A stretch of 64,000 bases of DNA from Branchiostoma floridae (lineage: Eukaryota > Chordata > Leptocardii > Amphioxiformes > Branchiostomatidae). Below the pieces are notes generated by a model, which saw only the letters and a list, made by a program, of their open reading frames with translations, was not told the DNA's origin and did no database searches. The position numbers were made by a program, and so were the translations under genes. The stretch spans positions 17,865,425 through 17,929,424 of the forward strand of contig NC_049988.1 of NCBI RefSeq assembly GCF_000003815.2, read 5' to 3'. Positions 1 through 64,000 of the stretch are shown one piece after another; the stretch's first letter is position 1, and each line of letters starts with the position of its first letter.

Positions 1-360
1 TTTGCTCAGTTGTTACCGGCAGTGTCGGAACTGTGGTTCTTTCCGCGGTCGTGCTTTGGTCTACCGGTGTGCTTGCTGAAGATTGTTCTGTAGACTGTCG
101 GCCAGTTGAATGACCCGTAGATGTGCTGACAAGTGTGCTTGCAGCAATTTCAGTTGAAGGTGTGACCGAAGACGATCCAAATGTGCTAGATTGCTTCGTT
201 GTTGTACTAGCCACGGTGGTCCCTGCCAAGCTTGACGTCAAAGTGCTTTGCTCTGTCGTCATAGGCAGTGTAGGAACTGTTGTTCTTTGCGCGGTCGTAC
301 TTTGGTCCACTGTTGTAAAATCGGAAGGCGATGTTAAGTGGACTGTAGCCTTTTTGTATC
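1..360 (-). CDS. Second Thr/Ser mucin-repeat region, running off the window
   Basis: Reading down from 360, the frame gives residues such as RTTVPTLPMTTEQSTL followed by STFGSSSVTPSTEIAAS, the same unit as in the giant exon; the closest DNA match is around 5990-6240. The frame is open to position 1. A possible acceptor (CTCAAG before 360) continues the frame left by the exon at 1273-1307 (phase 1), so this is probably a further exon of the same gene. The pyrimidine tract is poor, so it could instead be part of a tandem paralogue. It is incomplete at the window edge. Confidence 0.7.
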
Positions 361-1272
361 CTTGAGTATTAATAATTTGTGATCATGAATTTTATATTTC
401 AATCACATAAATTTGAATATATTGTCTTTTGTCATGACTCTTCTCTTTCTTCTTTTGTCACATCTTTTATTGGAAATCCACCTTTTTTTAATATATAGAA
501 TGATTGTTGAATGACCTGAAACTTTTTTGCCTTCTCTTTTTAGATAGAAGCATTGAAAATTACTTTATTTAGGGTTTTGGTCAATTTAGTTCCAAAACAT
601 ATTTTGGCCCAGTACCCTTGTATTATAATCTTACAACTTAAAATTTGGTACAGAGATGCACTGGACATGCACAGGGCCACCTTTTGCATTCATCACTTTT
701 AAAATGAGTTATTTTGGACCATTTTTACTCAAAATGCATATTTTGGGCTGCAATGCCCTTTTTACAAACCAAATAACCTAAAATGTGCAAAGTGGTATGG
801 AAGATATGTAGTCACAGTACTTCATTTTTTCCCCTTCTGGCATACATTGCTTAAAAATGTTGAATTTTTGCCTCTTCTAGACTAAACATGTATAGTTTTG
901 GCTCTTATGTTTTTCTTTTAAACCAAATAACATAAAAATTTGGTAGGAGACTGCATACAGTATGTCCCAACAAGACCCACACGGAACTATTTTTACACGT
1001 ATGGTACACGAGACTCGAGAATTACTTAATTTGGGATATTTTGCCATGTTTGACCAAAAATTTATATCTTGGGTTCGTTTGCATGCGGACGGGGTGGATT
1101 GAAATTTGCTGTATTTGCTCAAGTGCACATGTCGGCCTTTCTAGTTGAATATTGTAATTGTCGGGTGATGGTTTGGGTTGTTGATGACTTTTCTAGTGAT
1201 GACGCCGTTACTTATAGTATTATAGTTTCATAAATGATGAAAATGTATGGAGATAAATTTTGTTAGCCTTAC
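361..1272 (-). other. Intron-like AT-rich stretch, no gene seen
   Basis: No coding exon was recognised on either strand. The segment is AT-rich and contains diverged copies of a short motif (variants of accaaataacataaaat and aaaatttggta near 630, 770 and 920), suggesting an old tandem or dispersed repeat. It would be the intron between the second EGF-like module and the downstream mucin repeat if they belong to one gene. Confidence 0.5.
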
Positions 1273-1307
1273 CTTCACAGTTGCTTTCGACGGCTAAATC
1301 ACCGATT
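1273..1307 (-). CDS. Second EGF-like module, closing exon (tentative)
   Basis: A 35-base exon between a TGCATTTCAG acceptor and a GAAG|GTAAGG donor. It completes the previous exon in frame (AG plus A gives Arg) and encodes IGDLAVESNCE, ending in phase 1. Only one further cysteine is gained, so the module would have five cysteines instead of six; the usual C-x-C is absent. Either the module is degenerate or the true junction differs slightly. Phase 1 out matches the mucin repeat that follows at 360. Confidence 0.45.
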
Positions 1308-1415
1308 CTGAAATGCATAGTTACAAGTAAATGAGTAACCAAAGAAATACAAGCCGTTTAACGATTAACGATGCAATGTGTTCAACATATTGTTGATAAA
1401 AGTAAACACACAAAC

Positions 1416-1485
1416 CTGCATTCTCTGTTAGAGTCGACCACGACGCAAAACGACCCGATGGAACAGTAATCATCATCGCACACCT
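1416..1485 (-). CDS. Second EGF-like module, first exon
   Basis: A 70-base exon behind a good pyrimidine tract (TTTTATCCCCTCCAG) with a GCAG|GTTTGT donor, phase 1 in and phase 2 out. It encodes VCDDDYCSIGSFCVV and a further cysteine about nine residues on (C-x4-C-x5-C-x9-C), the first four cysteines of an EGF-like module. It lies directly after the SEA exons and is frame-compatible with them. Small size makes the boundaries less certain. Confidence 0.62.
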
Positions 1486-2054
1486 CTGGAGGGGATAAAA
1501 TAACGACATTGTCTTAGTTTAAGTCGTTTTAGTGACATACTTGAGAAAAAGGTACACAGCTTAAAGTATTTCAAGCTAACTCCTTAATACTAAAATATCA
1601 CTGTATCTATGTTATGGTGACATCTGTTGAATGACATCCTCAAAGATATATATCTAGATTAACCTGAGTTCCACAAACCTGTATGGTCGCCAAATTATGT
1701 TACCCTTTCTCACTCAAGTATCATACATGCTTACCATTTATTATGCAAATAAGGATTTCATTCGCCACCAAAATAACAAATTTTCAAAGTGTGAAAGTGC
1801 TATCCTAGCAAGGAAGGCCATTTGTTCTCACTGATTATGTAAATTAGTCTCCCAATGCATGGTTGATATCTAAGGGTGTTCACCTTAACTAAGCTTAAAA
1901 ATTCTGCATGAAATGCACGTCATTTACCGCAAGAATTTAAAGTAGTATCTTCCTCGTTAGGTAAATTAGGTCTGTATTAACCCATCGTGAATGCCACTCA
2001 GTAAACGAAAAGCCTATTTCAGTAAATGCTCAAATTCGAGAAGAAAGAACGCAC

Positions 2055-2265
2055 CGAAGGCAGTCCGTAGAGCGATGCCGAGTGTGTTGTTGCTGTCGGC
2101 AGCGACTGCGTCGTTCAGGAGACCAGAAACCTCTTCCTTTTCCACGCAGGGTGTACTAAAGTTGAGGAGCACCGTAGATATGACACTGCCTTCGTAAAAG
2201 TTGAGCACTGTGGCGCTGCCGAAAATCGCGCTCAATCCACGGCTAGAGGTAAAGTACTCGGAAAT
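2055..2265 (-). CDS. SEA domain, second-half exon with GS cleavage-type motif
   Basis: A 211-base exon (acceptor CTTCTTCAG, donor TTCG|GTGCGT), phase 0 in and phase 1 out, giving 70 residues plus one base. It contains NFYEGSVISTVLLNFS. In many SEA domains the chain is cut autocatalytically within a G-S-hydrophobic turn between two beta strands, and EGSVIS sits exactly there. A helix with LLNDAV follows and the domain closes with IALRTAF, as expected. If cleaved, the protein would be a non-covalent heterodimer like vertebrate transmembrane mucins. Cleavage is inferred from the motif only. Confidence 0.82.
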
Positions 2266-2725
2266 CTGAAGAAGATCATGGTGGTAAGATTCATCATTTG
2301 ATATACAACAACGTAACTTCTTCTCTAGCAATGCAAACCGTCACCTTTGTGTGAGTCGTGTAAAAGGCTTTGCGGACTAAGTTGAATCATAAGAACACTG
2401 AACAATATCAGCTATCACCTTCCATGATATTTGATGTATATCCTTTAAAAAAGCTTTATATTCAACTCCACCTTCAGGCATTAAACAGTCGTTATATTCT
2501 CCATCTGGGGCATGCATGACGAACAATATGATAAATATGTAAAAAAAAAATTAATTTGTGCTAAATGATTAAAGAACGAATATTAGGAATACGAAAATAT
2601 TTGATGTAGAGCCGTAGTTAAGTTAGAAGAAACTCAATGCAAAACTTAGCAGTGTGTGCGTGCATAAGTGTATAATTTGCAAATGCAGTGATATATGCAT
2701 AGTCAACGTTATAGTATTCCCTCAC

Positions 2726-2838
2726 CTTGTCTACTAGAATGCTAGAAATCCTCCTAAACCGATCGCTCGTGATGTCTAAGTATTCAGCATCCCATTCCAG
2801 GGCCTCAAGGGTGAATTCCACTCCAGCAACATCTGGAA
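2726..2838 (-). CDS. SEA domain, first-half exon
   Basis: A 113-base exon with a strong acceptor (TCTGTCCCACAG) and a GTGAGG donor, phase 1 in and phase 0 out. It encodes about 38 residues beginning FPDVAGVEFTLEALEW and ending in ILVDK. The pattern of a beta strand followed by a helix with alternating hydrophobics matches the N-terminal half of SEA domains (sperm protein, enterokinase, agrin), as found beside EGF modules in membrane mucins. It joins in frame to the exon at 2055-2265, which completes the fold. Confidence 0.8.
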
Positions 2839-3144
2839 CTGTGGGACAGACAACAGGTTACCCGATCCTAGAACAGATACTTGCCTGAAAGTGTGTGATG
2901 CAGTAACAACGGCAGCCGAATCAACTGCCTTTAGCATAGAAATTAAGCAATAAGAGGAAGATACAGAAGCAAACGAGTTACCCACTAGTGGTCATTCAGA
3001 GATTTTGTTAAGAATCGCATCTTTGCAGAAATTTCCAACTTTGTTGGACGGGGCATATAGTATGACAAAAAATCAATCATAAGTTCACCATACCGACACG
3101 GTGACAAAAGTACATTTAATCACTATTCATAGGTAACTACTTAC

Positions 3145-3252
3145 ATTTTTCACACGATGCTCCGTTCCAAAAGTATCCTGGGTTGCACACACACCGAGAA
3201 TCCTCCCCAGACGTTAGACAAAACGCATGGCTCCCACATCTTAGACAGTCAT
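3145..3252 (-). CDS. EGF-like module exon of the mucin-like gene
   Basis: A 108-base exon, phase 1 on both sides, between a CCTAAAG acceptor and a T|GTAAGT donor. It encodes 36 residues with six cysteines spaced C-x2-C-x5-C-x8-C-x-C-x10-C, ending in CVCNPGYFWNGASC, which is the classic EGF C-terminal half. It follows the giant mucin exon in frame (G plus AT gives Asp). In membrane mucins, EGF modules usually flank the SEA domain, and the next two exons here encode one. The acceptor has a weak pyrimidine tract, but the reading frame, symmetric phase and cysteine pattern all agree. Confidence 0.85.
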
Positions 3253-3881
3253 CTTTAGGAAATCATAAACATAGATTTTTTAAATGTTTTTGTTTGTGGT
3301 GAGGTTAAAATTACAAAACGGTGTAATCATAGCCTCTTTGACCAACAGTATAAAGAAGATACACCTGGATTGCAAAGTTCGAAGGTGTAGTTTTTTTTTT
3401 ACAAATGTTAAAAGTCCATTGATCTTGGTCTTCGAGCTTATTACATCCATATCGCCAGGTGCAAATGCTAATGTTGTTGTTTTAAAGGTATAGTTTTCAT
3501 ATATATATCATAAGTTAGAAATGTCAGCATCTCATTTTAATGATCTTATATCTTGCAGTAAAATATATTCTGTATCTGTATCCCAAAATGAAGAATGGAA
3601 ATATGATAGAAATTGATTTAGGTGCAAAAAGTGGGATACAATTGTAAAAATTCAACTAACCTATATCCAAATGATTAAGTTGATATATGTTTTCGTAGTT
3701 ACAATGTGTGCAGTTTAGAACTTAAATAAACGTAATCTTTTATTATTGAAGAATTCAGAATATTTTATCAAATTGATATTCTTCAAAATGTACCATCACC
3801 AACATTTCAGTGCAGTTTTAAATAGTAGTGTTTGTCTAAAAAGCTTGAATAAAGACAGATAACATGAAAATATACGCGCAC
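3253..3881 (-). other. Intron between mucin exon and EGF exon
   Basis: AT-rich sequence between the GTGCGC donor below 3882 and the CCTAAAG acceptor above 3252. I see no further exon. Short open frames here lack any recognisable motif. Confidence 0.6.
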
Positions 3882-6800
3882 CTGTTGTAAGAACCGAAGT
3901 TGAAGCACTTGTAAGATGGGGTGTAGTACTCTCTACAAATGTAGTCTCCGCCACTATGGTCGATGGGGTGGAAGTTCTTGACGTGCTTGTGCCTGTAGTC
4001 TCAAGAAAAGTAGACTGCCCTTCCGGCCTGCCAACAGTGGTGCTTACGGCACTGTATGACGATGCTGCGGCTGAAGACAACCCAAGGGTGCTTGCTGTTT
4101 CCGTGGTCTCTGCAGAGCTTGACATCAACACACTTGACCCTGTTGTTACCGGAAGCGTAGGAACTGTTGTTCTTTTCGTGGTGGTACCTTGGTCCATCGG
4201 TGTAGATTCAGAAAACGTTGTCGAATGGACTGACGTTCTTGATCTACTAGTGGTGGAGCTTAGTTCAACTGTGGTGCCTGCTGAAGTATATCCTGTCGAC
4301 TGTCCAGTTGAATACCCTTCAGAAGTGCTGACAAGTGTATTTTGAGCACGTTCTGTCGAAGATGCGGCGGAAGACAATCCAATTGTGCTTGTCTGCTCTG
4401 GAGATGTAGTAGCCACTGTGGTCTCAAACAGAGTTGATGTAGCGGTGCTTCGATCAGTGGTTGCCGGTACTGTACGAAAGGTGGTTCTTTGTGTGGTGCT
4501 ACTTTCTTCTGTCGATGTAGATTCTGCAGGCGTTGTCGTTGAGACTGAAGTTCCTTGGCTGCTTGTGGTCGTTTTCATGCCGTATGTTGTGGCCGTGGAC
4601 GGATGTCCCGTGCTCTGCGATACGGTAGTATGACCTTCCGACGTGTCGTGGCTTGTGCTTGTAGCACTGGGTGTTGTAGACGTGGCGGAAGTCGATTTAA
4701 ACGTGCTAGCCCTCTCCATTGTTGTACTTGCGACGGTGGTCTCTGCCAAGGTTGAGGTCAACGTGCTTTGCTCTGTTGTTACCGCCAGAGTAGGAACTGT
4801 GGTTCTTTGCGCCGTCGTGCTTTTGTCCATCAGTGTAGATTCAGCAAGCATTGTGGTGGCGGAAGACGATTCCAATGTACTAGCCCTTTCCCTTGTTGTA
4901 CTAGCCGAAGTAGTCTGTGCCAAAGTTGTTGTCAAAGTGCTTTGCTCTGTAGTTACAGGCAGTGTAGGAACTGTGGTTCTTTGCGCGGTTGTGCTTTTGT
5001 CCATCGGTGTGAATTCATTAAGCGTTGTCGTGGCGGAAGACGATTCAAATGTGGTAGCTCTCTCCGTTGTTGCACTAGCCACGGTGGTCTCTGCCAATGT
5101 TGAGGTCAGAGTGCTTTGCTTTGTTGTTACAGGCAGTGTAGGAACTGTGGTTCTTTGTGCCGTTGTACCTTGGTCCACCGCTGTAGATTCAGAAAACGTT
5201 GTCGAATGGACGGACGTACTTGATCTGCTGCTTGTGGAGCTTAGTTCAACTGTGGTGCCTGCTGAAGTATATCCTGTCGAATGTCCAGTTGAATACCCAC
5301 CAGAAGTGCTGAAAAGTGTACTTTCAGCACGTTCTGTCGAAGATGCGGCCGAAGACAAGCCAATTGTGCTTGTCTGCTCTGGAGATGTAGTAGCCACTGT
5401 GGTCTCTTCGAGAGTTGATGTAGCAGTGCTTCGCTCAGTGGTTGCCGGCACTGTACGAAATGTGGTTCTTTGCGTGGCGCTACTTTGATCTGTCGATGTA
5501 GATTCTGCAGGCGTTGTTATTGAGACTGGAGTTCCTTGGCTGCTTGTGGTCGTTTTCGTGCCGTATGTTGTGGCCGTGGACGGATGTCCCGTGGTCTGCG
5601 ATAAGGTTGAATGACCTTTCGACGTGTCGTGGGCTGTGCTTGTAGCACTGGGTGTTGTAGACGTGGCGGAAGTCGATTTAAACGTGCTAGCCCTCTCCAT
5701 TGTTGAACTTGCGACGGTGATCTCTGCCAAGGTTGAGGCCAATGTGCTTTGCTCTATTGTAACCGGCAGTGTAGGAACTGTGGTTCTTTGCGCCGTCGTG
5801 CTTTTGTCCATCAGTGTAGATTCAGCAAGCGTTGTCGTGGCGGAAGACGATTCCAACGTACTAGCCCTCTCCCCTGCTGAACTAGCCGAAGTAGTCTGTG
5901 CCAAAGTTGAGGTCAAAGTGCTTTGCTCTGTAGTTATAGGCAGTGTAGGAACTGTGGTTCTTTGTGCGGTAGAGCCTTCTTTTACCAGTGTGCTTGCTGA
6001 AGATTGTTCTGTAGACTGTCGACCAGTTGAGTGCCTTAAAGATGTGGCAACATGTGTGCTTTCAGAAATTTCTGTTGTAGGTATGACGGAAGACGATCCA
6101 AGTGTGCTAGTTTGCTTCGTTGTTGTACTAGCCACGGTGGTTGCTGCTAAGGTTGACATCATGGTGCTTTGTTCTGTCGTTACCGGCAGTGTAGGGACTG
6201 TGGTTCTTTGTACCGACGTACCTTGGTCCACCGGTGTAGATTCAGAAAATGTTGTCGAATGGACTGACGTACTTGATCTGCTGCTTGTAGAGCTTGGTTC
6301 AAAGGTGGTACCTGCTGAAGAATATTCTGTCGACTGTCCAGTTGAATGCCCTTCAGTAGTGCTGACAAGTGTACTTTTAGCATTTGTTGTTGTACTAGCA
6401 ACTGTGGTCCCTGCCAACGTTGAGGTCAGAGTGCTTTGCTCTGTTGTTACCGCCAGAGTAGGAACTGTCGTTCTTTGCGCGGTCGTGCTTTCGTCCACCG
6501 GTGTCGATTCAGAAAGCGTTGTCGTGGCAAAAGACGATTTAAATGTGCTAGCCCTCTCCGTTGTTGTACTAGCCACTGTGGTCTCTGCTAAGGTTGAGGT
6601 CAAGGTGCTTTGTTCTGTAGTTACCGGAAGTGTAGGGACTGTGGTTCTTTTTGCCGTCGTACCTTGGTCCACCGGTGTAGATTCTGAAAACGTTGTCGAA
6701 TGGACTGACGTTCTTGATCTGCTAGTGGTGGAGCTTGGTTCAAAGGTGGTACCTGCTGAAGAATATTCTGTCGACTGTCTAGTTGAATGCCCTTCAGAAG

Positions 6801-9617
6801 TGCTGACAAGTGTACTTTTAGTATTTGTTGTTGTACTAGCAACTGTGGTCCCTGCCAACGTTGAGGTCAGAGTGCTTTGCTCTGTTGTTACCGGCAGTGT
6901 AGGAACTGTCGTTCTTTGTGCGGTTGTTACATCCACTGTGGTCTTTTTAAGAGTTGAAGTCGCAGTTGCTAGTTCTGTAGTAGCAGGCATTGTATAGAAT
7001 TTGGTCCTTTTCCCGGTCGTGCTTTGATCTGCCGATGTAGATTCGAAACGTTTTGTGGTTGGGACTGATGTTTTGGGGCTGCTTGAGGTCGATCCATATG
7101 TTGTGCCAATCGACGGATGCCCTGTAGTTCCTGCATCAGTGGAAGGACCAATGTTTGTACTAGTGGCACTGAGTGTTGAAGATATAGCAGAAGATGATTC
7201 AAATGTGCTATCCCACTTTGTTGTTGCACCAGCCACTGTCGTCTCCTCAAAAATTGAGTACAAAGTGCTTGCTTCTGTTGTTACCGACAGAGTAGGAACT
7301 GTGGTTCTTTGCGTGGTCTTGCTTTTGTCCATCGGTGTAGATTCAGAAAGCATTGTTGTGGCGGAAGACGATTCGAATGAGCTAGCCCTCTCCGTTGTTG
7401 TACTAGCCACGCTTGTCTCTGGCAAGGTTGGGGTCAAAGTGCTTTGCTCTGTTGTTACCGGCAGGGTCGGAACTGTGGTTCTTTGCGTTGTCGTTCTTTG
7501 GTCTACCGGAGTAGTTTTAAAAACCGTTGTAGGCTGGACTGAAGTTCTTGACCCTCTGTAGGTAGAACTAAGCTCAATTGTTCTGTCTGCCGTAGAATGT
7601 TCTGTCGTTTGTGCATCAGTTGGAAAACCTTCAGAAGTGCTGACAAAAGTACTTGTAGCATTGTTTGTTGAAAATAAGGCGGAAGACGGTCCAATTGTGC
7701 TTGTCCGCTTTACAGTTGTACCAGGCACTGTAGTCTCTTCAAGAGTTGATGTTTCAATCGTTGGTACCACGGTACTTTGCTCCTTCGTGGATTTCATCGT
7801 GGGTTGCGTTGTTATATGCGTAGATCTTTGGTCTAACGTTTTAGCACCGCTGGTGTGTGAAACGCCTTCTGTTGTGCCAGTCGAATAATGTGCTGTAGTC
7901 TCCATCACAGTGGACTGACTTTCAGACGTTCTATCAATTGTGCTTGTGGCACTCTGTGTTGGAGACGTGACTGAAGGCGATACTGTAGACGGAAAGGTAC
8001 TTTGCTCCGTCGTACCCCGCACAGTGGGAAATCTGGTTCTTTGTGTGGCCGTACTTTGGTCGGCTAGTGTAGAGTCTCCTGTAGTCTCCAAGACAGTCGA
8101 ATGGCCCACCGACGTTCTAATAATCGTAGTTGTGTAACTTTGCGCTAGAGTCGTTGCTGTCGCCGCTGTAATTATGTCGCTCTGCACTGTTTGTTCACCG
8201 GACAATGTAGATGTCAGAGGGCTTTCTTCTGTTGTTGGCTGCAATGAGGAAAACTGAGTTCCTTGGGGGAATGTACTTTGGTCTGCCAGTGTAGATTCTG
8301 CTGTAGTTCCCATAACAGTGGAATGACCTTCCGTCGTGCCAACGATTGTGCTTGCTGTAGCACTAGGTGTTAAAGACGTGGCGGAAGACGGTCTAAGTGT
8401 TCTTGCTGTACTGACCGCTGTGGTCTCTACAAAGCTTGACGTCAAAGTGCCTTGTTCTGTTGTAGGAAGATTTGTTACTTTAGCAGTCGTACTTTGGCCT
8501 GTCAGTGTGGATTCTGCTCCAGGTTCCACAACAGTGGAAGGACCATTCGACGTGCTAAGAATCGTAGTTTTGTCATTTTGCGCTAAAGATGTTGCCGCCG
8601 TCGATGCCGTTGGGTAGGTCTGCATTGTTTGTTCACCTGACACCGTGGTCTCTTTCAAAGTATATGCCAATGTGCTCTCTTCGGTTGTTGCCTTCAATGT
8701 GGGAAACTGAGTGTCTTGGATTAATGTACTTCGGTCTGCTGGTGTTGATTTTGTAAATGAACTTGACTGGGCATATATTGTTGAGCTGCTTGCTGTGGAA
8801 CTGCTTTCTTCCGTTGTTTCAGTTGAAAAATATGCTGTATTCTGAACCTTGCTTGTTTGATCTTGTGATGCTGTAACAGCTGTACTTAGCTCTTCTGTGC
8901 TGGTCTGCATTATCGTTACCCCTCTTTCCGTGGTCTCATGATGTGAAGAGGTCACGGTATTGTGCTCAGTTGATGCTTGCATTGTAGGAATTTCTGTTTG
9001 TTGCTCTGAGGTAACAACATAGGTCACACTTTCTGCTGTTGTCTGTATAGGTTCCATGTGGCTTTCTCTTCTATTTCTTGCCTTTGCTTCGGCTGTTTGG
9101 GAGATCTTTTGTTGTCCTCCTTCTTTGTCATTTTCTGATCCTATGAAAATCAGATTTAAAAAATCTTTCTTTTTCGTTGAAAGACTTTCAGTGAGTTCTT
9201 TGTACTCTATGCCTTGTCCTGTACTTTGTTTCATTTCCACATTTCTAGTTTGCATTTTTATCTTCTTTATCTTACTTTTTACATCCTTCCATGTTGAAAG
9301 GTAATTTTGAAAGAGATCTTCATTTCTATTTACAGATTCATTATATGTATTCCTAAATTTGCGAATACCGTCTCTTTCTGGCGTATTTTCATGTCTTTCC
9401 GTGGGAGTGTTGTCAATTGTTGTTCCCTTCGGTATACCGTCATTTTGTCCATGCTTATTTGCGAACTGCAGACCTACAACGTCAGTGTCTTTCAACTTTT
9501 CTTCAGAAGGAGACAGTCGCCTTTCCTTTTCCGAGCCATCGAATGTCCATGTTGTTTTTAGCTTAGATCTTCCAGTGAGAGGCACGCCTGCCTCTGGATC
9601 TGCGTCATTTGAATGTG
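3882..9617 (-). CDS. Giant mucin-repeat exon of a multi-module mucin-like gene
   Basis: Reading the minus strand, a pyrimidine-rich acceptor ending in TTCCAG precedes position 9617, and a CAG|GTGCGC donor follows position 3882. The exon is 5,736 bases (1,912 codons), open throughout, phase 1 at both ends. The first ~190 residues are charged and Lys/Glu/Asp-rich with no repeat. From about 9060 to 3882 the protein is almost pure Thr/Ser with some Pro, the composition of a mucin O-glycosylation domain. A 58-residue unit (174 bp; core RTTVPTLPVTTEQSTL) recurs, for example at 4791, 4965 and 5139, and a higher-order block repeats at 981 bp. A mucin-type secreted or surface glycoprotein is inferred. 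An apparent start near 9585 is only a GTG codon inside the exon; the real start lies upstream, perhaps at 21276. The long plus-strand Val-rich frames here are antisense shadows. The exon is certain in kind; its splice ends are well supported. Confidence 0.88.
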
Positions 9618-10080
9618 CTGGAATAAAAATGGCAACAGCTTAGCTACATGGAATACTCCATATAAGATGTACGCAATACGTTATTCATACTCCTTTGTAT
9701 TTCTTCGTCGTCTTAACATCACTCACTATCTACTAGAATTTCGGCTACGTGGCAAGATACTTTGTATGTTATTAAGTGTTACATCACACTTACATACATG
9801 TTATGAATTATGAAAGTTTACGCTGTGGGCTAATAGATTCCTGACAAAACTCTACCCCATTTGATGAAACATGTCTTCGGGCAACAAACTCAAGCTGTGC
9901 GAGCGACTTCTGACAGAAGTGTCGGGAAAGGGAGAATGCATAGCCTGAAGCGACAATCATCTGGTGATTACGTCTGCATGACTATCTTTTTTGTTGTGTC
10001 CTGAACCCTACACAATTCCTTCATCTTCGCACGTTACATATCATATACCCCCTGTAGACTTTTCTACCTATTCTTCGCGT
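9618..10080. other. No gene recognised
   Basis: Sequence immediately upstream of the giant mucin exon on the minus strand. It would be intronic if the first exon is at 21276. No promoter-like TATA or coding exon could be supported. Confidence 0.4.
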
Positions 10081-10084
10081 ACGT

Positions 10085-10225
10085 CGTATGGCCCAGTGGC
10101 TAGGATACGAGATTCCGAGCGTTCCTGACTAGATGCTGTGTCTTTGGGCAAGGCGCAATACACCTCACGTTAGCCTGCCAGGTGTAAATATTGGTACCTG
10201 ACTTCGGTTGGGGGGGGGGGGGTTA
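10085..10225 (+). repeat. tRNA-derived SINE-like fragment
   Basis: An A-box-like stretch (tggcccagtggctagg) is followed by a tail typical of invertebrate SINEs (gtctttgggcaaggcgcaat) and ends near a 15-base G run. A clean B box is not evident, so the copy is old or truncated. Confidence 0.45.
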
Positions 10226-10418
10226 AACTAAGTGGCAGGAGCGGGCTACCGTGCATTGTAACACCGTGCCGTAGACACAGTAGATAACATTACCCACTGA
10301 CGCCACCTATATTGGACTAATATTAACTTTTTCTTCACCTACGTATACGACTCCTACAGAGGTGCAGGATAGGTGCGTGTGACCCGTGCACGTGTGACCT
10401 GTGCACGTGTGAAATGGC

Positions 10419-12059
10419 GGGTTCCTGTAAAAACCGGGGCCCCGCGGGGCCACGGGGTACCCCGCGGGGTGCCCCGCGGGGCCCCCGTTGTACAATAAAC
10501 GCTTAGCGGCGCTGGGATCTGGATCTCTTTCTAACTTTTCATGTTCCGTGCAGATGTCCGAGGTCGACCTCAAGGTCGGGGTGCGTAACCCAATACAGGT
10601 TAGGATGCCGAAAAATTGGAGTGGATCGCAAACCAGCACCGAAAGTCAGCGGCATAACCAACATGTGGAGCTTTGAACAACGCCGATAGATGGGCAGTTT
10701 TGTCATGATACCACACTATCTGGGGGTAGACTTTAGAGTCTTATAATAATAAGAGTTAGACAATTCAATAAATGAATACAGTTTGTCTATCACGTTAAAT
10801 ATGTTACGCAATATATATTGAATATATGGAGATACACGTAACGTTAGATTTAGCGGGGTAATTTTACGTGGGATGAGACCGACTGTCTTATCTTATTAAT
10901 TTCTCGCCACCCCCACTGCAAGATCAACCTGGCGGAACGCTTCACCAGTATTAAAGCCCTCGTCCGTCGGAAGGAACCCCAAAATCGAAGTCAGCCGAAA
11001 CTTACCAAAAATTTCTATGCACAGAATATAAAATTTAAACCGATAGATTGTCATACGCCACACGCTCGTTGTTGTTGACGCCGTAACAGTTTACGATACA
11101 GCATGTTCGTGCACTTCCGCGTCGGAAATACCCGACGGAATCTAATTATACCGCCTTGAAAAAAATATGATTCAACAATGCATAATGTATTTCGTACTTT
11201 TGGAACGAAAACTTAATTGTATAGAGATCTAACAAAATATACTCAGTAAAAAGCAGCGTTGTTTCGGACGAGCGACCAGAATTTCTGAATGAAGCCACTT
11301 GAAAGCGGGACATTTTGACGGCACGTGAGTTATATCTCTTGACTGATAGCGGTTGCCATGGAGACGACATAATATACCCTTGATTTCTATGCTGTGCGTG
11401 GGAAAGTGGTGCAAGCAGTGGAGGCACAGACTTCAATAGGGGATTACGGGGATATCTTAGTGCCTTAGTGTTTGCATAAATCGCCTTGCACGCCAGCCTC
11501 TCCCGCCAAAACCGCAGTGGCCGACGGGATATATTGTGAATATTCTAACAATGGCCGCCCAGTCTAGGTGCCGATTTTTGTCCACAAGGGCAAAATTCCC
11601 ACAGGATATACGGATATTTACCAGACACAAGTTGTAGATATGACGGTAAAAAGTTCGTACGTTCAATAAGGTTGTTCATTTAGCAGCACTCGCTATGAGT
11701 TCTGTAGCGTTATTGTACCAATAAAACAGGTTAAAGCTCTTCCCTCCCTCTGCAAGAAAGGGTCAGGTCCAGGTCCAGGACGCAGGAACCATGGACTCGG
11801 CAACGGACTCGGCAACGACGCAACGTGCGGCTGATATCAATGTATTTTGATTATTACACACTGATTATTATATTAATGATTAATATCAATGTATTTTGAT
11901 TATCCTGCTGAGAAATGCTGGTGGGAAATCATGGTGAGAAATCCAAAACTAGTTTGTTTTTTTCAAGTCACTCCGCAAACGGGGCCCCGTACGGGGCCCC
12001 GACGGGGCCCCGTCGCGGCCCCACGGGGCCCCGCGGGGCCCCGGTTTTTACAGGAACCC
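10419..12059. mobile_element. 1.64 kb non-autonomous DNA transposon with GC-rich inverted termini
   Basis: The left end GGGTTCCTGTAAAAACCGGG is matched in inverted form at the right end. Homology then extends into GC-rich palindromic clusters (10437-10494 and 11980-12046, repeats of ggggcccc/ccccgcgggg). Both ends are flanked by the direct repeat TGAAATGGC (10410-10418 and 12060-12068), an 8-9 bp target duplication. That length fits hAT (8) or Mutator-like (9) elements. No transposase-like frame was found inside, so the element looks non-autonomous. The GC-rich termini could form very stable hairpins. Confidence 0.78.
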
Positions 12060-12068
12060 TGAAATGGC

Positions 12069-14790
12069 AAAGTTGTGCGCAATGATTCTTCTACAGCTAT
12101 TTTCTAGTGATTCCTCTTTATGGGTTCAGACATCCTTTTCAAAATACGTATATGAGGATGATAACCCAAATCTACAATTTGGAAAATGTTACAGACATTT
12201 GTAAATAAAGTGGGAGAATCATAATTAATTTAGTCAATCAAAAGTAAGAGTTTTTGGCGACGCCTTATGGGCGAGCCGAATAGTATAGTGTGCGTCCGAT
12301 TGGAAAGAACTGTACAGGAATTTCAGGAATTTTTTCCGCGCGTGCGTAGTTGCATCATGCGGGACTGAACCTTTACCTTGACAGGTAAGCTTTCTAGTCG
12401 CAGGGTACATACCGATATACGTGTGCACAGCAGCGTTTTCCGTATTCGCGCAACGGGCGATTTTTGACTGATCGCCGTGCGAAATTGAGAAAAACCTAGG
12501 AATTCAGACGTACCAGACTGTGATGATGTAACGTTAATTCTCATGATTCTGCCTGGTACAGTAACAGTGTAACAGTGGGGTTCAACCGTTCAAGCGCTGC
12601 CAAACTGACCACGCCAACAGCTATGAGTTTTTGGCGTTGTGGTTTGCACGTTGAAGTTGGATTTGTGATCTACCAATCTGGGTTCGATTCTAGGTGTCGG
12701 CATGTTGTTGCTTTCTGTTTCTACTCCCTCCCCTGATGTTTTTGAACACCACCACATCAAAATGATGCTTCTGGGTCTTCACCAGAATGTCTTGAACAAT
12801 TGGATATCTTGGAAACTTGGAAACGCTCTAGCAGCTCGCGAGATCTTCCACTAGTCATGTCACTCGAGGTTTAATCGCCGACTCCTCTAAGATCCAATTA
12901 TCCCCTGACAGCCAGGGATTCAGTGTAACGCAGGCTAGTGGGCATCTGAAATGTGCATACCTCGGGGATTACTCATGCTGATTTATAGGGATATCTTTAC
13001 ACGTGACTGTCAGTTTACAATATCCTAGCAGATCTACCGGTGCCAAGACAATATCCATGAGCCAAAACAGTATTCCTGGCCACCGGAGGCTAATAGATAT
13101 TACTTTTTGGCCCGGCATCATGGATACTGTTTTGCCACCGGTAACACGGTAACTAGTATCGATGTGCACTCAGCATGAACTCGTTCAAGCACCTATTTAC
13201 TCTTGTCATACAGGAACACATAGTGATACAAGGAGAGAACGAAGCGGTTTGGAGCATGTGATGCCTTTTTGTTAACGAGAGGTGAACCCATTGGTCCGGA
13301 CGTCGCGCGAGTGGAGGTCAAGGGTCACTTCCGTCAGCGTAATTCTCTACCATTGTCCTGACCGTCATGAATGTCTCTGAAATCACAACAAAATGGTACC
13401 CCATCCTTCCTCTCGGGGCAGTATACAGGAGTCTTTTTGTGACTCACTGTGTCCAGCCCTTCACGATAAACAGTTAACAACGCATTGCATTATTTCGGCC
13501 CGCCCTCCTGCCAGCACCCATCCCCGTATGTGTCCTGGCAAAAACAAAAACAACAACAACTACATACGTCTCAGTATAGTCGATGTTTGGTACACACCAA
13601 GTGGTTGAACACTCAACAATTTCCATGAAAACACCACACGTGTTTGCAGTGAAGGTTTGCAAGAATCTCCGGACGTACAAACGTTCTGTTCTAACTTCTA
13701 CTCACGTTCTCTCCCATAGATACAAGACCCGTCATACAATCCACCGGCCACACTCGGCTTGCAACGTAGCCTGGTTACCAAACCCCAGCCCGATCTCAAG
13801 TATCTATCGTGCAGGGGTCTGGCAGGATGGGATAGGAACTCTTCTCAATTTTGCACCTTATAGTGGGCAAAAAACCCCACCAATAGAACAACACAGGATC
13901 AGCAGGAGGTAATTACACCCCTGCCATGATTGGTTAAAGACCCCCAACTGTACTTTTTGAATCCATAACGTAGCTGATTCGCTACTGTGATAGCCTGCTG
14001 ACCAACTGTGGTGTGTTGTAGCTGGCTACCTGTGGTGAGAGTGGTCATCAATCCTAGGTTCTCCTCCCACTGATCAACGGGCCTTCGAGAACCTTTCTAC
14101 AGCCATGTTGCCAGACCCCAACACGAAAGATATATCTTGAGGTTGGGGTATGGAATCCAGGCTACTTGCAACGTTGCACACCAGAGTTGCACACATGCTG
14201 ACGAGCTTCTGTCGTTTTCAAACTTGCCTCTACCTACTAAAGCACCTCTTGTATTTCCCTGACATTTCCTATATCTCGAGAAACTGGCTGTTCACGTAAC
14301 GGGATACAGTATGTCCCTGGACGAGGAATCACAGTTCTGCACGTGGTACGAGGTACGAAGGCCCACAAGGACACAGTAGGAGGCCTGTAAAATCCACTTT
14401 GCGCAATCTCTGCGCCACAGCATTTTCTTAGCCTCTGCACACACTGGCCTCTGCAAATCCTTTCTATAGCCTTCATGCAACAACAATTTCGCAGCGTTTC
14501 TGTAACAAATGATATTCGCGCAACCTCTGCCCAACAACATTTAAATGCCTCTTTACAAGCCTTAAAAAATAAGTCTTTCACTGTGACACACCCTGATTAA
14601 TGGTGCAGTGGGCGGTCCCTGTTTTGAAACGAAATACAGTAGTGGGTAGCCATAAAGCAGGAAATTTACTGTTCAGGAACTTGGAGACAGTAGATGAGAT
14701 GAGCTTTCATAACCGTTCTAAGACCCCCTGGGACCTTTGATCCAAGACCCCCTCCCCCCCTCCAACTTCCGTGTACCCGACGTGCCCCGG
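12069..14790. other. Intergenic or intronic stretch, no gene supported
   Basis: Short open frames on both strands lack motifs, splice context or composition supporting them. A B-box-like string (gggttcgattctagg, about 12690) hints at an old SINE. Around 14240-14580 a weak short repeat of trinucleotide-rich sequence is visible. Nothing else was recognised. Confidence 0.4.
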
Positions 14791-14829
14791 ACATACCTAG
14801 CCATTCTGTAGCCTGCTATCCAGTCGTAT

Positions 14830-15835
14830 TATATGAATGAATGAATGAAGACCTTTATTGCACATTTTTGCCCCACTGGGTACAAGGTACAAGGGCTAAG
14901 TACAGGTCACACGGTAAGAATCACATATATGTAACAATGGAAACAATCATACACATCTATATATGCAGATGTGCGTCTAATCTATTCTATGACATTCGAC
15001 TTCCTCTCGCTTCTTGGTAATTGCATAAATGTAGCTAGCTGTATGGTTGGTTAGAGTTGGTTTATCAAAAGCTGTCAGGAATATAAATTTCTCTTTACTG
15101 TTCAAGTGTCTAAAGTGGGGATATTTACTTAACACATAGTCAAATAAGATGTTCCTATCGCTATCATACAAAGGACAATCCATAGTAAAATGTACTTCAT
15201 CTTCTACTTTCCCTAAACTACAAAATATGGCATATTCTTTGCTCTAGAGGAGTGTGGTTATGACTTCCTGATTCGATTCGTAATTTGTGGCAACTAATTC
15301 TTAGTTTTGTGATGGTAGATCTGTGGCGTACATTGGCAATCTTCAGATATTCTTCTTCTTTCTAATATTGTTTTAATAGTCTGTATGTTCGTAGTTTGTT
15401 TTTTGCAGTCCCAACTCTTTTATCGTTGTGGATTTCAGATAGAAAGGTCTGGGAATAAATATCTTTTAAACGTTGATAGATTGATGAAATAATTTGAGGT
15501 GTACTTGAGATTGTTGACTGGGCGTTTTGCCAGACGAAAGTATAGCCACATTTCTCTAGAGTGCTGCGTACATCAGAGGCCCAACATTCAGCACCTGATG
15601 CTTCTAAATCCATTTAGCACAAGAGAGCATCTGCTTGAAGGCTGTCCGCTGGCACATTCTTGCTAAGTCGAATGAAATACTTAATGGTATTTAGGGAGGC
15701 CTCCAGATGAATGGGGTACCTCCCTAGTTCTGCCTGTGCTGCGAGATTACTAGCTGTTTTGGGGATATTGAGTGAATATTTACAGCTCCAAGTCGCTTCT
15801 GTATTGCCCGCGCGCAGATAAAGGAATTGGGGACT
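14830..15835 (-). mobile_element. 5'-truncated non-LTR retrotransposon, reverse-transcriptase ORF tail
   Basis: Minus-strand frames read NIPKTASNLAAQAELGRYPI, then IISSIYQRLKDIY, then MDCPLYDSDRN and LNSKEKFIFLTAFDKP. This is the C-terminal tail seen after the reverse transcriptase domain in CR1/L2-like non-LTR elements (F-x-CPLY and EKF-x-FL patterns). The end is an AATAAA followed by CATTCATTCATTCAT, a microsatellite-like 3' terminus usual for this group. A stop (TAA, 15616-15614) interrupts the frame and the catalytic region is absent, so the copy is dead. It is bracketed by a separate 25 bp inverted repeat (14809-14833 and 15835-15859). Confidence 0.75.
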
Positions 15836-15859
15836 ATAATACGACTGGATGCCAGGCTA

Positions 15860-18715
15860 GCAATTCTGTACTCGGGCTAAGCCAATCGTAAATTTGAACC
15901 CAGGTTAACTCTGCCACCCACCTTTAACTAGACAAATGTAGGCGGTAAAAAACGCGAACACACATCACGACAAACAAGCAGACAAACCGGAAACAATAAT
16001 TCCGTTTTTCACTACAAAATCCCAATGCCGTCTCGCACCAACACCATGTACTACGAATAGACATTCGATATGGGGCGTGTATGTGCACTTTGCCCAAAGA
16101 AACTACAGTGGCCTGGCTACTCAAAATACTTCCGTGCAGGCTGTACTAGTATCTAGACAAGTTCGGCATGGCTTCTTTAAGCAGAGATAGACCGTTTCTG
16201 ATAACAGGCTATGGTTCCATAGATACTGAATACAGACGATAAATTCGTAACCCACAAATCTACATTAAAAAAAAAAAAAAAACAGGCAGCAACTGTTCAC
16301 GTTCATCATTTCATGATGTTTCTTGATGGTCATGCTAAACGGTTGGTTTAATGACAAAGAATTTCATCAAGTGCAAATTGTCTATTGAAAAGGGCAATAA
16401 CCTATTCCCTACATGTTGATCTTAGGTGAGTGTTTCATATTTATATTTCAGCCATACCATATATGGTATGGTGAAATATATTGTATTCGTAATGTTTCTT
16501 TCTTTCTTTCTTTCTTTCTTTCTCCTGTCAAATCTTCAAATCGAATCATCTCCGTCGTTCCGGGACCGAATGATCTGAAATTTGGCACAAGAGTAGAGTG
16601 GGTCAATACCGAGGTGCTTTTTTCTCATTTTTTTCATATCTGCCTCTAAAATGATTTTATTGAAGTTTAAAGGTCACGTTTTGACCACAACGGTATATTT
16701 TGACCCCCTGTACCATTGAATTACAATGGAATGACCTTAAATTTGGTGTAGATAGGCATTAGATAGTTGGTAAAATGATCCAAGTAAAATTTTTGGCATG
16801 AACCAATTTCAAATTATCAATTTCTGCACTTTTCTGAGGGGAAATTGGTTTTCTTTCGGCCTTCTCCCGTGAACTCCCGTGACCCCAGAGCCCACAGGTG
16901 CCAGGTGCCATCGGTCTGGGGAGAGCGAGAGTTAATTACTTTATGGGCGCCAGCCAATCAGCGACGAGAAAGGCGAATGCTAGTTAATATTCATAAGCGG
17001 GGCCTTGCAATCCCGTTTATACACAAACAGATGCATATTACAGCCTTACAGTGGCTATATGTTACCCTGTGCCCGGTTTGAAATTGTAGTTTGCGAGGAT
17101 TTGGAGCTCAGACAGGGTCATTTGAGCGGTAGCGGACGGTACGCGTGCATTGAACGTCAGAATACAAGTCTGTGTCGATGAATTTACCAACATTCCGCAT
17201 GGCACTATCAATCATTTTTGGCAGATTTGACTTTGGGGGTTAGTTGAGACAATCGAGAAAATGTTACTTGGCAGAAAACGCGGGAAAATTGGACAGTTTG
17301 CGTTTAGTTTTGATACGTAAGTTTGACAGTGGCGAGAATGCATGTATTTTTTCCCAAACAAATGTAGGTACTTCTAACGTTAGTGTTGTTGTTGTTCTTT
17401 TTTGACGTAAACTTTGTACATTCAAATTGTAAGTAACTTTAAACTGCCAGAGTTTGAGCCCAATGAAAAACTCTTAGTACCAGAGTATCACCACTGACCT
17501 CCGAAAAGAAACCCCCGAACAAGGTAGAAACTCCTATCCTCTAGGTCTCGCACGCTACGAGCAGGAAATTACAACACTCAGACAAGATTACGTCCGATGG
17601 CTGATTGCATACAAAGTAAAACACTTTAACAGTGGTATGCAGGGCATATACTTAACAAAGAATTTGAAGGAAAATGAAATATATAGATAAAGCCAAATCA
17701 AGTTAACTTGTTGGTCCTGGGATTTTTCAGAAAAGAAATGAAGCGACAGGGTGGTAAAATTCTTGTAAAAATTCGAGACGTCTCCGTTTATGCTCATACA
17801 AAACAAGAAGATTGAAGTTTTTAGCTTGAAAAAAACAACAACAACAACAACACACTCCTACTACACAACACTTGCACCTGCTTGACAATTATTAAAACGT
17901 ATGCCCTACTTGATTAAAAAAAAAGTTCAATGCAATAATAAATGTACCCACATCACAAAGAGATTATGACGGTACTTAGACCTAGTTATCGAAGTGGAAA
18001 TTGTTGAATGGCGTCATGTAATTTCATGATGAAAATCTTCTGAATGGAAGATGCGTCTTTTTTTACTCTCGGAAAAATAGGAGCTGCCGCAATTCTAAAA
18101 GCCAATCAGTTATGCATTGGCGCTCCTGTGGAAGATTATATTCTTCCATATGGGCCCGGTTCATATTGGGCAAGCTCTGTTTTGACCTGGAATCAATTCA
18201 CAATATTAGTTCTCTTTTGGGGATAACTTACAGTTTAAATATTGCACTTTTGCGCAGGGGTGACTTGGAACAGTCCAATGTTGCGTGGGAATGGGTATGG
18301 CTGAAATATGCTGTATTTGCACCCAAGCAAATGTCGGCCTTTCTAGTAGGCCATGTTGCCATGATTTTATTATATCGGTGACATTCTCTGGGGACCCCAA
18401 AGCTAAAGCGAGCGGGCGAAAATTTTACAACAAAAAAAATAGTCACGTCAATAAGACCTTTTTTTTAAACCTACTTGCCTAAATTACGAAACCTCAGTGG
18501 TCAGGTTGAACAAATGACTAAACACACAGAGTGCGGTATACCGAAAGACAGATTCAACATTTGTATTTTTATTACCTCTTATATTTTTACTTTAGAATTG
18601 ACTTACATATTCCACGACAATAGTTTCAATCAATGACCAATCTTTAGTATCCTTTTTCCGTTATTGCTAGGTTTTGACACAGCAAAATAAAATACAAAAT
18701 AGAAAGCCCGATAAA
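15860..18715. other. No gene recognised; contains a TTTC microsatellite
   Basis: The only clear structure is (TTTC)n at about 16495-16523. The text around 16560-16760 (recurring phrases like ctgaaatttggcacaag and cttaaatttggtgtag) looks like a diverged repeat of ~180 bp. No exon with supporting context was found. Confidence 0.4.
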
Positions 18716-18870
18716 CCGACTAAAAAACGTTAAAAAACAGCCGGAGCCTAACCTCTGCTTGGAGAGTTTGGCTGGCGTACTTCAAGAAAAATGACAAAAT
18801 AGAAGGCCCGATAAAAACGACTAAAAAAACGTTAAAAAAAACAGCCGGAGCCTTATCTCTGCTTGGAGAG
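18690..18870. repeat. Tandem duplication of a dispersed repeat
   Basis: Two adjacent copies, roughly 110 bp apart, share agcccgataaa, acgttaaaaaacagccgg and cctctgcttggagag. A third, diverged copy occurs at about 54440-54510 (caaagcccgataaaaacatt and agcctagcctctgtctg). This looks like a dispersed family with a locally doubled member. Confidence 0.6.
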
Positions 18871-20089
18871 TAATAATCATTTTGCAGCTTACTGCATATA
18901 TTTGCTCGTTTTGCAGCTGTTTTGTACGGTTGCAAATGTATATGGTCAAACACTTTCTTTTTTTTAGTTACGGACAAAAATTGATGAATATGTGTGCCCG
19001 ACTGTATTCCATATGATGAAATCGACTTTGCCTTACTTGCAGGTTACACAACCCATCCTCTCTGGGGATGAATTGTATAACTCATATACTGTCTTGTTTC
19101 GTAACATCAAGGAGGTTATATCACTAGGTGACATGTTATCACACCTGCAGTCAGTGCAGTGTGCTGTCATTTTCGACAAGCTACGAGAAAAGTCTTGTGT
19201 GTGTATCTCAAATGTAGGTTGGTATGTAGCCACTTTTCTACATGTGCGTCTTTTTTTGTTTGTTCTGAGTCATCTGAGAAATGTCAACGCAGTTCACAAC
19301 TTTGTTCCCTTGGGACTGAAATTACAGTCAGTATTATGCAAATCCTGTTGATCTCTGTCGGTGTTTGATAACACTTCCCATTTTTCGCGAACAGTTGCGC
19401 AACATACGTTGTAGATCAAAATAATGTTAGCCTTCAGATGGTGTGTTTACAACTCCTAAAGGGATACGAATCAAGTAAAGGGTAGCAAGAAATCTTCGTG
19501 TTTCGTAAAGGGTGTATCTTACTGAAGCTGTGGTACACGCGTACGCTCGCGGCTGAGCTCGAGCAATTTGATAGAGTGCTCAACGAATTTCATCGATAAA
19601 AACTCTTCTTTGTGCGCTTAGTGTGTTTTGTTTTATTTTCAGTCATACTTGTACATTTGGCACGATAGTCCCATTAGAAAGTCAGTAGAAAAGCATTACA
19701 ATACCCTAGAAAGGATATGATTAAGGTTTCTGTTGTCTGAACTCATACATAAGATCGTAAAGCCGATAACACATGCATGCGATAACACCTAGATAACACC
19801 TGTACTCAGGTGAAAATATCCGTTAAACTAACATTCTGCACACCTGTTGCTTCTTCACGCTTTCAACTGTGGCTATTTTGCACTTTTAACATTTGCTCTG
19901 TTGAAGAATGACATTCATTCCATGGGCTTTTTTTTTCAGATACTGTATCATCCAAATTTGGGTATAACGTGATTGTTACGAAAGCGCGAAGAGTTGTTTT
20001 GCATCGATGATATTAAGTCGGTAGTCAGATATGGAAGCATAAAAAACATCTGTCAAAAAGGTCGATGCTTGCTGTGAAGAGAGCCCACC

Positions 20090-20136
20090 ACACTCACAGA
20101 TACACACACAGATACACACACATACACGCGCGTACA

Positions 20137-20168
<32 letters not shown>

Positions 20169-20203
20169 TACACACATATACACACACACAGACAAACATG
20201 TAC
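20090..20203. repeat. CA/TG microsatellite
   Basis: Imperfect (CA)n interspersed with ATA and GAT interruptions. Translated frames over it (His/Thr or Cys/Val-rich) are artefacts of the repeat. Confidence 0.95.
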
Positions 20204-20862
20204 ACGAGCGCGCAATTCGCCCTCTATGTCCGTATAGACGCGTTCTGACCCTGGTCCATGTTTTCTATTACATTGTAAACAGCATTTGGACCGCGCTAAT
20301 ACTCTTCACTGTACCCAAAACTTCAGATGCGGCCGAAGTATTTCATCGATACTGAATCTCTTAAGTTTAATAACTGAAATTTGGAAGTTTAAAAACAGAA
20401 ATTTGGGTCAGACGGACAAGTTTTTTTATAGATGTCGTTTCTGAGAAATCGGCAGGTTTTAGTGGACTGTGTAGCCCTGAAGTCATCAGCATTAAAATTG
20501 TTTATCGCTGTCATTTAATCAACAGCATTTGGACGTTACGTCTACACATGTTAAATGTAAATTCAGAGCACGCATGCTTAAATATATGTCATGTTTTCTT
20601 TTATGTTATGCCATGCAATATCATACTATGTTATGGAATGTGTGTCTTATGTAAACACAGTTACACAAGGGCCTAATCTTGCTTGGTTTGGTGGATTTAC
20701 TAGTTTTATAAACTCACTGTGGGATACGCTAAGACATCCTAAATCCTGATCGGGCTAACAGCGGCTTTTCTAAACGCGTTCTGTGAGTCAGATTTTGTCA
20801 AATTTTTATCATTCCTCGGGCAATATTCACACAATGGAATCTGATCTGCAGATACTATCCTG

Positions 20863-21064
20863 CACTTACTACACATTTTGTAATGCCTCCTCACTCCATA
20901 CTATACTGTACTTACTAAAGTTTGCAATGTTTCCTTACTCCATACTATACTACATTTACTATAGATTTTGTAATGCCTCCTCATCCCATACTATACTGTA
21001 CTTACTACACATTTTACAATGCCTCCTCAACCCATACTTTATTGCACTTACAATACATTTTGTA
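20863..21064. repeat. 45 bp minisatellite, about 4.5 copies
   Basis: The phrase ccatactatact recurs with starts at about 20897, 20941, 20987 and 21033 (spacing 44-46), with intervening attttgtaatgcctcctc. It runs directly into a C run and a CA microsatellite (21066-21125). Confidence 0.85.
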
Positions 21065-21065
21065 C

Positions 21066-21125
21066 CCCCCCCCCCCCCCACACACACACACCACACACAG
21101 ACACACACACACACACACACCACAC
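21066..21125. repeat. Poly-C plus CA microsatellite
   Basis: A run of C followed by (CA)n with a few interruptions. It lies in the probable intron just downstream (minus strand) of the candidate exon ending at 21168. Confidence 0.9.
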
Positions 21126-21167
21126 TCATAGAACAACTGAGATATTGCTAAGTTCTATACCACGTAC

Positions 21168-21276
21168 CTCTGTAAAGGTGAAAGGTTTTGGCGACGATAC
21201 AGACACAGGCGACGGTAGTGAGAAGGTACACCAGGAGCCGTCTCCACGGCCAGGCTGAGTACGGCTGGAGTTTCAT
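21168..21276 (-). CDS. Candidate signal-sequence first exon (possibly of the mucin-like gene)
   Basis: ATG at 21276 has an in-frame TAG two codons upstream and opens 36 codons before an AGAG|GTACGTGG donor. The N-terminus is MKLQPYSAWPWRR, then a hydrophobic stretch LLVYLLTTVACVCIV, then AKTFHLYR. This reads as a signal peptide (possible cleavage after IVA) or a type II signal anchor. It ends in phase 1, exactly the phase needed by the giant exon starting at 9617; joining them would imply an 11.5 kb intron or unseen exons between. No better downstream partner on this strand was found. The exon is plausible; its assignment to the mucin gene is inference. Confidence 0.45.
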
Positions 21277-22101
21277 CTTCTAAAATCCTCCTGGAAAATC
21301 GCGGAAAACATCCTATAAGCCAGGACAAGTGACAACGTCTCTCCTTCGGATTAATTTAAAACAAACGCGTAAAATCATGCTGGTAAACTGACTAGCATTT
21401 GCGTTACGATCCAACCGCGACTGAAACAATAAGCCAGAAGCTTCGTCAAACTAGGCCGAACCAAAACCAGTTTCACAAGTGGTGGGTTGTCAAGGCAACA
21501 GCTATTGTAACGCTTGTAATTAATCCTGATTATCGTCTATTGTAACGATATAATTCCTTAACAGTGTTGTAAATACGAAGCATTTGTCAGATATGAATGA
21601 ACTGTTTTATGTAGGATAAAATACACAACAAGCAAAATATGTATTTTTCGTATTTGTAAGTGCAATATTGGTGATCGTGCCAATGTTATGTACATCTAGC
21701 TAGCTCCGTCGTTGTCAGCAGATGACAGCTTTTAACGCATCCATCACAAATGCTTTTGTGACCATTTCTGTTCATGTTTCTTTCCTTATTTCCTTTGATG
21801 TAACTAAGTGCTAGTACGTTCCCTGCTTTTAGAATTACTCCGTAGATTGTCGTACGATGTACTCCCTCCACTCCAGCACAAAGTGCCCCTCCGGTTCGCC
21901 ATGGTCCCGGCCACGGCAGGATACTGAGAATCCCTGAACAGGTTGTACGGTGTGCCCCCACGTGCACCCTGGGGCGCGCTTTCAGGGCCTCAATTTACAT
22001 AAAAATACTTGTCACAGGTAGACTACAATTTTGCAAACACGCCAAGACAGAGATTTTGCACTACAAGTATTTCGTTTTCTTTTCAAATCCGAACTTGTCT
22101 G

Positions 22102-22253
22102 TAGCGATTATCTCTCAGACACAGAGTGTAGGTATAGCATCAAATTCCTTCATGGATGGAGAAATAAGCAAAAGTGAGTTGTCTAATCCCGAAGACAGCG
22201 TCACCCAGTCGGTAAATAAAAGCTCAGCAGAGGAGTCCTTGAACTCAAACTGA
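22102..22253 (+). CDS. Possible terminal coding exon (low confidence)
   Basis: An acceptor-like tract (cttttcaaatccgaacttgtctgtag) ends near 22102. It is followed by an open frame of about 50 polar residues rich in Ser, Glu and Asn (for example DGEISKSELSNPEDSV) up to TGA at 22253. The composition resembles a cytoplasmic or disordered C-terminus. An AATAAA lies near 22489. No upstream partner exon was identified, so this may be chance. Confidence 0.22.
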
Positions 22254-22351
22254 CTTTTGTCAGGGAGGTATATAGCTACTGCTGCGTGTATTCTGTATGT
22301 AGCCCTGTTAGAATAAGTTACTAAAATTGGAGTGCCACATTGTTATCACCT

Positions 22352-22353
22352 GC

Positions 22354-22384
<31 letters not shown>

Positions 22385-22392
22385 ACACACAC
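22352..22392. repeat. Poly-C plus CA microsatellite
   Basis: A run of about 18 C followed by (CA)n. It has the same compound architecture as 21066-21125. Confidence 0.9.
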
Positions 22393-22399
22393 AGAAACT

Positions 22400-23880
22400 G
22401 CCCCAGCTCGTCGACAGCTCGACAGGGGATGATACCATAATCACATCATGCATGAATCGATCTGACGACGAGTCTGCGAGCTCTAATTAATAAATGCCAT
22501 CTCGGGCAGGGAAACGTCCGCTGTTTTCTCGATAAGCGCCAATGTACATAGGATACCGAACCCCAACCTACATGAGGGGAGATTTTCAGTCAAAAGGCTC
22601 GCTCCATTGTTTCTGTGCCGATATCAAACTGTGGCCTATATCAACAAACATATATTCGATCGACAGTCGTAAAGTTTTGCGAGCGGACTTAAACCACAGG
22701 CATTTCTTCATGATGGCATATCCCCCACTTTCTTTGGTTAATTGGCCTAAGAGTGAACTATCAGGCAAAAGGATACCTGGATAGACTGCAAAAGACTGAC
22801 CGAAAACCCATAGCAACTTATTTGTCCTTTTTTGGGCAAATTCTTCTCTTTTTTTATCCAGCTAGTTAACACGTCTGCCTGGAGACTGCATTTTCTAATT
22901 CTTGAGTTCCAGAAGATCATTTCTACATCTGAGTAAGTTCTCAGCATGGGTGCGCGGTTTTAGAAGTCACCCAACAAAGCAGTCTGTTCGTATGTCTGTA
23001 TCAACAAATATTGTAACTTTTGCATCAGAAGAGCAGAGGCTAAGAAGATTATACTTGAAACATTTGTTTAAGATTTGACCGAGTCTATTTCAAGGTACTC
23101 AATACATTTTACCGGTCTCGTGGAACAAAAATGTGTCACTTTAGATTGATGGATGGACAACTCAGGATTCATAAATTTGAGGCCACTATATAAAATATAT
23201 CATCGCGAAAATAAAAATCACTTATCAACCAATATTTTATTTGTTTTATATCATATATGTTTGTTTTTGTTTGTGTGCACTGCGTCGCAATAAAATGTAT
23301 TTTGTGGTATTTTTGAGTTTTCATGAGTGTAATACAAATCTTAAACCCCGTGTAAATTTACTACAATTCGGCCTCACCATAAAATTCAGCTAGCAATCGT
23401 ATATATTCTGACTGAGATGGGCAGGAATGTGTAGTTAGACTGAAGTATACATACGAGTATAAAGATGGTAAACTTTATAAATATGTGGAAACAGATGTAG
23501 TGTCGCTACCAAAATTCGGGTCCAATTCTGGTAGGATTGAAGCAATAGCTACCTCCGGTAATTATTTGGTGACCGAAACCGTATGGTTTGGGATGTGTGA
23601 TTGTAACCATTTCGTGTTTTGTTTTGCCCCCCCCCCCTTTTGAATGGACGAACGAACGAATGAACGAATTAGTTAGTAAACAAATGAATGAATAAATACC
23701 ATTCAGTATTGCAAGTGAAAGAGAACAACTAAAGCTATGCTACCACTAACTCTATCGTTTGCACGTCTCTCCCCTCTTCTTAAAACAAGTGTATACGAAT
23801 TCACAAAGCTTTTGTTGTACAATGCTGCCTGAGGATGTCATTATATAACTGTTATATATAAAGATTCGTCTCCTGCTAAA
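22400..23880. other. No gene recognised
   Basis: AT-rich sequence without supported exons; a short (GAAC/GAAT)n stretch lies near 23645-23695. Confidence 0.4.
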
Positions 23881-23887
23881 GGTTGTA

Positions 23888-24110
23888 TATCACTGCACCT
23901 GGGGCACGGTGCGGCACTGCGGGGTTCGTTCACTGCGGCACTGTTGTGTCATTTTCGCCAATATTTATAATTTCGATATTTGCGTAATACGTAAAAGTAT
24001 GACTTAGAAGACAAAAAAAAAACGTAAGAAAATTCCTTCTTTATCTCTGACATTCGTTCAGTAATCTTCGAACCCTGCAGTGCAGCACAGGTGCCCCACG
24101 TGCAGTGAGA
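23888..24110. mobile_element. 223 bp MITE with ~44 bp terminal inverted repeats, TA-flanked
   Basis: The left end reads TATCACTGCACCTGGGGCAC and continues to gcactgcggggttcg. The right end, inverted, reads TCTCACTGCACGTGGGGCAC and continues to gcactgcagggttcg. TA dinucleotides flank both ends (23886-23887, 24111-24112), consistent with a Tc1/mariner-type target duplication. There is no coding capacity. Confidence 0.75.
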
Positions 24111-24419
24111 TACCACATTAACTGTTAGGATCGTGTACCAACATCTACACAGCCTTGTCCTAGCATGAGACGATTATTGTCACTGATTTATGGCACGGGT
24201 GATACATGTCTTCGCTCTCACCCGCTTAAGTAAATGTGGCGGAAAATACCAGAACAGGTGTGAACGTACCTGCCCGAAAGGCAGGTTTCTCTGACGTCAG
24301 TCTAAATCTGTCGGCGACCTCACGCCAGTAGTTTTGCAGCCCGTGCGTCAGGTATTACGCACTGGCCTGGAGCAAGGCGACTGATAAACGGGCTCACACG
24401 ACATGTTTTCACACCGAGG

Positions 24420-24595
24420 TGGCCAGCTGGTTTTGTGGCTAGGGTCGTTAGCTTGAGACCTGAAGATTCAGGGTTGGTGTCCCACACAGGACTCACTGGT
24501 GTTGTGCCCTTTGAAAGGCACTTATCACCTATTTTCTCACTCGACTGAGGTGAAATTGAGCACCTAGCCTCAGCCCGGATAGAATAAACATAGAA
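24420..24595 (+). repeat. SINE-like element
   Basis: A tRNA-like head (ggctagggtcgttagcttgag, then a B-box-like agggttggtgtccc) is followed by gtgccctttgaaaggcactt and a tcactcgactgaggtg tail, the layout of tRNA-derived SINEs in invertebrate deuterostomes. Boundaries are approximate. Confidence 0.5.
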
Positions 24596-24607
24596 GTTCC
24601 GTATATA

Positions 24608-24781
24608 CAGTGGAAGCCAGTTAATTGCACATCGGATTAACGCACACTTCTATTAACTGCACGGAATCCCAGAATCCCAAACCGGTGCGGTCCAGCTAGA
24701 TAACTTCGCATTATTGCACCAGCCGGATAATTGCACCAAATTCACTGGCAAATAGGCCGTGCAATTAAGCGGCTTCTACTG
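24608..24781. mobile_element. 174 bp Tc1/mariner (pogo/Tigger-like) MITE
   Basis: The ends CAGTGGAAGCCAGTTAATTG and, inverted, CAGTAGAAGCCGCTTAATTG form terminal inverted repeats. TA flanks both sides (24606-24607 and 24782-24783). The interior carries further TTGCAC/GTGCAA palindromic motifs. The terminal CAG and TA duplication are typical of pogo/Tigger-derived MITEs. Confidence 0.82.
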
Positions 24782-24789
24782 TACATAGA

Positions 24790-27700
24790 AACTGTAATGA
24801 TTATGCCAAATCGAGACTTTTTTAGTGTACCGGCCACGCATGCTTAAAGGAGCGTCTCCACAAAAATACAGGCGTTCTGTCTGGCATAGATTCATTGTCT
24901 AAGACTGTAACATAACACAGGATGGAGTCTATTGTCCGTGGAGCGTTAGGTGGACAAAACCGGGAGTTTCTGATGAATCATGAACATCATCTGTTAGCGA
25001 ACGTTAGGAAACCGCATTGCTGTTTTAACTGAAGCTTGTACAAAACTACGGTACTCTTAATTGTGTTTAAAAGTTCTGAGTGATAATTGTAGTAGTTGGT
25101 TCGTCTCGACACTCTAATAACAGACCAACGAGTCAGGTATGCTTGAAAATAAAGCACCGGATAGAGACTGTTTAAACCTTAACCTTAAAAACTGTTACTT
25201 AGTAGAGCGGTACCGAATCATTGAAATTTCAAACTGTTGCCATAACACGCTAACGTGTTTACTTACTGTGAAAATGCCACCTATCAGGAGCCAAAAGCCA
25301 TGCTTAGATAACAGCGATTATTATCATTCGGCTGACCTAGATTGTAAAGTGTTTACTTTTCGTTTACGCAACTAACCAATCCACCCTCTCCATCTAAAAG
25401 AGTGCTACATACATAACTGTACTACTACTACTACTCACTCACCTATCATTATTTCGCCTAGAATAGGACCTATGATAAAGCTGTAATAGATTAGAACAAA
25501 AGGTGCAATCACTTAGTCTTTTGTTGGCATTAATTATATGATAGAAGCTCTGATTACACATTTCAGGTTTTAATAATGCCGGCGTCCGTGTTTTGCTCTT
25601 TGATCTACATAATAGACTACTCATTCTTTCTTTCTCACGTTTCAATTCAACCCTAAGTAATATGGAGAAAGGATGCTAGCTTAATACTTGAAAATTGAAG
25701 TTTCAGTATTTATATCGTGCCATTTCTGCATAAAACGTTCAATCACAAATCTGTGCTACCACTCGCGTTCAAAACTGGTTCCGGTATTAAGTTGCTCCAC
25801 CCTCATGATTTCATGGTTCAGCGATTGGGTTAGCTATCGAGTAGGATATTTCTGTAAAATGGTATCATCTTCACACTTTCACATGCCCTAAACTGTTGTA
25901 CAAGGTGTACAATCTTATTTCAATGTTATTTTCAGACGTAGTATCCATCAAAATCTTTTCGTCTCGAAACATTTAACAAAACAAAACATAAGATACATTG
26001 CATAGGAACACATCATTCACTTTTGGCATGCCCTCTAATTTTCTACATTCTTCATTTATCATTGTCTCTGAAGAACATGATTTTTACAGACGGATTAGCT
26101 AGTCCGGCATTATTCATGATACTTTTACTGGTAATCTGTTTTTACGTTATGCTTTAACTCGTTGCTATATTCTGACAACAACCCAACCTATTGGCTGTCA
26201 TGGTTTGACACCCAGTAATAAATTGTTGATATAGCGTTGCCTTTTTGGTCTGATTGAATATGGAAAAATATTCGTACCTATTCGAAGGAAAGAATAAATC
26301 CAAATTCTTTTTCAGACAATTCTATTGAAGAAATGGTTGATGTACGTCATGCTACAGAGGAACTGTCTTCTTACCTGCTACACTTTTATAGTCAGGAAAT
26401 CCTGTCGTCTACAAAATGGCAAACTTCCATCGGTGTGGTCTGAAGAAGGCTGTATAGAACACATAGGTACTAACCCTGACAATCCAAGATCTTTGTGGAC
26501 CTTTGTCTGTTTTTGTAAGACAGATTCAGTGGAAATAATGGGCAAATCACGCCATTGTCTTCTCAAGAATGTCAGCAAAGTAATTAGAAATGATTATCGT
26601 TTCTCAAACAACATCCCATTTAGAAAGAAACCTACAACGTGAAAAAAACCTCAGATGTGGGGTCGTGTGAGACAAAAACTGGCAAATCTTTACTTAAAAA
26701 AATGCTTGATGACCTGTTTGGTTTTTGTCACAACGAAAAATGTCCTTTTGACAGATCCCATCACAGTTCAGTTTTCTGACCAGTTCTTTTATAAGGCCCG
26801 GTTTTTGCAGCCTTTTTAAAGACGATACAACTAAGCAAAAAATGATTGTAGATCAGGCTTAAGCTTTGAACCTTTAGCGCACATGTAGATGCACTAAAAT
26901 GATTTGCACCTGCATTGTCGTAAGAGAAAATGAAATCTTAAAGATGAGTCTTTTGTGTCCCCATTTAAGAAAATGTCACGGGATTCATTGAAGACCATCG
27001 GTGCATGTCTAAACGTTACTGACTGTCAAATTGTAACTAAGCCAATCATTCTATTCAAAGGAATGTTTGCAACGGAAAAAGAAGTAATCGTAGTATTTAT
27101 GTCTACCCAAATGTCATAACTATTAGGTTTTAAGGATAGGAAAAGGTTTGACCTTAGTTAATGTGACCAAATATGGTAGAAATCGCGTTATATCTCACGA
27201 TATATCGTTATATATCGCGTTATATCTCATTTCTCTTATAAACGTTCAACTTTCAGCTCTCAGTTAGACACGAAGGACGGTCCATACAAACAGAAGTGCA
27301 TGACACATGAAGGCCGTAGATGTGTATTTGGCAATGTTGTGCAAACATTGATTACTCTGTATTTGTTCTGTGGTCTTCGAAGAAGTCCATGATACTCAAT
27401 GGAATTTTCCTTCCTTTATTCATTCATTCACTCATTCGTTCATTCATTCATGCACTCATTCATTTTGTTAGAGTCAAAGGAAAACCACAATTTTCCTCCA
27501 AACATCTTAATTACAGTTGAGTTAAAATCTTGGTCAGAAACTGTAGATCGACAACCGTATGTTTACAGTACTAAAATAGAAATTCTCAGCCATCTTGTAT
27601 CAGAAATACGACGCCATTTTGGCGAGCCGAGCTGCGTCAGAGTTCATGACTTTCAGTTTTACGTCACGTCACGTGATTTGTGACAGCCAATGAATCTGCC

Positions 27701-28075
27701 ACCACGAATTTAATCAGAATTATACTTAAATGTATTTGAACTGAGTCTCCATTGACCGTAATGATCTTCGGTCACCGTTCGTAGTTTTTTATGTCCTAGT
27801 ACTAGGTAGTCTGTACAAGCACGTCCTTGGTCTGTACTATGAACCTTTCACACCGTCCGACTGTATTTGCTAAACACCAGAAAGTCACGAATTTAGAAAT
27901 AGCCAGAGACTCGGGCGTTTTATTCTCTAAAAATCTATCCCATCCCACTGGGTTTCGTTCGAGGACCTGCCAATATTGGGCCGATGTCTACAAATCACGA
28001 GATGATCGAAAGAAGACCGGGCATTTCATAACTACTGCTAAAATTTCTATGTAGAGTCTTCGGCCGATCAATTTT
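24790..28075. other. No gene recognised
   Basis: AT-rich. I could not support any exon from codon content, splice context or motif. Small simple repeats: (CTA)n near 25422-25434 and (ATTC)n near 27415-27460. Confidence 0.4.
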
Positions 28076-28079
28076 CATG

Positions 28080-28660
28080 CTTTGTGATCTTGGCTTTAGT
28101 CGTCTGTATTACTGTGTAACATTTTAACTCTGATGAGAAGAAGGCAAACTTTTCCTGTGTACAATTCTCATACTTTCGTACTACTTCAGTCTATATGTTG
28201 TGCAACATTCTCTTTTTCGATACAATACAGGCCATTGCCACACTGAAAGAGTAGGTGAACTTTTCTCCCTTCAATTTATGATGTGGAGGACAGTCGTTTG
28301 TGTTACTATGGAAAATTTTAACTTTAAGAGAAGGCAGCGTTTCTCGTTTAATCTACCATACTTTCGTAACACTCTTCAGCCTATATATTGTGCATTATTC
28401 TTTGTGTCGATACTAAGACAGCTCATTGCCTGATTGAAAAGAGTAGGTAAACTTTTCGCCCTTTGTGGTGTGGGCTTTAATCATCTGTATTACCGTTGAA
28501 CGTTTGAACTCTGGTGATAATAAGGCAAAGTTTCGTGTTTAATCTATCATACTTTCGTAACACTCTTCAGACTAATACTAGTATTGTGCAACATTCTAGC
28601 TCCGTGCCAATACAATACCGGTCAATGACCCAAGAGTAGGTAAACTTTTCTCCCTTTCAA
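28080..28660. repeat. 190 bp tandem repeat, about three copies
   Basis: Recurring phrases catactttcgta (starts 28171, 28359, 28550), ttgtgcaacattct and agagtaggtaaacttttc define a unit of 188-191 bp with moderate divergence. Confidence 0.85.
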
Positions 28661-28669
28661 AGTAAAGAA

Positions 28670-30660
28670 TCTGAGATAAATGTTTAATAATAGCTCCTAG
28701 GTACATTGGAACACTTCGGATAATGAGAACAAAAGCATGGCGTTTCTCCACCCTAGAACCAAATTGTTTATAAAGGATTCAGTGGATCGAAAAATGGTGA
28801 TAGACCGGATTGGAATTTCAGACGACGCTTTCGGCATTCACGGGTCACCCGGGGGCACTAAAGGTCATAATTATAGTCTGGGTGACCTTTAAGAAATTGG
28901 AGCGAATACTACAAATCAGTTCTTATCGCTTCGGTAACAGTTTCAGTATGTGTAATGCATTCAGAACGGAAATGGAACATAAATATGGTATAATTTGCTG
29001 GACTCCTTTGAATAGTGACAACCAGTGCAGTGGGTCTTTTAGAACCCTTTGCGACATGTGAAAATTCAGAAATATATGCTTGTAGAAAAAAAAAACATTA
29101 GATAAGTGTGGGAACCCTGTTATCATCTCACAACAATACGCGAGTCTACAATTTCAGGTAGTCATTATTTTGACACCCGCCTTACACACCCGTCTTATCT
29201 TGAGAAAAATCTCTCTGGCAAGTATCTACGGCTAAGCGGCATATTGCGTTACTGACGAGAAGTTAAAAGCGCAAAGCTCCAGTCGTTTAATTCTCAATTC
29301 AAATTTCGAATTTGCACTGTTTAGTGATGTTAAAGCCTTATATACGACGAATCTTTGGGATTGCCTCCATGCTATTATGCTGTTATGACCCCCCAAAACA
29401 CTTGCCATGACATCAAGTGGTACATCTAGATCTATTGACATTTAAACTGTGCCGAAGCCCTCAGGCCATGTCACCCCTGCATTGTTGCAGAGTATGGAGA
29501 ACCGCGACTGGCCAAACAGGTCCAGATTTTATCTTTAGAAATGGTTGGCTCGTGGGATGTATCCAAGTACTTTATAGTCTAGTCCTTGACACGAAAGGAC
29601 AACTTATACAAAGCAGGTGTCAAACTGGTCATTCTTGGAAGGCATTCTTAAAAAAACAAAATCAAAAATAGAACAAAGCGTTAAAAGTTTTAATTGGAAT
29701 TCACCATAGTTCCCCAGCATATTTGTACTGTGATCGTTCAGAGCAAGCACGCGTATCCACCTATTTTGTTAATTTCAAGCTTCCTAAAGTAAACAAGGGC
29801 AGAAAAATAACTATCACAGTAACCAAGTTCGACACAACCTTCATGCTGCCGTAAAATTACATTATAGAATTGCAATGCTTGAAAAATCCGCTAGGAGGTG
29901 ACAGTAATCCGTGCCCGTGGCCTCAATCCATGCAACAGACATGGTAGGTGTATTCGTTTTGTTTATTTGTTTGTTTGTTTGTTTGTTTGTTTGTATTGAT
30001 ACAAGGTACGCGGTGTCATGGCTTAACACACCAGGTTTGTAATGAACCGTACAAGCTCCATATCCGGATAGATTTGTTTGATCCATTCACACCGTGAAGG
30101 AGCCCTATATTCTTTTCGATCAGTGTAGTGGGTTCTTTAGTGTGGTGGGTACTTGTTTGTTTTTAGTTGGACTTCCATTCAGGTGTTAACGTAATATATA
30201 TATATCTTTCCACTATTCGTCCTAGAGTCCGTATACATGTTGCTTTCTTTGCTTAGCACTAAGCACTTAGGAACGAGTATGGTAGTTGCCAGTGGACAAG
30301 CCACGGCACCTGTTGTAGTGATTGCACAAAGTCGTGTGGCCCACGGGCTATTGAAACGGAGACGGGCGCCCCGTCGTCCGGTCTGGTTTTTATTCATCCT
30401 TTTATTTATGTATATTCATTTATTTCAGCTTTGTCACAGGACAGGACAGCGGTAACAGGCGACGACTTTTATCTGGTCCTTGTCCAGATTAAAAACTAAA
30501 TAATGAGAACAAACGCTGAGATACAATAGTAAACATACACAAACAACATACAAAAACAATGGCATCGGGGAATTCACGAGGTTTTAAGTATAATTTACAC
30601 ATATATAATTGTATAATTGTAACAATCACAATGAATAAGTCAACACCTTCTTTTTTTTTG
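28670..30660. other. No gene recognised; contains a TTTG microsatellite
   Basis: (TTTG)n at about 29955-29993. Nothing else was supported. This is the interval downstream of paralogue A on the minus strand. Confidence 0.4.
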
Positions 30661-30671
30661 ACTGATTATTG

Positions 30672-30677
30672 TTTATT
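30672..30677 (-). terminator. Polyadenylation signal of paralogue A
   Basis: AATAAA about 100 bases beyond the TAA stop on the minus strand. Confidence 0.75.
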
Positions 30678-30777
30678 CATTCCTCGTTTCACGGACCAAT
30701 TTTCTATGCAGCCTCCCAGTATGTCGTGCCTGACTATACGGTAGGAGGTGCTGTGTTCCCCGCGCGTCCCCGGGTGT

Positions 30778-33700
30778 TTAGGCGGTGGTGCCGGCGCCGA
30801 AGGTCTCCGTGAAGTGGTTGGAGACGGAGTTGATGATGGTGTTGGCGTCATCGATGTAGGGCTGGGCAACAGCAGTCAGCGAGTCTGTGCAATGGGCAGT
30901 TCAACACATGGTGAGTGGGAGGATTAGGGGAACACAGTAAAAGCTAGGGGCACAACCCGCCGTACGTCTACGTGGTGTCTACGTGCCAAAACGTGGGCAA
31001 TCGCACAGAGATTGTACGTTGTAAGCACGTACAACTCACTTACCACTTGCGCAACGAACGATGCACGCAACCGGCGCAACCGTGCGAGAGACGTGCTCCC
31101 TCCCTGCCCCTGCCAGTCCTTCCCCACGTTTTCGGAAAAACGTGGCGGACGTGACCTCCCCAAAAACGTACGGACAAAAAGCACGTACGGCGGGTTGTGC
31201 CCCTAGCTTAACAGTCAGCGAGCCTAGGGAAATAGCAAGCAGTTGTGTGGGGGATATAACGCCATTGATGCCCTACTATGTATTGCCGCAGCCGACCGAT
31301 GATGATGATGTATTGTACCTCTTCGGTGTAAAGCGGATGTACAATGTATGTATTTACCGTAAACAAATCCGTATGGATGTAAAAAAAAATTCTGTAGTGT
31401 GGTCAGGATGCTATCGTTACTTGATTAATGAAATTATATTTTCCCTGTAGAGAAAAACATATAAATTGTCTGATGTGTTTTTTTTTGTTTTTCTTTCTTC
31501 TTCTTCTTACGCCTGTAGCCAATCAGATCCTATGTTAGATATTAGCTTTGTTTTTTTTTTTAAACAAAAGCATCTTTTATAAGAACATTTTACTCGCACA
31601 CAATACAGGGCGAGTCCAATGGTATAATATTGTGTGACAAAAGGCTACATTCTGCATTTTCGCGAAAATCTTGTCTTACTAAATTTAGTTATCAATTCGT
31701 TTTATGAATACGCTGAAGAATAAATTGATGAGATGATTTTTTTCTTCGATGGCCTGGAATGACTGGTTCATATTTGTCATTACAATTGAAATGAAATTAC
31801 AAAGATGAAGGATGAAACTTACTGATGGTGTCGTTGACGGTGGTGCTGAGGTTGTTGAGGAGGGTTGTGCCGTGGTCGACCACCTGGGCACCGACAGCGG
31901 TGGCGGCATCAACGAGCTACAGGCAAAACAGGGTAATACACGTTGTAATCGCTAGGTGCGCTTGTGAGCAAAAGCAGTCGTTGTCGGATACAGAAAACTA
32001 CATATCAACACAGCCTTGAGCTTATACATTTACAGCCATACAGTTATAACAGCAATAAAAAAAGACGCTGGAGGATTAGAATTCGGCGGGAGACATGGGC
32101 GATAGGCCTCGGAACTTTTGTTGACGAAAGGGAACGAACCACCTGCTAAGATATGGGAACCCGACTCGCTCCGGAAACGCTTCCGTAGGGCCTAGGATCC
32201 CCAACGCAAACTATGCTCCTGACTAATTCTTTTACGGTCTGTGTGTTTTGTTGTCTTTCTTATCATATTTTTCGTTTCCGAAAGCTACCCGGCCGGGCCC
32301 CGGGTTGGACATTGGGACCTAGGCCTTAGGCTAACGTCACATTTCCAAAACAGGGCCCGGTCGGGCAGCTTCCGAGAGCGAAATATGATAAGAAAGGCAA
32401 CGCAACACACAGAACGTAAAAGGCCACAATTTCGAAATGTGACGTATGCCTTAGGGATGGTCAGCAAGTACGCCGAATCGCTGGCCTGTACGCTAGGGTC
32501 GACTGTTGCTCAGGGTTGAGCTGTTTCAATTCGTTGATTCTGCGTTGATTTGGAGTAGCCGACCCTTGAAAGCCATGGACTTATGAACGACTTACCATGG
32601 AACACTCACAGTAAATCCAATGGTCTGAAAATGGAGTTACTCAGGGAGGACTGAAGATGGACTTACTCCTTAATTGGATCAACTTTGGTTTATAGTCCAT
32701 CGAAACTAACACCAACAGCCCGCAGATATTGCAAAATAGGGTGGACTTACTGTGGGAGTAACTCCCCCTCTGGCACAAGTAAGTCCACATTCTATCCTCG
32801 TTTATGTCCCAGGTTTGTAAGTGAGTCAAAATGCCTGAGTAAACCGCGCCATATTCGAACAGCGATCATGGCATGGATGCATTGACATTCTTATAGAGGA
32901 AATCCGAAAGGTGGTGCTTTCTGAATTCTATCCCCGTATAAAAGTACGACTGACCTGGTTGAAGGCCACGGAAGCCTGGTCGATGACGGGCTGGAAGATG
33001 GTGGACACACCGGCAGCAAGGTCGTCGAAGAAGCCACGGGACTGAAAGGAAACGAACAAAAAACAAAATAAACAAAAGTCGTTCATATGTGAAGGAAGAA
33101 GTATGCCCTAAAGCGCTAGTCCCAACAGTATTATTTCTGAAGTGCGATATAATAGATTTAAGCTGCTGATAGATACTGACAGTAATACATCATATCGATG
33201 ACTTAAATCATTACTGTAAAAGTGGTACAGAAAAGTCTCACCATCCTGATCTTTGTTGCAGCGATAGCCTGCTTGGCCTTGAGGCGGTTGCTAAGCAGAA
33301 GACCTGTAAGAAATGTAAAGAAATGAATAAATAACAATCACACGAAATGTTTGGACTACGTCTGGGTTTCACCGATTGTCGGATGGTTTATTTTTTAAGG
33401 TTGCCTAGAAAGAAAAAAAAAGAGCGTATTGTTTGTGTGGCACGCATTTAAGAATAATTTAAACTTTTGCAAGCGAAATGACAGCAAAGCAGGCTCTCAA
33501 TAGCAAAGTCGTGTCATTGCTCCAAAACAGAAGTCAATACTGCAAGTACAAAATTTGCGTTCCTCCATACCCTTTGAAATATGTATTCATTGCTTCAGGC
33601 GAAACGATATCGACATTGGCATCATTCGTTTGGATCAAAATCTTGCTTGCTATCAGCAAAACAAGTTAGGCTGTCAGGAGTGAACGAAAACATCTTAGGG

Positions 33701-34574
33701 AAACTCACGCCTAGTGGTGGCGATAGCCTGAGCAGGGTCTGTAGTCCCGGTCCCGAACAGAGAGTCGATGGTGCCGGTGAGAGCGGTCTGGACATTCTGG
33801 ATGGCCTGGGTGGTGTGCTCCAGCAGGTCCATGACACCATCGTGCAGGATACTGCCGATCTCGGTCTGGAACTCCTGGCGCTTCTTCTTGCCGCTAAGCA
33901 GGCCGGTCAGAGAATCTCCCAGATTTTGAACCGCTTCTCCTACCAGCTGCTGGGCGGTCTGGCCGAGGACGGGCACGTAGGTGTCCAACAGTTCTGGATA
34001 AAGACGATAGGCGTAATTATGATTGTTCACTTCTGTACCAAAAATACAGAGACAACATCACCAGGACCATTCTTCTTTTATGTACCAACCGTGGCAAGGA
34101 TTGCCACGCCGGCGTTGACTTGACAAGTCGTACAAGACGCTGTCCACGGCTTTGAAACCACGATACTAACATATGCATCATCCCCGGGGTGGAAGGATGC
34201 ATACTACGAAAACACAATAGTTCTTCTGAGGTGTCTGTCTCTAGGTATACTTTCTTTTCCTGTCCACCCCTCTCTTCCTCTCTTAGGGCGATTAATACCC
34301 TCCCCACGATTCTATACAAAAAAACTTTCCACTGGTGTTGTGTTTTTTATGTTAACTTCACAGCCAGATCCAAATTAAAGAAAGAGTGGCGTTTGCTTAA
34401 ACCCTTTCCTGATGTTCAAATGATAAATAACCTGAACAAGTCACCTTGTGCGGCGGTCTGGGCGGTGGAGAGGATGCCGTCCAGGGCGGCAGTGGTGGCG
34501 GCGGCCAGATCGTCCAGAAGACTGGCCTGGGTGCCTCCGAGGCACAGCAGAGCGATCACGATAAACGCCTTCAT
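30778..34574 (-). CDS. Paralogue A: secreted cysteine-free helical protein, 254 aa, six coding exons
   Basis: Function not recognised. Coding exons on the minus strand: 34574-34445, 33993-33709, 33303-33242, 33041-32955, 31916-31823, 30884-30778, all with GT-AG junctions and compatible phases, 255 codons including TAA. Residues 1-18 are a signal peptide (MKAFIVIALLCLGGTQA, cut before SLLDD), so the protein is secreted. The mature chain has no cysteine, is rich in Ala, Thr, Leu and Gln, and looks like amphipathic helix throughout (for example TYVPVLGQTAQQLVGEAV). A basic cluster GKKKRQ lies near residue 70. N-x-S/T sequons occur in exon 6 (NLS, NDT). The exon at 33242-33303 is eight codons shorter than in B and C. 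A MITE sits in the last intron. Exchangeable lipid binding or a peptide precursor are possible but unproven roles. Confidence 0.9.
30941..31208. mobile_element. Harbinger-like MITE, copy 1, in intron 6 of paralogue A
   Basis: Terminal inverted repeats AGCTAGGGGCACAACCCGCC (continuing GTACGT) at both ends, nearly perfect over ~27 bp, flanked by TAA (30938-30940 and 31209-31211). A three-base TWA duplication is characteristic of PIF/Harbinger. The 268 bp body is non-coding and has a relative at 50562-50893 in opposite orientation. Confidence 0.82.
32231..32420. repeat. Fold-back inverted repeat (68 bp arms) in an intron of paralogue A
   Basis: The left arm (32231-32299: tttacggtctgtgtg ... ccggccgggccc) is complementary to the right arm (32353-32420: gggcccggtcgggc ... 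cacagaacgtaaa) with a ~53 bp spacer. A nested pair (taggctaacgtcacatttcc / cgaaatgtgacgtatgcctta) lies just inside and beyond. The phrase cccgggttggaaatgtg recurs at 36280 and 42380, so a dispersed family is involved. Confidence 0.75.
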
Positions 34575-34624
34575 GACGATCTGAAAAGAAGGGGTGATCA
34601 TGCTTTAGACAGATGATTTGTACA

Positions 34625-34880
34625 GTATTAGTGGCGTTGGTGTGGCGCAACTGGTATGCGGTTTGGCATGGAATCGAAAGGTCCCAAGTTTGATACCCGC
34701 CGTGTCCCGACGATGTGCCCTCGGAAAATACACTTTACACGACTTTCCGTGGCGGTGGAGTGACGCCCACCGAAACTCTTCGGCTAGTCTGTCTAATTGT
34801 GTGCCAAAACACATTACGGATTTGGTGCGTCAATGTGCCAACATCTGTACAGTAACTTATACCAAGAACCGTTAATCTTT
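34625..34880 (+). repeat. tRNA-derived SINE in intron 1 of paralogue A
   Basis: The A-box region gtggcgcaactggtatgcgg and B-box region aagtttgatacccgcc are spaced as in a tRNA gene. They are followed by a unique body (tttacacgactttccgtggc ... aacatctgtac) and a poly-T-containing tail. The orthologous site in paralogue B (40418-40660) holds the same element. It lies between the promoter and the first coding exon. Confidence 0.8.
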
Positions 34881-35292
34881 TTTTAGATTAATGTAAAGTA
34901 TTTACAGGTTCATGGTACGAAGGAAATTCCCCTTGCTCGTTTCGACAAAGTACGCTAACCAATGGACCACGACTTAACGTCCTGTCCTAAGTACTGAAAC
35001 TTTGATCCTGAAGCAGTGTCGCTAACATATGGACAGTTAATGTGATAGGGCCGGTAAATAGTGGTATTTCTACGTTGCTGTAAACGTAGTTAGTTTTTGA
35101 TACTCGCCGAATAATTGAGAATCCTACCGTTTGATAGATACGCTCTATTAACTACATTTAACGTTGCCGTCTCAACAAGTAGAACTCAGCGTCTATTTAG
35201 ATATGGAAAGACAAAGGAAAACATAAAAAAACGTAATACATACTGTTTCAACAATGTAGTTGAGCAAGAACACCAAGACACGTAACTCTCAC

Positions 35293-35315
35293 CGTTTGAT
35301 GTACGAGTGGATGGG
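35293..35315 (-). other. Non-coding first exon of paralogue A (approximate 5' end)
   Basis: Downstream of the TATA box, a short untranslated exon ends at an AACG|GTGAGAG donor. The coding exon begins after acceptor TTCTTTTCAG at 34580. The same layout exists in B and C. The 5' end is placed about 25-30 bases from the TATA box and is an estimate. Confidence 0.65.
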
Positions 35316-35336
35316 ACAACGTTGAGCGTCTGGCGG

Positions 35337-35460
35337 TTATATAGAACTCCACGGCCATGAAGCAGCTGTGACCTTGAGCGGATGTCACACGACCTTGGGG
35401 CAGGTAAACTTTCCGTATCCGCCCCTCCTATACGCGGCAGTCAAACCTCCCGTATCCGTA
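35337..35460 (-). promoter_or_regulatory. Promoter of paralogue A (TATA box and conserved upstream block)
   Basis: TATATAA at 35343-35337 on the minus strand. Upstream lie CAGCTG, then TCAAGGTCA (35377-35369), a half site of the type bound by NR5A/ERR nuclear receptors, then GTGTGACATC, then two CGGATAC motifs (35421-35415 and 35458-35452). The order of these blocks is shared with paralogues B and C with losses. Binding is inferred from motif identity only. Confidence 0.7.
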
Positions 35461-35469
35461 AGGTGACGA

Positions 35470-36250
35470 TGGTATAAATATCTCTTTGTCGTGTGCCGAC
35501 CTTGTGAGGTCTCGTTCAATATTGCAAATATGTGTTGTTGCTATTTTCAAAGCCTCTTACTGTTACAGGAAGTACCATGACATGCGCATCAATGATGTTA
35601 TAAGATCTTTTACTGAAAAAAGATGAAAAATTCCAACTGAGACATAAATAAGTACGTTCGTCTGAAATTACTTGAACTTTACATTCGGCATTTTTTGGAA
35701 GTCGGATGAGTACTTTGCCCTTCGTAATACTTTTAGTAGTCCATTTGATCAAACAGTATACATAGCCTTTGCATAGTAGCCATGGATTTTAAATTTTTAT
35801 GTATGGTTTAAGACTGGAGATAAACGACACACTGCTGATTACCTCAATTTAATGATCGTCTTTGAGAACTTTGAGTGTAGTTCTTTTGCGTATTTTTGGT
35901 GCAATTTCTGAACATTTGGAGGTGTCTAAGACAGTTAAGTCTAAACCTAAACAATTAAGTCTCGACTTGTAGATCTGGCTGGCCAGGCACGTTTGCAGCT
36001 TTTTATTTCATTCCTGTTTCTGTCAATTTCAAAATGGGTTATACATATTTAGACCACTGCTCCAGCCATGGAGTTGAACACACATACCACTACCAGTGGA
36101 CTAACCTCTAGTGTAGTGATTTGTGTGGCCCAGTGGAGATGGGCACCGCCATATGCACACTTGGTGCGGAAATAGCTTTGCGGAGAGGACAAAAGACAGT
36201 TGGGATCTATAAAACGACTGGATACTAGGCTAACTGAGCTATAAATTTTT
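35470..36250. other. Spacer between paralogues A and B, no gene seen
   Basis: No exon supported. The sequence from 35500 to 35760 is similar to 41320-41540 upstream of B (shared phrases such as gttgctatttt, caaagcctcttact and catgacatgcgca), showing that the duplication unit extends at least 0.4 kb upstream of the promoter. Confidence 0.6.
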
Positions 36251-36264
36251 TTTTTTTCGTTCCC

Positions 36265-36640
36265 GCAAACAGCCGAGCCCCGGGTTGGAAATGTGGTTCT
36301 AGTATAATTATGAGGCCAATCGAGATAATGGCACGCGCTCAATATGGCCCTGCAAGCTGTAAAATCATAGCAATTAGGGAAGTAATAATGTGTATCTGTT
36401 TAAATGTATTAGTGTATTCGTATTGGCACCGTTTGTCGCCATTCCTCGACACTGTGACCTGCTTGTGTCAGAGGTCATGCACATAAGTTTGCAACCGGGC
36501 GGGTCATGTGACCACTGGACTGGTGCATGTTTTGTGTGGTTGAAATCTCACGAGAGCATACGAGATTTGTGTCTTTTCAAAATGGTTCTGGAGATTTTGT
36601 AGGTCAGGATGGGCAGCCAAATTTGAATCGACATAAATCA
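36265..36640 (+). repeat. 370 bp repeat, left member of an inverted pair flanking paralogue B
   Basis: Matches the reverse complement of 42040-42412 along its length: gccccgggttggaaatgtg, then aatgtgtatctgtttaaatg, then cattcctcgacactgtgacc, then ggagattttgtaggtcagga. No coding potential is evident. Confidence 0.8.
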
Positions 36641-37350
36641 ATATTACCATGCTTGGCGAAGCCTTATTCTCAGTATCAAATATTCATTACGAGGAATAGT
36701 CTACCAGGTCGTGGATTACTTCAAGAAATGGTTGCCTCCATGCGAGTTGATTACACACAGAGAGTTGACCGAGATGGACTACCAAGTAAGGTAGTCCCAT
36801 ATATAGTCTTTTGAGCCTGAAGGGGCAGTATGTTATTACCCACTGTGTCTTGAGCAGATCCATGTCTTGGAAGCCACCTCCAATTGACTGTTGCTATGAG
36901 TATCACTGGAACCACATTTCTTCTCCATAAGGTCATATGCTATTGATTTGATTATATGGATGATATCCACGCGCGTATTAAATTTCGATCGTGTCCAAAA
37001 GTTTTGAACCATACTGTAACTCATGATGATGATGATGTTAGTCGTACAAAGTGGCCGAAAGATGAGAAATTATCTGCCGTAGATCTAAACCTTTTCGCAC
37101 CATGTTTTTTTGGTTTCCAGACAGCTACGCGAAACAAGCTCGTCTCACAGAGAGCGATGACTGGTTGACCCAATAGGAGAAACGTTAAGCCCTGGTCGTA
37201 CTTTCCATTGCCTTTTCCAAAGATACGGCGGCAATGACAGCATTGTACACCTTAACAATAGACAAGGGGATATACAAACATACACATAAACATGTCAATA
37301 GATAAGAAAAGAAAGAGGCATCATCAGGTCCGAGGTACCCTTACATTTAC

Positions 37351-37356
37351 TTTATT
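37351..37356 (-). terminator. Polyadenylation signal of paralogue B
   Basis: AATAAA about 110 bases after the stop. The surrounding 3' untranslated sequence is nearly identical to that of paralogue C. Confidence 0.78.
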
Positions 37357-37466
37357 TCCGATGACGGCGAAAGAAATGTCCTTGACCTACAAAAACACCA
37401 TTGAGTTTGCGGCTAAGCAGCAGTGTCTTAGATGTAATTCAGTCGGTAGGAACATTCTCTGCGTGT

Positions 37467-40361
37467 TTAGGCGGTGGTGTCGGCGCCGAAGGTCTCGCTG
37501 AAGTGGTTGGAGACAGAGTCGATGATGGTGTTGGCGTCATCGATGTAGGGCTGGGTGACACCAGTCAGGGAGTCTGTGTTTTAAAAAGAGAGGGAAAAGA
37601 ATGCATTAGCTTTATAATATCAGCTAAATAATGGATGAAATAGGCTAGTATTCTGTTAGCGTTGCCCACAACGTCAAAGGAGGCTAAGAGATACATGAGG
37701 GTAGACAAGTACTGCTGAAAGAAAATTGATGGCTGGTCTCAATTTGATAGAAAAAGACTAGAAAATCGCAGTCTGGTAACATATCTGTACAAGTAACACT
37801 TAAATGTACAGTAGTATAGGACAATCAAAATTACAAACTCAATAGAAATGATTATAATCCATAACCGTCATTAAACTGTAGGCAGCGGTACATAGATGTA
37901 CATGGAGGTAAACTTACCGATAGTCTGGCTGACGGTGGTGCTGACGTTGTCGAGGAAAGCTGTGCCGTGGTCGATCACCTGGGCACCGACAGCGGTGGCG
38001 GCATCAACGAGCTACAAAGAAAACACATCGATGGTTACTGAAATGTTGATGAATATCTACTTCTTTGTATAGGTATGAATTAAATTCCTCGTTGTACATC
38101 AAACGCTTTACCCAAATCAAAACCATCATAAACTGAACTTCTTAAAACTACCGACATGTAGTTATTTACTAGATAGACACTAGACTGTCCAGCAACAAAA
38201 GACGTCTCGCGTTTACCTCCGTTAGCAAACAAATTACTAGTGTTGGTGCTCCTGCGAGTTTTACACATCATTTTTAAAACATGTACTTCGGGAATTGCGA
38301 TCAACCGTCTGCAGGAATAAATTGTTCATAAGAGGTGGCATCTCTCTCCAGGGTGTTCTATTTTCGAGACAGAACTCTACTTTCGACACAGGACTCGCGG
38401 TTCAACATGGCACGTGGTTCCACAATGATAATTTTGGTCGTCTTTCAATTTTCCTGGCCGGAAAGACAACACCTTGTCAAGAAGCGTACGTAAAAACATT
38501 GCCGTGGAGAATAAAGAGGCAATTTTCGACACAGAACTCCACAATGATAATTTTTTTCGTCTTTCAATTTTCCTAGAAAGGTAAGAAAGACCACGTTAAG
38601 AAGCATTGCTGTAGATTGAAGAGGAGATCTATGTTCTGGCGACTGACCTGGTTGAAAGCCAGGGAAGCCTGGTCGATGACGGGCTGGAAGATGGTGGACA
38701 CACCGGCAGCAAGGTCGTCGAAGAAGCCACGGGACTGAAAAGATGAATCAAAACATAAGATAAAGACCTGAAAGTCATTCTAGTTTTGTTAGACCTCTTT
38801 TTTACCGCTTGATGAAAGGTAGCAGATGCGTTATGGACCTCTGACCGTTCATTACACTTATCCAGATGCTTTCTGTATTTTGTAAAGATCTAATGCGAAC
38901 TTTATGTGTATTTCTGTTCTAAAACGTCTAACTACACTGGAATATTGTATCATCTTGTGTGATTCTTGCTCCAGAAGTACGGTACGTCTCATGCAATCAT
39001 TGGTCTGCCTATCCGTGGTGACACAAGCGCAGGGAACTCACCATCTTCTTGGCAACAACAGCCTTCATCTTCTGGCCGGTCATGGCGATCTTGCTCTTGG
39101 CCTTCAGGTTGTTCTTCTTCAGAAGACCTGAAAACAAAATTTCAAGAGCAGGCTACCGAAAGATGCTGGAACTATCAAGACAAACGCCGAATGTGACGTT
39201 AGATTCCGTACATATATGTATGCAAGAATTAGTAAAATGGAAATGATGAAGGGAAAGACGCATGAACATCAGATCAACTAGCTCGTAAAGATGATAAACT
39301 GTTTTCCGCAGGCTCTAACAAAAAGGAATTCTTACAGGTAAAACACTATTAGTTTAGACAGGTTGGTAGAGACAAGCACGATGTATGAATTTGACAAGTT
39401 TGACAGACACTCACGCTTAGTGGTGGTGATAGCCTGAGCCGGGTCGGTGGTGGTGGTCCCGAACAGGGAGTCGATAGTGCCGGTGAGAGCGTCCTGGACG
39501 TTCTGGATGGCCTGGGTGGTGTGCTCCAGAAGACCCTGGACGCCATCGTGGATGATCTGGCCGATCTCGGTCTGGAACTCCTGGCGCTTCCTCTTGCCGC
39601 TGACGAGACCGGTCAGAGAATCTCCCAGACTTTGAACCGCTTCTCCCACCAGCTGTTGGGCGGTCTGGCCGAGGACGGGCACGTAGGTGTCCAACAGTTC
39701 TGAAGAAAGACGCTAGGCGTAATTAGACGTTAGGCGTATTATCTGAAACGCTATTCTCTGCATTTTAAGGGCAAAATTTGCTGCACAAGTTTAATGGAAT
39801 TTCTATTAAAATACACAATGCTTTCGGCGTAGGTCTTTGAGGGCGACTCTCCCCACATATTTTCATCATGTCCGACACCAGCGGTGCGAGGCGTCGCAAT
39901 GGAGGTCTGGGGAAATTTTGACATCTAGATCCTCTGAAAAGCCATTTTCTTGCCAGACTAAGCTAAATTCAATGACAATTCTATTAGAGAAAAATACTTT
40001 TAAGGTCGACGGCCCCCCTCCCAACATATTTTCACTATTGCTAGCGCTGGAGGCGCCAGCCGTCGCAAGGGGGGTCTGGGAAATCTCAAATCTGGACCCT
40101 TTCAAGCGCAATTTCCTGCATTTTGAGGGGCAAATTTTGCTGTTAAATTAGCAAATCCAATTCAAAGAACCAGTGAAGTTTGCTTTGACCCTTGTCTGAT
40201 GTTCTAATGATAAATAACCTGAACAAGTCACCTTGTGCGGCGGTTTGGGCGGTGGTGAGGATGCCGTCCAGGGCGGCAGTGGTGGCGGCGGCCAGATCGT
40301 CCAGGAGACCCGCCTGGGCACCTCCGAGGCACAGCAGAGCGATCACGATAAACGCCTTCAT
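37467..40361 (-). CDS. Paralogue B: secreted cysteine-free helical protein, 262 aa, six coding exons
   Basis: Function not recognised. Coding exons: 40361-40232, 39699-39415, 39127-39042, 38734-38648, 38011-37918, 37573-37467, in the same phases as A and C. The signal peptide MKAFIVIALLCLGGAQA is cut before GLLDD. The mature chain lacks cysteine. It carries SGKRKRQEF about 70 residues in and TTKR at the exon 3-4 junction; both are dibasic or tetrabasic and could be proprotein convertase sites. The third coding exon encodes a strongly basic helix (NNLKAKSKIAM ... VAKKM), longer than in A. One N-x-S sequon (NVS) is in exon 6. The C-terminus is ETFGADTTA. The same locus layout as A (SINE in intron 1, TATA promoter) shows direct duplication. 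Confidence 0.9.
39765..40145. repeat. Diverged ~180 bp tandem repeat in an intron of paralogue B
   Basis: Two-plus units share tgcattttaagggcaaa/tgcattttgaggggcaaa, cccacatattttca, gcgtcgcaatggaggtctgg and a following aaatttt. Related units in the opposite orientation occur at 42840-43340. Confidence 0.7.
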
Positions 40362-40417
40362 GATCTGAAAGGCAGAGGTGATGATATGTTAGACAGATGC
40401 TTTGTACAGTATTGGTG

Positions 40418-40660
40418 GCTTTGGTGTGGCGCAACTTGTAGAGCACTTGGCTCGGAATCAAAAGGTCCCGAGTTCGATACCCACCATGCCCTGACATTGT
40501 TCCCTTGGGAAAGACACTTTACACGACTTTCCCTGGCGGTGGAATGACGCCCACCAAGTCTCTTCGTCTTTGTGCCAAAAGCATATTACGGGTTTGGTGC
40601 CTCAATGTGCCAACATCTGCACATTGACATCAACCAAGAACCGTTATTTTTTTTTTCAAA
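40418..40660 (+). repeat. tRNA-derived SINE in intron 1 of paralogue B
   Basis: A-box region gtggcgcaacttgtagagca and B-box region gagttcgataccc, body tttacacgactttccctggc, tail ending aagaaccgttattttttttt. Same position and orientation as in paralogue A. Confidence 0.83.
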
Positions 40661-40800
40661 TTGTACGGGGGAAATTCCCATTGCTTTTTTTCGACGAAGT
40701 ACGATGACCAATGACCAAGACTTTACGCCCTGTCTTTAAGTACTGAAACTTTGGTCCTGAGGCAGTGTCGCTAACCACATTAACGGCCTCATCACATTAA

Positions 40801-40842
40801 CGGCCTCATCACATTAACCATATTGTTAATGTGATGAGGCCG
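40801..40842. repeat. Perfect 18 bp inverted repeat with 6-base loop
   Basis: The arm cggcctcatcacattaac (40801-40818) is exactly complementary to 40825-40842. Part of the left arm is also tandemly duplicated just upstream (about 40777-40800). Paralogue A has only a single diverged arm near 35036-35055. Confidence 0.85.
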
Positions 40843-41088
40843 GCGAATAGTGATAACTTTGAGTCAATGTCGTAAACGTTTGTTATACTCGCCAAGTGAT
40901 TATACCCCCCACAAATTGAATGAATCCCAGGTTTAGATAGAAACACTCTATTAACTACAATCAACTTTCGCAAAAAAAGACTCAGTTTTACTACGTTTAC
41001 TTATAAAAACAAAGGAAAGAATTCAAACGCTATACTTACTGTTTTACCAGGGTAGTTGAGCAAGAACACCAAGACAAGTAACTCTCAC

Positions 41089-41112
41089 CGTTAGATGTAC
41101 GAGTGGATGGGA
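41089..41112 (-). other. Non-coding first exon of paralogue B (approximate 5' end)
   Basis: Ends at an AACG|GTGAGAG donor identical to that of A; the exon text (ccatccactcgtacatc) is nearly identical in A and B. The 5' end is estimated from the TATA box. Confidence 0.65.
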
Positions 41113-41132
41113 CGACGTAAAGCGTCTGGCGG

Positions 41133-41250
41133 TTATATAGAACTCCACGGACATGACGCAGCTGTGATATGGAGCGGATGTCACACGACCTTGGGCAAAC
41201 TTTCCGTACCCACCCCTCCTATACGCGGCAGTCAAACCTCCCGTATCCGT
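41133..41250 (-). promoter_or_regulatory. Promoter of paralogue B
   Basis: TATATAA at 41139-41133. The upstream block resembles A (CAGCTG, GTGTGACATCC, one CGGATAC at 41249-41243). However, the nuclear-receptor-type half site is altered (tgatatgga in place of tgaccttga) and the proximal CGGATAC has become gggtacg. If those sites matter, B should be regulated differently. Confidence 0.68.
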
Positions 41251-41639
41251 AAAAAGGCGACGATTTCATAGATAGGGTGATTGCTTTGTCGTATCACCTG
41301 ATATCCGTTGTAAGGTCTCGTTCGATATTTCAAATATGTGTTGTACGTTGCTATTTTTCAAAGCCTCTTACTATTACATGAAGTAACATGACATGCGCAA
41401 CGATGTTCTAAGAAATTTTACTGAAAGGCAATCAACGAAAGTTTGAGATGAATAATTCCGGAAACACAAGTGCCTTCGTTTTTCTGAAATCGTCTTACCT
41501 GAACTTCACATGTGGCAAAGTAAATCGACGGAAGTCGGAGGAAAACTTTGTCTTTGGAATTAACCTGGTTTCTGTCCCAGCCATAAAGTCGCCTCTGGCA
41601 AATATTTCATAAAGTACTCCACGAGATGGTAGACTATTT

Positions 41640-41895
41640 ATTGTATCTGTATATGTATCTATATAGCCGGTATAACAGCCATTCGGCGTAACACACCAGC
41701 TTCGCAGGCTCGCGGCGCGGCAGCAGCTGGTTATATTACACTGAACGACCAGTCACACCTAACTTTTGCACATCTACCTGCAAGCGTTCTTTAAAGCTAT
41801 CCAGAGAAGGTGCCCCTACTGTATGTGCTTGGTGATAACAAATTCCACTCTACGATAGTTCTGGGAAAATACGAATTTTTAAACACATCAACCAT
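41640..41895 (-). mobile_element. Non-LTR retrotransposon 3' fragment
   Basis: The minus strand reads NSYFPRTIVEWNLLSPST, then after a one-base frameshift VGAPSLDSFKERLQVDVQK. This is the conserved end of the reverse transcriptase ORF in CR1/jockey-like elements (N-S-F-x-P-R-T-I-x-E-W-N ... S-L-x-x-F-K). It ends in a tgtatct-rich tail. Broken and 5'-truncated. A sister fragment is at 48240-48425. Confidence 0.75.
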
Positions 41896-42039
41896 AGGTT
41901 AGTAACTGATAACTGGTATTTGAAGTCATGGCTGTTTCTTGTTCTTTTTTGAGCTGGAAATTTTGTTAATGGATTTTTGTTATGGATATTTAATACTGGG
42001 CATAATGATTTGCCTTTAAGTTATTAATATTATTGATTT

Positions 42040-42412
42040 TTGTAGACTCAAAAGTTGGCATCCCATCCTGACCTACAAAATCTCCAGGGCCATTTTGAAA
42101 CAACACAAGTCTCGTATGCTCTCGTGAGATTTCTACCGCATGATCACATGACCCGACCGAGTTTGTCGAGCTTTGTGCATGACCTCTGTCACGAGCAGGT
42201 CACAGTGTCGAGGAATGGCGGGAAACGGTGCCAATACAAATACACTGATACATTTAAACAGATACACATTACTAGACTTACTAAATTGCTAGGATGCTAC
42301 AGCTTGCAGGACCGCAACGCAATTGCATTGAGCGATTACCATTTGATACTATCTTGATTGTTGGCCTTATGCTGGGGTCACATTTCCAACCCGGGGCCCG
42401 GCCGGGCTGTCA
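42040..42412 (-). repeat. 370 bp repeat, right member of the inverted pair flanking paralogue B
   Basis: Reverse complement of 36265-36640 with moderate divergence. It ends next to ccaacccggggcccggccgg, shared with the fold-back element at 32231-32420. Confidence 0.8.
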
Positions 42413-42539
42413 CAAGTTTCAAAGCAATGTCAAAAGATGAAAAAAAGTTTGTCATCAGCACGTACAAGCTGTACTACATATCTCTAATGTTGTGTACATG
42501 TCCATAGACACTTGTGGGTTCGAATGACCGAGTAGCTTA

Positions 42540-43340
42540 CTCCCCAAGCAGAGGTTGAAGGCCACGAATGCGCAGCGTAGCTGCGCGGGGGGAGAGCACG
42601 AGAGGGGGGTTTCCCCCCCTCTCTTTGGGGGGGTTTGGGGGGCCTCCCCCGAGAACTTTTTAAAATAAAGAGGCTCTCTGGTGCATTTTAGAGCCATTTC
42701 TGTGCAAAAATAACCAACAAATCAACACTGACTTTTAGGGCTGAACAAATATAATAAACGAAAGAACACTGATTTTTATAGCAATCTCACATTCAACAAT
42801 CATATTTTTGGCATGGGGGAACGGCCATCGAAACATGTCTTGAGCCGGGGGGAGGGCCATTGAAAAAAAAATGCCTATTAAAACGGGGCCTTAAAAATAC
42901 AAGCAAAATGTGCCCCTAAAACGCAGGAAATGAAGTTTCAGATGGTCAAGATTTCAATTTTTCTCTGGACGTGCCTGGCGACGGCTTGCGCCTCCGGCGC
43001 CCACGACGCTCTGGCGCTCGTCGCCATCAAAAATCTTTTCCCCTGACAGAAATGTCATTACATTTAGCATAGTCTACCAGCAAAGTTTATCCCTCAAAGT
43101 GCAGAAAATCCTGTTTCAGAGGGTTCAAATTTCAACATTTTTCTCCAGATCTACCTTGCGACGGCTCGTGCGCTCAAAGTTGTGAAAATACGTTGGGGGC
43201 GTCGTCGCCCTCAATAATATAAGCTAAAAACCCTACTAGAAAGGCTATTAAACTTAGCTTAGTCTGCCAGCAAATTTGTCCATCAAAAGTTAGGAAAGAT
43301 CGTTTCAGATAGTCAAGATTTCAAAATTTTTCCGGGAGAG
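42540..43340. repeat. Repeat-rich block: G/C-run element and tandem units
   Basis: 42560-42660 holds gcgcagcgtagctgcgcggg with long G and C runs. 42840-43340 holds about three diverged units with ctaccagcaaagtttatccc/ctgccagcaaatttgtccat and gcgacggctcgtgcg, inverted relative to 39765-40145. No gene. Confidence 0.65.
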
Positions 43341-43559
43341 CATGCCACCGGACCCCCTAGGATTACGTCAATATAGTTCACCCTCCCCATAAGAAATTTG
43401 CTGCAGCCGCCTCTGTCGTGTAATTCCATGTTCGCACGAAGTTTACGAAGCCTAAAATTGGTATCAATATCAATCCTGTGTGCATCGGTTCTTTGTAAAC
43501 GGAATGGTTCACGGACGGCAACGGGATGAAACATTATTTACGATGTTTACTTTCGTGAC

Positions 43560-44820
43560 GGCGGGCTCTCTGCTGCGTGCATATATGACGCAATCATGCA
43601 TATGATGGCGAGAAAATTTTTCGGCAAGTTTGTTGGTTGGCCGAAATAACTCCCGTTTTGGAATGATTACAGCAGTATTGCAGCGGTTTTCGTCACGATA
43701 TCACTAAAATGTACCCAAGTCTCTTCCAAGTAGAACATTAATTTAGTTTCTTTTGTGTAAATATCGTACATGTGTAGTGGAAAAGATCGCCGTTTTTTTT
43801 TTTACCTGACCCATTTTGCATCAGCCCTCCCCCCGGTAAATATCGTCAAGTCCCTTAGCGGAGACATATCGTAAGTTTGACACATTTTTACTCCTGACAT
43901 TTACCGTCACAGTATGAATGAATGAATGTTTAACATGTATTGTATCCTGCGTCGCTCAGTCCACATGGGCTAATAGGGCATCAAAATAGCAAATATAATA
44001 ACAATATTAGAGTCAGATGGAACATAAGCGAGGTCCGAAGGAGGGCGGGAGTATTGCCAACGTCCTGGTTACGAAACATTCTGGCTATGCCCGCAAAGAC
44101 CGACACAATGAGGAAGTAAAAGCGGGAGGAGTGCGCCTTGGTATTGTTGGTTAGCGGCTTGGTATTGTCGCCGCTTCGCTGAAACTTTCGCTGATTTTCT
44201 GGATTTATTTGTGGAATTTCTTTTTTTTTTGTGGTCCAGCCGAATTTTTTTTGGGGTCCAGCCAAAGGGGGGGCGCGCGCCGGGTGCGCCCCCCCTAAAT
44301 CCGCGCATGGTTAGCTGACAGTAAAAGGCGGCATATAAAAAATGGCAAGATTTTCCCCCCATCAACCTCTGCATGCTTGAGGAGTTGAGCTCGAATATAC
44401 GTAGTTAGGCTGGCGGACACAAGATTAAAGGCCTTTGATTCGATTCCTAACTCCACCCTGGTCTAAAATGTCTGACGTCAGTGTGTGTGTGTGTGTGTGT
44501 GTTGGGGGGGGGGGGCGGAAGATGCAGATCTCCGCCTTGTATTAATTCCCTAGGCACAGTGGATATTAATCAACTGATTCTACGGGCTCACATAGTCCAT
44601 CATGTCCGAAGATGACTGTCAGAGTGTACTCAAAACGCTTAAGGGATTTTTCCTCATAAGACGTCCTTTCACATAAGTACAATATGACCTGGTCTAGTCC
44701 TCGGATAATCCTAAATCGGGACTATACAAACATACACAATGCCATAAACACGTCAGCCTAGCCCTCACTAGACATAGGTGATGTAGGAAAACAAAGAGGC
44801 ATTATCAGATCCGAGTTACT
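43560..44820. other. Spacer between paralogues B and C; repeats only
   Basis: A (GAAT)n-tipped segment at 43915-43935 and a terminus-like string near 44265-44312 (gggtgcgccccccctaaatccgcgc) suggest old transposon remnants. A TG microsatellite followed by a G run lies at 44480-44515. No exon supported. Confidence 0.5.
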
Positions 44821-44825
44821 TTATT
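44820..44825 (-). terminator. Polyadenylation signal of paralogue C
   Basis: AATAAA about 115 bases after the stop, in a 3' untranslated region almost identical to that of B (shared tgtccttgacctacaaaaac on the plus strand). Confidence 0.78.
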
Positions 44826-44940
44826 TCGGATAACGGCGAAAGAAATGTCCTTGACCTACAAAAACACCATTGAGTTTGCGGCTAAGCAGTGTCTTAGATG
44901 TACTTCAGTCGGTAGGAACCTTCTCTACGAGCCCTCGTGT

Positions 44941-47900
44941 TTAGGCGGTGGTGTCGGCGCCGAAGGTCTCGCTGAAGTGGTTGGTGACGGAGTCGATGAT
45001 GGTGTTGGCGTCATCGATGTAGGGCTGGGCAACACTAGTCAGGGAGTCTGTATTTTTATAAAAATGGGGAAAAGAATGACAATATGCGCTAAATGATCAT
45101 TAAAATTAACTGACCATGGTGTTCTGCTCAGCGTTGTCCACAACGTCAAAGAAGACTAAGGGATAAGTGAGGCTTGACATTATCCATACAGGTACTGCTG
45201 AAAGAAAACTGACGATTGGTCTCAATTTGATACAATGAAGACAAGAAAATCGCAGAGTCTGGTAATATATCTGTACCAGTACAATTATGAATGTACGCTG
45301 ATATAGGATAATCAAAATTACAAACTCAAAAGAGATGCTTACAATCCATAACCGTCAATACATGTAGCTAAACTTACTGATGGTGTCGTTGACGGTGGTG
45401 CTGAGGTTGTTGATGAGGGTTGTGCCATGTTCGACCACCTGGGAGCCCACAGCGGTGGCGGCATCAACGAGCTACAAAGAAAACACACCGATGGTTACTG
45501 AAATGTTGAGATAAGCTAGTATGTTAGGTTTTCAAAAATGGCAAAAATTCCCAAAATACACAATTATCAAGTGATGTACACCACATGTGTAAATAGAGCC
45601 CTGTGGCCACATACCGTACGCAACGTCATACCAAAGCAAATTTCAGATTGGCATAAGAGCCCAAACTAATTATTATGTCTAATCTGAAAATGGTAAAAAT
45701 CCCAAAAATCAACAATTTAAGTAATCTGTGCCTAAAGAGAAAATGAAGTACTGTTGGCACATGTCCTAAACACCTTCATGCCAAATTTCACGTAATTTGG
45801 TTTTAATACAAGAGCATAGGAGCAAAAAATATACTTTTTTAGTTAAAAATGGCTAAAAATCTCCGAATAGCTAATTTTTAAAGTGATCGATGAAGAAAGT
45901 GGTGATATGTTCACCTGCTTATATGTCCAATGCACCTATGTTCCGAATTTCAGGTCATTAGGTTGTAATACAAGGGCATATGAGCCAAAAACATACATTT
46001 TTTGTCAAAGATGACCGAAAAAGAAGCATATTCGTCAAGTATCGCCCTGTAAATTGAAGAGCTAATGTCTATTGTCTGGCGGCTGACCTGGTTGAAAGCA
46101 AGGGCGGCCTGGTCGACGACGGGCTGGAAGATGGTGGACACACCGGCAGCAAGGTCATCGAAGAAGCCACGGGACTGAAAAGATTAATTAAAACATGAAA
46201 TAAAGACATGAAAGCACATGCTACATAGATCTCTGACCGTTTGCAAAACTTACGGTTTTATCCAGTGGATTGGGTAACTTTTGTATTTTGTAAATATCTA
46301 ATGCAAATTTTATGTGCATTTCTGTTCTAAAACATCTCACTACAAACTATACACTGAAAGATTGTATCATCTTGCGTGATTCTTGGTCCAGAAGTACGAT
46401 ACTTCTTGTGCAATCATTGGTCTGTCCATCCGTAGTGACACAAGCGTGGGGAACTCACCATCTTCTTGGCAGCAACAGCCTTCATCTTCTGGCCGGCCAT
46501 GGCGATCTTGCTCTTGGCCTTCAGGTTGTTCTTCTTCAGAAGAACTGAAAACAAAATTTCAAGAGCAGGTTACCAAAATATACTAAAAGTATCAAGAAAA
46601 AACAGTCTAGCAAACGTGTTCAGAGATACATGTACACGAGACTAAGTAAAAGGTCGAAAATGTCATTCAAATGACATGGGGAAAGAGGTAAGAACATCCG
46701 AGCAACTAGACGAGAGACATCAGCAACGTCGCTGACATAAAAAGACATTCTTACAGGTTATAAAGTGCAAGTCTAGTTAGAATGGTGGAGAAAAGCACGA
46801 AGTTTGAAGAGTTTGACAGTAACATAAACCACTCACGCTTAGTGGTGGCGATAGCCTGAGCAGGGTCGACAGTGGAGGTCCCGAACAGGGAGTTGATGGT
46901 CCCGGTCAGAGCGGTCTGGACGTTGTTGATGGCGTTGGTAGCGTGCTCCAGAAGACCCTGGATGCCATTGTGAAGAATCTCTCCAATCTCGGTCTGGAAC
47001 TCCTGGCGCTTCCTCTTACCGCTGACGAGACCGGTCAGAGAATCTCCCAGACTTTGAACCGCTTCTCCCACCAGCTGCTGGGCGGCCTGGCCGAGGACGG
47101 GGACGTAGGTGTCCACAAGTTCTGAAAATGTGCATTTTTAAAAGCAGGTAGATGTGGTCCCATAACCTTTTTGAAGCCCGAGGAGCAATGGATGGTGTTG
47201 AGGGAACACAATTGGAAGTTGGATCCTATCCATGTCCTTCCACAGCGTTTTACCTCCCAGGTAATTCATGTACCCATTATTTTTACTTAGAAGAGCTTTG
47301 ATTGTCTAGTAAATTGTCTTGCCCATAGACAAATCAAAGCAGGGAACTATACCTTTGGCGCCCGCTAGGCCAATGTAGGCTAGGCAATCGGTCATTTGAA
47401 ACTACGGCCCAAAATCTATTTCTAATTCAATGTCAAAGTATCTTACTTCATCGAAAATGATGTACAACATCCCTGAATTGTTCAGTTGCTATTTTCTTTT
47501 GCCATCATTACATTTACACTCTTAAAAAATGAGCTTCCACGCGTGTTTAGTATTTTTGACCACAACTAGATGCAAACTAACCAACTTGGTGGGGAAAATA
47601 GGACGTGTCATTTGATGACCACGTCTCATCCTACTACACAGGGACATCCAACGGCGAACCCGCCTGTCTGGATGTACCCTGCTTTCTCAATCGTCACTCT
47701 TTGTTCCTGTGGGCATGCCCCCCAAACCAGCTGTCAGCCAATCAGAGAATAGGCCTTTCAGTTTAAAAAAGGGGTCTCGTAAGGGTGAGCTCATCAATAT
47801 TTATAAGAAGGGCGGTCATGAACTAAAGGTGACGGTTGAGAAAGCAGGGTACATCCAGACAGGCGGTTTCGCCGTTGGCTGTCCCTGCGTAGGATGATGG

Positions 47901-48077
47901 ACCACGTATGTACAGCCTGGTAAACTACTGAAACAAAAAGTAGTCACCTTGTGCGGCGGTTTGGGCGGTGGAGAGGATGCCGTCCAGGGCGGCAGTGGTG
48001 GCGGCGGCCAGATCGTCCAGGAGACCCGCCTGGGCACCTCCGAGGCACAGCAGAGCGATCACGATAAACGCCTTCAT
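44941..48077 (-). CDS. Paralogue C: secreted cysteine-free helical protein, 262 aa, six coding exons
   Basis: Function not recognised. Coding exons: 48077-47948, 47121-46837, 46544-46459, 46174-46088, 45471-45378, 45047-44941. Lengths and phases equal those of B (130, 285, 86, 87, 94, 107 bases). Signal peptide MKAFIVIALLCLGGAQA then GLLDD. No mature cysteines. SGKRKRQEF is kept, but the junction dibasic of B is lost (TTKL instead of TTKR), so a processing site there would not be general. Sequons NLS and NDT in exon 6 agree with A. The C-terminus ETFGADTTA and 3' untranslated region agree with B. The coding start has a different acceptor (GTTTTGTAG, 14 bases upstream) and no SINE in intron 1. 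Confidence 0.9.
45535..46030. repeat. ~155 bp tandem repeat in intron 5 of paralogue C
   Basis: Units begin aaaatggcaaaaattcccaa (45536), aaaatggtaaaaatcccaaa (about 45687) and aaaatggctaaaaatctccg (about 45846), each followed by a gtgat/tgtac segment and an aatttcaggt-like end. This expands the intron relative to A and B. Confidence 0.8.
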
Positions 48078-48239
48078 GACTATAGAATAGTCTACAAAAC
48101 AACAATGTGAACATCCGTAAATAACTTCATCAGGTTGGCAATGATTCAAATAGTAAGGTTCTTTTGGCACATACATGGGCTATAAGTAGCCGCAAGAAGT
48201 AATTTCCAGTCATTCTATCCTGATGATGGTGACTGATAG

Positions 48240-48425
48240 ACATCCGTATCTGCATCTAAATTCGCAGGCACGCGGCGCGGCCGCAGTTAGTTATATTACA
48301 CCGATGGACCCGTCACACCTAGCTTTTGCACATCTATCTGCAAGTGTTCTTTAAAACTACCCAGAGAAGATGCCCCTACTGTACTTGGTAAGAACAAATT
48401 CCACTCTACGATAGTACATCGAAAC
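48240..48425 (-). mobile_element. Non-LTR retrotransposon 3' fragment in intron 1 of paralogue C
   Basis: The minus strand reads IVEWNLFLPSTVGASSLGSF then KEHLQIDVQKL in one frame, homologous to the fragment at 41640-41895. 5'-truncated; no catalytic region. Confidence 0.72.
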
Positions 48426-48652
48426 GTTGGAATTAAGTACTCATTGGTTGTGCCTAAAGAACTTTATTATATAGGATATGAACAATGTGAACATTTGTGT
48501 CATACAGAAAAGATTGAAATGAATTTGGAAACGGCAGCACTATTGGATAAACTTACTCAATGGATAAACTTAGTGATGACAATTACACGAAATATTTGAA
48601 AACAGTTAAGACTGAATGACAATACATTATGCAACGACGCAATGGTACGAGA

Positions 48653-49056
48653 TAGGGGTGGGCACCGGTACAGAAAATTCAGGCACAGGTCCGGTTCAGG
48701 TCCAGAGGATAAGGTCCAGGTCCAGGTCCAGACCTGAACCTGATTCATTATGTGAATGAATGATACTCAAAGCAGTAGCCCATTTTGAGCGCTACAAAGA
48801 AATCTGTTTTGTGGTGTATTCGACTTCCACTAGCGTTTGAAATCCTACATGGCTTATTGCCTCTGTATGATTGACTTTAAAACTTGGTAGAAATGACTAT
48901 AGACTCTACTTTACTTTGCTCTTGTTATTTTCCTCGATTGGTAAGCTTTAAAACGTGTAAATATCTGATCATATAATCTGTTCATTTTCCACCCATTTTT
49001 TTTCAGGTCCGGTTTTCTGGACCGGTCCAATTAGAAAAACTGGTACCAATCCCTTA
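48653..49056. mobile_element. 404 bp hAT-like MITE with GGTCCA tandem core
   Basis: Ends TAGGGGTGGGCACCGGTAC and, inverted, TAAGGGATTGGTACCAG, with internal aggtccaggtccaggtcc and accggtcca. TACGAG occurs immediately outside both ends (48646-48651 and 49057-49062), consistent with an imperfect 8 bp target duplication. A short (AGGTCC)n patch also lies at 11763-11780. Confidence 0.6.
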
Positions 49057-49309
49057 TACGAGTACTACAGAATTCTTCTTTTCTCTTGAATATTCAACGT
49101 AGTGTATACTTATAGATATGAGTCAGCGATATACATAGTCGAGGCATTAATTTGTGATGTTATCATATGTACATGTTTCTGTGAGTATAACTGTAACCCT
49201 TCAGACCTTGAATTACAAAATCAATTTACACTTGACGCAAAGATATGTTAAAAATAAACTTACGTGTTCACCAACTCGGTTGATCGGGATCAGGGTGTGT
49301 AACTTTCAC

Positions 49310-49330
49310 CGTGTACAGTGGATGGGCCGA
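49310..49330 (-). other. Non-coding first exon of paralogue C (approximate 5' end)
   Basis: Ends at a CACG|GTGAAAG donor. The preceding ccatccactgtac matches the A and B first exons. The 5' end is estimated from the TATA box. Confidence 0.6.
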
Positions 49331-49347
49331 CGCAGGTCGCGTTAAGG

Positions 49348-49485
49348 TTATATAGAGGTCCGCGAACAGCTGTGACCTTGCGCGGATGTCACACGACCTT
49401 CAGGACGGTGTACACTGCCGAGTATCCGTCCCGCTGATAGTGACACGCCGTATCCGATGTTTGCCGTATCACCGGTATCCGCTGC
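49348..49485 (-). promoter_or_regulatory. Promoter of paralogue C
   Basis: TATATAA at 49354-49348. Upstream are CAGCTGT overlapped with AAGGTCA (49378-49372), GTGTGACATCC, and three CGGATAC motifs (49428-49422, 49456-49450, 49481-49475) plus a partial one near 49470. Compared with A, the CGGATAC motif has multiplied. Confidence 0.68.
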
Positions 49486-49489
49486 GAGG

Positions 49490-50555
49490 CTTATTCAACA
49501 ATTTACTGCTGATGACATATTTTTACGTCCCTTTTTAAAAATTAGGCCGCAGCAAGTCTATGTTATGGATGCCATCCGCGCGCGTGTTGCTTTTCGTAGC
49601 CTTGAGTCGTGTTGTAGAAGTGACACGTCGTGTGTTGTAGTAGCTTGAGCGTTTACGTTGTTGTAGCGACACTTGTCTGTATTATAGTAAGCACTCTAGC
49701 GGCACGCTTTGCACTAGTTTGTTTGACGCTAGTTTGTTAGTTATACATATAGTGTCGCTTCCATTCTTGTAACCGCAAATATAGAAGAACTTCATTGCAC
49801 GACAATTGTACAAATACGTTCTATCTTAAAAAAGAATCAGGTATCTAACTTTTTTGCACATTTTCAGGAAATCGCACTTAATTTCAACATTTTAATTCTA
49901 CGGAGGATGCTATTTGTGAAATGAAAAGGTCATTCACGAAAAGGTCATTTGTGTGGCCCTTTAATTGGTATTTTTCTTCATTTGCACCCGGTCTGTCAGC
50001 ATGTTCATAGTATTTGGATAGCGCCGGGTGTCATATCTTTACATCCGATTGGCTACCGGTACACCGCGCCCTTTGGTAAACCATTTACGCGTAAACTTAT
50101 CGTACATTTTGCGGAGAGCATAAAATTATGCAAGAATGGGTTAAACCTGGTGAATAAAGTGCATTGCGCTTAAGACATCCAAAAGATATTGGTTAACAAA
50201 ATTGTGTAGGGTTTGGACGAGTATTGCACTTCATGACATAGATTTTATGCAAATTCCTTATACATTTGCAAAACTAATGCATGGTGATGTTCCATTTCAA
50301 CTAATCAATACATGTTATAAGTATAAAGTTTCCATCATTTATCATTATTATCATTGAGCTGTTTTGCCATTTTTCAATTAATTATGCAATTCAAATCTTC
50401 ATTTGCATGTCTAGTATCTTTTTATGTTCAAAATGTCATGAATTATATGTGTTACTTTATTGAAGTCCAGCTATGGACGTTGAGTATTGATACTTTATAA
50501 TAGAGGATGTTACCAGAAAAAGGAGCACGTGGACTTAATGCGCAAAGCATGTTAT
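49490..50555. other. No gene recognised
   Basis: Upstream of paralogue C. No supported exon or clear repeat. Confidence 0.4.
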
Positions 50556-50561
50556 TCGTTA

Positions 50562-50893
50562 AGCTAGGGGCACAACCCGCCGTACGTGTTTTTTGTTCGT
50601 ACGTTTTTTTGAGAGGTCATGTCCACCACGTTTTTCCAAAATCGTGGGGAAGGACTGACAAGAGCAGGGAAGGAGTACGTCTCAACGCATGTCTCTCGCA
50701 CGGTTGCGCAAGCTAAGGTGTAAGTATGTGGTCTGCACGACACGCCTGGCCGTGAGCCGGTTGCGTGCATCGTTCGTTGTTCAAGTGGTAAGTGAGTTGT
50801 ACGTGCTTACAACGTACAATCTCTGTGCGATTGCCAACGTTTTGGCACGTAGACACCACAAAGTTGTAAGTACGACGGGTTGTGCCCTTAGCT
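50562..50893. mobile_element. Harbinger-like MITE, copy 2
   Basis: Terminal inverted repeats AGCTAGGGGCACAACCCGCC and, inverted, AGCTAAGGGCACAACCCGTC, flanked by TTA on both sides (50559-50561 and 50894-50896). 332 bp, non-coding. The interior matches the reverse complement of copy 1 at 30941-31208 (gttgcgtgcatcgttcgttg, cgtacaatctctgtgcgat), with an extra segment. Confidence 0.84.
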
Positions 50894-50899
50894 TTAATG

Positions 50900-52750
50900 A
50901 GAACACTACTGTCCGTACGGGCGTGCTGCTGCCAAATGTTGCTTTATTACTTAAAGCATGGCATCATCATGGCACACACCTCCTTCGGGCATTTGCTTCC
51001 AAACGGTATTTCCGTTTAAGTTGTTGATACCGCTTTCAACCAATCACGACGCAGATGCACATCCGGGCTAATAGAGCCTGGCCTTCCAACGGAAGACGCC
51101 TTGAGGCCCGAAGTTTAATGTTGACACTATAATGACAAAATTTGGAAAATATTTTTGGCTTGTTTTTGTGACCTATTACAATCCTACAAACAGGTATATC
51201 AAGACTATTTGGTTAACTCAGATGGTTGGCTTGTGTCCTTGAGAGAGCCAGGAGGTTAAAATAGGTTACTATTTGGTTAACACAGACGTCACCGGATATG
51301 ACCCTTTGGGGGGGTCCTTCGGTAGATCAGGTGACCGGTACATTATGTTATCAAAAGTTTCACGGCGGACATGCTATTTTCCAAGGCGGGGGTTGAACAT
51401 ACGGGTTACGGAAATGGAGTTAAGTAAAGGAATCTAGAACAAATAAAGTATATCTCTTATGGTAGGATTTCGCTACGTTGGGCATTCAAGTCATTCTACG
51501 GCCTTGCATTCGTTAACTGTAATACAAGACTGTCGACTGGTGTATATGGTTGATTAGCTGCAATATGGTGGATGCTGCTTATATTCCACATTATTGAAGT
51601 ACACGCTCAAGATTGCCCGTAAAAATGTATCATATATGCACCAGTGTCAGGCTGTTAACTAGTCATTATCTAGGCCACTGCGGGAAATGATATCATCTTG
51701 TAAACACCACGTGTACTGTACGTGTGTACTAACGGAAAGGCAGGTAGGGCGTGAAACTATACAAACATATCTTCAAACGTGCGAACGTTCGGTTGAACCT
51801 TTGTATAAACAGCTGTGGTGTGGTGCGGTGTGGTAAAACTTAAGCTAAGCCTCAACAGGCAAGCAAAAAATTATGCTTAACCTCAGAAAAATTTGTCTAA
51901 AAATGCCAACTTGTCATGAAAATGTTATTTTCAATAGTATACCAAAGCTACGATTTACTAACTTTTCTTGAATTTGCTTTATTGAATCGTAGCTTTTCGA
52001 CTACTACTTCTGCTACTTAGGATTGAGCTAGTAGGATTGAGCACGTTTCCAGGATGTTGTCAAATCTTAGTAAGAGTATTGAAAGATCGGTCATGAATTA
52101 TTTGATGGCATGCCGATTAATGGTTAATTGTTGCCCCAATGCGCTAATGTATTGCACGTACATGTATGCTTCACTGCACCACACCAACAAGTCAGGAGTA
52201 AGTTGTGGCCCTGCACCCCAACGGGTGGTCTATGGTGGAACATCCCGTATGCCCGCTATGACGTAATGTTAAACTGTGCACAAATATATAAACCTGCGGC
52301 CATTTTGGAGTATTTGCTAACTTGAATACTCCCTTATCATACATAAACGTGGCAGGTGCTTTAGTTAGATATCAACTGCCAAATTCGGTGGTCCTATTGA
52401 ATATTTCATTCATGAAATAAGAATATGATATTCTCTTTGTGTTTTGTTGAATTTTTCAGATAAAAAATATTCTCTGATGCTTTATCTAGTCTACATCAGT
52501 ATCGCAAAGGGTAAAGTTCAAGGTAGGTGGTCATGACGTCATGAATACTAGTGAAGCTCGGACAAATCAGCTGTTTCTTACGTTTTGTAGAAAATAAAAA
52601 AATACAACGGTCAAAATTCAGCGGATTGAACATATCAATCAAAATGGACTTGGAAACTTTGTTTAACTGTTCAAATAAAGTCTATTTTAAAGACATAGCA
52701 GAGGAGTTCGTGTTACAGTCGCTAGGAGTCGCTTTGCATCGACGAAACTT
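50900..52750. other. No gene recognised
   Basis: No exon with splice or motif support on either strand. Confidence 0.4.
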
Positions 52751-52756
52751 GGCCGT

Positions 52757-52960
52757 GTGTGTCTGTGTGTCTGTGTATGTGTGTGTCTGTGTGTGTGCGT
52801 GTGTGTCTGTGTATGTGTGTGTGTCTGTGTGTGTGCGTGTGTGTGCGTGTGTGTCTCTGTGCGTGTTTGTATGTGTGTGTGTGTGTATATATATATATTT
52901 GTGTGTGTCTGTATGTGTGCGTATGTGTGTGTGTGTCTGTGTCTGTGTGTGTATTGAGTG
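52757..52960. repeat. TG microsatellite with CT-rich tail
   Basis: (TG)n with C and A interruptions for ~200 bp, then (AT)n, then a CT-rich stretch to about 53018. Cys/Val-rich frames over it are artefacts. Confidence 0.95.
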
Positions 52961-53597
52961 TGTGTGTACCTCTCTCTCTTTCTGTGCCTCTCTCTATCTC
53001 TCTCCCTTTCTCTCCCTTAGCGATTGTAGAAATCTATGAAGCAATCCAAACACTTCGCGGGACAACTTGGCACAGTGTCTGCTTAGATATATACCGTGGT
53101 ATCTCAAAGTTCGTAAGTCTGCATCGGTAGGTAGGCATCATCCGTAAGTCTCGCAATCTCGAAGTCTCTACACATTCTACACAGTGCACGTATTGTTTTT
53201 TTCTACTGTTGTACCCTTGGGTCTGTCAGTACAACGACATTTTTACGACAGCCTACCGTGCCAAAATATCAAAGAGACCGCCAACATAGCCTAACAGCGA
53301 CGGATGACATGATTCAGCGTCTGCCGGAGAAGTCTGTCATACTTATGTTGTCCAGACGTCCCCTCAGAGTCCCGCCCTGTCGGCTAACCTTTGCTCAGGA
53401 TCGCCTCGTGTTGGGGCACGTTGTCATGGCGACGTCAAACACACGTCAAACACCAGACCAGGTGTGCGGGGTCACCGCCACAGACTCTGTAGCGATACAA
53501 TAGACGGGATTCTTTTGTTTGTTATGTTTCTGGTGAAATAATCCCTTCTAGAAATTTTTGTCAAGGCTTACGATCAAAACAGACGCTTGTTGATATA

Positions 53598-53796
53598 CTG
53601 TAAAATGCAAAATATTAGCAGTAGTATTCTGCTCGCGAACTTCACAGCGAACTTAAAGCCACTCCGTAGATTTTTTTCTGCCTTGTGCTTTTCTTCGACC
53701 TTATTTCAACCGCGAACTTAAGCCTCGCGAACACTCATTTTTTTCTCCTTAACGCGAAATTGAATTCTCGAAAGCGTTTCATATCCGCTTTTACAG
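53598..53796. mobile_element. ~199 bp MITE, TA-flanked
   Basis: Ends CTGTAAAATGC and, inverted, CTGTAAAAGCGG, flanked by TA (53596-53597 and 53797-53798). Internal gcgaac(t) motifs recur four times (near 53635, 53648, 53712, 53727), as sub-terminal repeats. Tc1/mariner-type by duplication. Confidence 0.72.
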
Positions 53797-53799
53797 TAA

Positions 53800-56700
53800 C
53801 AGTAACAGTGACAGTGTACTGTATCACTGGCATCAGAGTGCTTTATGACATGTGACTGATACAATACATCTGATTCTAACGTTGTATATAAGCTAAACAA
53901 TTGATTTACTTCAATACCTTCTCACATGCGAAATTATATAACTTTCTCATCTCAACGAACGAGGCATTTTCATCCCAGACAAACGAATCGATAGATAATC
54001 CCCTGTGGATTAGCGCAAAGGTTATGTGTCAGGTGGGCTTTAGAGGCATTAATCTTTATGATGCCTCACTGATTACAACGGGCGACGGAACTGTACAGCA
54101 CCGACTACTCGGCTTCAAATGTTCTCGCTGAATACACTGGCCATTTATACACCCTTTTTACTAGGACGGCGCTTTTGCCGCGCTCTCTCTGCGACCTAAA
54201 ATTTGACATATCGCTCAACGAATTCTATAGAAAAGAAACGGATCTTTTTACACTTTGCGCGTTTTGTTGCCTTCTCAGTCACACCTTAACTTGTTGTATG
54301 ATATACCCAGTATGAAAGTGAAGGTTACACATATCCTATTAAGGTCGCAGTGAGAGCGCAACAAGATCATTGTCTGGTGGAAAGGGGGCCTTAGATCTAC
54401 TCTCCAAACAGAGGTTAGGCTTCTGAGACATTAAGATTTCAGTACAAAATACAAAGCCCGATAAAAACATTAAGAAAAAGCCAGAGCCTAGCCTCTGTCT
54501 GTAAAGTAGTGACGATCCTGCTGTTAGTGTGTATACGCGTTACCATACGGGTATAGAATTACTACCGATTTATAGATAAATCCAATGTGTATAAAAGACA
54601 AGATAGTTTAACTCATATTTCTTTGACAATTATCGGTGATTACACATCTAACTACGTTCCGACACGCCTATGTTCAGACATCCCCATTTCGGGACACAGG
54701 GGTGTTCGAACATAGAACATAGAACGTTGAGGTGTCGGGACATAGCAGTGTGGAGACTAAGTACTAGTATATGACATGAGTCAGTCTTCTTGACAATGTG
54801 TTGGTACATAATTCTTCATCTATGTCATTTATCAAGAAACCTTCTATCCCATTAGGGCTAATCATCCAAGGTTCAAAGCAATCAACGTCAATATACTACA
54901 TACATTTAAAAGATACAACAATCAACAATCAGAGTATTTACAATGGAGCACAGTGTCTCAAGGTCAAAGGTCTAGGTAACAATGTTTGAGATAGCTTGGT
55001 TAAAGCTGGACAGTTAACACAATGACTTGATGTCAGATGGCAATGATTTCCAGAGTATGATTCTTGTGTCTCTAACATAAGAATTACCTACAAACATTTG
55101 CTAGTTTTGCTATTCCCGCATGCTAACGCGTATATCAGTGTATTATGGGGGGAAATTTGAAGTGAAGTTAACAAAAACACACAGATAAAATGAAAGAAAG
55201 AATGATAAAAGTTTGTGTTATTCGGTGCTGCTTGACATTTGCGCATACATACACGAGGGAATACATGATTTGACCGTGAAATTGACAATATCATTCTTCT
55301 TCACTTAAGGTTTAAATAATGGATGAGAAGTTGGAGCGAAGAGAAGTTGAAGAGACAGTAAACTTCACTTAACGACGACTGCAACCATAATTCACATATG
55401 AAAGGAAAGGCATTATGGATAAGTACTTTCCCATTTCGTTTTGTAACTGCATTTCATACCTTAAGCCCATTCCGTGACTTGCATAATCAAATAAAAACGA
55501 CATTTTTAATGTTTCTAAGCACGCAAACTTTGCACCACCCCCTTTTACCTTTTGGTTTCTTCCATATTCTTGTGACATCTGGTTGGCCGTCTGTCATACC
55601 TCACTTGAGGTTGTTCCATAATTAAAATGTGTGGCAGTCTCCACTCTTTCAGACACTCTATCATCGTGTCTTCATCGTCACTCCACAGTCTTGGGGGAGT
55701 TTTCTAAGGAATTATAGATCAAGATTTTCTTAGTGCCCTAAGATGTTCTGTGGTCGCTTGGCTGAAGTCCAGTCATCTTAAACTTGGCAAAGGTGAGTTT
55801 TCTGCGTCTCAGAGTCATTAATTTTCAAGGTGTAAAGTAACATTAATGTATGTCATGTTGAATAATGTCATATGTATATATAAAATGCCCATGTAATATC
55901 AAGCTCACCTACATGCACTTCTGTGCCATATACCACATGTTAACCATCTTCAGATTAAGAATACTACTAATTCTTGAGGACGTTCAAACCTCCCTGTCAC
56001 ATTTGTCATACGAACTACGGTCGTACTATGTTGATGCCGTGCAATTATAAAGTAGCCCAGGCTTTGTGAGAATTTGCAGTTAAACATGGACTCACGCCGT
56101 TCCAATTAGGGATACGCCCAATGTTGTAGTGACCTAAGGCAACTGTCGCTATGTACAATGTTATTTTTACCTCCTAGTTGAATATACAGTAGCAATTATC
56201 GTCAAAACCATAAGCGCACAATTGATCCAAACCTCCACCAATAAAGACGAAACGGAAATCATATTCATATTGGTGTTTAACGGGGGCTTTGTCACGACTT
56301 TTGAACCATTAAATTCTCCATTCTTGTTACTTTTTTTTTACAAAGATGAAGTCGAGAAAACAATCCCTAAATTAGACCTGATCTTACGTTTCCATCCTAC
56401 TGGTCAGTTAATCATGTGTAAGGACCGCGAACACGGCATAATTCCCCAACACAGCTGGTCGTATTATATTTGTAGACACGCGACATTACGACAGAGCAAA
56501 GAAGTTGGATTTGCAATGTGACACGTACCGTTAATTCGGTGTTAAATCGACCGAAACGAATTCTTAAATACATACGTTGTGCACATGATAATTTTGATGT
56601 TTCCTTTGTGTGCATTCGGGTTTGAAACGGATCTCATACTTTTGTTGATTTGATCAAGCTATCGCGAAAGAAATAACAGTTATTTTATTCTTTTGACAAA

Positions 56701-58150
56701 GATTTAAACAACATACACACAACTGAAGTTATTTTATTCCTTGTCGACAATACAACCAGGTCAGACACTGGAAACTACGTCTTCTAATAATCTGCTACCA
56801 TTGTGGCGTCTCCTTTCCACAAGTGGTCTGCAATCCCCCCTTTTGTCGTGAGCAGATTAGGGCCTAAATCCAGGCCAAGCCGCAGCACTTTTTTCAGCCA
56901 GCTGTTCGCACTGTTTATAATAGAAAGTGACTACATTCCATAGGACCATCCACCGGGACAACCGTTAGTAAAACTTCTACAAGAGGCTGCAACAGCAGCG
57001 CGATCCAGATTTAGCTTAAAGAGATCGCTCAACGAATTCCGTACAGTTTTTTCTACTTTTTGTGTGACATGTTATCTTTTAAATCATGCTTTTATATATA
57101 GTATCGTACACCCAAATATGGGGGTCACGCGAATTCAAAGTCAAAAGTTACATCTCTGGCTAATACGGCAAACATTTGTGACTTTGTCCTGTGATTCTCT
57201 CATAAATGAGACGATCCTGTCTGGTGTCATGCTGTCTTTTTTCTTATATATCAAAACATCTGGAAAATCTGTATTATCACTGGGATTTTTTGATCTTCCC
57301 ACATTTTGCAAATCTGGGATTAAAGACAGACACTAAGGTGTGCTTTGAAGTGACAATGTTCTGGATCGTGGTCTCAGGAGCCTGTTTCAAAGTAGAGTCC
57401 ACTTAAATACAGATCCTTGACATGAAAGATAAACAGACAAAAAGACAAATCGGAAGAGTGGCCAAAAATCGATCAAAGCGCATGCGCGTCTGACAAGGGT
57501 GCCATTCGCCCCCATGAGGTAATGTTGGTATTCAGCGAGCCGGTGGTTTAACTCACCTGGGGGTTAGCCTCTAAATACCGATGAATAAATTATGACAACA
57601 GAACACGCGGCGCTTTCATTTGTTATGGAAAGCCTTAGGCATGTCAAAACATGTTTATTTTATGGGGCAATAAAACCAAAAGAATTGCTTTCATAATCCT
57701 TTGGACTTCGGGTTGATCATGATATTTTTTTTTATGTTGATGAATGTGAAGCTATCGGTCTGCAATCGAATGGTGCAAAACTTTCTTTGATTCTGTAAGA
57801 TAGAACCTCCTTGGTTGAGTCGAAGGTACTTAGTGATTATCATTATCATTTCAATTCTTTGTCCTGCCTAGAAGAATATACAAATTGGGCACCTGGCATA
57901 TACCCTGAGAAATATCTAAAATTTCAAAACTTAAGATAAAATATTAAGAAAAGTTAGCAGACATTATTTCAGCCTTACTAGCAACTATCAACATAAGACT
58001 ATTTGTCTATCTTAACAGTTCACGTAATTAAACGAGCTTTTCTACCTTTCTTTTACTATGTTCAATGCTATTGTATGTCGATGAAGACCTTGACTTCGGA
58101 AGAGTGACCAAACACTTGTAATATAACATTTTATTCGCCTCATGTTTGGA
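53800..58150. other. No gene recognised; dispersed-repeat fragments
   Basis: Short fragments of a dispersed family (cgctcaacgaatt followed by a(g)aaaa) occur near 54215 and 57026, also at 19578. A diverged copy of the 18690-18870 repeat lies at 54440-54510. No exon supported. Confidence 0.45.
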
Positions 58151-58225
58151 ATCATTTATACAATTTCTGTCCTTCTACGTCCAGAATGTGAGATTTTTCA
58201 ACTTTGAAAACATCTCGTCGTCATC

Positions 58226-58313
58226 ATGAGGTCAACGACCTCAGCATCACTTGTCCTAATATGGGGAGCCACCATGTTGGTTTTGTCACAGGCTCTTCCA
58301 AACGCCACTACCG
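58226..58313 (+). CDS. Signal-peptide exon of the plus-strand mucin-like gene
   Basis: ATG at 58226 (context tcatcATGa) opens 29 codons plus one base before an ACCG|GTAAGTA donor. The N-terminus MRSTTSASLVLIWGATMLVL then SQA gives a clear signal peptide with predicted cleavage after SQA, followed by LPNATT, an N-glycosylation sequon. It joins in frame to the exon beginning at 59069 after a 755 bp intron. No strong TATA box is visible; an atttatac string lies near 58153. Confidence 0.85.
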
Positions 58314-59068
58314 GTAAGTACACTGTTGGAGACTACCCTCTGTATTGTTACTCCGCATTGGTAATGATGCCTCTGGTCTGTAGTAAGCCGTTTGTCACGC
58401 AATCCCTCTTATCAGATCCCACGGCATTTGCGTTCAAAGCCATGACCCATAAAGCATTTTCCATGGGATTATACACAAGTAATCCGGAAAGGATGCTGGG
58501 GGTTGGGGGATTGGCAGGTGAACCTGCACAATGTTTACGCTAAGTTGTGTAAACCAAGTTTTTGAACAGGACACACCCAAGTCACATGCGTCAGTGCACG
58601 GCAAATAGGGCCCAATGTTAAGTCTGCACCTCGCGTAATCTGCAAATGCAAACGAAAAAATGATGACTTTGAATACTAAAATGACTAAAAAGTGTAAGAA
58701 AGGCAGTAGTTAGAGGGACAGGAACGCTAAATTCAAGCAGGTACAGGTCAGTTCTAATAATCGGACAGCAGAATCTATGGGAAGGACTATTCTAATTGTG
58801 GTCTTAGTAATAGAAATTTAATTGCAACTTGGCAAAATTTCATTGCAATTGGCAATTCGCAAAGATTTGTCTCAAAAGACAATAGAAACTTAAGTCCAAT
58901 ATTCTGATACGGTATTGCGATATGTAACAAAAAGCGTGTTTTGTCTTTTTAAACCCACTAAACTTCCATCCTGAAATTAACTGGAAAACATACAAAATCT
59001 ATCACTGTTTGAACCATTTCTATAACACAACGGGACAATATAACCCTCACATCTTTTCCACCTAACAG

Positions 59069-62000
59069 TATTGACAACGGACTCACCAAGTACGGCCGGC
59101 AATACCTCTATTGTTGGGGGAACATCTTTAACAAGTGCCGGGACCACCGACTCTGTGGCTGTCACCACCCCGGGAACAACGCTGACATCATCCACAGAAA
59201 ATACAACTTCTGTAACATCCCCATCTCCTACCACAGTGTCATTTTCAACAGATATATCTACAGCTTTTGCCACAGCACCACAATCTACAAGCATACCAAC
59301 ATCTGGTGAGACTACAAAGGGGACAACGGAGTCACTTACTACAGAGCAACCCACAGAACTATTGTCCACCGTTGAGACAACGCCGCTCACCAAAGGTATG
59401 TCTACAGAATCACCAACGACATATTTTACTACAGAACCGCAATCTACTATCATAACATTTCGAGCGACTACGAAGGAGTCACTAACAACAATGTCATTGT
59501 CTACTAAAGAGACAATGCCCCCTGCAACTACAGATACGTCACTAACAACAGACTTTACTACAACACCTAAGTCTACCGTCATAACATCATCTATTGCGAC
59601 TACAAAAGGGACAACAGAGTCACTAACAACGACATCTCAAACACCATTTACAGTCTCAGCTATCTCTACAGCTTTTAGTACAGAACTACAATCTACTATG
59701 AGAACAACATCTGGTGAGACTACCAAGGGAACAACGGACTCACCAACTACAGAGCAACCCACAGAACTTTTGTCCACCGTCAAAACAACGCCACCTGCAA
59801 CTACAGATACATTAACAGAATCACTGACAAGAGACTTTACTACAGCACCAATGTCTACCGTCATGACATCATCTAGTGCGACAACGAAAGGGACAACAGA
59901 GTCACTAACAACAACATCTCAAACACCATTTACAGCCACAGATATCTCTACAGCTTTTAGTACAGAACTACAATCTACTATGATAACAACATCTGGTGAG
60001 ACTACCAAGGGAACAACGGACTCACCAACTACAGAGCAACCCACGTCCACCGTCAAAACAACATCACCTGCAACTACCGATACGTCAACAGAATCACGAA
60101 CAACCGACTTTACTACAACATTAACAGCAGAGTCTACCGTCATGATATCATCTAGTGCGACAACCAAGGGGAAAACAACGGCTGAAACACCCCTTACGAC
60201 TACAGATATCTCTACAGCTTTTACTACAGGACTACAATCTACCATTGTAGCTTCAACTAGTGAGACTACGAAGGAGACTACCGAGCAATCCACCATTAAA
60301 ACAACACCTCCTCCAACTACCGATAAGTCTACAGAATCACCAACAGCAGCTTTTACAACGGAACCGAAATCTACTATCATAACATCTATTGCAACTACAC
60401 CTCCTTCAACTACCGATATATCCACAGAATCGCCAACCGCTGGCTCTACTACTGAAGCACTCTCTACCTTCAAAACAACAACTAGTGTAACCACAAAGGA
60501 GGCATCAGAGCCACTAACAACAGAACGAAGCACTGCGCTGTTGTCCACCATCGAGACAACAACCCCTATATCTACAGATATCACTACAGCTTTTACCACA
60601 GAACCACCATCTACTGTCATAACAACTAGTGGGACAGCAAATGGGACAACAGAGACACTTAGAACAGAGCAAACAACAGAACAATTGTCCACCATTGCGA
60701 CGACGCCTCCAACAACTCCGGAAATGTCTACAGAGACAACATCTACAGAATTGACTACAAAACCTAAATCTACAATAGCAACAATCTCCAGTGCGACCAC
60801 GATGGAGACAACAGAACCGCTCACATCCGCACAAACCACAGAAATATTGTCCACTGTTGACACATCTACAGCAACAATAAATATGTCAACAGAACTACCA
60901 TCCACAGCTTTTACTACAGAACCACAATCTACTATCATAACAACATCCAGTACGAGTACGACTGCGAAGGAGACAACTGAGCCACCAACAACTTTCACTA
61001 CAGTACCTCACTCAACCGTTACTACGAAAGGGACAACACAACAATCCACAGAACTATTGTCAACCATTGAGACAACGCCTCCGACAACTTCAGATATCTC
61101 TACAGAATCCCCTTCTACAGGTTTTACAACAAACCCGAAGTCGACTATCATAACAACGTCTGGTGTAACTACAAAGCCAGTTACTACAGAGAAAACCACA
61201 ATGCCACTGTCTTCTGTAGATACAACGCCTCCGACAACTTCAGATTTGTCTACAGATTCAATGTCTACAGGTTTTACAACGGTCTTGCCGTCTACAACGT
61301 CTGATGGAACTACAAGAGGGACAACGGAGTCCCTTACTACAGAGCAAACCACAATTCTATTGTCTTCTGTAGGAACTACGCCTCCTGCAACTTCAGATAT
61401 GTCTACAGAATCACCGACCACAGGCGTTAAAACAGAACAACAATCTACTATCATAACATCCGGTGCTTCTACAACGGGGACAACAGAGTCTCTAACATCA
61501 GACAAAACCACAGGGCTTTTGTCCACCGTAAAAACTACGCTTACTGCAACTACAGTTTTTTCTACAAAATCACCAACCACAGAGACCACAACAACAGAAC
61601 AAAGCACAATGAAATTGTCCACTCTAGAAACGACTCAAGTGGCTACTCATATCTCTACAGAACCATCAACAACAGATTTTACGACAGAATCTACCATTCT
61701 ATCATCATCAAGTGAGACTTCGACGGGAACAACAGAGTCACTGCTATCAACAGCTTTAACTAGAGAACCACATTCTACCATCGTAACAACATCTGGCGGG
61801 ACAACCAAGGCAACAACAGAGTCACTGACAACGGCACAAACCACAGGACTAATCGAGACAACGCCTCCACCAATTACGGTTATATCTACAGAATTTCCAA
61901 CTACAGATTTGACAACAGAACCGCAATCTACCGATATAACAACACATCATACGACAGAGTCGCTAACAACAACACAAAACGCGCCACCCCATCGTCAACT

Positions 62001-64000
62001 CAAAGAGACAACGCCTCCGGCATCTACGGACGTATCTACAGAAACGGCATCTACAGGCTTCACAACAGATGCACAGTCTACCGTTATAACAACATCTAGT
62101 GCGACTACTGAGCAAACTACACAACTATTGTCCACTATCGAGACAACACCTCCCCAAACTACTATAATAGCAACATCTAGTGAGACAACTACATATACAT
62201 CTACGGAATCACCTACTACAGCTTTCACTACAGAACCAATATCTACACTCAAAACATTTAGTGCGACCACGAAGGGGACAACGGAGTTACCACCAACAAC
62301 AGCACAAACCACGATTTTGTCATCTACTGTTGAAACAATGCCTCCTCCAACTACAGGTATGTCTACGGAATTGCTAACAACACCTTTTACTACAAAACCA
62401 CCGTCTACGATTATCACAACATCTGTCGTGACTACTCAGGGAACGACAGAGTCACTGACAACGTCACAAACCACAGACATAATTTCCACAGTCGCTACAA
62501 CGCCTCCACCAACTACGGTTATATCTACAGAATCGCCAACTACAGATTTTACAACAAAACCTCAGTCTACCGACATAACGACGACAACGCGGACAACAAC
62601 AATACAAACCACCACTCCATCGTCTACTCAAGAAACAACGCCTCCTGCAACTACGGATTTATTTACAGAATTACCAACCACAGGTTTTACTTCAGCACCA
62701 CAATCTACCGTTATAACAACATCTAGTGCGACTACTGAGCAAACTACACAACTATTGTCCACTGTAGAGACAACACATCCACAAACTACGGTTATATCTA
62801 CAGAATCATCATCTACAGGTTTCACTACAGAACCACAGTCTACCATTATAGCAACATCAAGTGCGACTACTGAGCAAACCACAGATCTATTGTCCACCAT
62901 GGAGACAACACCTTCTCCAACTACACCTATATCTACAGAATCTCCGTCTACAGGATCCACTACAGAACCACAGTCTACCATTATAGCAACATCAAGTGAG
63001 ACAACCACATACACATCAACGGAATCACCTACTACAGCTTTTACTACAAAACCAGGATCTACGATCAAAACATCTGGTGCGACGACGGAGTTACAACCAT
63101 CGACCGTACAAACCACAATCTTGCCATCTACCGTAGAAACAACGCCTCCTTCTACTACAGCTATGTCTACAGAATTATCATCCACTGCAATTACTACAGA
63201 ACCACAGTCCACTATCATAACATCTGGTGCAACTACGGAGGGAACAACACGGTCACTGACAACAATAGCACAAACCACTGTTCCGTTGTCCACTGTGGAA
63301 ACAACGCCTCCCGCTACCACAGATATGTCTACAGAGTCACCAACCACGGGCCTAACTACAGAACCACAGAGTACCAAAATAAACACATCTCGTGCGACTA
63401 CTAAGGGAACAACGGAGTCGCTATCCACACAGCAAACCACGGAAGTATTGTCCACACCTCCTACAACTACAGTAATATCTACAGAATCATCATCTACACG
63501 CTCCAGTACAGGACCACAATCTACCATTATAGCAACATCAAGTGCGACTACTAAACAAACTACAGAACTATTGTCCACTGTTGAGACAACCACAGATATA
63601 TCTACGCAATCACCTACAACAGCTTTTAGCACAGAACCACAGTCTACTATCATAACATCTGATGCGACTACGAAGGGGACAACAGAGTCGCTAACCACGC
63701 AGCAAACCACGGAAGCAGTCTCCACCACCGAGACAGCGTCCCTTGCAACAACAGAATCACCAACCTCCGGATTTTCTACAGAAGCACAATCAACTGTCAT
63801 AACAACAACTAGTGCGACTACAAAGGGGACAACAGAAATGTCGACCGCGGTAACAACGCCTCCTGCAACTACATTTCTGTCAACAGAGTCGCCAACTACA
63901 GAACCACTATCAACAGAGCAAACCACAGAACTACTTTCCTCTTTAAGAACAACGCCTGCAGCAACTACAGATACCACTACAAAATCACCGACCACTGGCT
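59069..64000 (+). CDS. Thr/Ser mucin-repeat exon, open to the window end
   Basis: An acceptor (tcttttccacctaacag) precedes 59069. Joined to exon 1, the frame is open without a stop for 4,932 bases (about 1,644 codons) and leaves the window. The product is Thr/Ser-rich with Glu, Pro and Lys, in imperfect units of 40-54 residues containing elements like TTEPQSTIITTS, ATTKGTTESLTTEQTTELLS and TVETTPPATTDIST. A near-exact 282 bp (94-codon) duplication links 59641 and 59923. There is essentially no cysteine. A secreted or surface mucin is inferred; any SEA, EGF or membrane segment would lie beyond the window. The repeat differs from that of the minus-strand gene. Long minus-strand Val-rich frames here are antisense shadows. 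Confidence 0.88.

Follow-up and report, generated by a model that had tools for sequence, protein, structure and literature searches.

The window, the whole 64,000-nucleotide stretch of amphioxus DNA analysed here, carries three minus-strand genes (A, B and C) with candidate promoters and poly(A) signals.

Gene A coding region, 30778..34574, minus strand: 254 aa, canonical splice ends, one open frame; exons 34574-34445, 33993-33709, 33303-33242, 33041-32955, 31916-31823, 30884-30778.
Gene B coding region, 37467..40361, minus strand: 262 aa; exons 40361-40232, 39699-39415, 39127-39042, 38734-38648, 38011-37918, 37573-37467.
Gene C coding region, 44941..48077, minus strand: 262 aa; exons 48077-47948, 47121-46837, 46544-46459, 46174-46088, 45471-45378, 45047-44941.
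Exon 4, minus strand (C 46459..46544, B 39127-39042, A 33303-33242): encodes most of the cationic linker preceding GFFDDL.
Exons 5-7, minus strand (C 44941..46174, B 38734-37467, A 33041-30778): linker end and eight uninterrupted 11-residue repeats (module 3).
Gene A promoter, 35337..35396, minus strand: block AAGGTCGTGTGACATCCGC at 35396-35378, TATATAA at 35343-35337, candidate exon 1 donor GT starting at 35243.
Gene B promoter, 41133..41192, minus strand: block AAGGTCGTGTGACATCCGC at 41192-41174, TATATAA at 41139-41133, candidate exon 1 donor GT starting at 41039.
Gene C promoter, 49348..49400, minus strand: block AAGGTCGTGTGACATCCGC at 49400-49382, TATATAA at 49354-49348, candidate exon 1 donor GT starting at 49263.
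Poly(A) signal AATAAA of gene A, 30672..30677, minus strand.
Poly(A) signal AATAAA of gene B, 37351..37356, minus strand.
Poly(A) signal AATAAA of gene C, 44820..44825, minus strand.

The models were rebuilt manually from the sequence, with five GT and five AG splice ends per gene, all canonical, and then by an independent spliced-alignment program, which returned the same exons when queried only with the other two proteins. Each gene has six coding exons with the intron phases 1,1,0,0,1 common to all three. Both rebuilds gave 254, 262 and 262 residues, in agreement with the first-pass annotation, which had proposed these lengths, an identical six-coding-exon plan, a TATA promoter for each gene and a short non-coding first exon. 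We detected TATATAA upstream of each gene (at 35343, 41139 and 49354), the block AAGGTCGTGTGACATCCGC common to the three promoters, and in each gene a GT able to end exon 1, suggesting that a non-coding exon 1 is present in A, B and C. The locus is flanked on both sides by giant Thr/Ser-rich mucin-like reading frames.

The exons of the three copies are 82-99% identical, except gene A exon 4, which has 55-58% identity to B and C. Intron identity was 41-51% in 12 of 15 comparisons, including all ten of A with B or C, while the B and C introns are 41, 69, 79, 48 and 81% identical. GC3 is 0.78-0.80 versus an intron GC of 0.39-0.43, and dN/dS among the copies is 0.49-0.56 (NG86). Within the protein, conservation is lowest in the linker and highest in the modules.

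The first-pass annotation had described a three-gene family; the three genes stand, but the family has at least ten genes in three places on two contigs, with seven paralogues (P1-P7) on contig C5. In the 4 kb preceding the start codon of each of these seven genes, no exact copy of the promoter block AAGGTCGTGTGACATCCGC was detected. Nine of the ten members are complete; P6 is interrupted by a run of N and stands outside A1 and all counts on nine, with its exon 3 included in A2. Exon 3 is split by an intron in P1 and P7, and the P5 model has an extra tiny exon. The P2 exon 3 donor was probably set too far by the aligner, and this doubtful exon end contributes the sole mature Cys among the nine complete members. 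The last residues of P7 were set by frame reading, the aligner having overrun the stop. Three findings go beyond the first-pass annotation: the C5 genes and, described below, the repeats of 11 residues and the restriction of Lys/Arg to a few places.

All nine complete members have a signal-peptide-like start ending in AQA, TQA, ANA, SQA, AHA or CSA, a pattern chosen from these sequences, which supports secretion of the predicted proteins. The start is followed by module 1, a KR site, module 2, a cationic linker and module 3, with the three modules acidic, predicted helical, free or nearly free of Lys/Arg and about 61, 50 and 92 residues long. The A, B and C chains are low-charge, Thr/Gln/Ala-rich and amphipathic, and their mature parts have no Cys. 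The earlier description of a secreted, cysteine-free, helical protein with basic clusters has the support of the sequence.

Lys and Arg are confined to the KR site between modules 1 and 2, present in all nine complete members, and to the cationic linker, with one additional Arg near the signal peptide in P5. The modules have no Lys/Arg at all in seven of the nine; the exceptions are P5, due to this Arg, and P7, in which the second site was misplaced by the pattern. The three Lys/Arg-free runs total 199-209 residues in every complete member, and equally long runs were found in 0 of 2000 shuffles for any member; the P7 runs (91, 62 and 50) are independent of its misplaced site. The linker, bounded by basic sites, has a net charge of +7 to +12 in all nine paralogues (cut short by the pattern in P7; +11 for the whole linker of gene C), and it ends in Arg directly before GFFDDL, the start of module 3. 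RRAR precedes GFF only in P1, and in most members this position falls short of the complete furin consensus. The start of module 3 is an internal duplicate of module 1 (score 37.7, versus 22.5 for the top of 200 shuffles). In P5 the post-signal start reads EPR-ILD and the module 3 start KSAR-ILD, so both homologous modules begin after Arg.

Module 3 consists of eight uninterrupted 11-residue amphipathic repeats. Among periods 3-20, period 11 was the best for module 3 in all nine paralogues (F 7.2-10.6 in eight, 2.7 in P3), whereas period 15 was the best for module 1 in nine of nine and module 2 in eight of nine (17/18 overall); period 11 had no significance in module 1 of P1, P4 and P7. The position count covers seven paralogues (P3 and P5 left out); all 56 of its cells for position 6 of the 11-mer hold a hydrophobic residue. 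The hydrophobic face of module 3 is continuous in the wheel order 9-2-6-10-3-7, with acids on the polar face.

Of 19 overlapping 44-column windows, 15 have their hydropathy peak at 95-99 degrees and the other four at 99.5-101.5, and the overall period is near 96-98 degrees. Power at 98.2 degrees exceeded that at 102.9 degrees, the heptad coiled coil value, in 17 windows, was equal in one and lower in one. The mean hydrophobic moment is 7.4-8.3 standard deviations above shuffles in A, C and P4, the members tested. Module means are 0.37-0.50 (0.33 in the mis-set P7 module 3) by our own calculation, not HeliQuest, beside published values of 0.39 for ApoA-I and 0.35 for Plin3 (Table 1, PMC5889406).

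The repeat length of 11 residues and a hydropathy period close to 96-98 degrees lead us to favour lipid binding of the exchangeable-apolipoprotein type, one of the ideas left open by the first-pass annotation. We suggest, with a probability of about 0.55, that the family encodes a secreted amphipathic-helix protein which coats lipid surfaces and works like an exchangeable apolipoprotein. The modules would be helices binding lipid particles or another lipid/water interface by the hydrophobic face. The protein is probably cut at the basic sites: proprotein convertases or trypsin-like proteases could act on the KR and Arg/GFF sites, and the Lys/Arg-free modules would be left whole by such proteases. 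The cationic linker may be a released peptide or a binder of an acidic partner (receptor, glycosaminoglycan or bacterial surface). The earlier idea of a helical-peptide precursor gains from the restriction of Lys/Arg to two places that resemble cut sites, but cutting there would leave pieces of 43-93 residues, which are not short.

Eleven- and fifteen-residue repeats are also found in right-handed coiled coils, so the hydrophobic face could pack on protein and not on lipid. A secreted right-handed (hendecad/pentadecad) coiled coil or helix bundle with a structural or scaffolding role is compatible with both periods, and the 11-mer positions 6, 9, 10 and 2 could be assigned to a, d, e and h. 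However, we regard it as unlikely: the hydrophobic arc takes in as many as six of the eleven positions (at 9 and 7 only about half of the residues are hydrophobic), Pro and Gly occur inside the repeats, and interhelix salt bridges are impossible without Lys/Arg.

The foam or surface-film idea of the first-pass annotation is kept as a rival, although a quite improbable one. An epithelial surface-active protein of foam, slime or mucus film, acting at air/water or mucus interfaces and not on lipoprotein, would agree with the low-charge Thr/Gln/Ala-rich amphipathic chains and the two mucin-like neighbours. But the neighbourhood is weak evidence by itself, and on contig C5 Thr+Ser is at most 0.19 in all listed frames of at least 130 codons (40 kb plus 10 kb, outside N stretches). 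It is very unlikely that the protein is a precursor whose acidic modules are pro-parts and whose linker is the active cationic peptide, with an antimicrobial or signalling role. In favour are the charge of the linker between basic sites in 9/9 paralogues and the antibacterial activity reported for Branchiostoma belcheri ApoA-I (PMC7431520, PMC9331387); against it, the linker varies most (55-58% in gene A exon 4) and the modules least.

The lipid-coat reading may be extended tentatively, and with more doubt than belief, to a cephalochordate lipid-carrier family, independent of or ancestral to the vertebrate exchangeable apolipoproteins. In this family a polyprotein cut at Lys/Arg would yield three protease-proof acidic Lys/Arg-free chains and a cationic helix, with proteolysis switching the precursor to lipid coat plus peptide. 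So strict an exclusion of basic residues from helical modules is unusual as a design, and it makes the processing directly testable.

The first-pass annotation could not match the proteins to a known family, and this holds for Pfam, NCBIfam and sequences of solved structures. The apolipoprotein model PF01442 matches seven of the nine members within E 5 (best E 9.8e-5, 22.6 bits versus a cut-off of 90 bits), whereas A and B have no match in this range. On sequence grounds membership was rejected, the score being far below cut-off and reversed sequences matching similarly (forward 5/5 members, E 9.8e-5 to 0.31; reversed 4/5, E 0.0019 to 0.13). When the genome was searched with PF01442, 57 places matched at E up to 1 and none exceeded the cut-off; as the same search matched in 13 of 14 control prokaryote genomes, most are helical-repeat noise. 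Of the best three of the 57 (L014, L015, L016), one is a frame of charged repeats and the other two are frames of simple tandem repeats; none is a secreted apolipoprotein. Matches to phage tape-measure, BAR, Snapin, phasin and similar Pfam models were all under their cut-offs, and an antifreeze-type Ala/Thr helix was weighed and dropped. PDB sequences gave no match for C at E up to 10 and three matches for the profile of nine members (best E 0.26). Searches of open-licence literature, most of them aimed at amphioxus/Branchiostoma, showed no description of the family, which is weak evidence of novelty, subscription papers being mostly outside their reach.

Insect apolipophorin III also has secreted amphipathic helices, but PF07464 matched weakly in four of nine members (best E 0.11, 13.1 bits versus a cut-off of 36.3), and one of five reversed members was equal (E 0.1). 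Exchangeable apolipoproteins, perilipins and synucleins are all built from 11-residue amphipathic repeats. Synuclein repeats are of the KTKEGV type, and synuclein was rejected, the amphioxus repeats containing no Lys. Perilipins are cytosolic, with a PAT domain and four-helix bundle, unlike the amphioxus members with their signal-peptide-like start, and no perilipin model was among the Pfam matches listed. Neuropeptide and peptide-hormone precursors have dibasic sites flanking short peptides; here the KR site (9/9) and basic linker are present as candidate cutting sites, but the modules have 43-93 residues. The perilipins, Plin4 especially, share low-charge, Thr-rich 11-residue amphipathic repeats with the family (PMC5889406).

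The exchangeable apolipoproteins are alike in being secreted, in the 11-residue amphipathic repeats and in a similar mean hydrophobic moment and hydrophobic fraction; their genes occur in clusters, as at the amphioxus loci. They differ in that the amphioxus genes have six coding exons, an internal KR site and a cationic linker, and modules without Lys/Arg. Class A apolipoprotein helices carry Lys/Arg at the polar-face edge, a pattern absent from the amphioxus modules, and this lack of interfacial Lys/Arg would argue against the lipid reading.

ApoA-I has been reported from B. belcheri (Wang, Qu and Chen 2019, cited in PMC7431520, PMC9331387, PMC7579410, PMC11260610) and is said to bind LPS and LTA (PMC7431520); this protein, named an apolipoprotein and probably from the same genus, is set beside our family by description. 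The lamprey LAL1 and LAL2 are likewise compared by description: they are helical apolipoproteins of plasma that resemble the jawed-vertebrate forms only poorly, and the LAL2 genes are described as intronless (PMC7431520), in contrast to the six coding exons in amphioxus. The origin of vertebrate exchangeable apolipoproteins is unclear because the lamprey forms already match poorly (PMC7431520). The amphioxus multigene secreted 11-mer family, which would be either a relative worn past profile detection or an independent invention, may bear on the origin of blood-fat carrier proteins.

The first-pass annotation described three minus-strand genes with six coding exons each, and all three were detected as such:

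30.8-34.6 kb, minus: gene A, one open frame, six coding exons, 254 residues
37.5-40.4 kb, minus: gene B, one open frame, six coding exons, 262 residues
44.9-48.1 kb, minus: gene C, one open frame, six coding exons, 262 residues

A purpose-written spliced aligner, queried for each gene with the proteins of the other two only, recovered the same exons and the phases 1,1,0,0,1 for A, B and C. The coding exons are 88-98% identical between A and B (exon 4, 58%; introns 43-51%), 84-95% between A and C (exon 4, 55%; introns 41-46%) and 82-99% between B and C (introns 41-81%). This contrast of exons and introns, together with the dN/dS of 0.49-0.56 among the three, demonstrates that they are real, constrained coding genes. 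They sit between two mucin-like frames, the second and the last of the following neighbouring frames:

2-310, minus: further Thr/Ser-rich frame, extending beyond the window edge
3796-9585, minus: 1929-codon Thr/Ser-rich mucin-like open frame containing tandem repeats of 174 and 441 bases
58226-58543, plus: frame with a signal-peptide-like start, ahead of the mucin-like frame at 59071
59071 onward in 58226-63999, plus: Thr/Ser-rich mucin-like frame, more than 1643 codons, extending beyond the window edge

The window covers positions 17865425-17929424 of contig C10, and the genome has 513,431,437 bases in total on 431 contigs. Used as query against this genome, the N-terminal 139 residues of protein A yielded 15 matches at E<=0.001 (6 in the window, 9 on contig C5); with the C-terminal 95 residues there were 26 at E<=1 (9 in the window, 17 on C5). 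The C5 matches resolve into six genes, P1-P6, at 12.986-13.022 Mb and P7 at 14.525 Mb, so that the three tandem genes stand but belong to a family of at least ten, nine of them complete. A, B, C, P2, P3 and P4 all have six coding exons and phases 1,1,0,0,1, while the models built here for P1, P5 and P7 have extra introns; A, B and C form a single group in the tree (support 99/99). Adjoining the C5 cluster is a 467-codon minus-strand open frame (7236-8636 of the opened stretch L012; 37236-38636 of the joined C5 stretch) with VFVYDLPSEFN in its start region, which we take to be perhaps an exostosin-like glycosyltransferase.

Upstream of each TATATAA box in A, B and C we detected an identical 19-base block, AAGGTCGTGTGACATCCGC, 46-53 bases from the box, start to start:

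35378-35396: 19-base block of A
41174-41192: 19-base block of B
49382-49400: 19-base block of C

It is followed by CAAGGTCACAGCTG in A and C and contains AAGGTC, which is similar to a nuclear-receptor half-site. None of the seven C5 genes has an exact copy of the block in the 4 kb preceding its start codon. The block is a candidate tissue element common to A, B and C.

The first-pass interpretation is partly supported: its predicted secreted, helical chain with basic clusters agrees with the protein sequences. A signal-peptide-like start, ending AQA, TQA or similar, precedes module 1 (61-63 residues), a KR site preceded by SG or TG (KR in all nine complete members), module 2 (43-55 residues), a cationic linker of net charge +7 to +12, and module 3 (91-93 residues), which starts GFFD or ILDQV immediately after an Arg. 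All basic residues lie at the KR site or in the linker in seven of the nine; P5 has one Arg three residues after the predicted signal peptide, and in P7 the search pattern placed the second site too early (Lys/Arg-free runs 91, 62, 50). The three longest Lys/Arg-free stretches sum to 199-209 of 237-252 mature residues, a value reached by none of 2000 shuffles for each of the nine proteins, without assuming preset module limits; for the seven members with all basic residues at the KR site or in the linker, hypergeometric probabilities are 2.9e-11 to 1.5e-15, treating the limits as preset, though they were not. The separation of basic residues from helices is unusual and conserved.

Module 3 consists of eight gapless 11-mers, in C as follows:

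11-mers 1-4: GFFDDLAAGVS TIFQPVVDQAA LAFNQLVDAAT AVGSQVVEHGT
11-mers 5-8: TLINNLSTTVN DTINSLTSVAQ PYIDDANTIID SVTNHFSETFG

In helical-wheel order at 98.18 degrees (1-5-9-2-6-10-3-7-11-4-8), the hydrophobic shares are 0.23, 0.02, 0.43, 0.84, 1.00 and 0.86 (positions 1, 5, 9, 2, 6, 10), then 0.75, 0.52, 0.04, 0.07 and 0.18 (3, 7, 11, 4, 8), from seven paralogues, without P3 (two-residue gap) and P5 (different start). Acidic residues cluster at positions 4, 5 and 8. Hydropathy power at 98.2 degrees exceeded that at 102.9 degrees in 17 of 19 windows. Period 15 (96 degrees) is favoured by module 1 in 9/9 members and module 2 in 8/9, and therefore 11-mers are claimed only for module 3; module 1 had no significant period 11 in P1, P4 and P7. 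Module 1 of C (GLLDDLAAATTAALDGILSTAQTAAQELVD) resembles the module 3 start (GFFDDLAAGVSTIFQPVVDQAALAFNQLVD) with a score of 37.7 vs 22.5 for the highest of 200 column shuffles, suggesting that the latter is likely an internal duplicate. The module 3 start coincides with the Arg site, and that of module 1 with the signal-peptidase site.

The lack of a known-family match noted in the first-pass annotation was confirmed for Pfam, NCBIfam and PDB sequences. Among the Pfam matches listed, those of member C included, none reached its cut-off; the listing for all nine members covers 25 of 53 families and gives no bit scores. PF01442, the Pfam apolipoprotein family, was the commonest of those listed (7/9 members, best E 9.8e-5), and since 4/5 reversed members matched it too, the likeness is one of pattern rather than of proven descent. 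The best PF01442 match of the genome, under the cut-off (E 1.9e-9), is a long Lys/Glu/Ala-rich repeat frame, not obviously secreted, on contig C11 near 7.595 Mb (stretch L014). NCBIfam gave no match for C and five scattered families for the nine members (best E 0.016); the PDB sequence search gave no convincing match. For Branchiostoma belcheri, Wang, Qu and Chen (2019) are cited as having reported an 'apolipoprotein A-I', which may or may not belong to the family; this is the largest gap in the family's claim to novelty.

Modules without Lys/Arg and borders with Lys/Arg are the pattern expected of a precursor that would be cut by convertases or trypsin at the module borders, and we infer cleavage at these basic borders from the sequence. 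Alternatively, the linker would bind acidic partners and the modules would be kept acidic for solubility. Vertebrate VLDL-type receptors bind basic clusters. Since a VLDL-type receptor has been described in amphioxus (PMC10339998), the linker is possibly a receptor-binding segment.

The best reading of the family is probably a secreted lipid-surface protein. In class A apolipoprotein helices Lys/Arg flank the hydrophobic face, a charge placement unlike that of the family modules. Apolipoproteins, synuclein and perilipins are described as having 11-residue repeats and forming amphipathic helices on lipid (PMC5889406; PMC6468556). The mean hydrophobic moments of the modules, 0.37-0.50 apart from a value of 0.33 in the mis-set module 3 of P7, are near the published ApoA-I (0.39) and Plin3 (0.35) values and above that of Plin4 (0.257); the charged fraction is 0.08-0.16 vs 0.35 in ApoA-I and 0.15 in Plin4 (PMC5889406). 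The family is a variant of the secreted hendecad amphipathic-helix protein, a known kind, with its basic residues set apart from the putative helices.
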